Positions 1 through 64,000 of a stretch of DNA of 64,000 nt are shown one piece after another. Below the pieces are notes generated by a model that saw only the letters and a program-made list of their open reading frames with translations, ran no database searches and was not told the DNA's origin. Origin of the DNA: Polaribacter filamentus (GTDB taxonomy: Bacteria > Bacteroidota > Bacteroidia > Flavobacteriales > Flavobacteriaceae); assembly GCF_002943715.1 (NCBI RefSeq), contig NZ_MQUA01000004.1, forward strand, positions 124,001 through 188,000, in the 5' to 3' direction. Every line of letters starts with the position of its first letter. Within the stretch, counting starts at the first letter, position 1. The position numbers and the translations under genes are program-made.

Positions 1-954
1 GAATGTTCGGAAAATGGCACTTGGGTTACTCGAAAAAGCACAACCCTATATTACAAGGGTTTGATACGTTTGAAGGATTTGTTAGTGGTAATATTGATTA
101 CCACGCTCACATTGACCAAGAAGGCTATCTTGACTGGTGGAAAGGGACTGAAATTCACAACGTAAAAGGGTATACAACCGATTTAATCACAGAAAATGGA
201 GTAAAATACATCACGGAAAATAATCCTAAAAAAACAGGTAAGCCTTTCTTCTTATATCTAGCACATGAGGCGCCTCATTATCCCTATCAAAAACGAATTG
301 ATAAAATTTTAAGAGAAGTTGGTATCAGGGGCGGAACATCTGTTAATAAAGATAGTATCCGATCTATCTATAAGGAAATGGTCGAAGTAATGGATGAAGG
401 AATAGGTAAAATAATACAAACTCTTAAAGAAACAGGGCAGTATAATAATACAGTGCTAATTTTCTTATCTGATAACGGATCCAGTAAATATGGAAGTAAT
501 GGCGGTTTAAGAGGGTTTAAAGGGGGCTTATGAAGGAGGGAGCCGTGTCCCTGCTATCATAAGTTACCCAAATAAGATAAAAAAAGGAGTGGTTAATAAC
601 CAAACTATACTTACAATGGATATTTTACCGACACTTCTTGATTTTATTGGTAAAAAGCCTAAAGGGGAAAACATAGATGGAATAAGTATAAAAAATAATT
701 TATTACATCAAACTAACTTACCCAAAAGAGATGTGTTTTTCTCTTTTAAAAATCGCAGTTTTATAAGAAGTGGAAAGTGGAAAATGATTAGTATAAAAAA
801 TCAGGATAGATTTGAACTTTATGATTTATCTATTGATGTTAAAGAAAGTAATGACGTTTCGTTAGATAATGAGGATTTAATAAATGGGTTTAAGTCGAAA
901 CTAATATCGTGGGAAAAAGAAGTAAGAAAAGAGGTGGATATCATATCGAAATAG
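1..954 (+). pseudogene. Sulfatase (S1 family), 5' end outside window, one frameshift
   Basis: Secreted-type sulfatase that would remove sulfate esters from polysaccharide. The visible part begins at the GKWHLG motif, so the upstream segment with the Cys/Ser-X-Pro-X-Arg active-site motif lies left of the window. Further motifs are FFLYLAHEAPHYP, then FLSDNGSS, then LRGFKG. The frame breaks in a run of five G at 522-526. With four G it continues as GAYEGGSRVPAI, the usual YEGG(I/S)R-P sulfatase block, and stays open to 954. The C-terminal part (ELYDLSIDVKESNDV) is normal, so only one base separates this from an intact gene. It lies 127 bp upstream of the GH95 gene on the same strand. Sulfatase identity is firm; substrate is unknown. 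Confidence 0.85.
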
Positions 955-1081
955 ATCTGCTTTAATAAAAAACTGAGACTGTAAAATAAAGGATCATGAT
1001 TAAAAGTTGTGTGAATTAATAACTACTTTATTAATGAGGTAAAGTAAAGAACAACGTTGCCAAATATTAAATAAATGAATA

Positions 1082-3495
1082 ATGAAAGAAATAAAACAAA
1101 GTAATATGAGTTTTAGAATGATGATTCAATCGTTAATAATAGTTTTCTTTTTATCAGCATGTAATAAAGATAATCATGATGGCAAAAATCCGGACAATAA
1201 TTTGTGGTATCAACAACCCGCTCAATCCTGGTTTGAAGCTTTACCCCTTGGAAATGGAAAAATTGGAGCCATGGTTCACGGGACTCCCGAAAAAGAAAAG
1301 CTTCAGTTAAATGAAGAAACTCTGTGGGCAGGTTACCCAGAGGAACCAATACCTGCCAATGCAAAGAAACATTATGCCAAATTTCAGCAACTTAGCTTAG
1401 AGGGTAAATTTGATCAAGCCAATGATTATGCTATGGAAAATCTTGCAATTTCTCCTACCGGCATAAGATCTTATCAGACACTGGGGATTTATTTATATCT
1501 TTTGATAAGCACCTTGATGTTGATGATTATAGACGAAACCTTAACCTTCAAACAGGTATTAACACGACACAATATACCATCAATGGCAAAAGGTTTATCA
1601 GAGAATCCTTTGTTTCTGTTGAGTACAACACTTTGTTCTATCATTTTAAAAGCCTGGATAATGAAACGGTTAGAAGTAAAATAAGTTTTGAAAGACCAAA
1701 AGATATTACCCAGCACCTTAATAACAATACACTAATTATAGATGGGCAGATTTTCGATGATGCCGAAGGCTATGATGACAATCCGGGAGGATCTGGCAAA
1801 GCAGGCTATCATATGAAGTTTGCTGCAAATATTTATGTAAAAAACACCTCAGGTGAGCTCAAATCAAAAGGGAATGAATTCATTATTAAGAATTCTGACG
1901 AATTTACAGTGATGCTAACAGCGGCTACCGACTACAATATAGATAGAATGAACTTTGATCGGCATATCAAGCCGTTAGATATTTGCGAACAGACAATTAA
2001 GAAGGTTTCAACATTGGATTATGAATCTGTTAAAGCTGAACATATTGCATCTCATTCTAAAATAATGAACAGGGTTAAGTTTGATATTACACCTAATAGT
2101 TTAAACATTATCCCAACGGATGTAAGAATATCAAACCTCAAAAACAAGAGAGAAGACAAACACTTAACAGAACTTTTTTTTCAATATGGAAGGTATTTGT
2201 TGCTCTCAAGTTCAGGAGGTAATTCGGTACTTCCAGCTAATTTACAAGGCATCTGGAATAAGGACATGTGGGCTGCATGGGAATCAGATTTTCATTTAAA
2301 CATTAACCTGCAAATGAATTATTGGCCAGCCGATATTACTAACCTAAGTGAAACTGTTCAGCCATTGTCTGTTTTTATGAAAAACTTGGCAGAAAATGGA
2401 CAAGTGACTGCTTCTGAGTTTATAAATACTGGGGGTTGGCTGGCACCTCATGCTACAAATGCATTTGGCAGAACAACGCCTAGCGGTTCTACCAAGCTTT
2501 CTCAGGTAAATAATGGCTATTATTTCCCTTTGGGTGGTGCCTGGATGTCTTTAACTTTATGGAGACATTATGAGTTTGTGCAAGACCAAACCTATCTAAA
2601 AAACGAAGCGTATCCATTAATAAGTGGAGCAGCAAGGTTTATACTGGATTTTTTGGTAGAAAATGAAAAGGGTGAATTGGTTACGGTTCCTTCCTATTCT
2701 CCAGAAAACAGTTACATCGACCCACAATCGGGGAAAAAATTGAGGAACACCGTAGCATCAGCTCTTGAAATACAAATCATACGAGATGTATTTCATGCCT
2801 GTTTAGAATCAGAAAAAATATTGAATCAAGAGACCGAACTGACAGCAATGATCACCGATGCTTTACAAAAACTCCCGGAAACTAAAATTGGAAAAAATGG
2901 CACGATTCAGGAATGGTATGAAGATTTTGAGGAAGTTGATGCTGGTCACAGACATATATCCCATCTTTACGCGTTATACCCATCAAATCAAATCAATGTG
3001 AATACGCCTAAACTTTTTGAAGCTGCCAAAAAAACACTTGAAAGACGTTTATCCTCAGGTGGGGGTCAAACAGGATGGAGCCGTGCCTGGATGATAAATT
3101 TCTACGCTCGCCTTCATAATGGTGATGAGTGTACTAAACATATTTCTCAGCTTATATCAGAACAAGTATCCCCCAACCTTTTTGATTTACACCCTCCTCG
3201 TATTTTCCAAATTGATGGTAACCTTGCTGCAACAGCAGGTATTGCTGAAATGCTTATACAAAGCCATACTGGGGAAATAATTTTATTGCCTGCTTTACCT
3301 TCTTCTTGGAATGATGGAGAAGTAAATGGATTACTTGCCAGAGGTGGCTTCGAGTTAAATATGAAGTGGGAAAAAGGAAAACTAATTAAAGCTTCTTTGT
3401 ATTCAAAATCTGGAAATAAGGTTAAAGTAAGGTATGGAGACAAAGTGCTTGAATTAGAGACTATAAAAGGCGAAATGTATTCATTAGAGTTTTGA
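1082..3495 (+). pseudogene. GH95 alpha-L-fucosidase/galactosidase lipoprotein, one frameshift
   Basis: GH95 inverting exo-enzyme removing terminal alpha-L-fucose (or L-galactose), predicted as a lipoprotein (FFLSAC lipobox near residue 25). N-terminal WYQQPAQSWFEALPLGNGKIGAMV is the family opening, written here as two blocks WYQQPAQSWFEA and LPLGNGKIGAMV. Catalytic signatures are NINLQMNYW (two Asn), SYSPENS (Glu acid) and [12 protein letters not shown] (Asp). The frame shifts once at G4, 1483-1486: with one more G the reading passes directly into the second open segment, giving about 804 residues, normal for GH95. The 5' segment is open to 1684 and the 3' segment from 1633, so they overlap in different frames. 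Assembly error or recent inactivation cannot be told apart here. Confidence 0.88.
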
Positions 3496-3572
3496 TCTAA
3501 TGCTGCGGAAGCTAGAGTTTGATGTATATGGTGAATCCAGATTTCTCTGCGAAAAGCCCTGAAAAAGGCAAT

Positions 3573-3607
3573 AAAAACCTTGTAAATAGTTGATTTACAG
3601 GATTTTT
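3573..3607. terminator. Bidirectional hairpin terminator between convergent genes
   Basis: Arms at 3573-3587 and 3593-3607 pair around a 5-nt loop with two G-U type mismatches. The stem starts with A5 and ends with T5, so it can act on both strands. It lies between the GH95 gene (+) and the 3' end of the minus-strand uronate operon. Confidence 0.65.
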
Positions 3608-3899
3608 AAGTTATTAGGCGAGTTACATAAGTTTTGATTTCGTTTCGCTGTCTGTCTATATTGACACAACGATCATTATCTGGAGTGGTATGAATATAAA
3701 ACCGAAAAACACTAGAATTTAATTCTGAGTCAAAAACCTTATCTATATGTCTTCTGAACTCAGCGTGATTGCAATCAGGAGCTTCAATAACATTATGACC
3801 TGGAGCCAAAACGTTATTGATGTCTTCGTATGTGTTACCTGGTCCGTTGGCATCTAATATTACTTGACCTATCGTTAGTTGGGTAACTGAAAAAAACAT
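3606..3899 (-). pseudogene. N-terminal fragment of a secreted lyase-like protein
   Basis: About 97 residues, opening with a hydrophobic leader and then VILDANGPGNTYEDIN and HTTPDNDRCVNIDRQRNEIKTY. I associate this stretch with secreted polysaccharide-lyase-like proteins of marine Bacteroidota but cannot name the family with certainty. Reading is lost right after EIKTY, so most of the protein is missing. Upstream of the ATG at 3899 a better signal peptide (VKRYFFCIL) lies in another frame, with one extra base between them, so the start is probably shifted too. It sits downstream of the TRAP genes on the same strand and ends inside the terminator hairpin. I read it as a decayed last gene of the uronate operon. 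Confidence 0.5.
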
Positions 3900-4005
3900 T
3901 AAGAATGCAAAAAAAATATCTTTTCACAATTTTATTTAGTGTATTATAATTTGAAACATTTTTTAGTTGTAAAAAATCTATTAAATATAATCTATCGAAC
4001 CCTAA

Positions 4006-5304
4006 TTATATCAAACCGAACTGTCTCGGTAACCAGAGTGTCAATTCTGGGAAATATGTGATAATCAAAAGCACAACAATCATCACCAAAAATAATGGTA
4101 ACAAGGGTTTGACTACTTGCTGAATTTTTAAACCCGCAACACTACAACCTACAAAGAGCACCGAGCCAACTGGCGGTGTGCACAAACCAATACACAAATT
4201 CATAATCATAACAATTCCGAAATGAATTGGATCCATTCCTAAACTGGTCACAATTGGTAAAAAGATAGGTGTAAATATTAAAACTGCTGGTGTCATGTCC
4301 ATAAAAACACCTACAAACAATAATATTAAGTTGATAATTATTAAAATAACAATCGGGTTATCGCTGATTGATAATAACGTATTACTAATTTCTTGCGGAA
4401 TGTTTTCATAACTCATCACCCAAGACATGGCAATAGAAGTCGCAATTAATAACAACACAATTGCCGAGGTTTTAATTGTTTCTAACAAGATTGGAGAAAT
4501 ATCTTTCATCGAAATTTCTTTATATGCAAAACCTAAAATTAAGGTATAAATTACAGCAATCGCAGATGCTTCTGTTGCTGTAAAGATACCAGCAACAATG
4601 CCACCAATAACAACCACCAACAGCATTAAACTAGGGAAAGCTGCAATAAATCTTCTAAAAAATTCTCTAAATCCAACTACTTTATCTGTTGGATATTTTT
4701 TGATGATAGAATAAATTAGAGCCACGACCATTAACGCAAAACCGATTAATAAACCTGGCACATAACCTGCAATAAATAAGGCTGCAATAGAAACACCACC
4801 ACTTGCTAAAGAATAAACAATTAATACATTACTAGGTGGAATGATCAACCCTGTAGTTGCACTTGTAATATTTACCGCGGCACTAAAAGATTTATCATAA
4901 CCGTCTTTTTCCATCATCGGGTTCATAAAGCCTCCAATTGCAGATGCTGCAGCAACTGCAGATCCAGAAATTGCGCCAAAAAGCATACAAGAAATAATGT
5001 TTACAAAAGCCAAACCTCCTGGAAGTGGACCAACGATTGCCTTCGCAAAATTAATTAATCGGACGGCGATTCCACCACGATTCATAATTTGACCTGCCAA
5101 TATAAAAAACGGAATTGCAGACAGTGTAAAACTATCCAACGAAGTTGCCATTCTTTGCGCCAATGTAGTTACAGAAGGTAAAAAAGGCATGGCGCTTAAT
5201 AAGGTAAATAATGCTGCTAAACCAATAGCATAAGCAATTGGCACTCTTAGTGATAAGAAAACTAAAAAGCTGGTAACTAAAATTAGTACTTCAATTAAAT
5301 TCAT
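4006..5304 (-). CDS. TRAP transporter large permease (DctM family)
   Basis: Twelve-ish hydrophobic helices over 432 residues, the usual DctM length. Recognisable blocks are SLRVPIAYAIGLAA at the N-terminus, PFFILAGQIMNRGGIA, GAISGSAVAAASAIGG and the C-terminal LCIGLCTPPVGSVLFVGC. This is the sodium-driven transport subunit in the inner membrane. It starts 4 bp after the small permease and follows the binding protein, the normal P-Q-M order. TRAP systems import carboxylates; the linked kduI, kduD and uxuA genes point to uronates or unsaturated oligouronides as cargo (inference from context). Confidence 0.95.
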   Translation of the reverse strand: MNLIEVLILVTSFLVFLSLRVPIAYAIGLAALFTLLSAMPFLPSVTTLAQRMATSLDSFTLSAIPFFILAGQIMNRGGIAVRLINFAKAIVGPLPGGLAFVNIISCMLFGAISGSAVAAASAIGGFMNPMMEKDGYDKSFSAAVNITSATTGLIIPPSNVLIVYSLASGGVSIAALFIAGYVPGLLIGFALMVVALIYSIIKKYPTDKVVGFREFFRRFIAAFPSLMLLVVVIGGIVAGIFTATEASAIAVIYTLILGFAYKEISMKDISPILLETIKTSAIVLLLIATSIAMSWVMSYENIPQEISNTLLSISDNPIVILIIINLILLFVGVFMDMTPAVLIFTPIFLPIVTSLGMDPIHFGIVMIMNLCIGLCTPPVGSVLFVGCSVAGLKIQQVVKPLLPLFLVMIVVLLIITYFPELTLWLPRQFGLI

Positions 5305-5308
5305 AATT

Positions 5309-5779
5309 TTATGCTTTATGTAATTTTCTATTAGTGATAAAAGTGTCTAAACTGTAATAACAAATTAAAATTCCGGAAATAGGAAGTACCATATAAATAA
5401 ATCCTAAAGGAATCTCTAATGTGGCTGATGTTTGCCCGAATTGAAAACTTAATTGACACAATCGTATTCCGCCAATAACCATCACTAAAAAAGCGAAAGC
5501 AGTTACTGATAAATAGACAATTCCATCAAATAAATTTTGTTTTTTTGCCACTACTTTTTCTGGGATGAGATCAATTGCTAAATGCAAATGTTGCCCTGTT
5601 GCGTAGGCTGCGCCTAACAAACCTAACCAAATTAATGAGAAACTTGAAATCTCATCAGTAATAGTACTTGGGTTTCTTATAATAAATCTTGAAAATACTT
5701 GCCAAATAACACTAAACAACATTAATACCAACACAAAAAGTACTGACTTTTCTAATATACTATCAATTTTCGCTCTCAT
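5309..5779 (-). CDS. TRAP transporter small permease (DctQ family)
   Basis: 156 residues with four predicted membrane helices, matching DctQ. Diagnostic pieces are VFSRFIIRNPSTITDEIS, with the charged loop after helix 1, and LGLLGAAYATGQHLHLAIDL. It forms the membrane complex with the large permease and helps couple the binding protein. Its ATG shares one base with the stop of the binding-protein gene (TAATG arrangement), implying translational coupling, and the large permease starts 4 bp downstream. Confidence 0.93.
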   Translation of the reverse strand: MRAKIDSILEKSVLFVLVLMLFSVIWQVFSRFIIRNPSTITDEISSFSLIWLGLLGAAYATGQHLHLAIDLIPEKVVAKKQNLFDGIVYLSVTAFAFLVMVIGGIRLCQLSFQFGQTSATLEIPLGFIYMVLPISGILICYYSLDTFITNRKLHKA

Positions 5780-6765
5780 TATTGTTTGTTTTTGATGGAA
5801 AGTATTAAAGACTGCATTACTTCATCATCTTTAAATAGATCTAAAATGCCTTTGGTTTGTTCTTCAAAAGGTTTTTTATCTGGATAAACCACGGTGACTC
5901 CTGCCTTTTTTACAGCTGCTAAAGATTCCGTTTCAGATGCAGCCCATAATTTTCTTTGCACAATTTTACTTTGTTCTACAGCTTCATTTAACCATTTCTT
6001 TTGTTGGTCATTTAATCTTGCATAAGTATCCGTTCCAATTAACAAAACATCGGGCACAGCTGTATGTTCGTCCAAACTATAATATTTACAAACCTCATAA
6101 TGCTTTGAAGTAAAAAAACTTGGTGGGTTATTTTCTGCTCCGTCTACAACTCCTTGTTGCAACGCAGTGTATAATTCTCCAAATGAAATTGGCGTTGGTG
6201 ATCCTCCTAAATCATTCACCATGGCAACTGCCATATTACTTTTTTGAACTCTTATTTTTTTTCCTTTTAAATCTGAAGGTGAATTAATCGGATTATCTTT
6301 CATGTAAAAACTTCTACTTCCAGCATCATAGAAAGTCAAACCCCTTAATCTAAATTTTTCTCCTTGAAGTAATAATTTTTCACCAATTTCACTATCAAAA
6401 ACACTAAATGTATGTGCTTTGTTTCTAAACATATAAGGAATACTAAACACTTTATATTCAGGTATAAAGTTCTCTAAAACCGCAGCAGAAACTTTGGTAA
6501 TGTCTAAACTACCAATTTGCAATAGCTCTAAACACTCTCTTTCTCCGCCTAATTGACTACTCGGATAAATATTTAAAAGTAACTTTCCGCCAGAGCGTTC
6601 TTTTAATTCTTCACTTAAAAGAACCATTGCTTTGTGTACGGGATGTTGGGTATCTAAACTGTGCCCTAATCGTAAAATTTTAGTGGTTTTTTCTGATGTA
6701 CATCCCGATAAAAACAAGGCAAAAGTAATTGCAAAAACACTAAGAAATGGATACTTTTTTATCAT
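5779..6765 (-). CDS. TRAP transporter solute-binding protein (DctP family), lipoprotein
   Basis: 328 residues. The N-terminus carries a lipobox (ALFLSGC), so the protein is probably tethered in the periplasm, as expected for a TRAP binding protein. DctP features are LRLGHSLDTQHPVHKAM, QLGGERECLELLQIGSLD, LKGKKIRVQKS with the carboxylate-binding Arg, and GELYTALQQGVVDGAENN. It captures a carboxylated sugar for the adjacent permeases. The gene sits 13 bp after the DUF4861 gene in the same transcription unit. Uronate-type ligand is inferred from the neighbours, not from binding-site residues. Confidence 0.94.
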   Translation of the reverse strand: MIKKYPFLSVFAITFALFLSGCTSEKTTKILRLGHSLDTQHPVHKAMVLLSEELKERSGGKLLLNIYPSSQLGGERECLELLQIGSLDITKVSAAVLENFIPEYKVFSIPYMFRNKAHTFSVFDSEIGEKLLLQGEKFRLRGLTFYDAGSRSFYMKDNPINSPSDLKGKKIRVQKSNMAVAMVNDLGGSPTPISFGELYTALQQGVVDGAENNPPSFFTSKHYEVCKYYSLDEHTAVPDVLLIGTDTYARLNDQQKKWLNEAVEQSKIVQRKLWAASETESLAAVKKAGVTVVYPDKKPFEEQTKGILDLFKDDEVMQSLILSIKNKQ

Positions 6766-6778
6766 TATATTTCTAAAT

Positions 6779-7930
6779 TTAGTTTTGAGTTACTAGGAAC
6801 GGATTTTTAATTTTGATTGCAAAATCTCTTAAATAAGATTCCCATTCTTGTTGTGATTTAAATTGGTTGCTTTTCTTCCAACCGAAACCTGCATAATAAA
6901 TTACTTTATTATTTACAACGCGCAAGTTTGCATAGAAATTACTCTCATCTTTTTTAGAAGTAACATACTTTTCAGAACTCATAAAATAAGCATTATTTGC
7001 CACCAAACCTTGCCCTAATTCTGAATCATCAAAAGGTTCCCAATAACTAATCCAGTTTTTATCTTCAGATGTTATTCCATCTTTTTTATGCAATGTTAAA
7101 CCTGCAGAAATAGTATCTGTCTCTGAAATATGGATTTCAAATCTTGATAAATTTTGTCCGTAATCTAAAGAAATATGTTTGCTTTCTTCAATTTGTTTGC
7201 CGTTCGCATCCCAAGCTTCATAATTTAAAACAAAACTTGTTCTAATAGGGCCATTTGTTATGGTTTTGTAATCAGTAAAATTTTTAGAATATTGATAGGT
7301 TGTATCTGTTTTTATAGCAATTCCACCAACCCCACGGCTAACGCCTACATGAAAATTATCTAAACCTTCGCCTGTATCTTCATGATAAGTACCTTTACCT
7401 TCCGTGGTTTCTTTATACCATTTATTGATAATTGGATATTCCACACGTTTTAACCAAGCATCCATTCCGCTTGATAAAGTACCGCCTTTTACGCCATCTT
7501 CCACCATTTTTTGTGCAACTGGTCCATACGTTCTAAACGCTACTCTATTATTTTCCCAGGCATAATCGTCTGTTCTTTCTGGCACAAAACGAGCATAACA
7601 ATAAGTGGTTACTGAATCTTGTATTTTAGTTGAAATTGATAAATTATATTTATTTGTCGAATTTGCTTTAATTTTTGGTTGAAACAATAAAACATTATCT
7701 TTTCCATCTGAATTAGTATCAACCAATTGAAAAATGATTTTTTCTTCTGAATTTTCTTTAGAAATAACATAATTATCAGCTGTGAAATTTGAAACATCAA
7801 TTTCTACAGTTTCAAATTCTCTATCCATATTTAGTGTGTTTCTCACTTCAATAGTGGAAAGGATTGCTACTTTTTTATCACAATTGATAAAACAGGTTGT
7901 GGTAAGAAAGAGGAAGATTATTTTTTTCAT
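6779..7930 (-). CDS. DUF4861 family lipoprotein
   Basis: About 383 residues from the chosen ATG at 7930, which begins a lipoprotein-type leader (MKKIIFLF then TTTCFINC). An upstream ATG at 7960 would add ten charged residues before the leader, so I prefer the inner start. Blocks typical of DUF4861 are LLFQPKIKANSTNKYNLSIS, YCYARFVPERTDDYAWENN and YHEDTGEGLDNFHVGVSRG. The family is known from pectin, alginate and other uronate PULs of Bacteroidota; its biochemical role is not settled to my knowledge. Placed between kduD and the TRAP genes, it probably acts on uronate-containing oligosaccharides in the periplasm (inference). Confidence 0.85.
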   Translation of the reverse strand: MKKIIFLFLTTTCFINCDKKVAILSTIEVRNTLNMDREFETVEIDVSNFTADNYVISKENSEEKIIFQLVDTNSDGKDNVLLFQPKIKANSTNKYNLSISTKIQDSVTTYCYARFVPERTDDYAWENNRVAFRTYGPVAQKMVEDGVKGGTLSSGMDAWLKRVEYPIINKWYKETTEGKGTYHEDTGEGLDNFHVGVSRGVGGIAIKTDTTYQYSKNFTDYKTITNGPIRTSFVLNYEAWDANGKQIEESKHISLDYGQNLSRFEIHISETDTISAGLTLHKKDGITSEDKNWISYWEPFDDSELGQGLVANNAYFMSSEKYVTSKKDESNFYANLRVVNNKVIYYAGFGWKKSNQFKSQQEWESYLRDFAIKIKNPFLVTQN

Positions 7931-7953
7931 TTTGGTTGATTTGACTTTCTTTT

Positions 7954-8027
7954 CCTGCAAGGTCTGTTTTTGACCTTTCAGGTATGATTACTTATGTATA
8001 CCTACAAAACTTTTGAAACCTTGCAGG
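7954..8027. repeat. Palindromic intergenic repeats with CCTGCAAGG core
   Basis: In the gap between kduD and the DUF4861 gene, CCTGCAAGGTC (7954-7964) faces GACCTTTCAGG (7972-7982), pairing at 10 of 11 bases around a short T-rich loop. A second, weaker pair follows at 8001-8007 and 8021-8027 (CCTACAA / TTGCAGG). Short CCTGCAAGG-type palindromes are common between genes of Flavobacteriaceae. They could form RNA hairpins that stabilise or separate parts of the operon transcript. Confidence 0.6.
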
Positions 8028-8082
8028 ATGTTTTGAAACTGAAACAAGCTCAACATATAAACCTTGCGAATTATTTATTTAT

Positions 8083-8877
8083 TTATTCTTCATTTGAAGG
8101 TTTACCAATCGTTGCTAGAATTCCACCATCAACATATAAAATATGTCCGTTTACAAAATCACTTGCTTTAGAGGATAAGAAAATTGCTGCTCCTGCTAAA
8201 TCATTTGGGTCTCCCCATTTTTTTGCTGGTGTTCTGTTCACAATAAAATCGTTAAATGGATGGCCTTCTACTCTAATTGGAGCTGTTTGTGAAGTTGCAA
8301 AATAACCAGGACCAATTCCGTTTACTTGAATATTAAAACGTGCCCATTCTGTTGCCATATTCTTGGTTAACATCACCAATCCTCCTTTTGCTGCTGCATA
8401 CGCACCAACCGTATTTCTACCTAATTGGCTCATCATCGAACAAATATTGATGATTTTTCCTGATTTGCGCTCCATCATTCCTTTTACAACATGTTTTGAC
8501 ACAATAAAAGGACTTATCAAGTCGATATCAATCACTTGTTTAAAATCGGCAACTTCCATTTCCGCCAATGGCGTTCTTTTGATGATCCCTGCATTATTAA
8601 TTAAAATATCAATCACACCAACTTCGTTTTCAATCTTTTTGATAGCAGCAATTACCTGCGCTTCATCAGCAACATTAAATTTATAACCAACAGCGTTAAC
8701 TCCTTCCTTTTTATAAGCAGCAACTGCGTTGTCTATTTTTTCTTGTGATGAATTTCCGTTCACAACAATCGTTGCACCCGCTTTTCCCAGACCCATTGCC
8801 ATAGACATTCCTAAACCATGGGTAGAACCCGTAACTAAAGCAACTTTTCCTTGAATATCAAATAATGTTTGTGACAT
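8083..8877 (-). CDS. kduD: KduD-type 2-dehydro-3-deoxy-D-gluconate 5-dehydrogenase (SDR)
   Basis: 264-residue cytoplasmic short-chain dehydrogenase. The Rossmann motif is TGSTHGLG (residues 16-23), NNAG is present, and the catalytic set is Ser147, Tyr160 and Lys164 in AYAAAKGG. It interconverts 2,5-diketo-3-deoxygluconate and KDG, the step after KduI in unsaturated-uronate breakdown. The substitution of gluconate 5-dehydrogenase activity is possible because the two subfamilies are close. The direct pairing with kduI, 5 bp upstream in the operon, favours KduD. Confidence 0.88.
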   Translation of the reverse strand: MSQTLFDIQGKVALVTGSTHGLGMSMAMGLGKAGATIVVNGNSSQEKIDNAVAAYKKEGVNAVGYKFNVADEAQVIAAIKKIENEVGVIDILINNAGIIKRTPLAEMEVADFKQVIDIDLISPFIVSKHVVKGMMERKSGKIINICSMMSQLGRNTVGAYAAAKGGLVMLTKNMATEWARFNIQVNGIGPGYFATSQTAPIRVEGHPFNDFIVNRTPAKKWGDPNDLAGAAIFLSSKASDFVNGHILYVDGGILATIGKPSNEE

Positions 8878-8882
8878 ATTTT

Positions 8883-9722
8883 TTATCTTAAATCTGTAAT
8901 TTTTGCAACATCCATGTCGTTATAATCTAAATTCTCTCCTGCCATTCCCCAAATAAAGGTATAGCTTGAAGTTCCTGAACCCGAGTGAATTGACCAAGGT
9001 GGTGAAATTACAGCTTGATGATTGTGCATCCAAATATGACGCGTTTCTTGCGGTTGACCCATAAAATGACAAACTGCTTGTTCTTGTGGTATGTCTAAAT
9101 AATAATACACTTCCATTCTTCTATCATGCACATGTGCAGGCATTGTGTTCCAAACAGAACCTGTTTTTAACTCTGTCATTCCCATTTGTAATTGACAAGT
9201 TGTTACAATTCCGCCAATAATCATTTGGTTTACAGTTCTATGATTGGCAGTTTCTAAACTTCCTAATTCAATTTTATTAGCAGCCTCTTTTGTAACATGT
9301 TTTGTTGGATATGCAGTATGCGCTGGGGCCGAATTGATATAAAATTTAGAAGGATTCTTTCCATCATCACTTGTAAAAACTACTTCTTTTGCACCTTTAC
9401 CAATGTATAATGCATCTTTATGATTCATTTTAAAAATTGCACCATCCACAGAAATACTTCCACTTCCGCCAGCATTAATGATTCCCATTTCTCTTCTTTC
9501 TAAAAAATAATCTGCTTTTAAAGGAGCAATCGTTTCTAAAGTTAAAGGAGTCTTTGGTACAGCTCCTCCAGCAATATATCTATCATAATGTGTATAGGTC
9601 AATTTTATTTTTCCTGCTTCCATTAAGTCAGGAATTAAAAACTCATCTCTTAATTCTTGTGTATCTAATTTTTTAACTTCTTGCGGACTTGAAGCATATC
9701 TTGTTTCGAAACTTGTTGACAT
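8883..9722 (-). CDS. kduI: 5-dehydro-4-deoxy-D-glucuronate isomerase
   Basis: 279 residues from the ATG at 9722. A start 42 nt upstream is open but adds a non-conserved tail, and MSTSFETRYASSPQEVKK is the expected N-terminus. Cupin-type metal site: the His-x-His-Asp-x3-Glu block PAHVHDRRMEVYYY plus a later His in PPWSIHSGSG. It isomerises 4-deoxy-L-threo-5-hexosulose uronate, the product of lyases and GH88-type hydrolases, to 2,5-diketo-3-deoxygluconate for KduD. Expression with uxuA means both saturated and unsaturated uronates can be used. Confidence 0.96.
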   Translation of the reverse strand: MSTSFETRYASSPQEVKKLDTQELRDEFLIPDLMEAGKIKLTYTHYDRYIAGGAVPKTPLTLETIAPLKADYFLERREMGIINAGGSGSISVDGAIFKMNHKDALYIGKGAKEVVFTSDDGKNPSKFYINSAPAHTAYPTKHVTKEAANKIELGSLETANHRTVNQMIIGGIVTTCQLQMGMTELKTGSVWNTMPAHVHDRRMEVYYYLDIPQEQAVCHFMGQPQETRHIWMHNHQAVISPPWSIHSGSGTSSYTFIWGMAGENLDYNDMDVAKITDLR

Positions 9723-9741
9723 ATTTTTTATTTTTGTTAAT

Positions 9742-10929
9742 TTATAATGAACGTCTAATACCAAGCTCTAAACCCCGTAACTCGGCTAATCCCCGCAAAC
9801 GTCCAATCCCTGAATATCCAGGATTTGTTTTCTTTTGTAAATCATCTAACATCTTGTGACCATGATCTGGTCTAAATGGCATTCTAAAATCTTGTCTTCC
9901 AGCAGCAATTCGTTTTTGCTGTTCTAAAACTAGTGCTTTCATTACGGAATACATATCCACATCACCATCTAAATGATCTGCTTCGTGGAAGTTCCCTTCT
10001 GCGTCACTTTTAGTACTGCGTAAATGTATAAAGTGAATTCGATCGCCTAAACGTTCTACCATTCCTGGTAAATCATTATCTGCTCTAACTCCAAAAGAAC
10101 CAGTACAGAATGTTAATCCATTATTAGGACTTTTTACAGCCTCATACAAATCGACAATATCTTGTTCTGTACTCACAACTCTTGGCAAACCAAGAATTGG
10201 AAATGGTGGATCATCTGGATGTATACACATTAAAATTCCAGCCTTTTCAGCTGAAGGAATAATTTCCGAGAGAAATGAAAACAGGTTCGCTTTTAGTTCT
10301 TTAGGTCCTATGTTGTTATAGGTTGCTAAAACGGTATTGAATTCTTTTAGAGTATAGCCTTCTTCAGCACCAGGTAAACCAGCTATAATATTTTTTATTA
10401 TTATTTTTTGTTCTAAATCTGATGTATTTTTTAAATAGTTTTTTGCGGCTTCTTTTTGTTCGTGCGTGTAATCATTTTCTGCATCGGTGCGCTTTAATAG
10501 TAACAAATCAAAAGCAGCAAATGCATTCGCTTCAAAACGTAATGCAGTAGATTTATCGTCGACCTCATAATCAAGATTAGTACGTGTCCAATCTAAAACT
10601 GGCATAAAGTTATAGCATACAATATCAATTCCACATTTTCCAAGATTAGTTAACGTTTGCTTGTAATTATCTATGTACAATTGACAATCTCCAGATTTCG
10701 TCTTAATATTTTCATGAATTGGCACAGATTCTACTACAGACCATGTTAATCCAATGTTTTCTATAATATCTTTTCTCTTTTGAATTTCTTCAACGGTCCA
10801 AATTTCTCCATTTGGAATATGATGTAACGCAGAAACTACACCCGTAGCGCCAGATTGTTTTACATCTAATAGGGAAACTGGATCTTTTGGTCCATACCAA
10901 CGCCAAGTTTGTTCTAAATTTCCTCTCAT
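9742..10929 (-). CDS. uxuA: D-mannonate dehydratase
   Basis: 395 residues, standard UxuA length, TIM-barrel. Motifs are [59 protein letters not shown] and FRPDHGH; the Cys and His residues in these blocks are the metal ligands in UxuA. The enzyme converts D-mannonate to KDG in the glucuronate branch. It lies 12 bp after the SDR gene that probably supplies mannonate and 19 bp before kduI. No uxaC isomerase is in the window, so glucuronate isomerisation must be encoded elsewhere. Confidence 0.97.
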
Positions 10930-10941
10930 TTTATTTCTTTT

Positions 10942-11769
10942 TTATACGCCACTATATGCTGCAAATCCACCATCAATTGGCACTACAACTCCTGTTACAA
11001 ATTTTGCTCCTTCGCCACATAACCACAAAGTGGTACCTACTAAATCTTCTGGCTCTCCATAACGCCCCATAGGGGTTTGATCTATAATCTGTTGACCACG
11101 CTGGGTTAGACTGCTATCTTCATTTGTTAATAAAGTACGGTTCTGATCTGTTAAGAAAAAACCAGGCGCCAGAGCATTAACACGAATTCCTACTTTAGAA
11201 AAGTGAACGGCTAACCATTGTGTAAAATTAGAAACAGCTGCTTTTGCACCACTATAAGCTGGGATTTTAGTTAAAGGTGTGAACGCATTCATGGATGAAA
11301 TATTTAAAATATTACATCCTTCTCTTCCAACCATATCTGTTGCAAAAACTTGCGTTGGCAACAAGGTCCCTATAAAATTTAAGTTGAATGTAAACTGAAT
11401 TCCGTTTACATCTAAATCAAAAAAAGTTTTAAAACCTTCTGTTTTATTCGCTAAATCTGCAGCCTCTAAATACGGATTGGACGTTGTGCCTAAAGGATGG
11501 TTTCCTCCTGCGCCATTTACTAAAATATCAACCTTACCAAAAGCATCATTTATTACTTTTTTTGCTGCGAGTAAAGAGTCTTTTTCTAACACATTTGCAG
11601 CAACACCAATTGCTTGGCCGCCTGCTTTATTAATTTTATCTGCTACTTTATCTGCGGCATCTTTTCTTAAATCTAAAACAGCAACCTTGTTCCTTTGTTT
11701 TGCAAATGCCAGCGCTAAAGTGCTACATAAAACGCCTCCTGCTCCTGTTAATACGATTGTTTTATTCAT
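10942..11769 (-). CDS. SDR oxidoreductase, probable D-fructuronate/mannonate reductase
   Basis: 275 residues from the ATG at 11769 (MNKTIVLTGAGGVLC). An open extension to 11841 runs through the operator region and is rejected. It has the TGAGGVLC nucleotide motif, NGAGG, Ser-Tyr-Lys catalysis in ISSMNAF and AYSGAKAA, and a C-terminal TGVVVPIDGGFAAYSG. Being the first gene of an operon with uxuA next, it most likely reduces D-fructuronate to D-mannonate, replacing classical UxuB, which is a different family. That role is known for similar SDRs in Bacteroidota but here is inferred from context. Confidence 0.82.
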   Translation of the reverse strand: MNKTIVLTGAGGVLCSTLALAFAKQRNKVAVLDLRKDAADKVADKINKAGGQAIGVAANVLEKDSLLAAKKVINDAFGKVDILVNGAGGNHPLGTTSNPYLEAADLANKTEGFKTFFDLDVNGIQFTFNLNFIGTLLPTQVFATDMVGREGCNILNISSMNAFTPLTKIPAYSGAKAAVSNFTQWLAVHFSKVGIRVNALAPGFFLTDQNRTLLTNEDSSLTQRGQQIIDQTPMGRYGEPEDLVGTTLWLCGEGAKFVTGVVVPIDGGFAAYSGV

Positions 11770-11796
11770 AATTATAATACCTATTTTGTTAATTTC

Positions 11797-11808
11797 GTGT
11801 ACGCAAAC
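11797..11808. promoter_or_regulatory. Operator-like site 1 (GTGTACGCAAAC)
   Basis: This 12-mer differs by one base from the core of the palindrome 33 bp further on (GTGTACGCACAC). It lies 28 bp upstream of the SDR start codon in the divergent intergenic region next to a LacI-family gene. The spacing of 33 bp is about three helical turns, so two regulator dimers could sit on the same face. Confidence 0.5.
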
Positions 11809-11816
11809 GTAAATAT

Positions 11817-11854
11817 ATAAATAAAAATAGTGTACGCACACTATTTTTATTTAT
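11817..11854. promoter_or_regulatory. Perfect palindrome, likely LacI-family operator
   Basis: Two perfectly complementary 17-bp arms (11817-11833 and 11838-11854) flank ACGC; the central part reads AATAGTGT-ACGC-ACACTATT. It lies midway between the uronate operon (-) and the LacI-type regulator (+). LacI-family proteins bind such near-symmetric sites, so the local regulator probably represses here. The long AT-rich outer arms could also form a hairpin in RNA. Confidence 0.7.
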
Positions 11855-11896
11855 TTTTATTGCTTTATTATTTTTCGAGTAAACTAAATAAATAAC

Positions 11897-12976
11897 ATGT
11901 TAAGAATAAAAGATATTGCCTTAGAAGCAAATGTATCTGAAGGAACGGTTGATAGAGTGCTACATAACAGAGGTGGTGTTTCGAAAAAAACGGAAGAAAA
12001 AATTAAGAAAATTTTACAAGAAAGAAATTTTATTCAAAATCCAGTTGCCAGTGCATTGGCGATGCAAACTAATTTTAGCATTGGCGTTTTAATTCCAGAA
12101 TTTACAGACGAAGATATATTTTGGAAATCTCCATACTTTGGAATTCTAAAAGCAAGCAGTGAAGTTAAAAATACTGGTATACGGGTAGATCACTATTCGT
12201 TTAAACCATCTGAACCTAGTTCATATATTGATGCTTTTACTAAATTAATTGCTACAAAACCAAGCGCTGTTTTATTAGTTCCTTTTTTTATTGAAAAAAC
12301 AAAAAAAATACTAAATCAATTAAAAGCATTAGACATTGAATGTTATTTTTTGAACATAGAACCTTTAGGCTTTGATGATGTTCGTTTTATAGGTCAAGAT
12401 GCTTACAATGCTGGATTTATAGCTGGGAAATTAATGAATTTAAGCATTCCAGAAAACAGATCAACCTTAATAATTAAAACTAAAAATCAAGTAAAAAATC
12501 AAACAATTTCTTCTAGAATTCAAGGTTACGAAAACTATTTTACAGAAAATAAATTAAAGAATACCGTTACAAAATTAACGATAGATAATTTTGCGGATGT
12601 AAGTTCTAATAGAAAAATAATCAAAACTTTTTTAGAAAAAAACAAGTCTATAAAAGGTATTTTTGTGCCATCAAGTAGAATTTCGAAAATTGTAGCATGT
12701 TTCTCCGAAGAGCAATTAAAAGATTTAAAATTGATTGGTTTTGATAATATTGATAAAAATATTGAATTGCTAAAAGACGATTCTATTGCCTTTTTAATTT
12801 CTCAAAAACCTTTTGAACAAGGCTACGAAGCCATTCGTTTAATTGCAGATCAACTAAAGTTTAAAAAAAATATAGCTGCTAAAATTTACCTTCCTATTGA
12901 TATTCTCATAAAAGAAAATGTAATTTATCCTGATTTAAATCAAAAGTTGTTTGAGAACGAAAACTATCCTAAATAA
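11897..12976 (+). CDS. LacI-family transcriptional regulator of the uronate operon
   Basis: 359 residues. The N-terminal helix-turn-helix is RIKDIALEANVSEGTVDRVL, followed by the hinge region NPVASALAMQTN, and then a periplasmic-binding-protein-like effector domain (SIGVLIPEF, FIGQDAYNAGFIAGK, LIGFDNIDKN). It is divergent from the SDR-uxuA-kduI-kduD-TRAP operon with two related operator-like sites between the two starts. The likely effector is a uronate breakdown product such as KDG or a keto-uronate (inference). The gene ends about 100 bp before the beta-helix gene, which carries another TACGCA-containing sequence near 13038-13050. Confidence 0.9.
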   Translation: MLRIKDIALEANVSEGTVDRVLHNRGGVSKKTEEKIKKILQERNFIQNPVASALAMQTNFSIGVLIPEFTDEDIFWKSPYFGILKASSEVKNTGIRVDHYSFKPSEPSSYIDAFTKLIATKPSAVLLVPFFIEKTKKILNQLKALDIECYFLNIEPLGFDDVRFIGQDAYNAGFIAGKLMNLSIPENRSTLIIKTKNQVKNQTISSRIQGYENYFTENKLKNTVTKLTIDNFADVSSNRKIIKTFLEKNKSIKGIFVPSSRISKIVACFSEEQLKDLKLIGFDNIDKNIELLKDDSIAFLISQKPFEQGYEAIRLIADQLKFKKNIAAKIYLPIDILIKENVIYPDLNQKLFENENYPK

Positions 12977-13078
12977 TATAAAACAGACGATAGTAGACTT
13001 ATTTTGAACTATAAGCACCTTCTTTATTTCTATTTTTACGCAGTACACACCTTTTAAATAAATAGAAATTAATCCATT

Positions 13079-14700
13079 ATGAATTATAAAAAATCATTTC
13101 TTTTTACTGTACTAATTTTAAATTTCCTCGGCTTTTTAAACGCTCAAGAAATTCCAAAAATAATTTCTGAGAGAGAAACTATAACAAAAAATTATATGCC
13201 AGATTTTAGCTATGCTGGATATCAATTTGGGAAAAAGAAATTCCGGTTACTACTGGTAAAGTAATTTTAGCAACCGATTATGGAGTCATTGCTAATGATC
13301 TTTTAGATGATTCTAAAAATTTAATAAAAGCAATAAACGCAGCAAATAAAGTGGTAGGAAATGTAATTTTACAATTGCCAGTTGGTAGAATTATTTTAAG
13401 TGAAATTATTTATATAGAGAGAAGCAATTTTGTTTTACGCGGCGCTGGAACGGGTAAATTGGGTTCTGAAATTTATTTTCCAAGACCTTTAATGTATGCT
13501 AAAGATCCTAAAAGTTTACAAGAACTACGAGAATACTTGATTCAATTTGACAAAAGGCAACGTGAAAAAGAAAATAATATTGATTTGCCTTTTTCGCAAT
13601 ATGCTTGGTCTGGTGGTTTTATTTGGACGCGAATTCCTGGAGTTCGTGTAAAGTCTTATCTTCAAAAATATGAAAAGCCTTACAACGTTTTAGCCAATGT
13701 TTTAGAGGGTAAAAAAGGAGCATTTACATTGAAAGTTAAAAATGTAAAAGGACTTAAAAAAGGGGATGTTGTTGTGCTACAATTATTTAATAAAGATGGA
13801 GAAACTGCTGAAATTATTAAAGAGATGTACAAAGGTGCTGATGTGAAAATTGGTGCTCATCATTGGAATTTCCCGGATTTACCTTTGGTGAATCAACAAG
13901 TGGTCGTTACTTCTGTTAAAAATAATATTGTTACCATAAAATCGCCTTTAACTATAGATATTAAACCAACCTATAAAGCACAAATTACTGAATGGAAACA
14001 TTTAGAAGAAGTAGGTATAGAGCATCTAAAGTTAACGTTTCCTGAAAGTCCGAGAGTGGCGCATCACGTAGAGCCTGGGAATAACGGAATTTTTTTAACA
14101 CGTATTTTTAATAGTTGGGTAAAAGATGTAGTGATTGAAAATGCAGATAGCGGAATTTTAACCGAAGAAATTGCCAACGTAACCATCAAAAATATTACAA
14201 CACAAGGCACAAATTTTGCACATTACACGGTTGCAATGGCTGGGGTCCATAATGTTTTAGCAGAAAATATTAAAGTGTATAATGAGGCTGAACATCCGTT
14301 GAGTTTTAATACGTTTTCTACTAAAAATGTGTATTTAAATTGCGAAGTTTTTGTAAAGCCTGTTTTAGATCAACATTCTGGCGCAAATCAACAAAATTTA
14401 TTTGATAATATTACAGTGCATTTAACCCCAAATGAAGATAGAAGTTATCCTCTTTTTACTTGTGGTAGTCCAGGATACTGGAAACCTCCCCATGCTTCTT
14501 ATAGTGCTTTTTGGAACATTAATGTTAATTTGTTAAGTGGTTTAGAAAACAGAGCTCCTGTGCTTTTAAACGGAATGAAAGATGGTCCTTTTGCAAGGTT
14601 AATTGGTGTTCATGGTAATCATACTTTTAAAATTGAATATGGTCCAAGTCCTTATATTGAGATGACAAATACTAAATTAAAAGACATTCCGTCATTATAA
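13079..14700 (+). pseudogene. Secreted right-handed beta-helix protein (pectate-lyase-like), one frameshift
   Basis: First of three related proteins in this window (others at 23.8 and 35.2 kb). Signal peptide at residues 1-21, ending NAQ, then PDFSYAGYQFG, a pectate-lyase-3-type helix (NFVLRGAG, NVTIKNITTQG, HNVLAENIKVYN) and a conserved C-terminal block QHSGANQQNLFDN and LLNGMKDGPFARLIGVHG that I take to be DUF4955-like. The frame slips by one missing base in GGGAAAAA at 13229-13236. Restored, the product is about 540 residues and the missing part reads GVIANDLLDDSKNL, as in the paralogs. It probably binds or cleaves uronate-containing glycan outside the cytoplasm; activity is not known. Confidence 0.8.
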
Positions 14701-14771
14701 ATCTATCAATTAAATAAAAGATTAAAAAAATAGTTATCTTTTAACGCTCTAATTTTTACGATTCCTCTTTT

Positions 14772-17700
14772 ATGAATTTAAAACAATTCTTCTTACTAAT
14801 CTTTTGTGTTGCTAGTTATAACGCTGTCTTTTCTCAAGCACCAGAAATTCAATTTAATCATGTTTCTACTTCAAAAGGATTGTCTCAAAGCTCTGTAATT
14901 GCAATTCAGCAAGATAAATTGGGCCAAATGTGGTTTGGAACTAGAGATGGTTTAAATAAATATGATGGCAATTCTTTTACTATTTATAGAAATATTGCAG
15001 AGGATAAAACTTCTATAAGTAACAATGATATTTTATCAATTTTAGAAGATAAAGATGGGTTTATTTGGGTTGGAACTTATAATGGATTGAATAAATACGA
15101 CCCAAAGACAAATACGTTTACCAACTATTTTCATAACAACAAAAGTAATTCTTTAAGCAATAATACCATTTGGGCAATTAAAGAAATGTCTAATGGAGAA
15201 ATCTGGATTGGAACTTCAAACGGACTTTCCATTTATAATAAAACCAAAGACTCTTTCACTAATGTTTTTCATCAAATAAAGAGTTCGCAAAGCATTTCTG
15301 GAAATCATATTCTATCTATTTTAGAAACGAAAGATCAAACAATCTGGATTGGTACCACCTCTGGTTTAAGTAAATTTAGTAACAATAAAAACGGTTATTA
15401 TGTTTTTAAAAATTACACCACTTTAAATGATAATTTCTCTCCTTTAAGCATTCAAGACTTATCAGAAAGTAGAGGGAACAAACTCTTAATTGCATCAAAA
15501 AATAATGGTGTCTTATTTTTTAACACTACCAAAAATAAAATTGAAAAATATTTGCCAGAAAACCTTCAAAATGAAGTTTCAAAAGATATAAGACAACTTG
15601 TTTTTGATGATAAAGAGGCACTTTGGATTGGAACTTATAATGGATTACATATTCTTGATAAAAAGAAAAAATTACGCACTTTAAAAAATCAAAAAAATAA
15701 CTCTAAAAGTTTAAGTAAAAATAGTATAAAATCTATTTTGAAGGATAAAAAAGGTTCTATTTGGATTGGTACTTATTATGGAGGACTTAATATTTGGGAT
15801 GATGAAAATGTAAACTTCATAAATTTTTCTGAAGCTGGTAACACAAAGAAATTAAGTTATAATGTTGTAAGTTCTATAGAAAATTACGAAAAAAAACTTT
15901 TCATAGGTACCGAGGGAAAAGGAATAAATATTTTTGACACCAAAACGAATGAGCTAAAATATTTACTTCCAGACACCAATGTAAAATCACTTTTTGTTAA
16001 CAAAAGTGAACTTTGGATTGGAACTTTTAATAAAGGAATTGCAATTTTTGATATAGAAAATAATACCTTTAAAAATGATAAGGAAACAAAAAAATTCGTG
16101 AATTATTAAGTGAAACAGGAGTTTATTCTATAGAAAAAGATCAAGAAAATACACTTTGGATTGGAACTTTTGGTTTAGGAGTAATTCACTATAACCCCTT
16201 AGAAAAAACGTTTAGAATTATTGAAAATAATAAAATAGATGATAATTCTTTGTCAAATAACTTAGTAAGATCAATTACCATAGATTCTAAAAACAATGTT
16301 TGGGTAAGTACACAAATAGGTTTAAATAAAATATCCAAAAACAACGAAATTAAACGGTATTTTTATGAAAATAATGTGGAATCTGGTGATGATATTACTG
16401 GTGTTTTTGAAGATACAAATAACGCTATCTGGGCAGGTACTAAAGCAAAAGGACTCCATAAATTAGATGGAGAAATATTTCTTAAGGTACCTCTTACAGA
16501 TAAAAAAAACCCCGTTTCTAATATTCATAGCATTCTAGAAGATGCCAACAAAAACTTATGGATAAGCACTAATGAAGGAATTATTAAATACAGTATTGAA
16601 CAAAAAAATAGCATTATTTACAACGAAAAAGACGGCTTAATTAGTAATGAATTTAATGACAACGCGAGTTTAAAAATTAAAGATTCTCAATTTTATTTTG
16701 GTGGCCCAAATGGAATTACTTCTTTTAATACCAATAATTTCACCATAAACAAATATGCTCCACAAGTTTTAATTACAGATTTCAAGATAAAGAATAAATC
16801 TCTAAAATTAAATAGTGTAAACCCTATTTTAGAAAAAACTATTGGATTTACAGATAATATTTCCTTAAATTATGAAGAAGGAAATTTCTCTATTACATTC
16901 GCAATTCCAAGTTTTATAAATTCAGAAAATAATTCGTATCAATTTCGGTTAAAAGGATTAGAAGAAGAATGGACTTACACCTCAGAAAATACTGCGAATT
17001 ATACAATTCAGAATTCGGGAGACTATACTTTCGAAGTAAAAGGTGCTAATAGTCATGGTGTTTGGAACGAGACACCAACCACTTTAAAAATAAAAGTGCA
17101 TCCTGCGCCTTGGCGCAGTTGGTGGGCTTTTCTATTGTATTCGCTTGCAATAGGTACTGCAATTAAATTTTTAATTTCAATTCAAAAATCGAAAGCACGT
17201 TTAAAGCATGAGTTAGATTTAGAATATTTAGAAAGTAAAAAAATAGAAGAAAATAACAAAGCAAAACTAGAGTTTTTTACCAATATTTCTCACGAATTTA
17301 GAACTCCATTAACATTAATACTAGGGCCATTACAACAGATTTTAACAGACTACAATGGCAGTAGTAAAATGTATAAAAAATTATTAATTGTAGATAATAG
17401 TGCAAAATATTTATTACAATTAATTAATAGGTTGATGGATTTTAGAAAGTTAGAAGAAAATCTTTTTAAACTAGAAGCTGCCGAAGGAAACATTGTAAAG
17501 TTTTTAAGAGAAATCTTTCTCTCATTTACAGAATTTGCAAAATATGGGGGTTATGAATATAATTTTCATACAGCAGAAGATGAAATTTTAGTCTATTATG
17601 ATCGCTATAAATTAGAACGTGTTTTCTATAATTTAATATCAAATGCATTTAGATATACGCCTAAAAACGGGGTCATAAACTTTAGAGTAGCACAAGAAAA

Positions 17701-18841
17701 TGGAGCAATTATAATTTCTGTTGAAGATGCTGGTATTGGAATTTCAAAAGAAAATCAAGAGAAAATATTTGATCGATTTTTTGAAATAAATAGCAGCAAT
17801 AATAAATCAGACAGTTACAATAAAGGCACAGGAATTGGTCTGTCTATTGCAAAAAATATTGTTAAATTACATAAAGGACAAATTGAAGTACAAAATAATG
17901 AAAATGATATAGGCTCTGTTTTTAATGTTATACTTCCTTTAGGAAAAGAACATTTAAACGAAGATGAAATTATAAAAGATTTTAAATTTAGTGATGACAT
18001 TTCTCAATATGTAAATCAACAAAATCTAACTCCTGTAATAATTGAAGATGAATTGACAGATAAAATAATAGATGCTGAAAAAGCGACCATTATTTTGGTA
18101 GAAGACAACAAACCGCTTCGTAAATTTATGAAAGGTTTGTTAAAAGAAAATTACAATATCTTAGAAGCTGAGAATGGTAAAATTGGCTTAAAAATGGCAA
18201 TTAAACATTTACCAAACCTTATTGTTAGTGATGTTGTGATGCCTGTTATGGTGGGTACAGAATTGTGTTCAGAAATTAAAAATAACATTAAAACCAGTCA
18301 TATTCCTATTATATTATTAACATCTAGATCTTCCTTAATATACAAATTAGAAGGTTTAGAAAGTGGTGCAGATGATTATATTAGTAAACCTTTTAACATA
18401 ACCGAATTTAAAATAAGAATACAGAACTTACTTAAATCATCTAACAGATTAAAAGAAAAATTTAGTGGAGAAGAGGCTATCTTTTCTAATGAAGTAATTA
18501 TTTCTTCTTTAGATGAGAAACTATATAAAAAAGCACTAAGTATTATTGAAGATAATATTTCTAATGAAGAATTCAATATTCCTTTCTTCTGTTCAGAATT
18601 AGGTGTTAGTAGAACCATGTTGTTCATTAAAATAAAAGCATGGAATAACTTTACACCGAATGATTTTATTCAACATTTTAGAATGAAACGGGCTGCACAA
18701 TTATTAGAACAAGGAAAAATAAACATTTCTGAAGTGAGTTATAAGGTTGGTTTCAAAAGCCCTAAATATTTCAGCAAATGCTTCTTTAAAAAATATGGAG
18801 AAACACCTTCTCAATATTCTAATAAGTTTTCAGACTTCTAA
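14772..18841 (+). pseudogene. Hybrid two-component system sensor/regulator (HTCS), one frameshift
   Basis: One-protein PUL regulator, about 1356 residues once repaired. In order: signal peptide; about a dozen propeller repeats of the type IWIGT-x-NGL; a Y_Y_Y domain; a membrane segment (WWAFLLYSLAIGTAI); histidine kinase with phospho-His841 in ISHEFRTPL; ATPase domain; receiver with Asp1154 in SDVVMPVM; and a C-terminal AraC-type DNA-binding domain (ELGVSRTMLFIKIKAW). The propeller binds an oligosaccharide in the periplasm and the AraC domain activates PUL genes. One A is missing from an A run at 16088-16094, between two propeller repeats. The gene lies upstream of the GH88-GH2-lyase operon, the likely target. 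Confidence 0.92.
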
Positions 18842-18946
18842 AAAAAAAATAAACACTTCTCATTATAGTCAATCGTGTAAAGGATCTGGATGATTTTACC
18901 CCTTTTTTAGGACTTCTAGTTTTAACGGTTAAGCTACATTTGAACA

Positions 18947-19036
18947 ATGAAAAATAAAATTAAAAGCTTCTTAATAGAGATTATTCTTATTTCGATAATT
19001 ATAATTTCATTTTTAGCTATTATTTACTTTAGTTAA
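18947..19036 (+). CDS. Possible 29-residue membrane peptide
   Basis: An ATG-started frame encodes six polar residues, then an almost uninterrupted Ile/Leu/Phe stretch that would span a membrane. There is no recognisable family. It follows the HTCS by about 100 bp. It may be a real small membrane protein, or the leader of a gene whose body was lost, since a repeat and then a truncated binding protein follow directly. Confidence 0.3.
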   Translation: MKNKIKSFLIEIILISIIIISFLAIIYFS

Positions 19037-19038
19037 CG

Positions 19039-19067
19039 CAGAATATAAATAACCAAAAACTTTAGAA
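19039..19067 (+). repeat. 29-bp direct repeat, copy 1
   Basis: A 29-bp stretch beginning CAGAATATAAATAACC and ending ACTTTAGAA is identical to 47201-47229. Here it precedes the truncated solute-binding protein; there it follows the third GH95 gene. It could be a shared promoter/leader or a rearrangement scar. Confidence 0.7.
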
Positions 19068-19087
19068 CATTAACTTGATTAAAATTA

Positions 19088-20119
19088 AACATTTATAATG
19101 ATAGCGTTTATGGTTCTCCATACACAAATGGAAAAATCAGAGGTACTGGTTATATGTTCGCAACACTGCAGTGTTAAAAAAACAGGAATAGATGAGGAAT
19201 TTATTCCTAAAACATGGAAGCCATTGTTGAAATGTGTGAAAAAATAAAACAGAACACAGAAATTTACCCATTAGTGATACCAATGAAGACAGCTATTGGC
19301 ATACGGAATACCTGGATTTCACTAGCAGGTGCTATCAAAACTGATCAGTTTTTTGATTATCAGAAAGGACGGTTTGCAATTGATAATCCAGATTTAATTC
19401 AAGCTTTTAATTTTATTAAGAAACTTTATGACCTCAATCTGGTTATGCCGGGTTTTTATGATAATGCCAAAGCCAGAAGGGAGTTTGGCACTGGTAATGC
19501 TGCTTTTATATTTGATAGTAGTTATTTTCCTAATGTACTCAAATCCAAGATGAACCTGAATACAGATTCCATACAAATTAGCCGTCCGCCCTATCCTGAT
19601 CATAAACCTCATGGGGCTATTTCGAATAGAAATACCGAAAATAAAATATGGATCAGCAGCCAGACAAAACACCTAAAAGAGGCCCGTTTATTCATCGAAT
19701 GGATGACCAGACCAGGGGGCTATTACGCATTAGAATATATGAAAAGAAGCCTGGGCATATTGGCTTTTTGCGATCATGAAAAATACAGAGACCAACTTCC
19801 TTTTCAATTAATCCAGTTAATTGAGGCCTCCGAAGGTCTTAAATTAAACGATCCAGAACCCCTTGAAAAATGTTCGGATTTATCAAAATCTAAAGCATTT
19901 CAGGCAGCTGAAGAGTTCCATCCAGGCTGGGAATGGGACGTAATTTACAAAGGGTTATTTGGTAATGAGAATTTTGTGTCTCTGGTAAATGAACTAACAA
20001 AAAAGAAAAATAACGTTTTTAAAAAGACCCTTTTACTGGAAAAAGAAGAGGGATCGGACATCTCAAAAGAGTGCTATCAATTTCCAGATTGGAAACTCAA
20101 AAAAACTAAATCTTATTAA
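19088..20119 (+). pseudogene. ABC-type extracellular solute-binding protein, N-terminus lost, two frameshifts
   Basis: The C-terminal two thirds of a family 1/8 sugar-binding protein: PYTNGKIRGTGYM, then DEEFIPKTW, then EAIVEMCEKIK, AFIFDSSYF, and WDVIYKGLFG. Two single missing bases break it, in TT at 19157-19158 (expected MFRNTAVLKKTGID) and in GG at 19216-19217 (expected TWEAIV). The N-terminal lobe and signal peptide are absent: sequence upstream is unrelated and includes a 29-bp repeat. No ABC permease or ATPase gene is nearby, so it is probably a relic. The open part from 19214 is 301 residues. Base composition looks less AT-rich than the neighbouring HTCS. Confidence 0.75.
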
Positions 20120-20141
20120 TAGTATATAAAAATTGACTTTT

Positions 20142-21350
20142 ATGAACCGTATAGAAATTAAACAGATGATCTGGATAACTCTCTTCGTAGTTATGGTAGG
20201 ATGCTCAGCAAAGCTTAAAGAACACTCGAAAGTTGATCAACCAAAGTACCCTTTGGAAGAGGCTTTGGTAAGGTTATCAAACAGCTTTACAATTGAACCG
20301 GATTCTCTGGGTTTCCCAAGATGTTTAGAACCTAATGGAGAGATTAGAGGAGTTCCGTCAAAAGATTGGACAAGCGGTTTTTACCCTGGAAGCCTTTGGT
20401 TGGCATATGGGGTTAGTAAAGATGCAAAATATAAAGAATTAGCACAGAAATGGTTGGTCTTTTCGGAAAAAGAAAAATGGAACGACCGTACTCATGACAT
20501 GGGCTTTAAAATAAACTGTAGTTTCGGTAACGCCTATAAATTTGATAAAAAGGATGCTTATAAAGATGTTATTATTCAATCGGCTAAAACGCTGCTAACG
20601 AGATATAATGAAACAGTTGGTAGCCTCAGATCTTGGGATCATGGTTCTTGGGAGTTTCCTGTAATTATTGATAATATGATGAATCTTGAACTGCTTTTTC
20701 TTGCTACAGAATTGTCTGGAGATTCAATATACTATGAAGTGGCACTGCAACATGCACTCACTACTTTAAAGAACCATTTCAGAAAAGATCTTAGCAGTTA
20801 TCATGTAGTTAACTATGATACTATAACTGGTAAGGTAATTGCTAAAGAGACACATCAAGGATTCTCAGACGAATCTTCTTGGGCAAGAGGTCAGGCATGG
20901 GGACTATATGGTTTTACCTTGTGTTATCGTGAGACAGGTAATGTGCTTTTCAAAAAACAAGCAGAGAAGATTGCCAAATTTATAATGTCGAATCCCCAAA
21001 TGCCTAAAGACAAAATTCCTTATTGGGATTACAATGCACCCGACATACCCAATGCACCAAGAGATGCTTCTGCGGCTGCGATTACCGCTTCGGCTTTGTA
21101 TGAACTACAAAACTATTCAAAAGATGGCATAGCGTATACAACTTTTGCAGATGCTATTATCTCATCGCTGAGTTCAGAAAAATATATCATTGAACAAAAC
21201 TCAAAACACCCCTTTATTTTGAACCACAGCACAGGTAATATGCCTAAGAATGATGAGGTAGATGTGCCAATTTCGTATGCCGATTACTACTACCTAGAAG
21301 CATTGATTAGAAAAGAAAACATTAACAACAATACAAAAGACAAATTATAA
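20142..21350 (+). CDS. GH88 unsaturated glucuronyl hydrolase, lipoprotein
   Basis: 402 residues from the ATG at 20142; a TTG nine bases upstream is in frame but unlikely. Lipobox VVMVGC directs it to a membrane facing the periplasm or outside. The alpha/alpha-barrel fold is marked by WTSGFYPGSLWLAY, THDMGF and IIDNMMNLELL; the two essential Asp residues of GH88 correspond to Asp119 and Asp177. It hydrates the 4,5-unsaturated uronic acid left by a lyase, releasing the uronate that KduI uses after spontaneous ring opening. First intact gene of a tight operon; GH2 follows after 4 bp. Confidence 0.93.
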   Translation: MNRIEIKQMIWITLFVVMVGCSAKLKEHSKVDQPKYPLEEALVRLSNSFTIEPDSLGFPRCLEPNGEIRGVPSKDWTSGFYPGSLWLAYGVSKDAKYKELAQKWLVFSEKEKWNDRTHDMGFKINCSFGNAYKFDKKDAYKDVIIQSAKTLLTRYNETVGSLRSWDHGSWEFPVIIDNMMNLELLFLATELSGDSIYYEVALQHALTTLKNHFRKDLSSYHVVNYDTITGKVIAKETHQGFSDESSWARGQAWGLYGFTLCYRETGNVLFKKQAEKIAKFIMSNPQMPKDKIPYWDYNAPDIPNAPRDASAAAITASALYELQNYSKDGIAYTTFADAIISSLSSEKYIIEQNSKHPFILNHSTGNMPKNDEVDVPISYADYYYLEALIRKENINNNTKDKL

Positions 21351-21354
21351 ACGA

Positions 21355-23805
21355 ATGAAAAAAGTACTCATAGTTACCCTTATTTTATTAATTAATTTCA
21401 CTCGCGTTTACGGACAATCCACATTGAGTGAGAGAAAAGTAGTTAATTTGAATGAAAATTGGTTTTATTTAGAAGATAACAATCCGAAGGTTTCAGAAAT
21501 CCAAACATCCAATTTATGGCTCCCGATTACGCTTCCACATTCTTGGAATAGTTTTGACGCTACAGATGTGGTTCCTGGATATCGAAGAGATGCAAGTTGG
21601 TACAAGAAAAATTTAGAAATTAAAAATCTAGATACATCCAAAAGATATGTACTCTATTTTGAAGGTTCTAATATTACCACAAAAGTCTATGTCAACGAAC
21701 AGTTTGCAGGAGAACATGTGGGCGGATACCTTGGATTTGATATTGAAATTACTAAATTCCTGAAAATCCAAGGCAAGAACGAAATTTTGGTGAGGGTTGA
21801 TAATGCATACGACCGAGAAATTATTCCATCTCAAAAAGCAGACTTTTTCATTTTTGGAGGAATCACCAGAGATGTTTGGCTTAAAACACTATCAAAAGAG
21901 TACATCGAGAAAGTTCATGTAAATACACCTAGTGTAACAGATCAATCAGCAACTACAGAGGTGTCGATTCAAGTAAATGGAGAAATAGCGCAATTAATAG
22001 GTAAAAAAATAAAAATCACTTTGCTGAACCCTAAAGGGGAAAAAGTTACAAGTAAAACTGAAACAATTGACAAGAATAATCTCAATGGATCTAACCTGTT
22101 GATTTCACTTAAGACGGTTAAAAAACCTTTTTTATGGTCCATTGAAAACCCACAACTCTATACAATACAAGTTGAGTTATTAGAAGGAAAGGCTTCATTG
22201 GATAGTCAATCGGAAAGATTTGGTTTCCGATGGTTTGAGTTTAAAGATCACGGCGCATTTTATCTTAATGGAAAACGCGTATTGCTAAGAGGTACACATC
22301 GTCATGAAGAGCATGCAGGATATGGTGCTGCTATGCCCAATGAATTGCACAGAAAAGACATGGAGCTTATTAAGGGTATGGGTGCCAATTTTGTTAGGTT
22401 AGCTCATTATCCACAAGATCCTGAAATATACAAAGCATGTGATGAACTCGGAATTTTAGTTTGGGACGAATTGTCTTGGTGTCGTGGAGGAATCGGTAAC
22501 GAAAAATGGAAACAAAATACCACACGTCTTTTAAAAGAAATGATTTTACAAAACAAAAATCACCCAAGTATTATTTTATGGTCTTTAGGAAATGAAATAT
22601 ATTGGTTACCAGATTTTGAAAACGGAGATGATACAGAAAAAATCAATGAATATCTAACTGAACTTAACAACCTAAGCCATCAATTAGACCCAAGTAGACC
22701 AACAGGTATTCGAAAGTACTACGAAGGTGCCGATATTGTAGATGTGTTTTCTCCATCTATTTGGGCAGGGTGGTATTCTGGGGCTTACACCAATTACGAG
22801 AAAGCGGTGGATAAGGCAATGAAGGAATACAAAAGTTTTTTACATTTGGAATATGGTGGCTCCAGTATGGTTGGAAGACATACAGAAAAACCTATAGATG
22901 GAAAAGGGCAAGTGAACCCGAATGAATGGGAGGAAGCCGTTAATCAAGTGGATGTTAAGAATATTGCTAAATTTGGAGATTGGAGTGAAAACTATATCGT
23001 AGATTTATTCGATTGGCATCTGCGCATTTCTGAAACAACTGAAAATTTTGTAGGAAATGCACAATGGGCTATCAAGGATTTTGGCACACCACTTAGACCT
23101 ACGAATGATATTCCATATATCAATCAAAAAGGATTGGTTGATAGAGACGGTAACCCTAAGGATGCATTTTATGTATTTAAAAGTTATTGGTCTAATGATC
23201 CGTTTTGCTACATAGAATCTCACACTTGGACAGAACGATCAGGCCCTAAAGATTTAGCACGAAATATTAGTGTGTATAGTAATTGTGAAGAAGTACAATT
23301 TATTCATAACGGAAAAAAATTAGAGAAGAAGACAAAAGATATTAACGATTTTCCAGCCTCTGGATTAAATTGGGATATCAATTTTGAAAAAGGTGAGAAT
23401 GAATTGATTTCTCTGGGGTATAAGAACGGAAAGTTAATAGCAACAGATACCTTAAAAGTTAATTACTCATTTGAACAAAACGAGGCGCCAAAAGAACTAG
23501 TTCTTAGTCATAGTTTGTTAGAAAATGGAAATGTTCTTATAGAAGCTTTGGCTATGGATAAAAAAGGACAAAGATGTTTGGATTATGAAGATCGCGTTTA
23601 TTTTCAGTGCTTACAAGGAGGAAAGACATTGGTAAGTTATGGAACACCTACGAGGAGTGAATCAATTAAAATGGCAAATGGTAGAGCGGCTATTGAAGTA
23701 GTTCCTGACGCTACCAATATGGATTTAATCATGGAAATAAGAAATCAGGATTTTAAAGGAAGTTATTTAACCATCCAGAAAAAGGAGTTGTCAGTAATTA
23801 AATAG
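21355..23805 (+). CDS. GH2 exo-glycosidase (beta-glucuronidase/galactosidase type), secreted
   Basis: 816 residues with a signal peptide ending at YGQ. Order: jelly-roll sugar-binding domain (LPHSWNSFDATD), immunoglobulin-like domain, TIM barrel, then C-terminal Ig-like domains. The acid/base is Glu414 in WSLGNE and the nucleophile is Glu499 in HLEYGGS. RGTHRHEEH starts the barrel. The family covers beta-galactosidase, beta-glucuronidase and beta-mannosidase; specificity cannot be read reliably. Given GH88 and uronate genes around it, removal of glucuronic acid or galactose from oligosaccharides is likely. It is 4 bp after GH88 and 7 bp before the beta-helix gene. Confidence 0.93.
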   Translation: MKKVLIVTLILLINFTRVYGQSTLSERKVVNLNENWFYLEDNNPKVSEIQTSNLWLPITLPHSWNSFDATDVVPGYRRDASWYKKNLEIKNLDTSKRYVLYFEGSNITTKVYVNEQFAGEHVGGYLGFDIEITKFLKIQGKNEILVRVDNAYDREIIPSQKADFFIFGGITRDVWLKTLSKEYIEKVHVNTPSVTDQSATTEVSIQVNGEIAQLIGKKIKITLLNPKGEKVTSKTETIDKNNLNGSNLLISLKTVKKPFLWSIENPQLYTIQVELLEGKASLDSQSERFGFRWFEFKDHGAFYLNGKRVLLRGTHRHEEHAGYGAAMPNELHRKDMELIKGMGANFVRLAHYPQDPEIYKACDELGILVWDELSWCRGGIGNEKWKQNTTRLLKEMILQNKNHPSIILWSLGNEIYWLPDFENGDDTEKINEYLTELNNLSHQLDPSRPTGIRKYYEGADIVDVFSPSIWAGWYSGAYTNYEKAVDKAMKEYKSFLHLEYGGSSMVGRHTEKPIDGKGQVNPNEWEEAVNQVDVKNIAKFGDWSENYIVDLFDWHLRISETTENFVGNAQWAIKDFGTPLRPTNDIPYINQKGLVDRDGNPKDAFYVFKSYWSNDPFCYIESHTWTERSGPKDLARNISVYSNCEEVQFIHNGKKLEKKTKDINDFPASGLNWDINFEKGENELISLGYKNGKLIATDTLKVNYSFEQNEAPKELVLSHSLLENGNVLIEALAMDKKGQRCLDYEDRVYFQCLQGGKTLVSYGTPTRSESIKMANGRAAIEVVPDATNMDLIMEIRNQDFKGSYLTIQKKELSVIK

Positions 23806-23812
23806 TAATCAC

Positions 23813-25519
23813 ATGAAATTTAACATTTCAAAATTAAAAGTAGTTTTCAAAGCACATCTAAGGTCCTTTATGATCTTTTCTTGCTTGCTAGTATCCCTTA
23901 TTGCTCAAGGGCAGCACGTACCTAATATTTTGTCAAATAAACTTGTTAAAAGTGAAAATTATTTACCCGATTTCTCATACGCTGGATATCATTTTAGTGA
24001 GGTAGACATTCCATTTGAATCAACCGATACCGCACTGAACGTTGAAGATTTTGGAGCGATCCCTAATGATGGATTAGACGATAGCAAGGCTATTTTAGAG
24101 GCTATGAAAGTTGTAAATGGTACAAAAGGGAATGCCGTACTTCAGTTTCCTGCAGGAAGATTTATATTAAGTGAGATTCTCTATATCTCTAGAAGTAATT
24201 TTACCCTGAGAGGTGCAGGTAGCGGTCTTGGTGGCACCACACTTTATTACCCGAGACCCCTTAAGTTTTTTTCTGACCCTCCTGAATTGAAAGAATTAAG
24301 AGAGTATTTGGTAGAACTCAACAAAATTCAAAAGGAACCAGTAAATAACCTAACCCTACCTTTTTCTCAATATGCATGGTCTGGAGGAATGATTTGGACT
24401 ATGGTGCCAGGGGAAAGAGTGAAGTCTTACCTAGATAAATATGATAAAGCACCAGTAGTATTGACCAAATTGGTAGATGGAAACAGAGGAGAACATGATA
24501 TCACAGTGGAATCTGTTGATAAATTGAAAGTTGGTGATGTACTTCAAATTCAATGGTTCAATAAGGAAGGAGAGAACGGTTCGTTTTTATACTCTCTTTA
24601 CGACAACAATAATTTAAAAGCTTTAAAGTTAGGGTCACACCATTGGAAATACCCCAATCACGCATTGGTATCCCAAAAAGTATTGGTTACACAAATAAAA
24701 GGAAAGAAAATACGCATTAAAGATCCGTTACTGCATGACATCAAGGAAGCATGGGCACCTGTATTAGCTGAATGGAAGCATCTTGAGGAAGTTGGAATAG
24801 AACATTTCAATATTGAATTTCCGATGGCGCCTAATATTGCGCATCATGTAGAAGATGGATATAATGCGATGTATTTAACTCGTTTGTACAATGGATGGGT
24901 AAAGGATGTGAAAATTAAAAATGCAGACAGTGGTATATTGACCGATGAAATTAGCAACGTCACGATTCAGGATATTGAAACATCTGGTCTTAAGAAGGCT
25001 CATTATTCAGTGGCCATGGGTAGTGTGCACAATGTACTTGTTCAGAATCTAGTAGTAAAGAATAAAGTCACCCATCCCCTTAGTATTAATACGATGTCTA
25101 CTAAGAGTGTTTATAAAGATTGTAAGGTTTACCAAGACCCCATATTAGATCAACATTCTGGGGCTAACCACCAAAACCTATTTGACAATATCGAAGTTTG
25201 GGTCTCGTTGGATGAAAATAAATTTGAATATCCGCTTTTTGCAGGAGGAGGTGCCGGCTATTGGAAACCATCACATGGGGCGTTCAGTACATTTTGGAAT
25301 ATCCGAGTGAATTTTACAAATTACCATGATAATGATAAAGTAGTCTTATTAAATGGTATGAAAGATGGCCCATCGGCAAGACTAATTGGAGTATATGCTA
25401 ATAAGGAAATTGACATTGAATACGCCCCTAATCCATATATAGAAGAAACAAATAAACGATTGGTAAATATCCCTTCTTTATTCAATTATCAATTAATATC
25501 AAGAAAGAATAATAAATAA
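23813..25519 (+). CDS. Secreted right-handed beta-helix protein (pectate-lyase-like, DUF4955-like C-terminus)
   Basis: 568 residues, the intact reference for this paralog family. Signal peptide through about residue 33 (AQGQ), conserved PDFSYAGYHFSE, then LNVEDFGAIPNDGLDDSKA, which is the opening of pectate-lyase-3 helices, successive beta-helix turns (NVTIQDIETSG, HNVLVQNLVVKN), and the C-terminal block DQHSGANHQNLFDN to NGMKDGPSARLIGVY. Very close to the frameshifted protein at 13.1 kb. In one operon with GH88, GH2, sulfatase and lyase, it should act on the same glycan; whether lyase, hydrolase or epimerase is unknown. Confidence 0.85.
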   Translation: MKFNISKLKVVFKAHLRSFMIFSCLLVSLIAQGQHVPNILSNKLVKSENYLPDFSYAGYHFSEVDIPFESTDTALNVEDFGAIPNDGLDDSKAILEAMKVVNGTKGNAVLQFPAGRFILSEILYISRSNFTLRGAGSGLGGTTLYYPRPLKFFSDPPELKELREYLVELNKIQKEPVNNLTLPFSQYAWSGGMIWTMVPGERVKSYLDKYDKAPVVLTKLVDGNRGEHDITVESVDKLKVGDVLQIQWFNKEGENGSFLYSLYDNNNLKALKLGSHHWKYPNHALVSQKVLVTQIKGKKIRIKDPLLHDIKEAWAPVLAEWKHLEEVGIEHFNIEFPMAPNIAHHVEDGYNAMYLTRLYNGWVKDVKIKNADSGILTDEISNVTIQDIETSGLKKAHYSVAMGSVHNVLVQNLVVKNKVTHPLSINTMSTKSVYKDCKVYQDPILDQHSGANHQNLFDNIEVWVSLDENKFEYPLFAGGGAGYWKPSHGAFSTFWNIRVNFTNYHDNDKVVLLNGMKDGPSARLIGVYANKEIDIEYAPNPYIEETNKRLVNIPSLFNYQLISRKNNK

Positions 25520-25548
25520 ATTCAAAAAAGTAATTTAAGCTTTAATAT

Positions 25549-27045
25549 ATGATTCCATTAAGAAAATTAGTATTAGTATTTGGGCTATTTATCATGTTAA
25601 CAACATTATATTCTTTCCAATCTAACATAAATGAAAAAAAAGAAAAACAAAATTACAATGTACTTTTTATTGCCATAGATGACTTGCGAACTGAATTGAA
25701 CTGCTATGGTGCTAGCCATATTAAGTCACCAAATATAGACAAATTAGCAGCTGATGGTATCATGTTCAAACAAGCACATGTACAACAAGCAATATGTATG
25801 GTATCAAGAGCCTCTATTATGTCAGGAATAAGACCTGAGAAAAAAGGTATATATACAGGTAAGGCTGTTCAGGATTTATTGCCTGATGTATTGACTATGA
25901 ATAAATTCTTTAAGCAGAACGGTTACAACATCGCTTCTTGTGGTAAGATATATCATCATGGATTAGATACTAAAAATCAGTTCGGTGATGATGAAATGAC
26001 ACCAAAATCTACTTGGACAGGTAAAGGATATGTTACCCCAGAAGCAATTGAAAAAATAGCACTCAATACAGAGTTTCACAGAGGCCCAGCTTATGAGTTT
26101 GCTGATGTTCATGATACTATTTATAAGGACGGACTAAATACCCTTAATGCAATGCGTAAAATGGAAGTATTGAGTAAGGACGACAAACCTTTCTTTTTAG
26201 CGGTAGGTCTTTCAAAACCTCACCTGCCTTTTACAGCACCCAAAAAATATTGGGATATGTACCCAGCGGCTTCTATTCATTTATCTGATTTAAAGAAAAG
26301 ACCAGAAAATTCATATAGACAAGCGATACGAACTAGAGGCGAACTAAACAGTTATTACAATATACCTCAGCAGTATGATGAAATAGATGATGCTACAGCG
26401 CTAAATCTTCGAAGAGCATATTACGCATGTGTTTCTTATGTAGACGCACAGGTTGGAAACTTAATGAATCAGTTAGACAAACTAGGTCTTAGAGAAAATA
26501 CCATTGTAGTGTTATGGGGAGATCATGGCTACAAATTAGGAGATTATAACAGCTGGTGTAAATGGACAAATATGAATATAGACACCAACGTACCATTCAT
26601 TTTTAATACGCCGAATGGTAAAAAAGGACTTGTTTCTGAGTCACCTGTTGAGGCACTTGATATCTATCCTACTTTGGCTGAGTTGTGTGGTTTAGAAATC
26701 CCTTTACATGTGGATGGGCAAAGTATCGTGCCACTCTTTGATGACCCAACGTTGAATATGGACAGAATTGTATATACCCAGTGGCCAATTACGAGACAAG
26801 ATTACGACAGAACTATTATGGGCTATTCAGCAAAATCATCACGATTTAACTATGTTGAATGGGTCAAACTAAGCACAGGAAAAGTTGTTGCAACTGAATT
26901 GTTCGATCACGAAATAGATCCTATGGAAACCAAAAATGTAGTAGGAGATCTATCATATAAAAAGGAAATTAAATTTCTTTCTGAAAAATTATCTAAAAGA
27001 ATTAAGACTACTGATCATGACCATAAATTCAAGAAAATAGATTAA
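25549..27045 (+). CDS. Sulfatase, iduronate-2-sulfatase-like (S1_7 type)
   Basis: 498 residues with an N-terminal hydrophobic signal. Metal-site IAIDDLRTELNCYG opens the fold, followed by SPNIDKLAADGIMF, then LAVGLSKPHLPFTAPKKYW and LWGDHGYKLGDYNSWCKWT, all typical of iduronate-2-sulfatase relatives. The formylglycine motif is Cys83-Met-Val-Ser-Arg87, with Val where Pro or Ala is usual. It should remove 2-O-type sulfate from uronic acid or another sugar in the periplasm. The gene follows the beta-helix gene by 29 bp and precedes the lyase by 15 bp. Confidence 0.92.
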   Translation: MIPLRKLVLVFGLFIMLTTLYSFQSNINEKKEKQNYNVLFIAIDDLRTELNCYGASHIKSPNIDKLAADGIMFKQAHVQQAICMVSRASIMSGIRPEKKGIYTGKAVQDLLPDVLTMNKFFKQNGYNIASCGKIYHHGLDTKNQFGDDEMTPKSTWTGKGYVTPEAIEKIALNTEFHRGPAYEFADVHDTIYKDGLNTLNAMRKMEVLSKDDKPFFLAVGLSKPHLPFTAPKKYWDMYPAASIHLSDLKKRPENSYRQAIRTRGELNSYYNIPQQYDEIDDATALNLRRAYYACVSYVDAQVGNLMNQLDKLGLRENTIVVLWGDHGYKLGDYNSWCKWTNMNIDTNVPFIFNTPNGKKGLVSESPVEALDIYPTLAELCGLEIPLHVDGQSIVPLFDDPTLNMDRIVYTQWPITRQDYDRTIMGYSAKSSRFNYVEWVKLSTGKVVATELFDHEIDPMETKNVVGDLSYKKEIKFLSEKLSKRIKTTDHDHKFKKID

Positions 27046-27060
27046 TAAAACTTATACATC

Positions 27061-28257
27061 ATGGATAAAAATCAGTTAAAAAGGAAAACGTCTTTTATAG
27101 CTTCTATTTTTGCATTCATTGGTTTTCTTATTCCGATGAATCTACAAGCACAAGATTTTAAGGATCCGATTATTGAAGCCTTGAAAGAAACTGAAATTGC
27201 ACGCGCAAAAGCATATTTAAGTGCAGTTCCTGTAACTGTAACCGATGCTCATTGTGAACGTAGTACTGGAGGAATAAACGATTTTTATTCTGAAGGTGAC
27301 TATTGGTGGCCGAACCCTGAAAATCCAGGTGGGCCCTACCAACAAAGAGATGGTCAGACGAATCCTGATAATTTCACGGCACACCGATATGCAATGATCA
27401 GACTGAGTGAGATTACCGCTACATTAACCTCAGCATGGTTGCTAACGGAAGATAAAGTTTATGCAGACAAGGCACTGGAGCATTTAAATGCCTGGTTTGT
27501 AGACACTTATACTAAGATGAACCCTCATTTACTATATGCGCAAGCTATTTATGGGAAAGTAACGGGTCGTGGCATTGGATTGATAGACGCATACCATTTT
27601 GTTGAAGTCGCTCGATCGGTAAAAGTTCTTTCTGACAAGGGAGGTATTTCACCTCTACAAGCAGAAAAAATAAAAGCTTGGTTTGGCGCGTTTTTAGAGT
27701 GGATGACCACACATGAATATGGTATATCTGAAATGAATTGGAAGAACAATCATGGCACTTGCTGGGCAGCAACTGCAGCTTCAATGGCAGTATTGACTGA
27801 TAATGACGAAATCAAAAAACTTTGCGTAGATCGATTCAAAAACATACTCCTTCCTAACCAAATGGCTGCTAATGGTAGTTTTCCGCTTGAGTTAAAAAGA
27901 ACCAAACCTTATGGCTATTCGCTGTTTAATATCGATGCTTTTTTCAACGTTGCTCAAATATTATCTACTCCTGAGGATAATTTGTTTGAATTCGAAACCA
28001 AAGATGGAAAGTCATTAAAAAAAGGGCTTGATTTTATCTATCCGTACATTGAAGATAAGACTAAGTGGCCATACAAAAAGGATATTTACATTTGGAACGA
28101 ATGGCCTGTATGTCATCCAGCTTTGTTATTTGGAGCAATAGCATACAATAATTCAAAGTATTTGGATACGTATCTTGCATTACCTGCTTATCCAATCCCT
28201 GCGGAAGTAATTAGAAATCTACCAGTCAGGCATCCACTGATATGGATATTAGAGTGA
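27061..28257 (+). CDS. Alginate-lyase-family polysaccharide lyase (PL38-like, glucuronan/alginate lyase)
   Basis: 398 residues, signal peptide through about residue 31 (LQAQ). The alpha/alpha-toroid Alginate_lyase domain is marked by DYWWPNPENPGGPY, WNWKNNHGTCW-like EMNWKNNHGTCW with the catalytic Asn-His, DGSFPLELKRT-like NGSFPLELKRTKPYGYS with Tyr, and IWNEWPVCHPALLFG. The pattern matches PL38 as I know it, which cleaves beta-1,4-glucuronan or mannuronan by elimination. It would generate the unsaturated ends that GH88 removes. The esterase follows 73 bp later. Confidence 0.82.
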   Translation: MDKNQLKRKTSFIASIFAFIGFLIPMNLQAQDFKDPIIEALKETEIARAKAYLSAVPVTVTDAHCERSTGGINDFYSEGDYWWPNPENPGGPYQQRDGQTNPDNFTAHRYAMIRLSEITATLTSAWLLTEDKVYADKALEHLNAWFVDTYTKMNPHLLYAQAIYGKVTGRGIGLIDAYHFVEVARSVKVLSDKGGISPLQAEKIKAWFGAFLEWMTTHEYGISEMNWKNNHGTCWAATAASMAVLTDNDEIKKLCVDRFKNILLPNQMAANGSFPLELKRTKPYGYSLFNIDAFFNVAQILSTPEDNLFEFETKDGKSLKKGLDFIYPYIEDKTKWPYKKDIYIWNEWPVCHPALLFGAIAYNNSKYLDTYLALPAYPIPAEVIRNLPVRHPLIWILE

Positions 28258-28330
28258 AAAATACTTCCTCACAAGAAATGATAGGCAATAAGTATCAATA
28301 TTAAAAAAATCTTACAAAAATTAAATCATT

Positions 28331-29269
28331 ATGAGAATCACGTTTTATTTAATGATCATTGGCCTGGTAATATTAAGTGCTGGCCATTCCTATGCTCAGG
28401 GATATAGCAAAGAAGTAATTGAACTTTGGGAAGAGGGCAAGGTCCCTTTCAATAAGAAGAATATTGAATTAGAAGAAAAAATTGATTCGGAAAACAAACG
28501 ATTTACACAGATTTCAAACCCTGTGATTTATCTCTATCGTAAGAAGGGTGTTAAAAATATTGGACCTGCACTACTGTATTGTCCCGGAGGTGGTTATGGA
28601 ACTGTTTCTATAAAGGTAGATCGGGGTGAATCGTATGCCAGATTATTCTTCGAAATGGGATTTAATGTGGTTGCAGTCCTTAAATACAGGTTGCCTGATA
28701 GCAGAATTGTTAATGAACAGGAAAAAGTGCCCTTGTGCGATGCTCAAAAAGCATTGGCTTTGATGCATCAAAGCGCAAATCAATGGCAGATCGATGAAAG
28801 TAAAATTGTTGTTATGGGTAGTTCTGCAGGAGGGCATTTGGCTGCATCTCTGGCGAATTTAAAATCTGATATAGTTGCTCCGGGAGTAAAACTTGAGGAT
28901 TTAGCTCAAGCGGCATCAATTTTAATGTACCCTGTAGTATCATTCAACTTGCCATATAGGCATCGAGGTTCTTATAAAAGATTATTGATCGATAAGGCTT
29001 CAGACCAGGTCTTGTTGGATTACTACTCCATGGAAAATCAGGTGAGCTCGAGTACTCCTCCAACTTTTATCATTCATGCTATCGATGACCTTTCTGTAAA
29101 TTATCAAAACAGTGTGATTTATACAGAACAATTAAAAAAACACAAGATCCCTTATAAATATGTCCAACTCAATAAAGGAGGACATGGATTCGGTTTACAC
29201 CGTTCAAGAGTAGATCGGGACTGGATTCCAGACTTAAAAGAATGGTTGAATAAGGTATTGATGGAGTAG
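28331..29269 (+). CDS. Secreted alpha/beta-hydrolase, acetyl-xylan-esterase-like
   Basis: 312 residues with signal peptide ending SYAQ. Oxyanion block CPGGGYGTV, nucleophile Ser165 in GSSAGGH, Asp in IHAIDDLSV and His in GGHGFGLH make a complete triad. This family removes acetyl or other short acyl groups from polysaccharides. It is the last gene of the GH88 operon. The acetate symporter and acetyl-CoA synthetase start about 150 bp later, which fits acetate as the product. Confidence 0.85.
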   Translation: MRITFYLMIIGLVILSAGHSYAQGYSKEVIELWEEGKVPFNKKNIELEEKIDSENKRFTQISNPVIYLYRKKGVKNIGPALLYCPGGGYGTVSIKVDRGESYARLFFEMGFNVVAVLKYRLPDSRIVNEQEKVPLCDAQKALALMHQSANQWQIDESKIVVMGSSAGGHLAASLANLKSDIVAPGVKLEDLAQAASILMYPVVSFNLPYRHRGSYKRLLIDKASDQVLLDYYSMENQVSSSTPPTFIIHAIDDLSVNYQNSVIYTEQLKKHKIPYKYVQLNKGGHGFGLHRSRVDRDWIPDLKEWLNKVLME

Positions 29270-29288
29270 TTATGGAGATAATTTTCAT

Positions 29289-29344
29289 CTAATTATAGAG
29301 GACAGTTTTTATTTGCCAAGCATCCACTGATATAGATCATAAAA
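29289..29344 (+). repeat. 56-bp repeat, copy 1 (likely lyase-gene remnant)
   Basis: Matches 37367-37422 at all but about four positions. In one frame it reads FAKHPLI followed by a stop, resembling the PL38-like protein's own C-terminus VRHPLIWILE at 28.2 kb, with TGG changed to TAG. It may be a leftover C-terminus of another lyase gene. It lies 20 bp after the esterase stop. Confidence 0.5.
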
Positions 29345-29422
29345 AAGTGATCAACTTCTTTTAATAAATTTTATTTCACTCTTTTCTCTTTTAAACTAAA
29401 ATAATAAACCAAATCTCGAAAT

Positions 29423-29680
29423 ATGACAAACAAAGAAAAAGCAAAAGCCTATTGGAAAGAAAATATTAGGTATGTTATAATTCTATTAGCTATATGGTTT
29501 ATAGTCTCCTTTGCGGCAGGGATTCTATTTAAAGACGAGTTAAATTCTATTAGAATGGGAGGTTTTAAATTAGGGTTTTGGTTTGCACAACAAGGTTCTA
29601 TGTATGTCTTTGTTGTTTTAATATTTGTATACGTTAGCTTAATGAATAAACTTGATAAAAAATACGGTTATGATGCATAG
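29423..29680 (+). CDS. DUF4212 small subunit of sodium/solute symporter
   Basis: 85 residues with two membrane helices (VIILLAIWFIVSFAAGI and GSMYVFVVLIFVYVSLM) and a charged tail DKKYGYDA. This DUF4212 protein regularly precedes a large sodium:solute symporter of the acetate/VC_2705 subfamily and is thought to be its partner. The stop codon overlaps the start of the symporter gene by 11 bp, so the two are probably made together. Confidence 0.93.
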   Translation: MTNKEKAKAYWKENIRYVIILLAIWFIVSFAAGILFKDELNSIRMGGFKLGFWFAQQGSMYVFVVLIFVYVSLMNKLDKKYGYDA

Positions 29681-31391
29681 TTTTTTAATTGAAGGCATTG
29701 GCGTTCAGAACTGGACATACATTATAGTAGGCATTACATTTACTATATATATTGGTATTGCCATATGGGCACGTGCAGGGTCTACAAAAGAATTTTATGT
29801 TGCTGGAGGCGGTGTTTCGCCTTTAGCAAATGGAATGGCCACGGCAGCAGATTGGATGAGTGCTGCTTCGTTTATATCTATGGCAGGTATCATCTCTTTT
29901 AAAGGTTATGATGGTGCTGTATATTTAATGGGTTGGACTGGTGGTTATGTGCTTTTAGCATTACTACTAGCACCATACTTGCGTAAGTTTGGAAAGTTTA
30001 CGGTTCCTGATTTTATTGGTGATCGTTACTATTCTAATACAGCACGTTTAGTAGGTGTTATTTGTGCCCTTATAGTGTCGTTTACATATGTAGCGGGGCA
30101 AATGCGTGGGGTAGGATTGGTGTTCTCTCGTTTTTTAGAAGTCGATATCAATACGGGGGTAATCATAGGCATGATTATCGTTTTGTTTTATGCCGTCCTT
30201 GGAGGTATGAAAGGTATTACCTATACACAGGTAGCGCAATATTGTGTATTGATATTTGCGTTTATGGTGCCTGCTGTTTTTATTTCCATTCAAATGACAG
30301 GTAACCCAATTCCTCAATTAGGATTTGGAAGCACATTGTCTGATGGTTCTGGAACCTATATACTGGATAAATTAGATGGATTAAGTGCCGAACTTGGTTT
30401 TAACGAATACACTGAAGGTTCTAAATCGGTGATTGATATGTTTGCCATTACATTAGCATTAATGGTTGGAACGGCCGGATTACCTCATGTTATTATACGA
30501 TTTTTTACAGTAAAATGTGTTAAAGATGCTCGTAAATCGGCCGGAATAGCATTGTTACTTATAGCAATTTTATTTACGACAGCTCCTGCCGTTGCTGTTT
30601 TTGCACGAATGAATTTGATTGAAACTGTTTCTAATCAGCCGTATGCAAACGTTCCTGAATGGTTTAAAAAATGGGAAACCACTGGACTAATTACATTTAA
30701 TGATAAAAATAATGATGGCCTTATTCAATATGTTGCAGATAAATCTAAAAATGAATTAGTTGTAGATAATGATATTATGGTTTTGGCTAACCCAGAAATT
30801 GCAAATTTACCAGATTGGGTTATTGCATTGGTAGCAGCAGGCGCATTGGCTGCAGCATTATCAACAGCTGCTGGATTATTATTAGTTATTTCTGCCTCTG
30901 TTTCTCACGATTTAATAAAGAAAATGGTGAATCCAAAAATTTCAGAAAAAGGTGAATTAATAGCAGCCCGCTTATCTGCAGTTGTTGCTGTATGTGTAGC
31001 AGGTTATTTTGGTATTAATCCGCCAGGGTTTGTTGCCGCAACCGTAGCCTTAGCATTTGGTTTAGCAGCCGCATCTTTTTTTCCAGCCATTATTTTAGGT
31101 ATTTTCTATAAAAAAATGAATAAAGAAGGTGCTATCGCTGGTATGGTGGTAGGTATTTTGGCGATGCTATTTTACATGACCAAATTCAAGTTTGGCTGGT
31201 TTGGTGGTGGTGAAAAAGCCGATTGGTGGTTTGGTATCTCGCCAGAAGGCTTTGGCACAATAGCAATGACTTTGAATTTTGTAGTTTCTATTGTGATCAT
31301 GAAATTCACACCAGAACCTCCTCAAGATGTTCAAGATATTGTAGAGAATATTAGAATACCAAGTGACGCAGGAGAGGCATCAGATCATTAA
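29670..31391 (+). CDS. Sodium:solute symporter, acetate/ActP-like (VC_2705 subfamily)
   Basis: 573 residues from the ATG at 29670 (ATG-ATG; the second is also possible). SSS-family signatures are EFYVAGGGVSPLANGMATAADWMSAAS, written here as EFYVAGGGVSP and MATAADWMSAAS, then GWTGGYVLLALLLAPYLRKFG and GTAGLPHVIIRFFTVK. Twelve or more helices. The subfamily takes up short monocarboxylates such as acetate with sodium. Placement between an esterase and acetyl-CoA synthetase supports acetate; pyruvate or lactate cannot be excluded. Confidence 0.92.
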   Translation: MMHSFLIEGIGVQNWTYIIVGITFTIYIGIAIWARAGSTKEFYVAGGGVSPLANGMATAADWMSAASFISMAGIISFKGYDGAVYLMGWTGGYVLLALLLAPYLRKFGKFTVPDFIGDRYYSNTARLVGVICALIVSFTYVAGQMRGVGLVFSRFLEVDINTGVIIGMIIVLFYAVLGGMKGITYTQVAQYCVLIFAFMVPAVFISIQMTGNPIPQLGFGSTLSDGSGTYILDKLDGLSAELGFNEYTEGSKSVIDMFAITLALMVGTAGLPHVIIRFFTVKCVKDARKSAGIALLLIAILFTTAPAVAVFARMNLIETVSNQPYANVPEWFKKWETTGLITFNDKNNDGLIQYVADKSKNELVVDNDIMVLANPEIANLPDWVIALVAAGALAAALSTAAGLLLVISASVSHDLIKKMVNPKISEKGELIAARLSAVVAVCVAGYFGINPPGFVAATVALAFGLAAASFFPAIILGIFYKKMNKEGAIAGMVVGILAMLFYMTKFKFGWFGGGEKADWWFGISPEGFGTIAMTLNFVVSIVIMKFTPEPPQDVQDIVENIRIPSDAGEASDH

Positions 31392-31461
31392 ATAGTTAAT
31401 AATTTATCTATTTTGGGATTAACCAAATAAGGTCATAATCAAATCAACAGTAAATATTTAG

Positions 31462-33369
31462 ATGAGTAACTATCACATAAAACATTTAGAAGAATACTAT
31501 CAAGTTTATAGAAAATCGGTTAGCGAACCCGAAAATTTCTGGGAGGAAATAGCCGAAGAACATTTTATGTGGCGTAAAAAATGGGATAAGGTATTAAGTT
31601 GGGATTTCTCAAAACCTGAAATAAAGTGGTTTGAAGGCGCAAAACTTAATATAACAGAAAATTGCATAGACCGGCATTTAGCAACAAGAGGCCAAAAAAC
31701 GGCGATTATTTTTGAACCCAACGACCCAAAAGAAGCAGCCGAACATATTACTTATAATCATTTACACAAACGTGTCAATCAATTTGCCAATGTGTTAAAA
31801 AGCCAAGGGGTTAAAAAAGGCGATAGGGTATGTGTTTACCTTCCTATGATTCCTGAATTGGCTATTTCTGTTTTGGCTTGTGCCAGAATAGGAGCAATAC
31901 ATTCTGTGGTGTTTGCAGGGTTTTCAGCGACAGCCTTATCAACAAGAATTAATGATTCCGATTGTAAAATAGTGATTACCAGTGATGGTTCATATCGTGG
32001 AGCAAAAACCATCGACTTAAAAGGTATTGTAGATGAAGCCTTAGAAAGTTGTGAAGGCGTAGCCTCTGTTTTAGTAGTCAAGCGCATACACTCAGATATT
32101 CATATGGAATCTGGTCGCGACCATTGGTTACAACCCCTCTTAGATGGCGCTTCAACCGCTTGTGACCCTGAAATTATGGATGCTGAAGATCCGTTGTTTA
32201 TTTTATATACATCGGGATCAACAGGCAAACCAAAAGGGATGGTGCATACTACCGCAGGTTATATGGTTTATACGGCATATACCTTCAAAAATGTATTTCA
32301 ATATAAAGAAAATGATGTGTATTGGTGTACTGCCGATATTGGTTGGATTACAGGACATAGTTACATTGTATACGGGCCATTAGCTAACGGCGCAACCACC
32401 GTAATGTTCGAAGGTGTTCCAAGTTATCCAGATTTCGGACGGTTTTGGGAAGTAGTTGAAAAACATAAAGTTACCCAGTTTTATACCGCACCAACAGCCA
32501 TTAGAGCCTTGGCAAAACAAGGAATGGGTTTTGTTGAAAAATATGATTTAACCTCGTTAAAAGTATTAGGATCCGTAGGCGAACCCATAAATGAAGGAGC
32601 ATGGCATTGGTATAATGATAATATAGGAAAGAAGAAAAGCCCTATTGTAGATACCTGGTGGCAAACTGAAACGGGAGGTATTATGATTACGCCCATTCCG
32701 TTTGTAACACCAACAAAACCGACCTACGCGACTTTGCCTTTTATAGGTATTCAACCTACTTTAATGGATGAGAACGGTAAAGAAATAACAGGTAATCAGG
32801 TAGAAGGACGTTTGTGTATTATATTTCCGTGGCCAAGTATGGCGCGAACCATTTGGGGAAATCATCAGCGTTATAAAGACACCTATTTTTCAGCTTATGA
32901 AAACAAATATTTTACGGGTGATGGAGCGTTGAGAGATGAAGTTGGCTATTACCGCATAACAGGTCGCGTAGATGATGTAATTATAGTATCTGGTCATAAT
33001 TTAGGAACCGCTACTATAGAAGACGCTGTAAATGAACACCCAGCAGTAGCAGAATCTGCCATTGTAGGTTTTCCACATGATATAAAAGGGAATGCCTTGT
33101 ATGGTTATGTTATTTTAAAAGATACGGGAGAAAGCAGAGACCAAAATAACCTACGTAAAGAAATTAATCAGATTATTACAGAGCATATTGGACCAATTGC
33201 GAAGTTGGATAAAATTCAGTTTACAAGTGGCTTACCAAAAACCCGCTCAGGAAAAATAATGCGACGTATTTTAAGAAAGATAGCCCATAAAGACACCAGT
33301 AACTTAGGAGATACGAGTACACTTCTGAATCCTGAAGTTTTAAAAGATATTATGGAGAATGTACCGTAG
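31462..33369 (+). CDS. acs: Acetyl-CoA synthetase (AMP-forming)
   Basis: 635 residues, full-length. AMP-binding loop YTSGSTGKPKGMVHT, WCTADIGWITGHSY, DTWWQTETGGI, the GDGALRDEVGYYRITGR hinge and the C-terminal PKTRSGKIMRR with the lysine that is controlled by acetylation in this family. It converts acetate, ATP and CoA to acetyl-CoA in the cytoplasm. About 70 bp downstream of the symporter. Flavobacteria often keep such a cassette as a housekeeping unit, so the association with this PUL could be functional or incidental. Confidence 0.97.
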   Translation: MSNYHIKHLEEYYQVYRKSVSEPENFWEEIAEEHFMWRKKWDKVLSWDFSKPEIKWFEGAKLNITENCIDRHLATRGQKTAIIFEPNDPKEAAEHITYNHLHKRVNQFANVLKSQGVKKGDRVCVYLPMIPELAISVLACARIGAIHSVVFAGFSATALSTRINDSDCKIVITSDGSYRGAKTIDLKGIVDEALESCEGVASVLVVKRIHSDIHMESGRDHWLQPLLDGASTACDPEIMDAEDPLFILYTSGSTGKPKGMVHTTAGYMVYTAYTFKNVFQYKENDVYWCTADIGWITGHSYIVYGPLANGATTVMFEGVPSYPDFGRFWEVVEKHKVTQFYTAPTAIRALAKQGMGFVEKYDLTSLKVLGSVGEPINEGAWHWYNDNIGKKKSPIVDTWWQTETGGIMITPIPFVTPTKPTYATLPFIGIQPTLMDENGKEITGNQVEGRLCIIFPWPSMARTIWGNHQRYKDTYFSAYENKYFTGDGALRDEVGYYRITGRVDDVIIVSGHNLGTATIEDAVNEHPAVAESAIVGFPHDIKGNALYGYVILKDTGESRDQNNLRKEINQIITEHIGPIAKLDKIQFTSGLPKTRSGKIMRRILRKIAHKDTSNLGDTSTLLNPEVLKDIMENVP

Positions 33370-33550
33370 TATATTTAAAAAATATAATCTAAAACATATA
33401 TTGAAAATCAAAAATTTATAATGACACATAAATAAAGCCTGATAAAAACTATTTAAGCAAATTAATTATCCTTCTAATTTCTTGACGTAATGAATAAATG
33501 AATATATGTTATTATGATTAGTCCTTAATACTGATAGAAAGATGTGTATT

Positions 33551-33640
33551 CAATTAACTAAACTGTATATTATGAAAACCAAAACTATTACCCAATTAAC
33601 TAAACTGTATATTATGAAAACCAAAACTATTACCCAATTA
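33551..33640 (+). repeat. 42-bp tandem duplication covering an esterase start codon
   Basis: Units at 33551-33592 and 33593-33634 are identical, with six bases of a third copy. Each contains the ATG and first codons MKTKTITQ, so the gene has two equivalent starts 42 nt apart, and the leading sequence is doubled as well. A translated upstream start would put 14 extra residues before the signal peptide. Confidence 0.9.
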
Positions 33641-35053
33641 TTTCTATTCATGTTAGGCGTCAACTTTACATGTATTTCTCAAACCAATATGCCCTCTTTT
33701 TTCTCGAATAATATGATTTTACAGCAACAAGAGAATGTTGCTATTTGGGGAACGGATGCACCTGGCACTATAATCGAGGTCCACACTTCCTGGGGTGCTG
33801 AAAAAGTTGTTAAAACGAAGGCAAATGGTAAATGGGAAACTAATATTCTTACAAAGGAAGCTTCTTTTGAAAAACAAGAAATCACGGTTCAGGGCAGTTC
33901 AAAAATAGTACTTCATAATATTTTAATAGGAGAAGTATGGTTCTGTTCAGGCCAATCTAATATGGAATGGCCAATGGATGGTTGGAAAAAATCTCCTGTA
34001 AATAATGCAGAAGAATTAATAGCTACCTCTAGTAACGCCAATATTCGCTTATTTAATACTGAACGTAGCGCTAGCTTGTCTTTAAAAGATAATGTTATTG
34101 GTAGTTGGGCAGAGGCTACCTCTGAGTCTGTGCAAGACTTTAGTGCCGTAGGTTATTTATTTGCGAGAAAATTGTTTGAAGAATTACAAATCCCTATCGG
34201 CATTATAGAAGCCTCATGGGGGGGTACAAACATTGAATCTTGGTTACCCAAAGACCATATTGAAAAATATACAAATATAAAAATCCCTGATAGCTTATCT
34301 AAAGATCAAAACAAAAATAAACGACCAACATTGCTATATAATGCAATGATTCATCCTTTTAAAAATTACAATATAAAAGGATTCTTATGGTATCAAGGCG
34401 AGTCAAATCGTAATTATCCAAAGCCCTATAAAGACTATATACATACTTTAATAAATTCTTGGCGAGCGCAATGGAAGCAAAAAAATCTACCGTTTTATTC
34501 TGTTCAGATTGCACCGTATAGTTATCATGAGATAAGAGATACTCCAATTATGAATGCTAATTTAATTCGAGAAGCACAAAGTTTAGTAGTCCAAGAAATT
34601 CCTAATACCGGTGTTGTAATAACAAATGATATTGGTCAATGTGATAATATTCATCCTCCAGAAAAGAATATTTTGGCCAAGAGATTGGCTAATTTGGCTT
34701 TGGCAGAGCAGTATAGTTTTAAAAACATTCCATACAGAAGTCCAGAGTATAAGTCAATGAAGATCCGAAAAAACAAAGTCATTATAGCTTTTAATTTTTA
34801 CGGAAAAAATAAAGACAACCAAATTTTTGATAGTACAAGGGCATTGAAAAATTTTGTTATAGCAGGTGCTGATCATATTTTTTATCCTGCAAAAGTAAAA
34901 ATAAATAAAAACCAAAAGTTAACAATTTACAGTGACAAGGTTAAAAAACCAGTAGCAGTGCGTTACGGATTTGAAGATTGCTTAGAAGGTTCTTTGTTTA
35001 GTAAATCTGGTTTACCTGTTTCTCTTTTTAGAACAGATACTTGGGGAAACTAA
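33614..35053 (+). CDS. Sialate-O-acetylesterase-like SGNH hydrolase, secreted
   Basis: 479 residues from the inner ATG at 33614, which starts a clean signal peptide (MKTKTITQLFLFMLGVNF, ending at ISQ). Block motifs are VWFCSGQSNMEWPM with the catalytic Ser, EASWGGTNIESWLP, FLWYQGESNR, and QCDNIHPPEKN with Asp and His. The family deacetylates sialic acids but in algal PULs it acts on acetylated polysaccharides. Start is uncertain because of the 42-bp duplication: an upstream start at 33542 or 33572 is also in frame. It lies 170 bp after acs. Confidence 0.88.
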   Translation: MKTKTITQLFLFMLGVNFTCISQTNMPSFFSNNMILQQQENVAIWGTDAPGTIIEVHTSWGAEKVVKTKANGKWETNILTKEASFEKQEITVQGSSKIVLHNILIGEVWFCSGQSNMEWPMDGWKKSPVNNAEELIATSSNANIRLFNTERSASLSLKDNVIGSWAEATSESVQDFSAVGYLFARKLFEELQIPIGIIEASWGGTNIESWLPKDHIEKYTNIKIPDSLSKDQNKNKRPTLLYNAMIHPFKNYNIKGFLWYQGESNRNYPKPYKDYIHTLINSWRAQWKQKNLPFYSVQIAPYSYHEIRDTPIMNANLIREAQSLVVQEIPNTGVVITNDIGQCDNIHPPEKNILAKRLANLALAEQYSFKNIPYRSPEYKSMKIRKNKVIIAFNFYGKNKDNQIFDSTRALKNFVIAGADHIFYPAKVKINKNQKLTIYSDKVKKPVAVRYGFEDCLEGSLFSKSGLPVSLFRTDTWGN

Positions 35054-35188
35054 AACCATAATGTAATAGTTTATACAAAAGCCGTACGGTTATACTCTTT
35101 TTTTGTACAATACACCGCCAAAAAGAGGTGTGTAATCTTTAAAATTGCAGATGCTTAATAAGATAAATGTTAAATAAAAATATGATTT

Positions 35189-36784
35189 ATGATATTATTT
35201 AGTACTATTAAAAACCAATACAAAATTAACTTTTTTATAAGTTGTTTATGTTTATTGGTATATCAAAATACAGAAGCACAAATACCACCTTCGTGGCAAA
35301 ATTATTTAGATGCACAAACAACAGGAGCACAACCCATACTACCCAACTTTTCATTCTCTGGCTATCGTTTTTCCGAGGAGAGTCTGCCAGATACTTCGTC
35401 TTGGGCTGTTTTCGATGTTACAAATTATGGTGCTGTCGCAAATGATGGTAATTATGATGAAGTGGCAATACAAAGTGCAATAAACGCTGCGCAAGCATCT
35501 AATGGACCTGCTGTTGTCTATTTTCCTTCAGGGAGGTTTAGAATTAGTAGCGATAACGATATAACCAAAAGTATTCAAGTAAATAGAAGTAATATTGTTT
35601 TAAAAGGAAGTGGCAGTGGAGCAGGTGGAACCGAAATTTTTTCAGATAAATCGCGCGATAGAGCTTGGCAATTCAAATTTATGCCATCGACAACAAACGC
35701 GAGTGTCTTGGCAACAATTGCTAGCCCAGTTTTAAGAAACGATTACGCCATAAAGGTTTCTCCTGGCCATACTTTACAGGTTGGTCAATATGTTTCTGTA
35801 ACGCATAAAAGTCAGGAATTCGCAACTGCTTATTATGATAATTTATTTATCCCATTTGATGTCTGGTTTCGCCTTAAAAACAACTATTCTGAAAAAGGAG
35901 TGGCAAAGAATGGTGGAGGCATGTCTTTATTTGAAAACCATTTAGTTACGGCAATAGATGGTAATGTGGTGACTTTTAAAAACCCAATACAAATAGATTT
36001 GCCTGCGATACCAGGAAAGTCTTATACCCTCAGAAATTTAACAACGATTGACGAGGTTGGGGTAGAAGATATTCGTTTTACAGGAAACTGGCCAAGTGTT
36101 GGAGAGACTTTTGTACATCATAAAAATAAGTTGCATGATTATGCTTGGAATGCGTTGCAATTGTCAAATGTAAGTAATGCCTGGGTTAAAAATTGTGAAT
36201 TTCAAGATTGGAGTCAAGTAATGAGCATTGCACATTCTATAGCTGTTACAGTTCAAAATGTGGTTATAACAGGTAAAAAGGCACATGCTTCTTTCGTTAA
36301 TAAACGATCTTATGGCCTATTATTTAAAGATTGTGAAGATAAAGCAGGGATGCATCATGGTCCAGGTGTTGGGTATAGTGGTGTAAATACGGTTTATTTG
36401 AGATATAAAATGAAAAATGGTCAAAGAATTGATTCACATAGCGGATCGCCATACGCTACCTTATTAGACGATGTAAGAGGAGGTGGAGTTTTGAGTGGAA
36501 ATGGTGGGCCTCATCAGAGTTATCCTCACCACGGAAGGCATTTTGTTTTTTGGAACTTTAAGCATAGTAGTAATTCAACATATAATTACGATTTTTGGAA
36601 AACATCAAGTAGGAGTAGTCATACATTCGCCGAGCCATATTTTATTGGACTTCAATCTGGGAGTAGTACTGTGAATTTTACAAATGAAGGTTTAGACGAA
36701 CTCCGTGGACAACAAGTGGAGCCTAGCTCTTTATTTGAAGCGCAGTTAAAACTTAGACTTATTACTAAGGTTTCTAAAAAGTAA
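35189..36784 (+). CDS. Secreted right-handed beta-helix protein, third paralog
   Basis: 531 residues, signal peptide ending EAQ. It shares PNFSFSGYRFSE and the FDVTNYGAVANDGNYDE opening with the proteins at 13.1 and 23.8 kb but is more distant: the C-terminal blocks are ASFVNKRSYGLLFKDCED, MHHGPGVGYSGVN and DSHSGSPYATLLDDVRGG. His-rich turns (YPHHGRHFVFWNF) may form the active or metal site. Pectate-lyase-like fold is clear; the reaction is not. It probably acts on the PUL glycan. Nothing recognisable follows for about 470 bp. Confidence 0.8.
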   Translation: MILFSTIKNQYKINFFISCLCLLVYQNTEAQIPPSWQNYLDAQTTGAQPILPNFSFSGYRFSEESLPDTSSWAVFDVTNYGAVANDGNYDEVAIQSAINAAQASNGPAVVYFPSGRFRISSDNDITKSIQVNRSNIVLKGSGSGAGGTEIFSDKSRDRAWQFKFMPSTTNASVLATIASPVLRNDYAIKVSPGHTLQVGQYVSVTHKSQEFATAYYDNLFIPFDVWFRLKNNYSEKGVAKNGGGMSLFENHLVTAIDGNVVTFKNPIQIDLPAIPGKSYTLRNLTTIDEVGVEDIRFTGNWPSVGETFVHHKNKLHDYAWNALQLSNVSNAWVKNCEFQDWSQVMSIAHSIAVTVQNVVITGKKAHASFVNKRSYGLLFKDCEDKAGMHHGPGVGYSGVNTVYLRYKMKNGQRIDSHSGSPYATLLDDVRGGGVLSGNGGPHQSYPHHGRHFVFWNFKHSSNSTYNYDFWKTSSRSSHTFAEPYFIGLQSGSSTVNFTNEGLDELRGQQVEPSSLFEAQLKLRLITKVSKK

Positions 36785-37257
36785 CGATAGTTCGTTTATT
36801 GACCAATTAGCGTAAATTACTATATATAAATTAAGCAGATTTATGTATGATACCAAATAAGATGAAGGGTCTTGTGTATTACGATATTTATAAATAAATT
36901 ATACAGAATATCCAGAAGACTTATCGTCATACTTACAAAATATATTTATAGTATTAGAATTCCAAATGGCGTAAAGAAGGTCAGATCCATTAAATTAAAC
37001 TACTTTTTTCAAAGTAGATTATAATAAAGTATTTTTAAAAGGAATCTATGTAATTTTTTATGAGGTTCCTTCATTTCCTGAAGTTTTTTAAATTATAAAT
37101 AAAACATTTAATACGGCGTTAACAGAGTATAGTTTTGACTCGAAAGTATTAAAAACTAGATATTTGGGACTTTTAAGCCCCTATTTATGAATTTTTAAAA
37201 AGTTTATTTAGTATAATTTCGGCACAATATAAATTGTACTAAATAAAACCATAAACC
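36785..37257. other. Non-coding AT-rich stretch
   Basis: No convincing coding sequence on either strand. It holds a weak hairpin (AAGGAA facing TTCCTT near 37050-37075) and the palindrome listed separately at 37203-37247. It may contain the promoter of the truncated lipoprotein that follows. Confidence 0.5.
37203..37247. promoter_or_regulatory. Spaced palindrome TTTATTTAGTA
   Basis: Perfect 11-bp arms at 37203-37213 and 37237-37247 are separated by 23 bp, placed 10 bp before the start of a truncated lipoprotein gene. It could be a regulator site or a leader hairpin; no partner is apparent. Confidence 0.4.
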
Positions 37258-37420
37258 ATGATGCTAACTAAAACTTTTAAAAATCAATACAAAATTAAAA
37301 TTTTTAAACTGTTCTTTATTCCTTTTTAGTTTAATCTTAAGCTGTAGTTCAGAGTCAACAGAAGAGCTAATTATTGAGGACAGTTTTTATTTGCCAAGCA
37401 TCCACGGATATAGATGATAA
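37258..37420 (+). pseudogene. Truncated and frameshifted lipoprotein leader
   Basis: Starts MMLTKTFKNQYKIKIFK, then the frame changes to LFLFSLILSCSSE, a good lipobox, and soon ends. It looks like the first 30-40 residues of a surface lipoprotein whose body was replaced. The end of this stretch overlaps copy 2 of the 56-bp repeat (37367-37422), and the IS1595-type element begins 12 bp further on. The original gene cannot be identified. Confidence 0.45.
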
Positions 37421-37422
37421 AA
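37367..37422 (+). repeat. 56-bp repeat, copy 2
   Basis: Near-identical to 29289-29344. Its last two bases touch the direct repeat that flanks the IS1595-type element. In the HPLI frame an AGA codon of copy 1 is TGA here, so both copies look dead. Confidence 0.6.
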
Positions 37423-37432
37423 TAAAACGATT

Positions 37433-38386
37433 GAGTTAGTCATTTAATTTCCATATATTATAACCTTTAAAACAAGAGATATGGAACAATTTGAAGGTCA
37501 AGATATACTAAACTTTATAAAAGAATTACCAAATGATGCTGCGTGTAAAGCATATTTAGCCAAAATAAAATGGCAAGATGGATTTACTTGTATGAAATGT
37601 GGTCATACCAAAGGCTGTGAAAAAGTAGATTATAGATACCATTGTTATAACTGTCAACACGTAGAAAGCGCCACTGCAAACACCTTATTTCATAAAGTTA
37701 AATTTGGATTGCAAAAAGCCTTTTGTGTGGTTTTTGAAATGAGTACAAGTAGTAAAAGTATTTCAAGTATTCAAATGGGAAAACGTTTTAGCATTCGCCA
37801 AGGAACAGCGTGGTATTTCATGCAAAAAGTGCGTAAAGCAATGAAAAGCAGTCAAAAATATCCTTTAGAGAAATTAATCCATGTTGATGAATTTACTGTT
37901 GGAGGGAAAGAAGAAGGCAAACAAGGAAGAAGTTATGATACGAAAAAGAAAAAGGCTGTTATCGCAGTAGAATTAACAGATGGCAATAAAGTTAAAAGAG
38001 TTTATATCAGATCCATCAAAGACTATTCTGCAAAATCATTAACCCCGATATTTGAAGAGCATATAAGCACATCTGCTAAAATAGTAACTGATAAATGGAG
38101 AGGTTACCAACCTTTAAAACAGATGTATGACATTGACCAAATATATAGTAATAATGGTGCTAATTTCAAACAATTACACATTGTGATTATGCAAGTTAAG
38201 TCATGGTTGAGAGCAATACCAACTCATGTAAGTAAATGGCATATTCAAGCATACTTTGATGAGTTTTGTTTTAGAATTAATCGCTCTCAATTTAAAACCA
38301 GCATATTTCATAAAACGATTAATAGAATGGTAGAAAGTAAACCAATATATCAAAATCAAATAAAACAGACGCTAAGCGTATAACTC
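37433..38386 (+). mobile_element. IS1595-family insertion sequence, apparently complete
   Basis: A 954-bp element carrying one transposase gene. The same 12 bp, AATAAAACGATT, lies immediately outside both ends (37421-37432 and 38387-38398), as expected for a target duplication, though the IS1595 family more usually makes 8 bp. The ends begin with the short inverted repeat GAGTTA. The transposase stop codon falls inside the right end. This is the only element in the window that still looks able to move. Confidence 0.75.
37481..38383 (+). CDS. IS1595-family transposase
   Basis: 300 residues. N-terminal zinc ribbon with CMKCGHTKGCE and CYNCQHVES, then the DDE-type catalytic core: VDEFTVGGKEEG (Asp), IVTDKWRGY (Asp), and the C-terminal HIQAYFDEFCFRINRS signature with Glu or Asn. 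A complete reading frame without disruption. It moves the element by cut-and-paste or copy mechanisms. No neighbouring gene depends on it. Confidence 0.95.
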   Translation: MEQFEGQDILNFIKELPNDAACKAYLAKIKWQDGFTCMKCGHTKGCEKVDYRYHCYNCQHVESATANTLFHKVKFGLQKAFCVVFEMSTSSKSISSIQMGKRFSIRQGTAWYFMQKVRKAMKSSQKYPLEKLIHVDEFTVGGKEEGKQGRSYDTKKKKAVIAVELTDGNKVKRVYIRSIKDYSAKSLTPIFEEHISTSAKIVTDKWRGYQPLKQMYDIDQIYSNNGANFKQLHIVIMQVKSWLRAIPTHVSKWHIQAYFDEFCFRINRSQFKTSIFHKTINRMVESKPIYQNQIKQTLSV

Positions 38387-38656
38387 AATAAAACGATTTA
38401 AAACTAAATTTCAGATAAATAATGAAGACAAAGAAAATATTTCTAGGATTAATAGTCTCTAAACTTTTAATATGCCAATCGTTTTCCATGCCAATTTCTA
38501 GGATTTACTGACATATTTGAGCATAACCACGGTTACCTTTCCGGTTTTACCGGCAAGGTTTGAGGACCTGGGGATTCCAAAGTAAACGGAAGAAAAAGAA
38601 AACTGGATAATAAGCAAAATCCATCTGCAACAAATAAAACAAACAATTATAAAACG
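38387..38656 (+). other. Debris between IS1595 element and GH95 gene
   Basis: Begins with the right copy of the 12-bp direct repeat. A 29-codon frame at 38422-38511 looks like a signal peptide (MKTKKIFLGLIVSKLLICQS) cut off by a stop. Downstream a frame reading EHNHGYLSGFTGKV also breaks. The pieces probably derive from a lost secreted enzyme gene; I cannot name it. Confidence 0.4.
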
Positions 38657-41185
38657 ATGAAATATTCAATAACTATTTTATTAGCAGCAACGCTCTTATC
38701 AGGGTGTGCAGAAAAGAAACAACATCGGGATACTGTATTATGGTATGACAAGCCGGCTACCGATTGGTACGAAGCTCTTCCCATTGGAAATGGTACTTTG
38801 GGAGCCATGGTTTACGGAGGCGTATCCAACGAAACTTTACAATTAAATGAGAATACCCTGTATTCGGGAGAACCCGGAGACAGGCACGTTGATCTTGATT
38901 TTACCAAAAGCTTGCCGAAGGTAAAAGAGTTGGTAAAAGAAGGTAAACTGGTAGAGGTAGAGCAAATAATTGGTTCCCAATGGATGGGAAGGGCGCAGGA
39001 TTGTTATCAGCCCTTTGGACACCTATACATTGATTTTGACCACGGTGAGAACATAGAAAATTACCGCAGGGATTTAAATTTGGAAACTGCAGTATGCAGA
39101 ACAGATTACCAAATTGGGAATGTGTCTTATCAGCGTGAAGTATTTGCAAGCCATCCAGATCAAGTCATAGTTCTGGGCGTTCAAGCAAGTAAAAACAAAA
39201 GCATTTCCTGTCGCATACGGCTTGAAGGTGCCCATCCAACTGCAGTTAGCACTGCACAAAACAACACCTTAATTATGAATGGACAAGCCCCGGCCTTGGC
39301 ACTACGTCGATCAATTTCGAAAATAAAAGGCTGGAATCAAGAATGGATGTACCCTGAACTTTTTGATGAAAAAGGAAATGTAATCCCCGGTCGCAGTAAC
39401 GTTATGTATGGCGATCAGCTTGATGGCAAAGGAACATTTTACGAAGGTCGCGTTGGTGTTGAATTACAAGGAGGTACACTTACCATTGAAGGTGATGAAT
39501 TAATCGTAAAAAATGCTGATAAGATAAAGGTTGTTTTATCCGGAGACACCAGTTTTAATGGTTTTGATAAAAGCCCGAGTAAGGAGGGTGTTGACCCATC
39601 GATAGTGGCTACAGCCAACCTGCAAAAAGCACTTGCTAAGGATTTCGATGACCTGAAAGAAGATCATGTGAGTGATTATCAGTCCTTGTTTAATAGGCTA
39701 AATTTTTCACTGGGTGATTTAACAGCGCAAAGCCTTTTACCGACCAACGAAAGAATAGTCGCATTTACCAATGGAAAGGATCCATCATTCAGTGCGCTGT
39801 TCATGCAATATGCCCGTTATTTAACGATTGCCGCATCCCGTGAAGGCGGACAACCCATCAATCTACAAGGAATTTGGAATAAAGATATCATTCCTCCTTG
39901 GGCCAGTGCCTATACCATGAATATCAACACTCAAATATATTATTGGATGACCGAGGCAGCTAACCTAAGTGAATGTTCAGAACCTAATCTTCGGTTCACA
40001 AAAGAGCTATCGGTGGATGGTACTCGTCATGCCCGGGAAGCATTTGGATTAGATGGTTGGACAGCACACCACAATACAGCCATTTGGCGTGGTGCCGAAC
40101 CTGTTGATTATTACAATTGTTCATTTTGGCCCTTTTCAGGAGCTTGGCTCTGTCAGCAAATAATGACACATTATAACTATAACCAAGATACAGCATTTTT
40201 AAAAGAAAACTGGCTCGTATTAAAAGGAGCTGCTGAATTTATGAGTGGATGGTTGGTACTATCCGAAAACGGGTATTACACCACTCCTGTAGGTTCATCG
40301 CCTGAAAACAGGTTTTATCCTGAAGGAAGCACAGGAAAGGGACCAGAAAAAGATACTGACGCTGTTTTAGCATCTTCTTTTGGTGGGGATGGAGCAAGTG
40401 CTTTTAGTGAAGGTCCGACGATGGATATTATGCTGATAAAAGAGTTGTTTACCAACTGTATTAAAATTGCTGCAATTTTAGAGATCGACACTGAATTTGT
40501 AAAAACGATAAAGGAACAAAGGGATAATCTTCAACCGTACCAAATAGGAAGCCAGGGGCAACTACTGGAATGGGACAAAGAGTATAAAGAAAAATACCCG
40601 GAACACCGACATATCTCACATTTGTATGGGCTAAGTCCCGGTAATGAAATTACAAAAGACAAAACCCCTGAATTATTTAATGCAGTAAAACGCTCATTAG
40701 AAATCAGGGGAGACGAAGGAACAGGTTGGGCAATGGCATGGAAATCAAGTTGCTGGGCAAGACTAAAGGATGGAAATCATGCCTATACTATTTTAAGTAA
40801 TTTATTTGCTCCCGGTAGTTATAAGGAACCAGGGCTCATTCCAAATATGCTGGCATCATGCCCACCATTTAATATAGATGGGAATTTTGGTGGTGGTGCA
40901 GCCATAATAGAGATGCTTTTACAAAGCCATGAAACAAAAAATATTGATGGTGAAGAAATTCCAATCATAGACTTACTTCCTGCTCTTCCCGATGTTTGGG
41001 ACAAAGGCGAAATAAATGGCTTACGGGCTGCAAATGGTTTTGAGGTTGATATTGAATGGAACGAAGGGACTTTAGTTCAGGCAAGGATACGATCATTGTT
41101 TGGATACAAAGTGGTACTGAGGTATAAAGGCAAGGATATCACCCTTGATTTGCAAAAGGGGGAAGAATTCATCTATAAAATTTAA
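38657..41185 (+). CDS. GH95 alpha-L-fucosidase/galactosidase, lipoprotein
   Basis: 842 residues, intact. Lipobox ATLLSGC at residues 11-17. WYDKPATDWYEALPIGNGTLG opens the enzyme, in two blocks WYDKPATDWYEA and LPIGNGTLGAMVYGG. Catalytic signatures are NINTQIYYWM (two Asn), GSSPENRF (Glu) and NIDGNFGGGAAI (Asp). It removes terminal L-fucose or L-galactose from periplasmic oligosaccharides. It differs clearly from the GH95 proteins at 1.1 and 44.7 kb, having insertions around FDEKGNVIPGRSNV, so it likely accepts a different linkage or sulfation state. Debris flanks it on both sides. Confidence 0.95.
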   Translation: MKYSITILLAATLLSGCAEKKQHRDTVLWYDKPATDWYEALPIGNGTLGAMVYGGVSNETLQLNENTLYSGEPGDRHVDLDFTKSLPKVKELVKEGKLVEVEQIIGSQWMGRAQDCYQPFGHLYIDFDHGENIENYRRDLNLETAVCRTDYQIGNVSYQREVFASHPDQVIVLGVQASKNKSISCRIRLEGAHPTAVSTAQNNTLIMNGQAPALALRRSISKIKGWNQEWMYPELFDEKGNVIPGRSNVMYGDQLDGKGTFYEGRVGVELQGGTLTIEGDELIVKNADKIKVVLSGDTSFNGFDKSPSKEGVDPSIVATANLQKALAKDFDDLKEDHVSDYQSLFNRLNFSLGDLTAQSLLPTNERIVAFTNGKDPSFSALFMQYARYLTIAASREGGQPINLQGIWNKDIIPPWASAYTMNINTQIYYWMTEAANLSECSEPNLRFTKELSVDGTRHAREAFGLDGWTAHHNTAIWRGAEPVDYYNCSFWPFSGAWLCQQIMTHYNYNQDTAFLKENWLVLKGAAEFMSGWLVLSENGYYTTPVGSSPENRFYPEGSTGKGPEKDTDAVLASSFGGDGASAFSEGPTMDIMLIKELFTNCIKIAAILEIDTEFVKTIKEQRDNLQPYQIGSQGQLLEWDKEYKEKYPEHRHISHLYGLSPGNEITKDKTPELFNAVKRSLEIRGDEGTGWAMAWKSSCWARLKDGNHAYTILSNLFAPGSYKEPGLIPNMLASCPPFNIDGNFGGGAAIIEMLLQSHETKNIDGEEIPIIDLLPALPDVWDKGEINGLRAANGFEVDIEWNEGTLVQARIRSLFGYKVVLRYKGKDITLDLQKGEEFIYKI

Positions 41186-41267
41186 GCCTTTTAAAAGAAA
41201 GTTTAACAATGCCTGATGTCGAAATGGGCAAAATGGTAACCTTTTTTAAGTTCGAATTAGAATAAAA

Positions 41268-41480
41268 TTACCAGAAGATTACAAAGCCGATGGAGAGAAT
41301 ATAAGTTCTATATTTGAGAACATCCCCCTTAAAAGGTTAAAACCTTTATTTTGGGAATGGGGATTTCCTAAGGTAAACGACAATCCGAATCAGGCAAATT
41401 GATGGTCAACGGCTGCGGTTCGATTGGAAGATTGGAAATTATTACATAATGAATCTATTCAACGCACCGAATTATACAAC
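41268..41480 (+). pseudogene. Sulfatase C-terminal remnant with internal stop
   Basis: Reads LPEDYKADGENISSIFEN, then LKPLFWEWGFPK, a stop (TGA), then STAAVRLEDWKLLHNES and RTELYN. These are the last blocks of an S1 sulfatase (KPLFWE, AVR-GDWKL, ELYN). The catalytic domain is missing. At LYN the frame passes into an IS3 transposase tail without interruption, forming a chimera. Confidence 0.65.
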
Positions 41481-41546
41481 GAAATAAGATTACATTTATC
41501 TTTAGACTATAAAACACCAAATATGGTATATAAATTATCAGCTTAA
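41475..41546 (+). mobile_element. IS3-family transposase C-terminal remnant
   Basis: YNEIRLHLSLDYKTPNMVY ends an IS3 (IS150-type) OrfB; this block is the usual YN-x-R-x-H-x-SL-x-x-x-TPN motif. Only the last 20 or so codons remain, joined in frame to a sulfatase remnant. The rest of the element is gone. Confidence 0.6.
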
Positions 41547-41669
41547 TTCAATTTTTATCTGTAGCCATATTTCAGGACAAGACATACTCAAAAAGAGATA
41601 AGCATCATACTATTTGATATTAAGAGAAGTGAAAATATAATAAACTGATTAAATTTAAGGAAAGAAATT

Positions 41670-43136
41670 ATGAGAATACGAAAGACACTATTATTGTCAA
41701 TTACTTTGGTGTTGATAACATTTAGTACTCGTGCTGAAAATATTGAACCGAATCAAGTATTGCTATACAAAGTGATAAATGGAGATAGTCTAAGTTTACA
41801 TATATTTAAACCTCCTACATCCATAGAACCAACTGCTGCTATCGTATTCTTCTTTGGCGGAGGTTGGACAGGCGGTCATCCTCGACAATTTTATCAGCAA
41901 AGTAAATATTTGGCTTCAAGGGGGATATTAGCCATAAGCGCAGAGTATCGGATAAAGGGCAAGCACGGTACCACTCCATTTGATTGTGTAGAAGATGGCA
42001 AATCTGCTATTCGCTGGGTGCGTCAACATGCTAAAGAGTTAAATATCGACCCGAATAAAATTGTAGCAAGTGGTGCTTCCGCCGGGGGACATGTTGCCAT
42101 ATGTACCGCAATCATTGATGGATATGAAAATCCTGACGAAAACCTGACGATTAGTTCTATGCCTAATGCTGTCATTGGATATAATCCAGTCTTCGACACA
42201 ACAGATAAGGGATATGGTAGTGAGAAAGTAAAAGGGCGTGAAAAAGAAATATCTCCTTGTCATCAGATAAAGACAAACCTACCACCTATGATTAATTTTC
42301 ATGGAAATAAAGACACAACGGTACCAATTGAAAATGCAAAGCGTTTTACACAGCTCATGAAAGAAGTGGGTAATAAGTGTGAACTAATAACCATAGAAAA
42401 TGTTGGTCACGGTTTTTTCAATGGCGACTACTTTAGGAAAGGTATAGGAGATAAATATTTTAATTTAACCATGTATGATACCGATGTTTTTTTAACAAAT
42501 TTGGGTTACTTACGAGGAAACCCTACTATTAGTCGAAACTTAAAACTTTTAGCTTGTTCTGGCGATAGCAATACGCAAAATAAATATCCTCAATTCTTGC
42601 AACAAGAATTAGGCAATGCCTATCAGGTAAAGAATTTTGGTAAAGGTGCAGCAACCATTATTGACGGTAGTTATTTCCCCTATCACAAGACACCTCAATA
42701 CAAAGATGCACTTAAATTTTCTCCTGATATTGTATTAATAATGTTTGGGACTAATGATGCTAATCCTAAATGGTGTAAAGATAAAACCAGAAAAACCGAT
42801 TTTATGGGGACGCCCAAAGAAGAATTCAAAAGAGGATACATTCAACTTATTAATGACTTTAAAAACAAGAATCCGCAAGTGGAGATTTATGTAATAACAC
42901 CTTTACCCGTTTGGGCAAAAAAGAAACCTAAGAACAAAAATCTTCTGGGACGTAAAGAACAACTTAATGAATGGGTAATCCCAACTATCAAGGAGATTGC
43001 TAAAGAACAGAACCTTCATCTTATAAATATCCATAAAATGATGAAAAAGAAGTACCAATACACAACTGATGGAGTCCATATTAATAACGAAGGATACAAA
43101 ATTTTAGCGCAGAAGATTGCCAAGAAAATAAAATGA
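41670..43136 (+). CDS. Two-domain esterase: alpha/beta-hydrolase fused to SGNH/GDSL hydrolase
   Basis: 488 residues with signal peptide ending TRAEN. Domain 1 (about residues 25-275) is an acetyl-xylan-esterase-like alpha/beta hydrolase with FFFGGGWTGG oxyanion loop, Ser137 in GASAGGH, and VGHGFFNGD His. Domain 2 (about 285-488) is SGNH type: Ser300 in CSGDSNTQ, MFGTNDAN, and Asp/His in TTDGVHINNEGY. Both catalytic sets look complete. The fusion could remove two acyl decorations, or acyl groups at two positions, from one chain. No close neighbour shares its operon; flanking DNA is debris. Confidence 0.88.
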   Translation: MRIRKTLLLSITLVLITFSTRAENIEPNQVLLYKVINGDSLSLHIFKPPTSIEPTAAIVFFFGGGWTGGHPRQFYQQSKYLASRGILAISAEYRIKGKHGTTPFDCVEDGKSAIRWVRQHAKELNIDPNKIVASGASAGGHVAICTAIIDGYENPDENLTISSMPNAVIGYNPVFDTTDKGYGSEKVKGREKEISPCHQIKTNLPPMINFHGNKDTTVPIENAKRFTQLMKEVGNKCELITIENVGHGFFNGDYFRKGIGDKYFNLTMYDTDVFLTNLGYLRGNPTISRNLKLLACSGDSNTQNKYPQFLQQELGNAYQVKNFGKGAATIIDGSYFPYHKTPQYKDALKFSPDIVLIMFGTNDANPKWCKDKTRKTDFMGTPKEEFKRGYIQLINDFKNKNPQVEIYVITPLPVWAKKKPKNKNLLGRKEQLNEWVIPTIKEIAKEQNLHLINIHKMMKKKYQYTTDGVHINNEGYKILAQKIAKKIK

Positions 43137-43214
43137 TCTTATTTTCAATGATTTTAATTAAAAGAATCCTTTTAGTTAGGTGCAATTCTAATTAGTAATT
43201 GGTTTGAGTAAAGT

Positions 43215-43625
43215 ACAAAAGCTAATCGAGTATACGGCTGTCTGCCAAAAGATAGACAGTGCGCCTCTCACATCACTGTACCTAAGGGGCTCGTATACGG
43301 CGGTTCACCAAATTGAAGTTTGCTGCTTATTTATGTAATCTGTCGTTGGCTCATAGCCTTTTCTTTTAAGTATAGAAAGGGCAATTGTAGTTTTAAGTAT
43401 AGGGCTTTGGGCTACTGCCCACCATCCCATTCTTGTTCTACTCCAAGCATAAGCTTGTCCTTGCTCTATGCCTGCTTGAATGAGGTTTTTACGTTTTCTT
43501 TCTAGCTTTTTCCAATCGTGCCAAAAGCAATATCGTAACCTATTTCGCAACCATTCATCCAACTTTTTAAGTTTAGCATAAATGTTTGTTAATCGGTAAT
43601 TATTCATCCAGCCCCTGCAGTGGAT
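43215..43625 (-). mobile_element. Group II intron 3' remnant (domains V and VI plus maturase tail)
   Basis: Reading the minus strand, after the maturase stop at 43305 comes a sequence with CCGCCGTATACG and GTGATGTGAGAGG, resembling domain V of intron families common in Bacteroidota, then a domain VI-like stem (CTGTCT 43238-43243 with AGACAG 43254-43259) and a terminal CTCGATT. The intron's 5' half is missing: the coding part is cut near 43625 by an IS21-type end. Confidence 0.65.
43305..43620 (-). pseudogene. Group II intron reverse transcriptase/maturase, C-terminal fragment
   Basis: About 105 residues: CRGWMNNYRLTNIYAKLKKL, LDEWLRNRLRYCFWHDWKK, AYAWSRTRMGWWAVAQSPIL and LSILKRKGYEP. This is the maturase X domain and following tail (W-R-R-LR-W--WK pattern). 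The reverse transcriptase domains are gone. The true fragment starts where the IS21-like end stops; the ATG at 43646 belongs to foreign sequence. Confidence 0.8.
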
Positions 43626-43627
43626 AG

Positions 43628-43855
43628 GGCGGTCAAAGTGAGCCACCTCGGGCGGATTAAACTGAGCAGTGTAAAGGAGGTACTAAAAGTTGATTCATTT
43701 GTGGTATAAGTTTAATGATTTTTTCTTAATTTTTTCCCATAGATTCTCCTTTTATATCTATTCTATGAGCAGAGTGAACTAACCTATCTAAAATGGCATC
43801 TGCAATAGTTTGTTCTCCTATAATTTAATACCAAGCTTCCACAGGTAACTAAGAG
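43628..43855 (-). mobile_element. IS21-family remnant: terminal repeats and IstB C-terminus
   Basis: Two related end repeats, GGCGGTCAAAGTGAGC (43628-43643) and GGCGGATTAAACTGAGC (43651-43667), are typical of IS21 termini. Upstream on the minus strand a frame ends at 43726 with [15 protein letters not shown] then [15 protein letters not shown], the C-terminus of the IstB helper ATPase. Just before it LPVEAWY is followed by a TAA where Gln is expected. IstA and most of IstB are lost. Confidence 0.75.
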
Positions 43856-43860
43856 GCTAT

Positions 43861-44250
43861 AATGGCGTGCACTATATAACCATAGGAACCACTTTTGATC
43901 AAGACTTTGTTTGGGAAACATACAACGACTTATTAAAAAGAGCCATAATCGTTGTCGAAGATAATATGCGAAATGAACAATTTGATATTGCTTTATTTTG
44001 TTCAGAATTAGGGGTAAGTAGAGCAAAGTTGTTTCTTAAGATTAAAGAATGGTCTAACTGTACCCATAACGAGTTTATCTTATATTTTAGAATGAAAAGA
44101 ACATCAGAACTATTAATGCAAAGGACAATTAATAGTTCGCAAATAAGTCAGGAAGTTGGTTTTAAGAACCCTAAATATTTTAGTAAATACTTTAAAAAGA
44201 AATTTGGGCTGACACCTTTAGAATATTCTAATAAATTTATTTTTAGTTAA
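43861..44250 (+). pseudogene. Chimera: GH95 fragment joined to HTCS AraC-domain fragment
   Basis: The first 80 bp (43861-43940) match 46348-46427 of the downstream GH95 gene with four differences and read NGVHY, then TIGTTFDQDFVWETYNDLL. The frame then continues without a stop into VVEDNMRNEQFDIALFCSEL, GVSRAKLFLKIKEW and FKNPKYFSKYFKKKFG, the AraC-type end of an HTCS regulator. The joint falls in TTAAAAAG, where both parent sequences plausibly agree. The ORF is open (127 residues from 43867), but the product would have only a DNA-binding domain with a meaningless leader. A lone DNA-binding domain could still be expressed. Confidence 0.75.
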
Positions 44251-44283
44251 ATAGTACTTTAGGAAATTAAATATAGATAAAAG

Positions 44284-44311
44284 AAGCTTACTAATTTGTA
44301 AGCTTTTTATT
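44284..44311 (+). terminator. Rho-independent terminator after HTCS fragment
   Basis: AAGCTTAC (44284-44291), 6-nt loop, GTAAGCTT (44298-44305), then a T-rich tail. It would end transcription of the chimeric HTCS fragment and insulate the GH95 leader. Confidence 0.75.
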
Positions 44312-44376
44312 ATTATATACAGACTATAAAATAATAATAAAAAAGGGTTATAACTTAACCAGTACTTGTTTAGTTG

Positions 44377-44650
44377 TCGAAAATCCGTTATTAGGGGTTC
44401 AAAAGTACATCTTTAGGATTTTTAGTTTCAAAAAAACTAAAAATGTTTGACTCCTGTAATAGCTAATAAAAAGATCAACGAAACTAAAACTGATAGAGCA
44501 TCAGTAGTTTTAGTCTAACTCCTGCTATATGTTAATAGAACTAACAATATGCCAAATGTTTGAATTATACACAAATATGAAGGTTTTAAGTATAACAAAT
44601 AACAGTAACTTACCGTTACTTTACAGTAAATAAAAATCCTCTAAAAAAAA
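44377..44650 (+). promoter_or_regulatory. Repeated ~274-bp leader, copy A (before GH95)
   Basis: Nearly identical to 50756-51028 in front of the PL6 gene, and its right half recurs at 62867 before a GH95 duplicate. It holds a perfect 11-bp hairpin (44418-44444), a second hairpin ACTAAAACTGAT with a 3-nt bulge (44483-44514), two copies of ACTCCTG (44450 and 44518), and ACAGTAA twice at 44602 and 44623, 21 bp apart, around AGTAAC-ttacc-GTTACT. Two direct repeats two helical turns apart suit an AraC-type regulator such as an HTCS. I read it as a shared promoter region. Confidence 0.7.
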
Positions 44651-44736
44651 TGTAATTGATATACATTTCTCAAAGAGAAAAGAACTGTTAATAAGCAGTA
44701 AATTTCAAAAAAAAAATAGTCACAAAAACAAAAAAA

Positions 44737-47172
44737 ATGTTCAAAATAATTAGAATTATAGTATTAATTTCTTTTTTAAGTTTTTCTAAAGGTGTTATTT
44801 CTCAAAATAATACTTCACAATTAAATGCTACACATCGTACGTATGAAATTTGGGATGATCAACCCGCCCCAAATCGAGGTAAAGACTATTCTCGAATTCA
44901 AGCGAGAGGCTATCCTACAGATTCGGATTGGGAAGCACATTCTTACCCCATTGGTAACGGATACATGGGTGCTAATATTTTTGGCAGAACGGATATGGAA
45001 CGCATTCAAATAACGGATAAAACATTAACCAACGGTGCGCCTTATGGACATGGGGGGCTGACCAATTTTGGAGAGGTTTTTCTGGAATTCGACCATTATG
45101 AGGTGAAAAATTACAAGCGCTCGCTTAATCTTAATGAAGCAATTTTAAATGTGAGTTATGAATATGAAGGTGTAAAATATACAAGGGAATATCTTGCGAA
45201 TTATCCGCAGAACGTTATAGCGATAAAGCTTAAAGCAAGCAAAAAAGCAAAGCTATCTTTAACGGTAAGTGCTGTTGTTCCTTATTTAAGAAGTGCAGAT
45301 GCATATAACCATTCAGGAGAAACTATAGAAAATATTGCAAAGTATGCCAATACAACAGCTCAAGATAATTTAATCACATTCGCTGGCAACGTTCCATCTT
45401 TCAGTCTTAATTTTGAAGGACAGGTTAAAATAATTAACGAGGGTGGAAAGCTTATAGCAAATAACGAGAATGGATCTAACGAGATTAGAATTATTGATGC
45501 CAATTCAGCAACTATATTGATTTCAACAGGAACCAATTACGAATTAAATGAGGATATTTTCCTACAAGATAGTACAGAATTAAAGTTAAATTCGAAAATA
45601 TTTCCTCATAAAAAAGTAACAGAAATAATTGAGAATGCTAGTCTTCTGGGGTATAAAAAATTAAAAGAATCGCATCTCAAAGATTACCAAAATCTATTCT
45701 CTAGGGTTAATTTAGAAGTATCCCCTTCTGTTCCTAATATTCCTACTAAAACACTGGTGGAAAATTACAAGCAAGATGCCTCTGATATTTATTTGGAAGA
45801 ATTAATGTTCCACTTTGGAAGATACTTGTTGATTGCTAGCTCTAGAAAAGGAACACTGCCAAGCACTTTACAAGGTGTTTGGAGTCAGTACCATGTCACC
45901 CCATGGTCTGGTGGTTATTGGCACAATATTAATGTGCAAATGAATTATTGGGGTGCATTTAACACGAATCTGGCAGAAACTTTTACTGGATATCAAGAAT
46001 ACTTTAACGCGTTCACACCAAAGACATATCAACATGCAAATACCTATATAAAGAAGTGGCATCCCAGTGCTTTTGTTGACAGTGAAAAAGGAAATGGTTG
46101 GGCTATCGGAACAGGCTCAAACGCTTATCATGTTAACGGATCAAGTGGTCATTCTGGTCCTGGCACGGGAGGTTTTACAACAAAACTTTTCTGGGATCGA
46201 TTCGAATTTACCCAAGATACCACCTACCTTCGAGAACAAGTGTATCCTGCTTTGTTAGGTATGAGTACCTTTTTATCGAAAACATTATTAGCTACTGAAG
46301 ATGGTAAATTATTAGTAGATCGTTCTGCATCTCCAGAGCAAAGACACAACGGCGTGCACTATATGACCATAGGAACTACTTTTGATCAAGGCTTTGTTTG
46401 GGAAACATACAACGACTTATTAAAAAGTGCTAAAATCTTAGGAACCAACGACCCTTTTTTGGAAATAGTTAGAAATCAAATAGATAAATTAGACCCTATT
46501 ATTATTGGAGAATCAGGACAGATAAAAGAATATAGAGAAGAAAAGAAATATGGAGATATTGGAGATCCAAAACACCGACATATTTCGCATTTATGCGGCC
46601 TCTACCCAGGAACCCTAATTGACTCTAAAAAGCCAGAATGGATGGAAGCCGCTAGTACAGTATTAGATTTTAGAGGTAACAAAACTACAGGTTGGGCAAT
46701 GGCGCATAGAATGAACCTTCGTGCAAGAACCAAGGAAGCAGAAAAAGCGTATGAAGTATATTCTGAATTTTTAAGAGAGCGTACACTTCCTAATTTATGG
46801 ACTGTTCATCCGCCATTTCAAATAGATGGAAACTTAGGCACAATGGCAGGTGTGGCTGAAATGTTGATCCAAAGTCATGAAGGTTTTATTGAGCTACTGC
46901 CAGCACTTCCCAAAGCTTGGCAAACAGGTTCATTTGATAGATTAGTAGCAAGAGGTAATTTTGAGGTATCATTACGCTGGAAAAATAGTAAGATATCCTC
47001 CGTTAAAATCCTCTCAAAAAGTGGTGGAAAATGCAGTATCAAATTGCCTAACACTAAAGGTGTTCAATTAAAAGATCGTATGGGTAAACAAATAGTCTAT
47101 AAAATTACCGACGAAGATATTATTGAATTTAATACTAAAAAATCAGGGAAATATTTTATTACAATTAAATAG
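44737..47172 (+). CDS. GH95 alpha-L-fucosidase/galactosidase, secreted
   Basis: 811 residues, intact, signal peptide ending VISQ. Opening motif HSYPIGNGYMGANIFG; catalytic blocks NINVQMNYWG (two Asn), SASPEQRHNG (Glu) and FQIDGNLGTMAGVAEML (Asp). Third GH95 type in the window and distinct from the one at 38.7 kb. The leader starts at the repeated regulatory region 44377-44650. At least its first 299 codons, with leader, are duplicated exactly at 63104-64000. A 29-bp repeat lies 28 bp after its stop. Confidence 0.95.
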   Translation: MFKIIRIIVLISFLSFSKGVISQNNTSQLNATHRTYEIWDDQPAPNRGKDYSRIQARGYPTDSDWEAHSYPIGNGYMGANIFGRTDMERIQITDKTLTNGAPYGHGGLTNFGEVFLEFDHYEVKNYKRSLNLNEAILNVSYEYEGVKYTREYLANYPQNVIAIKLKASKKAKLSLTVSAVVPYLRSADAYNHSGETIENIAKYANTTAQDNLITFAGNVPSFSLNFEGQVKIINEGGKLIANNENGSNEIRIIDANSATILISTGTNYELNEDIFLQDSTELKLNSKIFPHKKVTEIIENASLLGYKKLKESHLKDYQNLFSRVNLEVSPSVPNIPTKTLVENYKQDASDIYLEELMFHFGRYLLIASSRKGTLPSTLQGVWSQYHVTPWSGGYWHNINVQMNYWGAFNTNLAETFTGYQEYFNAFTPKTYQHANTYIKKWHPSAFVDSEKGNGWAIGTGSNAYHVNGSSGHSGPGTGGFTTKLFWDRFEFTQDTTYLREQVYPALLGMSTFLSKTLLATEDGKLLVDRSASPEQRHNGVHYMTIGTTFDQGFVWETYNDLLKSAKILGTNDPFLEIVRNQIDKLDPIIIGESGQIKEYREEKKYGDIGDPKHRHISHLCGLYPGTLIDSKKPEWMEAASTVLDFRGNKTTGWAMAHRMNLRARTKEAEKAYEVYSEFLRERTLPNLWTVHPPFQIDGNLGTMAGVAEMLIQSHEGFIELLPALPKAWQTGSFDRLVARGNFEVSLRWKNSKISSVKILSKSGGKCSIKLPNTKGVQLKDRMGKQIVYKITDEDIIEFNTKKSGKYFITIK

Positions 47173-47200
47173 TCGGTAAATTATCTGTTTGAAAATAACT

Positions 47201-47229
47201 CAGAATATAAATAACCAAAAACTTTAGAA
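47201..47229 (+). repeat. 29-bp direct repeat, copy 2
   Basis: Identical to 19039-19067. It is followed by an ATG at 47231, while copy 1 is followed by a truncated binding-protein gene. Confidence 0.7.
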
Positions 47230-47230
47230 T

Positions 47231-47374
47231 ATGAACTCAATTAGAAACGAACCTTTAAATAAAAATTATGACATAAAATCTACAGCACTTCAAAAAAATA
47301 AACCCAAAAAAAAGGGAAGCTTTTTTGGCTTTGTAAAACAATCAATTAAATGTAGTTATAACATAACTAATTAA
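47231..47374 (+). CDS. Small basic hypothetical protein, weak
   Basis: A 47-codon frame right after the 29-bp repeat gives a Lys/Asn-rich peptide containing KPKKKGSFFGFVKQSIK. No family recognised. It may be the start of a lost gene. The following stretch 47375-47681 shows no coding signal; it holds only AT-rich sequence. Confidence 0.25.
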   Translation: MNSIRNEPLNKNYDIKSTALQKNKPKKKGSFFGFVKQSIKCSYNITN

Positions 47375-47681
47375 CTGCAAAAAGATAAATAAAGTTGTCA
47401 TATTTATTAGAAATCATAGTGGTACAAGGGAATATATTAGATATAAATAATACCATTTCGGTTGGTTTTCCAGACAGTTAAGTCTCCTTAAAATAAAACC
47501 AAGAATACAAGTAGGAGCAATTTGTTTTACTTTAGATTATTTTCCAACCATAACAAAAAACAAATTTGATTCATAAATATCCAAAAAAAGCAAATACGCT
47601 TCATATAAAATTAAAAAACATGCTAATAGGAACCAATGCGTCTATGCCAGAACCAAATCTTGACTATAAAAACACAACAAA

Positions 47682-49226
47682 ATGAAAAATCTAATTAACA
47701 ATACTTTATTTTTAATTTTGAGCCTAGTGATAGTATCGTGCTCATCTACACAGAAAAAAAATGCTTCTGAGAAAATAACATCAAAGAAAAAACCAAACAT
47801 CATTTACATTCTAGCGGATGATTTAGGCTATGGGGATTTGTCTAGTTTTAATGAGAATGGAAAAATAAAAACCCCCAATTTAGACGCTATGGCTTCTGAA
47901 GGGATGATGTTTACAGATGCACATACCTCATCATCTGTATGCACACCAACTCGATACGGTATTTTAACTGGGCGTTATAATTGGCGTTCTAGATTAAAAA
48001 GGAGTGTGTTGAGGGGTACATCGAAAGCATTAATACCTAATGATAGAAGTACACTTGCCTCTATTTTAAAAGCATCGGGCTATCAAACGGCTTTCATTGG
48101 AAAATGGCATTTAGGCTGGGATTGGGCAAAAAATGAAAATAATGAAATAGATTTTAGCAAAGAGGTTACCAATACACCCAACGATTTAGGTTTCGATTAT
48201 GCATATGGGCATTGCGGTTCTTTAGACATGGCACCTTATGTATATGTTGAGAATGGTTTTGCCACTCAAATACCTACGGAATTAACTGAAAGTAAATCAA
48301 AATACGGTTGGTGGAGAAATGGATTAACATCTGCTGATTTTGTACATGAAGATGTGACTCCTAATTTTTTTAGACGCGGTATTAAGTATGTACAAGAACA
48401 AGCTACAGCAGAAAAGCCTTTTTTTTTATACTTACCCTTACCCTCGCCACATACACCCATTTTACCTACCGAAGAATGGCAAAATAAAAGTGGCTTAAAC
48501 CCTTATGGTGATTTTGTAATGATGTTTGATGATTATGTAGGGCAATTGCTAAAAGCAGTAAAAGATGCCGGAATCGAAGAAAACACCTTAATTGTTTTTA
48601 CTAGTGATAATGGATGTTCACCTGCTGCAAAGATTGATGAATTAACTGCAAAAAACCATTCTCCTAGTTATACTTTTAGAGGCCATAAAGCAGATATTTT
48701 TGAAGGCGGACATCGGGTTCCTTTTATCGTTAAATGGCCCGCATCTGTAAAGGCAGGTTCAGTAAGCAATCAAACCATTTGTACTACCGATTTTTTTGCT
48801 ACCAGTGCTGAGATCGTAAACTATAAAATGAAAGCTAGTGATGGTGAAGACAGTTTTAGTATGATGCCTTTGTTAGAAGGAAAAGATAGGAGTACAAGAG
48901 AAGCTACCATTCATCATTCTATCAATGGTAATTTTGCTATCCGTAAAGGCGATTGGAAATTAATAATGACACCAGATTCTGGCGGGTGGAGTTACCCTAA
49001 CCCTAAGAAAGATAAAGACTATATTAAAACACTTCCAAAAATTCAATTGTATAATCTAGATACAGATATTGCAGAAGCAACTAATGTACAGGCTGATTAC
49101 CCAGAAAAAGTAAGTGAATTAAAACAACTATTAACGCAACAAATTCTAAAAGGAAGAAGTACCCCAGGCCTAGATCAGAAAAATGATACTGGCAATACTT
49201 GGAAACAACTTTCATGGATGAATTAA
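47682..49226 (+). CDS. Sulfatase (S1 family), lipoprotein
   Basis: 514 residues, intact. Lipobox LVIVSC near residue 20. [18 protein letters not shown] metal site, SSSVCTPTRYGILTGRYNWR with the formylglycine Cys87 in canonical C-T-P-T-R, FIGKWHLGWDWAK, LPLPSPHTPILPT, FTSDNGCSP, FEGGHRVPFIVKWPA and IRKGDWKLIM. It removes sulfate esters from sugar in the periplasm. It resembles arylsulfatase-A-like PUL enzymes. About 150 bp downstream is a good terminator, so it ends a transcript. Confidence 0.95.
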   Translation: MKNLINNTLFLILSLVIVSCSSTQKKNASEKITSKKKPNIIYILADDLGYGDLSSFNENGKIKTPNLDAMASEGMMFTDAHTSSSVCTPTRYGILTGRYNWRSRLKRSVLRGTSKALIPNDRSTLASILKASGYQTAFIGKWHLGWDWAKNENNEIDFSKEVTNTPNDLGFDYAYGHCGSLDMAPYVYVENGFATQIPTELTESKSKYGWWRNGLTSADFVHEDVTPNFFRRGIKYVQEQATAEKPFFLYLPLPSPHTPILPTEEWQNKSGLNPYGDFVMMFDDYVGQLLKAVKDAGIEENTLIVFTSDNGCSPAAKIDELTAKNHSPSYTFRGHKADIFEGGHRVPFIVKWPASVKAGSVSNQTICTTDFFATSAEIVNYKMKASDGEDSFSMMPLLEGKDRSTREATIHHSINGNFAIRKGDWKLIMTPDSGGWSYPNPKKDKDYIKTLPKIQLYNLDTDIAEATNVQADYPEKVSELKQLLTQQILKGRSTPGLDQKNDTGNTWKQLSWMN

Positions 49227-49376
49227 TGAAAACTAGTAAAATGGAATATACAACATTTTCAGTATTATTTAACGAGCAAGTACCCGGGTATTAATCTAAA
49301 TTTTTAATATTCAAAGAAAGACAATCTTCGATTGTACATTAAATTTATATCGTATTATTTGAATTAGTTTGTTGAG

Positions 49377-49405
49377 AATGAGAAGAGCTAGTTTATCTTC
49401 TCATT
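49377..49405 (+). terminator. Rho-independent-like terminator after sulfatase
   Basis: Perfect 10-bp stem AATGAGAAGA / TCTTCTCATT around a 9-nt loop, 150 bp after the sulfatase stop, followed by a short T/C tract. Confidence 0.65.
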
Positions 49406-49485
49406 TTCAATATTAAAGAATACTGCCATAGTTAAAAATAATAAATGCATACTAAAGCATTATTTTATCAAGGTTACTTCGTTTA

Positions 49486-49650
49486 ATGAGAAATTACTTA
49501 AAAAAAGCTTTACAGATTGTTGCGTTAAATATTTCAAATAAACAATTTGATGTTAATATGTTTGCTAGAGAGTTGGGCGTGAGCCGAACATTACTATTCA
49601 CGAAAATTAAAGCTTGGGCAAATAAAGACCGTTGCAAAAAGCAAACTTAA
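49486..49650 (+). pseudogene. HTCS AraC-domain remnant
   Basis: Reads [18 protein letters not shown], then [21 protein letters not shown], the start of an HTCS AraC-type domain. Sequence identity is lost at 49627, where an IS5-type element begins, and the N-terminal sensor is also missing. It is a different gene from the 43.9-kb fragment (the two differ at many positions), so a second dead HTCS. Confidence 0.7.
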
Positions 49651-50755
49651 TTATTTTTACTTTTTAGAATTCCCTTTTTTTTAGCTACAACATCGATTAT
49701 GCTATTTTTTTTCTATTTTAAGTGAGTAAATTCCTTTTTTAGGCTTCATTTTTCCTTAATTTTTACAATTAGACGCAAATATCCCTGGACTTCGATATAA
49801 ATTGTAGCACATTTCCTCCATCAAATTTTGTGTATGCATTTTTTTCATTCCTCTATATCTTGCAATTCCAACTTTAAACCATAATTTTATTCCTCCAAAA
49901 GTACGTTCTACTTTAAACCTTGTTTTTCCTATTAATTCATTGAATCTAGTTTCTCATTTTGTTAATGGTTTATTTTTTACTACTTTTTTAAGGAGGTGAT
50001 TCTTTAAATTACGCTTATTTAAAATTTTACTATTTTTATTTGATTGATACCTTTTATCTGCCTTTAGAGGGATGTCTTTTGGCAATACCACATTTACAGT
50101 TTCTAGAACTTCTTCCAAATTTGCAATCTCATTTTTGCTGGCAGTTGTAGTTAGTACCCTTAGAACAAGACCTTCGTTATCGGTTACATGGTGCTTTTTA
50201 AACCCAAAATGGTACGTTCCTCTTTTCTTTAACCATGTACCCTCTTTATCGACACTATCTGGATATTCTTTGTGTACTTCTACTTGGTCTGCAAAGCGGT
50301 CTTCGGTTACCTTAAAGTTTGTTTTTCCTTTTGGTCTAAGTGGAGTCTCTGTTACACTAGCGTCTATTCTTAAACCTGTTTTTACAATAATATTATGTAT
50401 TTCTAGCTGTTTATTTATGGAAGCAAATAATTTTTCGAAGGTTTGTGTTTAGGTTAATGCGTTTCTAAATCTACTTAAAGTGCTATAATCTAGAGCAACC
50501 TGCTCAATGGTCATACCACAAGAATAACTAAAGGATAGACTGTCATTTATTCGATCTTCAACTTTAGAATCGCTTAATCCATACCAACTTTGTAAAAGAC
50601 ACATTTTAAAAAGCAATAACCCATCATAAGAAGGCTTGCCAGTGGCACTTTTTCCTTTTGAATAGTCTTTATTTATTAGGATAGAAATCGTATCCCAATC
50701 GATAAGGGTGTTTATTTGAGTAAAAAATGTCTTTTTAATTTTTCTTGCTCGTAAA
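49627..50755 (-). mobile_element. IS5-family element, degenerate
   Basis: Left boundary marked by loss of HTCS homology at GACCGTTGCAAAAAG, probably one terminal repeat. The transposase (minus, about 50753 to 49756) reads GKPSYDGLLLFKMCLLQSWYG, YSTLSRFRNALT, a stop (TAA for Gln), TGLRIDASVTETPLRPKG, PLTK, a second stop (TGA for Trp), then VERTFGGIKLWFK and MEEMCYNLYRSP. Both nonsense changes are transitions. The N-terminus ends abruptly where the repeated leader begins, so the right end is gone. It cannot encode an active enzyme. Confidence 0.8.
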
Positions 50756-51028
50756 TCGAAAATCCGTTATTAGGGGTTCAAAAGTACATCTTTAGGATTT
50801 TTAGTTTCAAAAAAACTAAAAATGTTTGACTCCTGTAATAGCTAATAAAAAGATCAACGAAACTAAAACTGATAGAGCATCAGTAGTTTTAGTCTCACCC
50901 CTGCTAAATGTTAATAGAACTAACAATATGCCAAATGTTTGAATTATACACAAATATGAGTATTTTAAGTATCATAAGTAACAGTAACTTACCCTTAACT
51001 TTACAGTAAAGTAATATCCTCTAAAAAA
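50756..51028 (+). promoter_or_regulatory. Repeated ~274-bp leader, copy B (before PL6)
   Basis: Same hairpins and ACTCCTG/ACAGTAA elements as at 44377-44650, with a few substitutions near the 3' end. ACAGTAA copies are 22 bp apart here (50981 and 51003), one base more than in copy A. It abuts the truncated IS5-type element on the left and leads to the PL6 gene 54 bp later. Confidence 0.7.
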
Positions 51029-51081
51029 CATGAAACATGAAACATGAAACAAAATTACAAAAGAAAAACAAAACCTTAAAT

Positions 51082-54000
51082 ATGAAAAAACTAGTACTTT
51101 TAGTCTTATTTTTTGCAATTGTATTTGTTACAAATGCTCAAGTATCTGTGAACTCTGTAAGTGAGTTTAACACGGCCCAAAGCAGCGCTTCTTCAGGAGA
51201 TACCATTATCTGGGAAGACGGAAACTACAGCAATGTAGATTTAACATTAAGTAAGAATGGAATTACTCTAAAAGCTGAAACTCCCGGAGGAGTAGTTTTT
51301 TCAGGAAATTCAAAAGCTAGAATTTCAGGCGATTATATTACCTTCTCAGGGTTCCAATATAGAGAATGTAGTGAAATGAGTGTTAGATTTGCTGGGGATC
51401 ACAATCTGGCAACACATATCAATATGGTTGATAATACTGGCTACAGAGCTATGCAGATAGACGATAATACACAATACAATGAGATTTCTTATTGTAATAT
51501 CGAAAATGTTAGAGGTGGTAGTGCTCTTATTCAGATTAATGTATCAGACTCGCAACCTGGATATCATAAGGTGAGGTACACCTCATTTCTAAATTTACCT
51601 GGCGAGGGAGGTGATTATGGACGTGAACCCATCAGAATAGGATATTATGCAACTCGCTTATATACTTCTCGCACTACTGTTGAGTATTGTTACTTTAATA
51701 ACACCCAAGACGCTGATAATGAAACGATGTCTATAAAATCTCTTGAAAATGTATTAAGGTATAACACTTTTGAGAATAATGGAGGTGGTGAGTTGGTTTT
51801 TAGGCATGGAAGCAGAAATCAGGCTTACGGCAATTTTTTCATAAATACGGGTAGAGGTATTAGAGTAAAAGAGGGGCAAAATCATTTTATTTATAATAAT
51901 TATTTTTCCACAAGAGAGAAACCTTTACGGATAGTATATTCAGGTATTGATCCTGTTGATAGCGTTCATATTCTACATAATACATTTTATGAGTCTGGAA
52001 CACTTGATATAGATGATGATAGGATTAATAATATTGTTTTTGCTAATAATATTTTTAAAAGATCCAGTGGATCCATTGTTAATTATAGTCGTACTTTTAT
52101 AAACAATATTATTGATGGGAGTTTTGGCGTGCCAGTGCCAGATGGGAATTTGCAAACAGACCCGCTGTTAGAGGTTAATGGTGATGGATATTATGGTTTA
52201 TCCAGTTCCAGTCCTGCAATAGATGCATCAAGCGCAGATTACACTGCTATTCCTAACATTCCAGGCATTGATAATGACTACAACCTTCTTAAGGATATAA
52301 GCAGACAACCAAGACCATTAAATAAAACCTCAAAGGATATCGGTTCTGATGAATTTACAAGCGGAACCATCACCAACCGACCTTTAAGCTTGTCTGATGT
52401 TGGACCATCTTATATTTCACGACTAACTATTTGTGGTGTTACAGCAAGTAACGACGATGGTAATGTGATAGAAAACGTACTTGATGGCTATTCTAATACA
52501 CACTGGTCATCAAACGTAAATGGTGTTGAAGCAATTTTTGATTTATGCGAAATATACAATGTAAAAGATTTAAGCATAGCTTGGTTAAATGGGGATATAA
52601 GATCGTCATTATTTGATATAGAGGTTTCTACAGATAATTTGAACTGGACGAATGTATTCTCTGGACAATCAGGTGGAGCTTCTGTTGAATTAGAAGATAT
52701 TGACATTGCTGATTCAGATGCCAGATATGTGAAATATATTGGTAATGGAAACACGGTTAATGCCTGGAATTCAATAACAGAGCTACAAATATATGGTGAT
52801 CCAATATATGGTGATCCAATAGAAAACGGAAGCCTTCTCTCTATAGACGATTCATATGTACGAGGAGATTCTGGTGCAAATGTTAATTATAATGGTCAAA
52901 AATTAGTGATCAAGCTTGGTACATTAGGGGAAGGAACTATACGGGAATCATTTCTAAAATTTAATGTATCTAGTTTACCATCTAATACAGGCTCTGCAAA
53001 GTTAAGAGTAACTGTTACTGATACTGATTTAAATAATTTTGAAGCCCTTCTAGTATCTGATAATAGTTGGTCAGAAACGTTAATAACTTGGGACAATAAG
53101 CCACTTGCTACTACAACTTCATTTGGTATTCAATCTAAAACCACATCAAGCAGTCAAACCTTAGAATGGGACATCACCACGGCAGCATTAGCACAATCAG
53201 AGGTTGATGGGTTTATTACTATAAAAATAGTAGGTAAAATTGCAGATGTTCAGAGCGATATTGCTAGTAAAGAAACGGCAACTAGTGATGCGGAAAAACC
53301 GGCCATTGTTTATGAAGAAATATCACCATCACTTTCGATTTGCGTTGCTACAGCAAGTAATGACGACGGTAATGTAATAGAAAACGTACTTGATGGCTAT
53401 TATAATACACGCTGGTCATCAAACGTACATGGTGTTGAAGCGGTTTTTGATTTATGCGAAATATACAATGTAAAAGATTTAAGCATAGCTTGGTTTAATG
53501 GGGATATAAGATCGGCATTATTTGATATAGAGGTTTCTACAGATAATTTGAACTGGACGAATGTATTTTCTGGACAATCAGGTGGAGCTTCTGTTGAATT
53601 AGAAGATATTGACATTGCTGATTCAGATGCCAGATATGTGAAATATATTGGTAATGGAAACACGGTTAATGCCTGGAATTCAATAACAGAGCTACAAATA
53701 TATGGTGATCCAATAGAAAACGGAAGCCTTCTCTCTATAGACGATTCATATGTACGAGGAGATTCTGGTGCAAATGTTAATTATAATGGTCAAAAATTAG
53801 TGATCAAGCTTGGTACATTAGGGGAAGGAACTATACGGGAATCATTTCTAAAATTTGATGTATCTAGTTTACCATCTAATACAGGCTCTGCAAAGTTAAG
53901 AGTAACTGTTACTGATACTGATTTAAATAATTTTGAAGCCCTTCTAGTATCTGATGATAGTTGGTCAGAAACGTTAATAACTTGGGACAATAAGCCACTT

Positions 54001-54498
54001 GCTACTACAACTTCATTTGGTATTCAATCTAAAACCACATCAAGCAGTCAAACCTTAGAATGGGACATCACCACGGCAGCATTAGCACAATCAGGGGGTG
54101 ATGGGTTTATCACTATAAAAATAGTAGGTAAAATTGCAGATGTTCAGAGCGATATTCATAGTAAAGAAACGGCAAACAGTGATGCGGAAAAACCTACAAT
54201 TATATATGGGTCAAGTTTAGGTAGTCAAAAGCAGGTTTTAGAAGTGCTAGACAACACTGCTGAAAATATATTAAAAGACCTACTTGTGTATCCAAACCCA
54301 TTTAACGATAAGATTTTTATTAAAAACCTACAAAATGGGATGGATGTTAAAATATTCAATTCAATGGGACAATTAATGATGGAAACTGTGTATAAAGATT
54401 ATCTCAATATTTCTTCATTGCATTCGGGTATGTATTTTTTAAAAATCACAGATGAAGTGAATGCCCAAAGTAGAACTATAAAAGTTATTAAGAATTGA
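51082..54498 (+). CDS. PL6-family polysaccharide lyase with tandem F5/8C-like and DNRLRE-like modules and type IX secretion tag
   Basis: 1138 residues from the ATG at 51082, which gives a clean signal peptide (MKKLVLLVLFF, ending TNAQ); the ATG at 51037 adds a charged leader. Residues about 25-430 are a PL6 (chondroitinase-B type) beta-helix, with Lys in MSIKSLENVLRYNTF and Arg in LVFRHGSRNQAYGNFF as the base/acid pair. Then come two near-identical copies of a discoidin-like domain (WSSNVNGVEAIFDLCEIYNV) plus a DNRLRE-like jelly roll (ESFLKFNVSSLPSNTG, LITWDNKP). The end LLVYPNPFNDKIF to IKVIKN is a Por secretion tag. Outer-surface or secreted alginate/uronan lyase; PL6 also includes dermatan lyases. 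Confidence 0.9.
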   Translation: MKKLVLLVLFFAIVFVTNAQVSVNSVSEFNTAQSSASSGDTIIWEDGNYSNVDLTLSKNGITLKAETPGGVVFSGNSKARISGDYITFSGFQYRECSEMSVRFAGDHNLATHINMVDNTGYRAMQIDDNTQYNEISYCNIENVRGGSALIQINVSDSQPGYHKVRYTSFLNLPGEGGDYGREPIRIGYYATRLYTSRTTVEYCYFNNTQDADNETMSIKSLENVLRYNTFENNGGGELVFRHGSRNQAYGNFFINTGRGIRVKEGQNHFIYNNYFSTREKPLRIVYSGIDPVDSVHILHNTFYESGTLDIDDDRINNIVFANNIFKRSSGSIVNYSRTFINNIIDGSFGVPVPDGNLQTDPLLEVNGDGYYGLSSSSPAIDASSADYTAIPNIPGIDNDYNLLKDISRQPRPLNKTSKDIGSDEFTSGTITNRPLSLSDVGPSYISRLTICGVTASNDDGNVIENVLDGYSNTHWSSNVNGVEAIFDLCEIYNVKDLSIAWLNGDIRSSLFDIEVSTDNLNWTNVFSGQSGGASVELEDIDIADSDARYVKYIGNGNTVNAWNSITELQIYGDPIYGDPIENGSLLSIDDSYVRGDSGANVNYNGQKLVIKLGTLGEGTIRESFLKFNVSSLPSNTGSAKLRVTVTDTDLNNFEALLVSDNSWSETLITWDNKPLATTTSFGIQSKTTSSSQTLEWDITTAALAQSEVDGFITIKIVGKIADVQSDIASKETATSDAEKPAIVYEEISPSLSICVATASNDDGNVIENVLDGYYNTRWSSNVHGVEAVFDLCEIYNVKDLSIAWFNGDIRSALFDIEVSTDNLNWTNVFSGQSGGASVELEDIDIADSDARYVKYIGNGNTVNAWNSITELQIYGDPIENGSLLSIDDSYVRGDSGANVNYNGQKLVIKLGTLGEGTIRESFLKFDVSSLPSNTGSAKLRVTVTDTDLNNFEALLVSDDSWSETLITWDNKPLATTTSFGIQSKTTSSSQTLEWDITTAALAQSGGDGFITIKIVGKIADVQSDIHSKETANSDAEKPTIIYGSSLGSQKQVLEVLDNTAENILKDLLVYPNPFNDKIFIKNLQNGMDVKIFNSMGQLMMETVYKDYLNISSLHSGMYFLKITDEVNAQSRTIKVIKN
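52461..54180 (+). repeat. ~0.9-kb tandem duplication inside the PL6 gene
   Basis: Copy 1 starts near 52461 and copy 2 near 53370, offset 909 bp, falling to 894 bp after a 15-bp extra GGTGATCCAATATAT in copy 1 (GDPIY inserted). Most of the span is identical between copies, with only scattered substitutions. Each copy encodes a discoidin-like and a DNRLRE-like module. Confidence 0.9.
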
Positions 54499-54721
54499 CA
54501 AAGGTTTATTATAAAAAGAGAAACTAATATGAACTACTAAAAACCACGATGCATATGATTTAGAAGTTTACAAGAACATCAATTGAATAAAATTCAGCAT
54601 CTTTTTATTCTTTTAATAAAATATTGAAAATAAAAAACCAGAAAAGGCGGACACATTTCCCGACTTATAATGATGCTATTATTAATCAAAGATTATTAAC
54701 CACAATTAAAAATAACAAAGT

Positions 54722-57700
54722 ATGAAAAAACTTCTTAATAAAAAGAGAAGCCTACATCGTCAATCTATAAAATTTGATTTAAAGATGAAGCTTAGTACAC
54801 TATTTATGTTTGTCGCAGTATTTGCACTGCAAGCAAACACTACATATACTCAAAAGACGAAAGTCTCTTTGAACTTGATAAATGTCCCTGTTAGACAGGT
54901 TATTGAAGAGATTGAAAGTAAAACAGATTTTAAATTTGTTTACAAAATCAAGGATGTAAATTTAAATAGAAAAATTACTGTAAATGCCAATAAAAAACTG
55001 GTAACTAGTGTGTTAGAAAATATTTTTTCAGGCACAAATACTACTTATAGAATATTGGATACACAGATATCTCTAGTTGAAAAAGATATTATTGAAGCCT
55101 ATAAAGATATTGACAACGTAAGCGTTCAACAGAGTAAAATTTCTGGATCAGTTACTGATACGTATGGAAATCCAATACCTGGTGTATCTATTCTAATTAA
55201 AAAGAGCACTAGAGGAACCGTATCAGATTTTGATGGGAAATTTACTCTTTTAATGAGCCCAGGGGATAAAACTTTAGTTTTTTCTTCTATCGGATTTAAA
55301 ACAAAAGAGGTTGAAGTAGGTAATCAAACTACTATTTCTGTGGTTCTAAAAGATGATACTGAAGGGCTGGATGAAGTTGTAGTTATTGGATATGCAGCAG
55401 TAAGTAGAGATAAAATTCTAGGAGCATTAGGAACTGTAAAAGCAGAAGAAATAGTACAAGCTACCCCAACTAGTCCTTTTGATGCAGTTCAAGGTAGATT
55501 GTCTGGTGTTCAAATATTATCAAACGGTGGCCCTGGAGCAGGTTTTGATATAAAGATTAGAGGTACATCTACATTTTCTGCAGGTGGTACAGAACCACTT
55601 TATGTAGTTGATGGGCAACAGTTAGACAACATCGATAATATAGACCCTAGTGATATAGCTTCTTTAGAAATTTTAAAAGATGGAGCTACAGCTGCTATAT
55701 ATGGATCTAGAGCAGCAAATGGAGTTGTACTTATTACAACCAAAACCGGAAAAAGTGGTGAATTCAGTTTAGATGTAAACGCAACTACAGCCGTTACCAA
55801 TTTAATAGGTGGCTTAGCACTACCAAACTCAAATGAAAGGCGTTTATATGAAAGACTAAGAACAAATCCTGATAATCTTAGAACTGCAGATCTTGACTCT
55901 TTAAGTCTTTTACAGAGAAACTCTATTAACTCGCAAGACTTAATTACTAGAATGGGTGTAAGACAACTATTTAATGTCGCTTTAAGTGGTGGTGGTGAAA
56001 AAAGTAAATTTTACTGGAACACGAGTATTTTAGAAGAGGAAGGTGTTATTGTAAACAGTTCTTACAAACGTATAAGCAGTTTATTAAAGATAGATCTTAC
56101 CCCTTCTAAAAAATTCAAAGTAGGCACAAAAATAAACCTAACATATGAAGAACAGAAAGGGTTAAATGAGTCTAATGTTTTCAACTCATTGATATCAACT
56201 GTTCCTACTTTTCCTATTTTTGAACCAGATGGATCTTACTCTCCAAGATTAGGAGGGCGCCGTAATGCAGTAGCTGAAGCCAATTTAGGGAAACGTAATA
56301 CTAGAAACTTTAGAGCGCAACTATTTAATTATGCGCAATATAATTTTTTTCCTACACTGTCTATCAAATCAACTTTAGGTATTAATTATAGGTATAATCA
56401 GTTTGATGGTTTTCGGCCTACAATTTTAGAGAGAGAATTTCCGCGAGGTGAAAGAGATACTCGTTTAAGCTATGACATACAACAAGAAAATTTTATAAAT
56501 TACAAAGAAGATTTTGGTAAACACACGCTAAGTGCTTTTGCAGGGATGCAAATTCAGAAATATTCTAGGGAAGAATTTGATGTAAGATCTAATTTTGTGT
56601 CTGACGATATTCAAACATTTAACAATATTGATCCTACCACGTTTTCTTTAGATGTAGGAGAAAATAGCAAAAATAATTTGTTTTCCTTATTTGGAGGAAT
56701 TAATTATGACTTTGATAACAAATATTTATTTGCTGCAACGGTCCGTAGAGATGGATCTTCTAGATTTGGAGATAATAAAGAATATGGTTTTTTTCCTTCA
56801 GCATCCGTAGGATGGAGAGTAAGTAGTGAAAATTTTATGGAAGGTGTTGATTTTATCGACAACTTACTGTTAAGTGCTAATTACGGAGTAACAGGAAACG
56901 AACGAATTGGAAACTACGAGTTTGGTGGCGCGTACTCGCCTGGAGCTATATACAATGGAATAAGTGGGGTTGTACCAACACGATTAGGAAACCCTGATTT
57001 AGGTTGGGAAAGTACGACACAGACAAATATTGGCATAACCTTAAATATGTTTAAAAAACGCTTAAACTTTAATGCAGACTTTTGGAGAAAGGATACTTCA
57101 GATCTTCTGGCTAGTGTGCCTTTACCTGAAGAAACTGGATTCTCGGGAATTAGACAAAATATTGGTGCCATAAGAAATGAAGGTATCGATTTGAGTCTTA
57201 GCGGTACGTTAATAAAAAATGAAAATTTTTCGTGGAAAAGTGCATTCAATATTACCTTTTTAAGAAATGAAGTATTAGAACTTGCAGGAGGCACCTCGTT
57301 TCAATCGGGTGATTATATAATTGAAGAAGGAGAATCTTTAGGTAACATTTATGGGTTTAAAAACCTAGGGGTGTATCAATATGACGAATCAAATGCTTAT
57401 ACAGATACTGGTATACGGTTAACACCAAATTTCGATGGTGATGGTGCCTTTGTAGATTATTCGCTTAACGGTCAAGATTATACTGGTTCAGTAACTCAAT
57501 TAAGAAATGCTGGACGAACACTTGAAGGTGGAGATATTATATGGGATGATATAGATGGCGATTTTGATATAACAGCCACAGACCGTCAAGTAATAGGTAA
57601 TGGTGTAGCAACTATGTTTGGAGGTTTTTCAAATGATTTCAAATACAAAAATTTTGGGATGAGCATTTTGTTCGATTATAGTTTTGGTCAAGATATTTGG

Positions 57701-58111
57701 AGACGTTATGATGAACTCCGTAACGATTTAAATTCTGGTAACGAAACCCCAGGACCAGACAGAATAAATGGTTCATGGCGTGAACAAGGAGATATAACAG
57801 TATACCCCAGAATGAACAGGGTGCCACAAAACAGAGAAAGACCTAATAGCTTTTTTGTAACTTCCGGGGACTTTATAAAATTAAGATTTGTAAACTTCAC
57901 TTATGATATGCCCAAAACCTTTACGCAAAAAGTTAATTGGCTTAAAACTATGTCTTTAAACCTTTCATTCAATAACATTGCTACTTGGACTAATTATATC
58001 GGCTATAACCCAGAATTAGGCTCTAGAGGTAATCCTTTACAGCCAGGGGTAGATAATTTAAGGTATCCTAATAAAACGGATATCATACTTGGATTAAGAG
58101 TTAAATTTTAA
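54722..58111 (+). CDS. SusC-family TonB-dependent outer-membrane transporter with STN domain
   Basis: 1129 residues. Order: signal region (AVFALQANTTYTQ), STN domain (LINVPVRQVIEEIESKT), carboxypeptidase-like repeat (ISGSVTDTYGNPIPGVSIL), plug with VVVIGYAAVSRDKILGAL and the signature KDGATAAIYGSRAANGVVLI, then a 22-strand barrel to the aromatic C-terminus LGLRVKF. It imports oligosaccharides across the outer membrane with SusD. The STN domain usually talks to a FecR/ECF sigma pair; none is in the window. Intact and paired with susD 19 bp downstream, so this PUL core is probably functional. Confidence 0.96.
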   Translation: MKKLLNKKRSLHRQSIKFDLKMKLSTLFMFVAVFALQANTTYTQKTKVSLNLINVPVRQVIEEIESKTDFKFVYKIKDVNLNRKITVNANKKLVTSVLENIFSGTNTTYRILDTQISLVEKDIIEAYKDIDNVSVQQSKISGSVTDTYGNPIPGVSILIKKSTRGTVSDFDGKFTLLMSPGDKTLVFSSIGFKTKEVEVGNQTTISVVLKDDTEGLDEVVVIGYAAVSRDKILGALGTVKAEEIVQATPTSPFDAVQGRLSGVQILSNGGPGAGFDIKIRGTSTFSAGGTEPLYVVDGQQLDNIDNIDPSDIASLEILKDGATAAIYGSRAANGVVLITTKTGKSGEFSLDVNATTAVTNLIGGLALPNSNERRLYERLRTNPDNLRTADLDSLSLLQRNSINSQDLITRMGVRQLFNVALSGGGEKSKFYWNTSILEEEGVIVNSSYKRISSLLKIDLTPSKKFKVGTKINLTYEEQKGLNESNVFNSLISTVPTFPIFEPDGSYSPRLGGRRNAVAEANLGKRNTRNFRAQLFNYAQYNFFPTLSIKSTLGINYRYNQFDGFRPTILEREFPRGERDTRLSYDIQQENFINYKEDFGKHTLSAFAGMQIQKYSREEFDVRSNFVSDDIQTFNNIDPTTFSLDVGENSKNNLFSLFGGINYDFDNKYLFAATVRRDGSSRFGDNKEYGFFPSASVGWRVSSENFMEGVDFIDNLLLSANYGVTGNERIGNYEFGGAYSPGAIYNGISGVVPTRLGNPDLGWESTTQTNIGITLNMFKKRLNFNADFWRKDTSDLLASVPLPEETGFSGIRQNIGAIRNEGIDLSLSGTLIKNENFSWKSAFNITFLRNEVLELAGGTSFQSGDYIIEEGESLGNIYGFKNLGVYQYDESNAYTDTGIRLTPNFDGDGAFVDYSLNGQDYTGSVTQLRNAGRTLEGGDIIWDDIDGDFDITATDRQVIGNGVATMFGGFSNDFKYKNFGMSILFDYSFGQDIWRRYDELRNDLNSGNETPGPDRINGSWREQGDITVYPRMNRVPQNRERPNSFFVTSGDFIKLRFVNFTYDMPKTFTQKVNWLKTMSLNLSFNNIATWTNYIGYNPELGSRGNPLQPGVDNLRYPNKTDIILGLRVKF

Positions 58112-58130
58112 GAATTAAAAAAGAATAAAA

Positions 58131-59723
58131 ATGAAAAAATATACTATAAAATTTAAATATGCTTTCTTATTACTATTAGTAATAAGTATGTCTTGTGATA
58201 ACCTTGTTGATGAACAACCAATAAGTGAAATTGGGTTTACTGAATTTTGGAAAACGCCTAATGATGCAGAAAATGGTGTTGCTGGTGCCTATGACCGCAT
58301 GCAGAAATCGTTTAAAGCCAATCATTACTTTTGGGGAGAAATGAGAGCTGACAATTTTCATGAAGGTTCAGGCGGTGCTACTGCTAATAATTTAGAGTTA
58401 GTTTTTAATGATTTAACTTCTGGTAACGATTATTTCAGATGGAACAATCTGTATAACCTAATTAATCAGGCGAATTTAGCCATAAAATACCTCCCAGAAA
58501 TTCAAGGTGTCAATCGAAGTTTATTAGGAGAGGCATACGCATTAAGGGCTTTTGCCTATTTCCATGCAATACGCGTTTGGGGAAGTGTTCCTGTTTTTAC
58601 AGATCCAATAGAAAACCAAAACCAAGAATTACAGCGCCCAAGAACAAATGGTACAACTATAATGAATGAGGTAATAATACCTGATATCATAGCTGCCGAA
58701 GGTTTTATGGAACAATTTGCGAATCCATATCGGTTTTCAAAATCAAGTATATTCTGCTTACAAGCAGAAGTGTATATGCATTTACAAGATTATAATAAGG
58801 CTAAAGAAGCTTTAGATAAATTCGAAGCACTTAACGAATTTACTTTGACAAATTCAGTACAAGGATGGCAAAATTTATTTTTAAATGATATTGGAGAGAA
58901 AATACCGAGCGGTATAACAACAATAAATGGCCCTGAACTTGAGCTTAGAGGTACTGGAAAAATACAAAGTGGTTCAGAATTAATTCTTTCTATCAACTTT
59001 GATTTGTTAGATACTGATAGAGCTGCCATATACGCAATATTTATGACAGGAATCCCATCGTTTTATATATCACCAGCATTGGAAAATAAATGGAGAACTA
59101 AATTCCCAATAGATTCAACAACTTGGGTAAATAAATACCCAACAGTTGCTCCCCAATTAACACAAAAAGTTTCTTATACAGACAATGGTGTCTTATTAGA
59201 TTCACTAGCACCTGTTTATGGCGACTGGCGTTACTTTTTATGTCGCGAGGGGGATATAGACGTATTGTCACAAGAAATTGGTGAAGCAAGATCGACAAAG
59301 TATCAAAAAACTAATGCTGGTCTTGGTTTTGACGATAGCGACATTGTACTATACCGTTACTCTGGCATGAAACTTTTGTTGGCAGAAGCTGAAAACAGGT
59401 TAGGAAATACAACTAAAGCGCTAGAGCTTGTAAACGAGATAAGAACCGCTAGAATGTTGCCAATGGTTACACTTACAGAATTTGGAGCAACTATTGATGA
59501 CAGAGAAAATTACATTTTAGATGAAAGGCAATTAGAGCTCCTTGGAGAAGGTAAAAGATGGTGGGATTTAATGAGAACAGGTAAAACAATAGAAGTTATG
59601 AATCCTATCTTAAATACTGTACCAAATGGAATACCATTGACACCACAAAGGATTTTTTCTCCAATTTTTGATGACCATTTAATTGAAAACCCATTACTGG
59701 AACAAACACTAGGCTATAACTAA
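58131..59723 (+). CDS. SusD-family nutrient-binding lipoprotein
   Basis: 530 residues, lipobox VISMSC at about residue 22. SusD signatures: WKTPNDAENGVAGAYDRM, YNLINQANLAIKYLPEI, EAYALRAFAYFHAIRVWGSVPVF (split here as EAYALRAFAYFHA and VWGSVPVF), LLLAEAENRLGN and ERQLELLGEGKRWWDLMRTG. Alpha-helical lid on SusC that captures glycan at the cell surface. It starts 19 bp after susC. The glycan specificity is not readable. Confidence 0.96.
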   Translation: MKKYTIKFKYAFLLLLVISMSCDNLVDEQPISEIGFTEFWKTPNDAENGVAGAYDRMQKSFKANHYFWGEMRADNFHEGSGGATANNLELVFNDLTSGNDYFRWNNLYNLINQANLAIKYLPEIQGVNRSLLGEAYALRAFAYFHAIRVWGSVPVFTDPIENQNQELQRPRTNGTTIMNEVIIPDIIAAEGFMEQFANPYRFSKSSIFCLQAEVYMHLQDYNKAKEALDKFEALNEFTLTNSVQGWQNLFLNDIGEKIPSGITTINGPELELRGTGKIQSGSELILSINFDLLDTDRAAIYAIFMTGIPSFYISPALENKWRTKFPIDSTTWVNKYPTVAPQLTQKVSYTDNGVLLDSLAPVYGDWRYFLCREGDIDVLSQEIGEARSTKYQKTNAGLGFDDSDIVLYRYSGMKLLLAEAENRLGNTTKALELVNEIRTARMLPMVTLTEFGATIDDRENYILDERQLELLGEGKRWWDLMRTGKTIEVMNPILNTVPNGIPLTPQRIFSPIFDDHLIENPLLEQTLGYN

Positions 59724-59736
59724 TAATAAAAGAAAT

Positions 59737-60429
59737 ATGAAAAAATTAATAAAATTTAAAGGCGTTATTACTTTGTTAGCAATTACCATGCTAGTGTTTG
59801 GATGCGATTTAGAACTAAACCCAAGTTATGAGTTTGATACAACACAAAATTTAGAAGATCCTTTTGACGAGATTACTGCGTGGGAATGGATACAAACTAG
59901 AACTGCGTTAAATGATGAAGGCAACTTTAGTGGTGATGAAATGAACTATTTTATAGAAGCTATAAAAGCAGCTGGAATGGTTGACGAATACAACCAAATG
60001 GATACTACAGACAGAACGTACTTGCTTTTAAGTAACAATGCGTTTACAGGGGGCGGAGATATTATTCAATTAGTAACTGGTTCTAGGAATGTTCCAGATG
60101 GGGAAACTCCTGCTGAAACAATGGCTAGAGCTAATCTTGATAAGCTTAGAACTATTTTAAAATACCATATCGTTACTACATATGTAAATCAGGTGCCGGT
60201 GTTGTTTCAAGCAGAACTTGATTATGTCTTTCAAACATTAATACCTGGTGATGATGGTCGTATTGCTTTTTGGAGAGATGCACGTTACAATGTTACTATT
60301 AATCGCAATTCAGCACCTCTTCCATCATCAGCAACATCTCAAAATGAGAGAATAAGTCGTTATAATTATATTTTTAATAATGGCATTGGCCATGTAATTA
60401 ATGATCCAGTGAGAAATAAGCCTTATTAA
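59737..60429 (+). CDS. Fasciclin-like lipoprotein, probable surface glycan-binding protein
   Basis: 230 residues, lipobox MLVFGC. The central part MNYFIEAIKAAGMVDEYNQM then TYLLLSNNAF and KLRTILKYHIVTTYV follows the FAS1 pattern of a short hydrophobic helix, then LLxPtNxAF, then LxxiLxYHv. It lies 13 bp after susD, the usual place of a surface glycan-binding protein in Bacteroidota PULs. FAS1 proteins mediate adhesion, so glycan binding is inferred from position. Confidence 0.75.
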   Translation: MKKLIKFKGVITLLAITMLVFGCDLELNPSYEFDTTQNLEDPFDEITAWEWIQTRTALNDEGNFSGDEMNYFIEAIKAAGMVDEYNQMDTTDRTYLLLSNNAFTGGGDIIQLVTGSRNVPDGETPAETMARANLDKLRTILKYHIVTTYVNQVPVLFQAELDYVFQTLIPGDDGRIAFWRDARYNVTINRNSAPLPSSATSQNERISRYNYIFNNGIGHVINDPVRNKPY

Positions 60430-60489
60430 TTTAAGGTAATGGTCGATGATAGAATTTAGTTTATTTGAATTCGTTATTTAGTTTATTTT

Positions 60490-60535
60490 AAAATCCTCTT
60501 TTGTAGATTCTAGTTTGCAATAGAGGATTTTTATT
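60490..60535 (+). terminator. Rho-independent terminator after SusC/SusD operon
   Basis: AAAATCCTCT (60490-60499) pairs perfectly with AGAGGATTTT (60522-60531), 22-nt loop, then T-rich sequence. It lies 60 bp after the fasciclin-like gene. Confidence 0.7.
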
Positions 60536-60546
60536 TGTATATCCAC

Positions 60547-60755
60547 TTAATGTCCATTGACTGTAATGCTTGCTATAACTAGCCTGTCAAAGATTTGTTC
60601 TCCAAAATACCTTCGATTAAGTTTATACACAAACTCATTGAGGTATAATTGTAAATACTTTTTCTTGATTTTATGATATGTGCCTACGAAATTTCTTTTG
60701 GCATTACTTATGGCAATATGCACCCATTTAAGAGTTTCTTTAGTGGGATGTTCAT
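60547..60755 (-). mobile_element. IS1595-family transposase C-terminal remnant
   Basis: The minus-strand frame reads EHPTKETLKWVHIAISNAKRN then FVGTYHKIKKKYLQLYLNEF (split here) and VYKLNRRYFGEQIFDRL, the end of an IS1595-type transposase (compare AYFDEFCFRIN in the complete copy). The two differ enough to be different elements. It replaces the N-terminal two thirds of the sulfatase that follows on the opposite strand; the joint lies near 60752. Confidence 0.75.
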
Positions 60756-61628
60756 ACCCCTTTAAAAGCAAAAAAAGAAGTGGTAGAAAAGTACAAGAAA
60801 AAAGGGGAGACATGGCCAGATAAATCTAAAAAATGGAATCCTACCTATGTTGCTATGATTGAAGTTATGGACAACAGTGTGGGTGTTTTAAGAGCCAAAC
60901 TAAAAGAACTTAACTTGGATGAAAACACAGTATTTATGGTAGTATCCGATAATGGTAATGTGGGAAATGTTACAACAAATTCTCCGTTAAGAGGAGCCAA
61001 AGGCGCTATGTACGAAGGTGGAATAAGAACCTTTGGTACAGCTGTATGGCCTGGAAAAATAGCAGCAGGCAGCACGACTGACTATCCTATAACAGGAGTC
61101 GATTTATTGCCTACTTTTGCAGAAATTGCTGGAGCAGAACTGCCAAAAGATCAAACTTTTGATGGGCAATCTTTTGTAGAACTTCTAAAAACAGGAAAAA
61201 ACATAAAAGAGCGTGCCATCTTTTGGCATTATCTTATGTACCTTAAAGGAGGGAGATCAAATAAAGGTTGGGAAGGAGATAATGTATTACCCATTTACAG
61301 GACAGATAGAATGTATTGGCGTGCGGCACCTTCATCAACAATTATGCAAGGCGATTGGAAACTTATCTATTTTTATGAATATGAAAAATACGAACTCTAT
61401 AATGTTGCTACTGACATTAGTGAAGAACATGATTTATCAAAATCTATTCCTGAAATATCCAAAAAGTTATATGATAAACTAATGACTTGGGTAAAAGAAA
61501 CAGAAGCAGATGCACCAACAAAAGTTAATCCAGATTTTGTTAAAAAATTGCATTCACTTTTATATGAAACATTCATGATTAAAGTTTCGATACACAACGA
61601 AATGACTATGTGGATATCACATAAATAA
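60750..61628 (+). pseudogene. Sulfatase, 5' part replaced by IS remnant
   Basis: Homology begins at VHTPLKAKKEVVEKY, the middle of an S1 sulfatase, and continues through VSDNGNVGNVTTNSPLRGAKG, MYEGGIRTFGTAVWPG, GVDLLPTFAEIAGA and MQGDWKLIYFYEYEKYELYN. The metal site and formylglycine motif are missing, so it cannot be active. The open frame from 60780 is 282 residues. The last 16 residues after KKLH look foreign (ETFMIKVSIHNEM), suggesting a second disruption close to the 3' end. Confidence 0.85.
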
Positions 61629-61683
61629 ACGAAGTATTGGTATTGAATGAAGTCTAAATTTGATTATTTAAAAATATAAACAG

Positions 61684-62728
61684 ATGAAAATAATAAGTAA
61701 TCGTGCATTGGTAGTAATTCTGATTTTGATGGTAGTATCATGCTCATCAGTAACAAAAAAGAATACAACGAAGAAAAAACCAAATATAGTCTACATTCTA
61801 GCTGATGATTTAGGCTATGGCGATGTAGGTTGTTTATGGGCAAGAAGTTATAAAAACTCCTAATATGGATCGTTTAGCAAAAGAAGGAATGCTTTTTACA
61901 GATCATTATTCTGGGAGTACTGTATGTGCACCGTCAAGAGCTGTATTATTGACGGATTTGCACTCGGGTCGTGCTTTTATTCGTTCAAATGGAAATGATT
62001 TACAATTACGTAAAGATCCTGAAGATTTAACCATTGGTAAGTATATGCAAGATGCAGGTTATGCAACAGCTATGATTGGTAAAGGCAGTTCCGGTTGTGA
62101 CAATACCGTTGGACATATAAACGATAAAGGCTTTGATTATTTTTATGGATATTTAGGTCATGGACAAGCCCATTCGTTTTTTCCAAAATTTTTACATAGA
62201 AATAAGGAACAAATAGATTTCCCTAACAATGGAGGCAGCCAAACCTGGAGAGGTGAGGTTTATAGTGCAGATTTAATTTTGGATGAAGCTTTAGGCTACA
62301 TCGAAGATAAAAAGGAAGAACCTTTCTTTTTGATGTATGCTTCTACATTACCACATGCTCAAATGTGGGTTCCTGAAAAATATAAAGAAGGCTATAAAGG
62401 GCAATTTGAAGAAACACCATTTACAAGTAAAAACCAGGGAAAAAATATCCTCATTATGGCGTAGCTGAAGATCCAAATGCTACTACAGCAGGTATGATTA
62501 GTCGTTTAGATTGGGAAGTTGGCGAGATTGTAAAAAAATTAGAAGCGCAAGGGCTTGCTGAGAATACTATTATTATGTTTTCTAGTGATAATGGTCCTCA
62601 TAAAGAAGGTGGCAGGAACCCAGAATATTTTAAAAGTTCAGGTCCGTTTAGAGGTATAAAACGTGATTTATATGAAGGTGGTATTCGTATGCCTTTTATT
62701 GTAAAATGGCCAGGTGTAGTAAAAGAAG
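61684..62728 (+). pseudogene. Sulfatase, lipoprotein, frameshifted and 3' truncated
   Basis: Lipobox VVSC, then [18 protein letters not shown]. One extra T in TTT at 61833-61835 breaks the frame; with TT it reads [18 protein letters not shown] and goes on to STVCAPSRAVLLTD with an intact C-A-P-S-R motif. One A missing at 62429-62433 breaks it again (expected KKPGKKYPHYGVAED). GKGSSGC stands where GKWGLGC is expected, so the Lys-Trp block is lost. The C-terminus ends at VVKE where an IS30 remnant begins. Two frameshifts, altered motif and truncation point to a true pseudogene. It resembles arylsulfatases of the FFPKFLHRN type. Confidence 0.85.
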
Positions 62729-62865
62729 TTACCAAGCTGCAGATTTAAGTTCTAAATCCATCATTTCTTTGGGCGTTTTAGACCCTGTAATTTTCCGAGG
62801 TCTGTTGTTCAATTTTTCTTGAATAATTTGGAGTTGATTTATGTGAATTTCGTTAAAATGTGGAT
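62729..62865 (-). mobile_element. IS30-family transposase C-terminal remnant
   Basis: The minus strand reads QLQIIQEKLNNRPRKITG, then SKTPKEMMDLELKSAAW and a stop at 62729. LNNRPRK is the conserved end of IS30 DDE transposases. It joins a sulfatase on its left and the duplicated GH95 leader on its right, so it marks the breakpoint of the duplication. Confidence 0.7.
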
Positions 62866-62866
62866 T

Positions 62867-64000
62867 ATCAGTAGTTTTAGTCTAACTCCTGCTATATGTT
62901 AATAGAACTAACAATATGCCAAATGTTTGAATTATACACAAATATGAAGGTTTTAAGTATAACAAATAACAGTAACTTACCGTTACTTTACAGTAAATAA
63001 AAATCCTCTAAAAAAAATGTAATTGATATACATTTCTCAAAGAGAAAAGAACTGTTAATAAGCAGTAAATTTCAAAAAAAAAATAGTCACAAAAACAAAA
63101 AAAATGTTCAAAATAATTAGAATTATAGTATTAATTTCTTTTTTAAGTTTTTCTAAAGGTGTTATTTCTCAAAATAATACTTCACAATTAAATGCTACAC
63201 ATCGTACGTATGAAATTTGGGATGATCAACCCGCCCCAAATCGAGGTAAAGACTATTCTCGAATTCAAGCGAGAGGCTATCCTACAGATTCGGATTGGGA
63301 AGCACATTCTTACCCCATTGGTAACGGATACATGGGTGCTAATATTTTTGGCAGAACGGATATGGAACGCATTCAAATAACGGATAAAACATTAACCAAC
63401 GGTGCGCCTTATGGACATGGGGGGCTGACCAATTTTGGAGAGGTTTTTCTGGAATTCGACCATTATGAGGTGAAAAATTACAAGCGCTCGCTTAATCTTA
63501 ATGAAGCAATTTTAAATGTGAGTTATGAATATGAAGGTGTAAAATATACAAGGGAATATCTTGCGAATTATCCGCAGAACGTTATAGCGATAAAGCTTAA
63601 AGCAAGCAAAAAAGCAAAGCTATCTTTAACGGTAAGTGCTGTTGTTCCTTATTTAAGAAGTGCAGATGCATATAACCATTCAGGAGAAACTATAGAAAAT
63701 ATTGCAAAGTATGCCAATACAACAGCTCAAGATAATTTAATCACATTCGCTGGCAACGTTCCATCTTTCAGTCTTAATTTTGAAGGACAGGTTAAAATAA
63801 TTAACGAGGGTGGAAAGCTTATAGCAAATAACGAGAATGGATCTAACGAGATTAGAATTATTGATGCCAATTCAGCAACTATATTGATTTCAACAGGAAC
63901 CAATTACGAATTAAATGAGGATATTTTCCTACAAGATAGTACAGAATTAAAGTTAAATTCGAAAATATTTCCTCATAAAAAAGTAACAGAAATAATTGAG
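62867..64000 (+). repeat. Exact duplicate of 44500-45633
   Basis: Offset 18367 bp; every position I compared along the 1134 bp, from TCAGTAGTTTTAGTC to the window end, is the same, including leader, start codon and 299 codons. It begins after one base of the IS30 remnant junction and runs past the window. Confidence 0.9.
63104..64000 (+). CDS. GH95 alpha-L-fucosidase/galactosidase, 5' part of a duplicate
   Basis: First 299 codons, identical to the GH95 gene at 44737, with signal peptide MFKIIRIIVLISFLSF and HSYPIGNGYMGANIFG. The catalytic region lies beyond the window. Its own leader copy (62867-63017) keeps the second hairpin, one ACTCCTG and the ACAGTAA pair but lacks the first hairpin and the second ACTCCTG. 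Exact identity suggests a recent duplication or an assembly artefact. Confidence 0.85.
   Translation, partial: MFKIIRIIVLISFLSFSKGVISQNNTSQLNATHRTYEIWDDQPAPNRGKDYSRIQARGYPTDSDWEAHSYPIGNGYMGANIFGRTDMERIQITDKTLTNGAPYGHGGLTNFGEVFLEFDHYEVKNYKRSLNLNEAILNVSYEYEGVKYTREYLANYPQNVIAIKLKASKKAKLSLTVSAVVPYLRSADAYNHSGETIENIAKYANTTAQDNLITFAGNVPSFSLNFEGQVKIINEGGKLIANNENGSNEIRIIDANSATILISTGTNYELNEDIFLQDSTELKLNSKIFPHKKVTEIIE

Follow-up and report, generated by a model that had tools for sequence, protein, structure and literature searches.

Repeated leaders carrying an L-fucose operator-like module precede unlike polysaccharide genes in Polaribacter filamentus

We analysed a window of 64,000 bp from Polaribacter filamentus (contig NZ_MQUA01000004.1, hereafter C4; window position 62867 is C4:186867). 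Along its + strand, an HTCS tail with the AraC-type domain (43867..44250) is followed by leader A (44377..44652), a GH95 gene (44737..47172; Pfam GH95, with a match at E 2.7e-99 to the alpha-1,2-fucosidase 7znz), a stretch (47245..47393) sharing 92% identity with the 150 bp running up to the SusC start of leader copy D, a sulfatase gene (47682..49226), and an HTCS tail fragment (49480..49624) cut by an IS5-family element on the - strand (49625..50756). This element, its family assigned from the copy before D, is joined to leader B (50756..51032, +), as an earlier, sequence-only reading of the locus had recognized in calling it truncated, and lacks about 145 bp at its right end. Leader B precedes a gene for a PL6-type lyase with CBM-like domains (51082..54498, +; PF14592, with PDB matches to alginate and PL6 lyases); the start at 51082 is our reading, the listed open reading frame beginning at 51037. 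Half leader C (62867..63019, +) forms the left end of a copied block, and the IS30 remnant formerly placed before it is not confirmed, the 43-residue peptide there having no NCBIfam match. The region is rich in fragments, among them a split HTCS, HTCS tails, sulfatase pieces, and IS copies.

Leaders A and B are 94.6% identical over 277 bp, bearing out the near-identity first noticed before GH95 and PL6, and the recurrence of the right half at 62867 is likewise real, C matching A at 100% up to the window end. A genome-wide leader search (40 of 96 first-look candidates scored) added to these a fourth copy, D (C4:193122-193393), which is 88% identical to A and sits 5 kb outside the window ahead of SusC/SusD, and a 38-bp partial match in the promoter of the fuc operon. 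All four leaders have the same orientation and lie 5' of the start codon of a long open frame, and the genes downstream of the near-identical leaders are non-homologous: GH95 (A), PL6 (B), and SusC (D). Among 166 genomes of the genus (4 candidates scored per genome), 26 gave a match at E 0.001, those beyond the host's own genome being stretches of less than 50 bp, which we take as chance similarity of AT-rich DNA; among 397 genomes of the family (2 candidates scored per genome) there was no match at E 1e-6 outside its own. A donor sought through the SusC of D led to relatives 35-36% identical at best.

Half leader C is not an independent copy, because it begins a 6.5-kb copy of positions 44500..51008; this block recurs at C4:186867-193373 (62867-69373 in window numbering) with 98.94% identity over 6509 bp, and holds half a leader, the GH95 and sulfatase genes, the HTCS tail, the truncated IS5, and the start of a leader. 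The IS5-leader junction is common to B and D. Copies and block duplication are observed directly, and with C derived from the block and B and D sharing a junction we found no movement of the leader as its own unit: “portable” here refers to the duplication of blocks and to recombination close to IS copies rather than to self-movement. On the best reading, the GH95, PL6, and SusCD genes would have received the leader through duplicated blocks and through recombination next to IS elements. Several copies do lie close to IS elements, as a small non-autonomous, MITE-like mobile element would predict; we nevertheless consider such an element very improbable, as the terminal inverted repeats by which the earlier reading would have known a MITE, and a target-site duplication with them, are absent from the ends of A, the repeat is bounded on its left by the breakage point of the IS5 of B and D and so need not have a natural end there, the right edge fades at a differing point in each leader pair, and all four copies are on a single contig.

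The 38-bp module stands on C4 between an AraC-family regulator (C4:116954-117853, about 50 kb upstream of leader A) and an L-fucose operon. The regulator is flanked by L-fucose uptake and oxidation genes and by the fucose isomerase operon; NCBIfam bit scores (cut-offs in brackets) are 1070 (775) for L-fucose isomerase, 584 (280) for FucP, 214 (141) for fucose mutarotase, and 718 (500) for aldehyde dehydrogenase. The aldolase and kinase best fit rhamnulose-type models, the kinase far under its cut-off, so the regulon may not serve fucose alone. The regulator shares 79% identity with its counterpart in another genus (G486) and at most 69% with those within its own, and the contamination estimate for the assembly is 5.96%; given these figures, C4 may be laterally acquired or misbinned.

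Within the leaders the module lies at 44556..44593 (A), 50935..50972 (B), and 62923..62960 (C), all on the + strand and with its letters retained, and D has an operator with 2 mismatches. The module of A matches the pattern with 0 mismatches, the pattern having been partly shaped on those same letters, and scores 21.1 with a matrix built without them. At up to 3 mismatches the module has six sites here (the fuc operon, a broken sulfatase gene, and the four leaders), whereas 19 of 24 relatives with the regulator have a single one next to it, and the reversed pattern had no sites in the same search. For the broken gene after C4:122698 we rejected a SusC start, Pfam giving no match and blastp a sulfatase tail only (48%).

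In the araC-aldolase gap of 12 genus relatives with the regulator, the module is clear in 11 and weak in one (L091). The matrix, built from these 12 with the own genome left out, ranks sites over 142 kb as fuc operon 35.2, C and A 21.1, B 20.3, C4:122698 17.1, D 16.1, and next 11.1, placing the four leaders at ranks 2-4 and 6; in 30 random runs of 284 kb its maximum averaged 14.2 and once reached 20.6, so a single leader score, taken by itself, lies within the reach of chance. We wrote the core and module patterns with the sites already known, own leaders included, so that leader matches follow by construction and the first of these counts is partly circular: the strict core occurs in 13 of 13 regulator genomes (of 166) against 3 of 153 others, all three within 527-codon open frames; in the family sample it occurs in 9 of 13 genomes with the regulator against 6 of 336 without; and the full module occurs in 22 of 26 genomes, the reversed control giving 0. 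The module shared by the leaders and its conservation beside the regulator in relatives are matters of direct observation. Across the 5280-bp locus of a GH95 relative in G164, no operator turned up at 3 mismatches or fewer.

Of 12 genus relatives, 11 have a candidate -7 box at 59-60 bp from the start of the operator, as do 8 of 9 other loci examined; in the leaders its offsets are 60-61. Leader B has TAACTTTA (50996..51003, +; 5/6, 61 bp from the operator start) and leader A the weak TTACTTTA (44616..44623, +; 4/6, 60 bp), whose score is equalled at two other positions within the range scanned; boxes are weak in both A and D (4/6, with ties), 19% of random places reaching 4. Distances from operator to start are not constant, at 90 bp for fuc, 181 for A, 147 for B, and 252 for D.

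The ACAGTAA direct repeats 21-22 bp apart, pointed out from the letters at the start, are present in A (44602..44629, +; 21 bp apart), B, and C, and the second unit in D is ACAGTAT. Exact pairs (spacer 13-15) occur genome-wide in A, B, and C only, with 1 for the reversed control. The sequence-only reading had an HTCS act on this pair, and the leader could indeed be an HTCS-controlled promoter whose site came from an HTCS-leader-SusC order, the fuc-like module being a second input or a relic. The spacing fits the site design, HTCS sites being direct repeats that average 21 bp apart in one study (PMC3878776), and HTCS tails are found 5' of A as well as 5' of the IS5 that precedes B and D. Against this, a tblastn search of 142 kb with the HTCS of the window yields one HTCS split in two frames and four tail fragments, with no intact HTCS adjacent to the leaders, and the exact pair is confined to the leaders, where it and the candidate -7 box overlap (in A, by one base). 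From the 142 kb covered, we regard HTCS control as unlikely.

Two further features ascribed to all copies hold in part. ACTCCTG occurs twice, 68 bp apart, in A only (44450, 44518); the second box of B is ACCCCTG, C has the second box alone, and D has no exact box. The two hairpins correspond to inverted repeats in A at 44418-44444 and 44483-44514, but 44377-44560, folded as RNA, is not significantly stable (z -1.84, equalled or bettered by 13 of 200 shuffles), and Rfam gave two sub-threshold matches only on 44200-44900 (E 0.17 and 0.79).

Duplication and deletion breakpoints might also have left the leaders as passive debris, some or all of which would now control nothing. The broken genes and IS copies that fill the region would agree with this, as would the altered operator and boxes of D and the decayed fuc-promoter copies in G090 and G164; that each of the four leaders, all in one orientation, precedes a long open frame, and that A, B, and C retain the module letters, makes debris a quite unlikely account.

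A shared regulatory region is supported because the leaders carry a conserved, operator-like L-fucose module in the same orientation, upstream of starts. On this evidence the leader is probably the promoter-operator of the L-fucose regulon, copied before GH95 (twice), PL6, and SusC/SusD. The portable promoter once proposed to place different genes under one regulator stands in outline, as a shared operator-like module that does not move by itself; the HTCS as its regulator is less supported. We infer binding, inducer, activation, start site, and order of events as follows. In the presence of L-fucose or a derivative, the AraC-family regulator would bind the 38-bp module and would activate RNA polymerase at the box lying some 60 bp from the start of the operator, with transcription starting shortly before the end of the shared sequence. 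The region would have come to precede GH95 (twice), PL6, and SusC/SusD by duplication of blocks and by homologous recombination close to IS copies, and these genes would then respond to fucose release.

We suggest, tentatively and with some doubt, that a sugar regulon may have grown here by whole-promoter copying: fucose-glycan and alginate-type lyase genes would have exchanged a decaying HTCS control for that of an intracellular L-fucose sensor, with cross-substrate induction as the result. Fucose-containing glycans and alginate occur together in brown-algal walls, which such induction would suit, and the host is probably a consumer of seaweed sugars. If confirmed, this would be a concrete case of regulon growth via promoter copying, and would show how polysaccharide genes whose own two-component sensors are decaying can pass to a monosaccharide regulator. 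It also yields a candidate operator for the AraC-type L-fucose regulator in Flavobacteriaceae; our literature search, with most subscription journals outside its reach, found no such operator described for flavobacteria, and for portable promoters in polysaccharide loci found nothing relevant.

Mobile promoters and promoter propagation in prokaryotes have reportedly been described by Matus-Garcia, Nijveen and van Passel in 2012 and by van Passel et al. in 2014. The likeness is that one genome has copies of a non-coding promoter region in front of genes unlike each other; in contrast, the leader here carries the predicted operator of a specific sugar regulator, and its spread is at least partly block duplication inside one gene cluster. 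Among the Bacteroides monosaccharide regulons, FucR is of the GntR family and RhaR of the AraC family, and each of the two regulons is described as a single operon (PMC3878776). As there, a sugar-specific local regulator adjoins its catabolic operon; unlike there, the fucose regulator is AraC-type rather than GntR, and polysaccharide genes appear to have joined the regulon. In the HTCS regulons of Bacteroides polysaccharide loci, direct repeats stand before SusC/SusD and enzyme genes at a spacing of about 21 bp, and the HTCS adjoins susC (PMC3878776). The locus shares with these both the repeats and an HTCS by susC; it differs in that the nearby HTCS genes are broken or reduced to tails, and in that the conserved module is that of the fuc operon.

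The leader repeat described in the sequence-only reading is borne out: copies A (44377-44652, before a GH95 gene) and B (50756-51032, before a PL6 gene) are 94.6% identical over 277 bp. Searching the whole genome (4.28 Mb in 15 contigs; the window is C4:124001-188000, and the prefix C4 marks contig coordinates) revealed one further full-length copy, D (C4:193122-193393, 88% identical to A, with a SusC/SusD pair downstream), and a 38-bp match at C4:117864, all confined to one contig, which may be laterally acquired or misbinned. The half leader C (62867 onward) is 100% identical to A from 44500 onward (1134 bp, up to the window end). It is not an independent copy: the stretch 44500-51008 is found again at C4:186867-193373, 98.94% identical across 6509 bp. 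Within this duplicated block are half of leader A, the GH95 and sulfatase genes, the tail of a hybrid two-component system regulator (HTCS), a truncated IS5 element and the greater part of leader B or D. Its copies show 14 differences across 44500-49624 and 34 in the IS5 part, where they concentrate around 49966-50052. Leaders B and D disagree at 24 of 262 aligned positions; A and B differ at 14 of 262 positions overall and at none of aligned positions 1-140, and A, B and D are all identical over positions 1-57. This patchwork suggests that the leaders recombined with each other.

On its left, the repeat stops at the point where the IS5 adjoining B and D is broken off. The contig also has two longer IS5 copies, which continue for another ~145 bp and finish with an inverted repeat; the elements of B and D are without this end and join the leader at TCG, also found in one full IS5 copy and in leader A. 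The alternative that the leader is a MITE is not supported. Because one HTCS tail lies upstream of A and another upstream of the IS5 at B and D, the ancestral order was likely HTCS-leader-SusC. A stretch between GH95 and the sulfatase (47245-47393) matches, at 92% identity, the 150 bp leading up to the SusC start of D.

Other repeats occur nearby. C4:198496-203228 (locus L007:12496-17228) resembles a composite transposon: a sulfatase gene is enclosed by a pair of IS3-family copies with 99.85% identity across 1333 bp. The unit sits in an HTCS fragment whose intact site is kept at 49271-49624, and a repeat of 3-4 bp marks the junctions. A second shared stretch (33182-33480 and C4:203698-204130; 82.6% and 79.5%), whose left part is the last portion of an acetate-CoA ligase gene, precedes unlike genes, one encoding a SASA-type esterase and the other an alginate lyase; the esterase gene start carries an exact 42-bp tandem duplication (33551-33640). 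A 56-bp non-coding repeat (29289-29344 and 37367-37422, 94.6%) precedes the genes for a sodium:solute symporter and an IS1595 transposase, and the PL6 gene contains a 0.87-kb tandem duplication (52429-53300 and 53338-54194, 95.6% identical) spanning F5/8-type domains.

C4:117864 sits between the gene for an AraC-family regulator (C4:116954-117853) and an operon whose products are an aldolase, L-fucose isomerase (1070 bits, cut-off 775), an FGGY kinase and an L-fucose mutarotase. Beyond the regulator gene lie those for an aldehyde dehydrogenase and FucP (584 bits against a cut-off of 280). The operon aldolase scores 216 bits with a rhamnulose-1-phosphate aldolase model (cut-off 170), and the kinase rose above no cut-off in an NCBIfam model search; both count against a purely fucose regulon. 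Among the matches listed, the araC-aldolase gap carries a conserved version of the 38-bp module in 12 genus relatives with the regulator (58-69% identical), clear in 11 and weak in one (locus L091); in 11 of the 12, the module core is also present upstream of the adjacent aldehyde dehydrogenase gene.

A strict core pattern, RTGTTTRAATTRKAYAYA, composed after the relatives' fuc-gap sites had been seen, matches 16/166 genus genomes (reversed pattern, 2/166), including 13/13 with the regulator (E 1e-50 or better). In genomes G004, G068 and G141, all without the regulator, it falls inside 527-codon open frames; the sole strict match of G113 is inside a 404-codon frame, its fuc site being one mismatch away. 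Further intergenic matches precede a second aldehyde dehydrogenase (G007, G050, G090), unrelated genes (G049, G153) and an HTCS (G150). In a family sample of 349 genomes from 237 genera (regulator at E 1e-60, six candidates scored per genome), the pattern RTRTTTRAATTRKAYAYAAA, widened once this genome's own sites had been seen, matches 15: nine of the 13 genomes that have the regulator and six of the 336 that lack it (reversed pattern, 8). Among these six, the match in G377 is inside an 804-codon frame and that in G402 precedes a short gene with a putative sulfatase-like tail.

The full module, sought at up to three mismatches in this genome, 24 relatives with the regulator, and G402, occurs in 22 of 26 genomes (reversed control, 0) and, in 19 of those 24 relatives, adjoins the regulator gene; G371, G416, G436 and G462, whose regulators are 46-57% identical, have no full-module match at this threshold. 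Second sites precede FBPase in G090 and lie on an apparently decayed aldolase start in G164, while the only match in G150 precedes an HTCS. The present genome has six: one at the fuc operon, one at C4:122698 upstream of a broken gene that ends in a sulfatase tail, and four in the leaders, with no mismatch in A, B and C and two in D. The pattern was partly shaped on the leaders, which match by construction; the informative result is the contrast in copy number. Leader copies, mainly D, may be passive debris. A matrix built from the sites of 12 relatives, this genome's own left out, placed the same six on top in a scan of 142 kb on both strands (35.2, 21.1, 21.1, 20.3, 17.1, 16.1; next 11.1). 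Because random maxima reach 20.6 (thirty first-order runs of 284 kb, mean maximum 14.2), a single leader score does not exceed what chance can give, and the four leader copies come from related events and are not four independent tests.

TAnnTTTG is the Bacteroidetes -7 element. Such a box begins 59-60 bp from the operator start in 11/12 genus relatives and 8/9 other loci examined. Here the candidate lies at 59 bp for the fuc operon, 60 bp for C4:122698 and 61 bp for leader B (each 5 of 6), and at 60 bp for leaders A (4 of 6, tied with two other places) and D (4 of 6, tied); 19% of random places reach 4 and 3.7% reach 5. If the box is right, transcription would start ~5-25 bp before the end of the shared sequence; the promoter would then correspond to the shared part, and every gene would have a 5' UTR of its own in the unshared part.

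Leaders A and C precede GH95 genes, whose nearest named solved relatives are alpha-1,2-fucosidases; B precedes a PL6-type lyase, with alginate and PL6 lyases as solved relatives; and D precedes SusC/SusD. Judged from these families, a fucose-released signal could reach enzymes for two brown-algal polymers. The fucose regulator may also feed an HTCS, as hinted by the fuc-type core or module upstream of HTCS genes in relatives (G486 C46:219705 and 219940, loci L149 and L153; G150 C10:63952, L105; G508 C1:217667, L143). In the window, an HTCS gene at 14772-18841 is split into two open frames of different phase, a broken gene or a sequence error. Control of the leaders by an HTCS through their ACAGTAA pair, as first proposed, remains a rival: HTCS matches by tblastn over 142 kb are limited to one frame-split gene and tails, and the pair shares one base with the candidate -7 box, but its spacing agrees with that of published HTCS sites.
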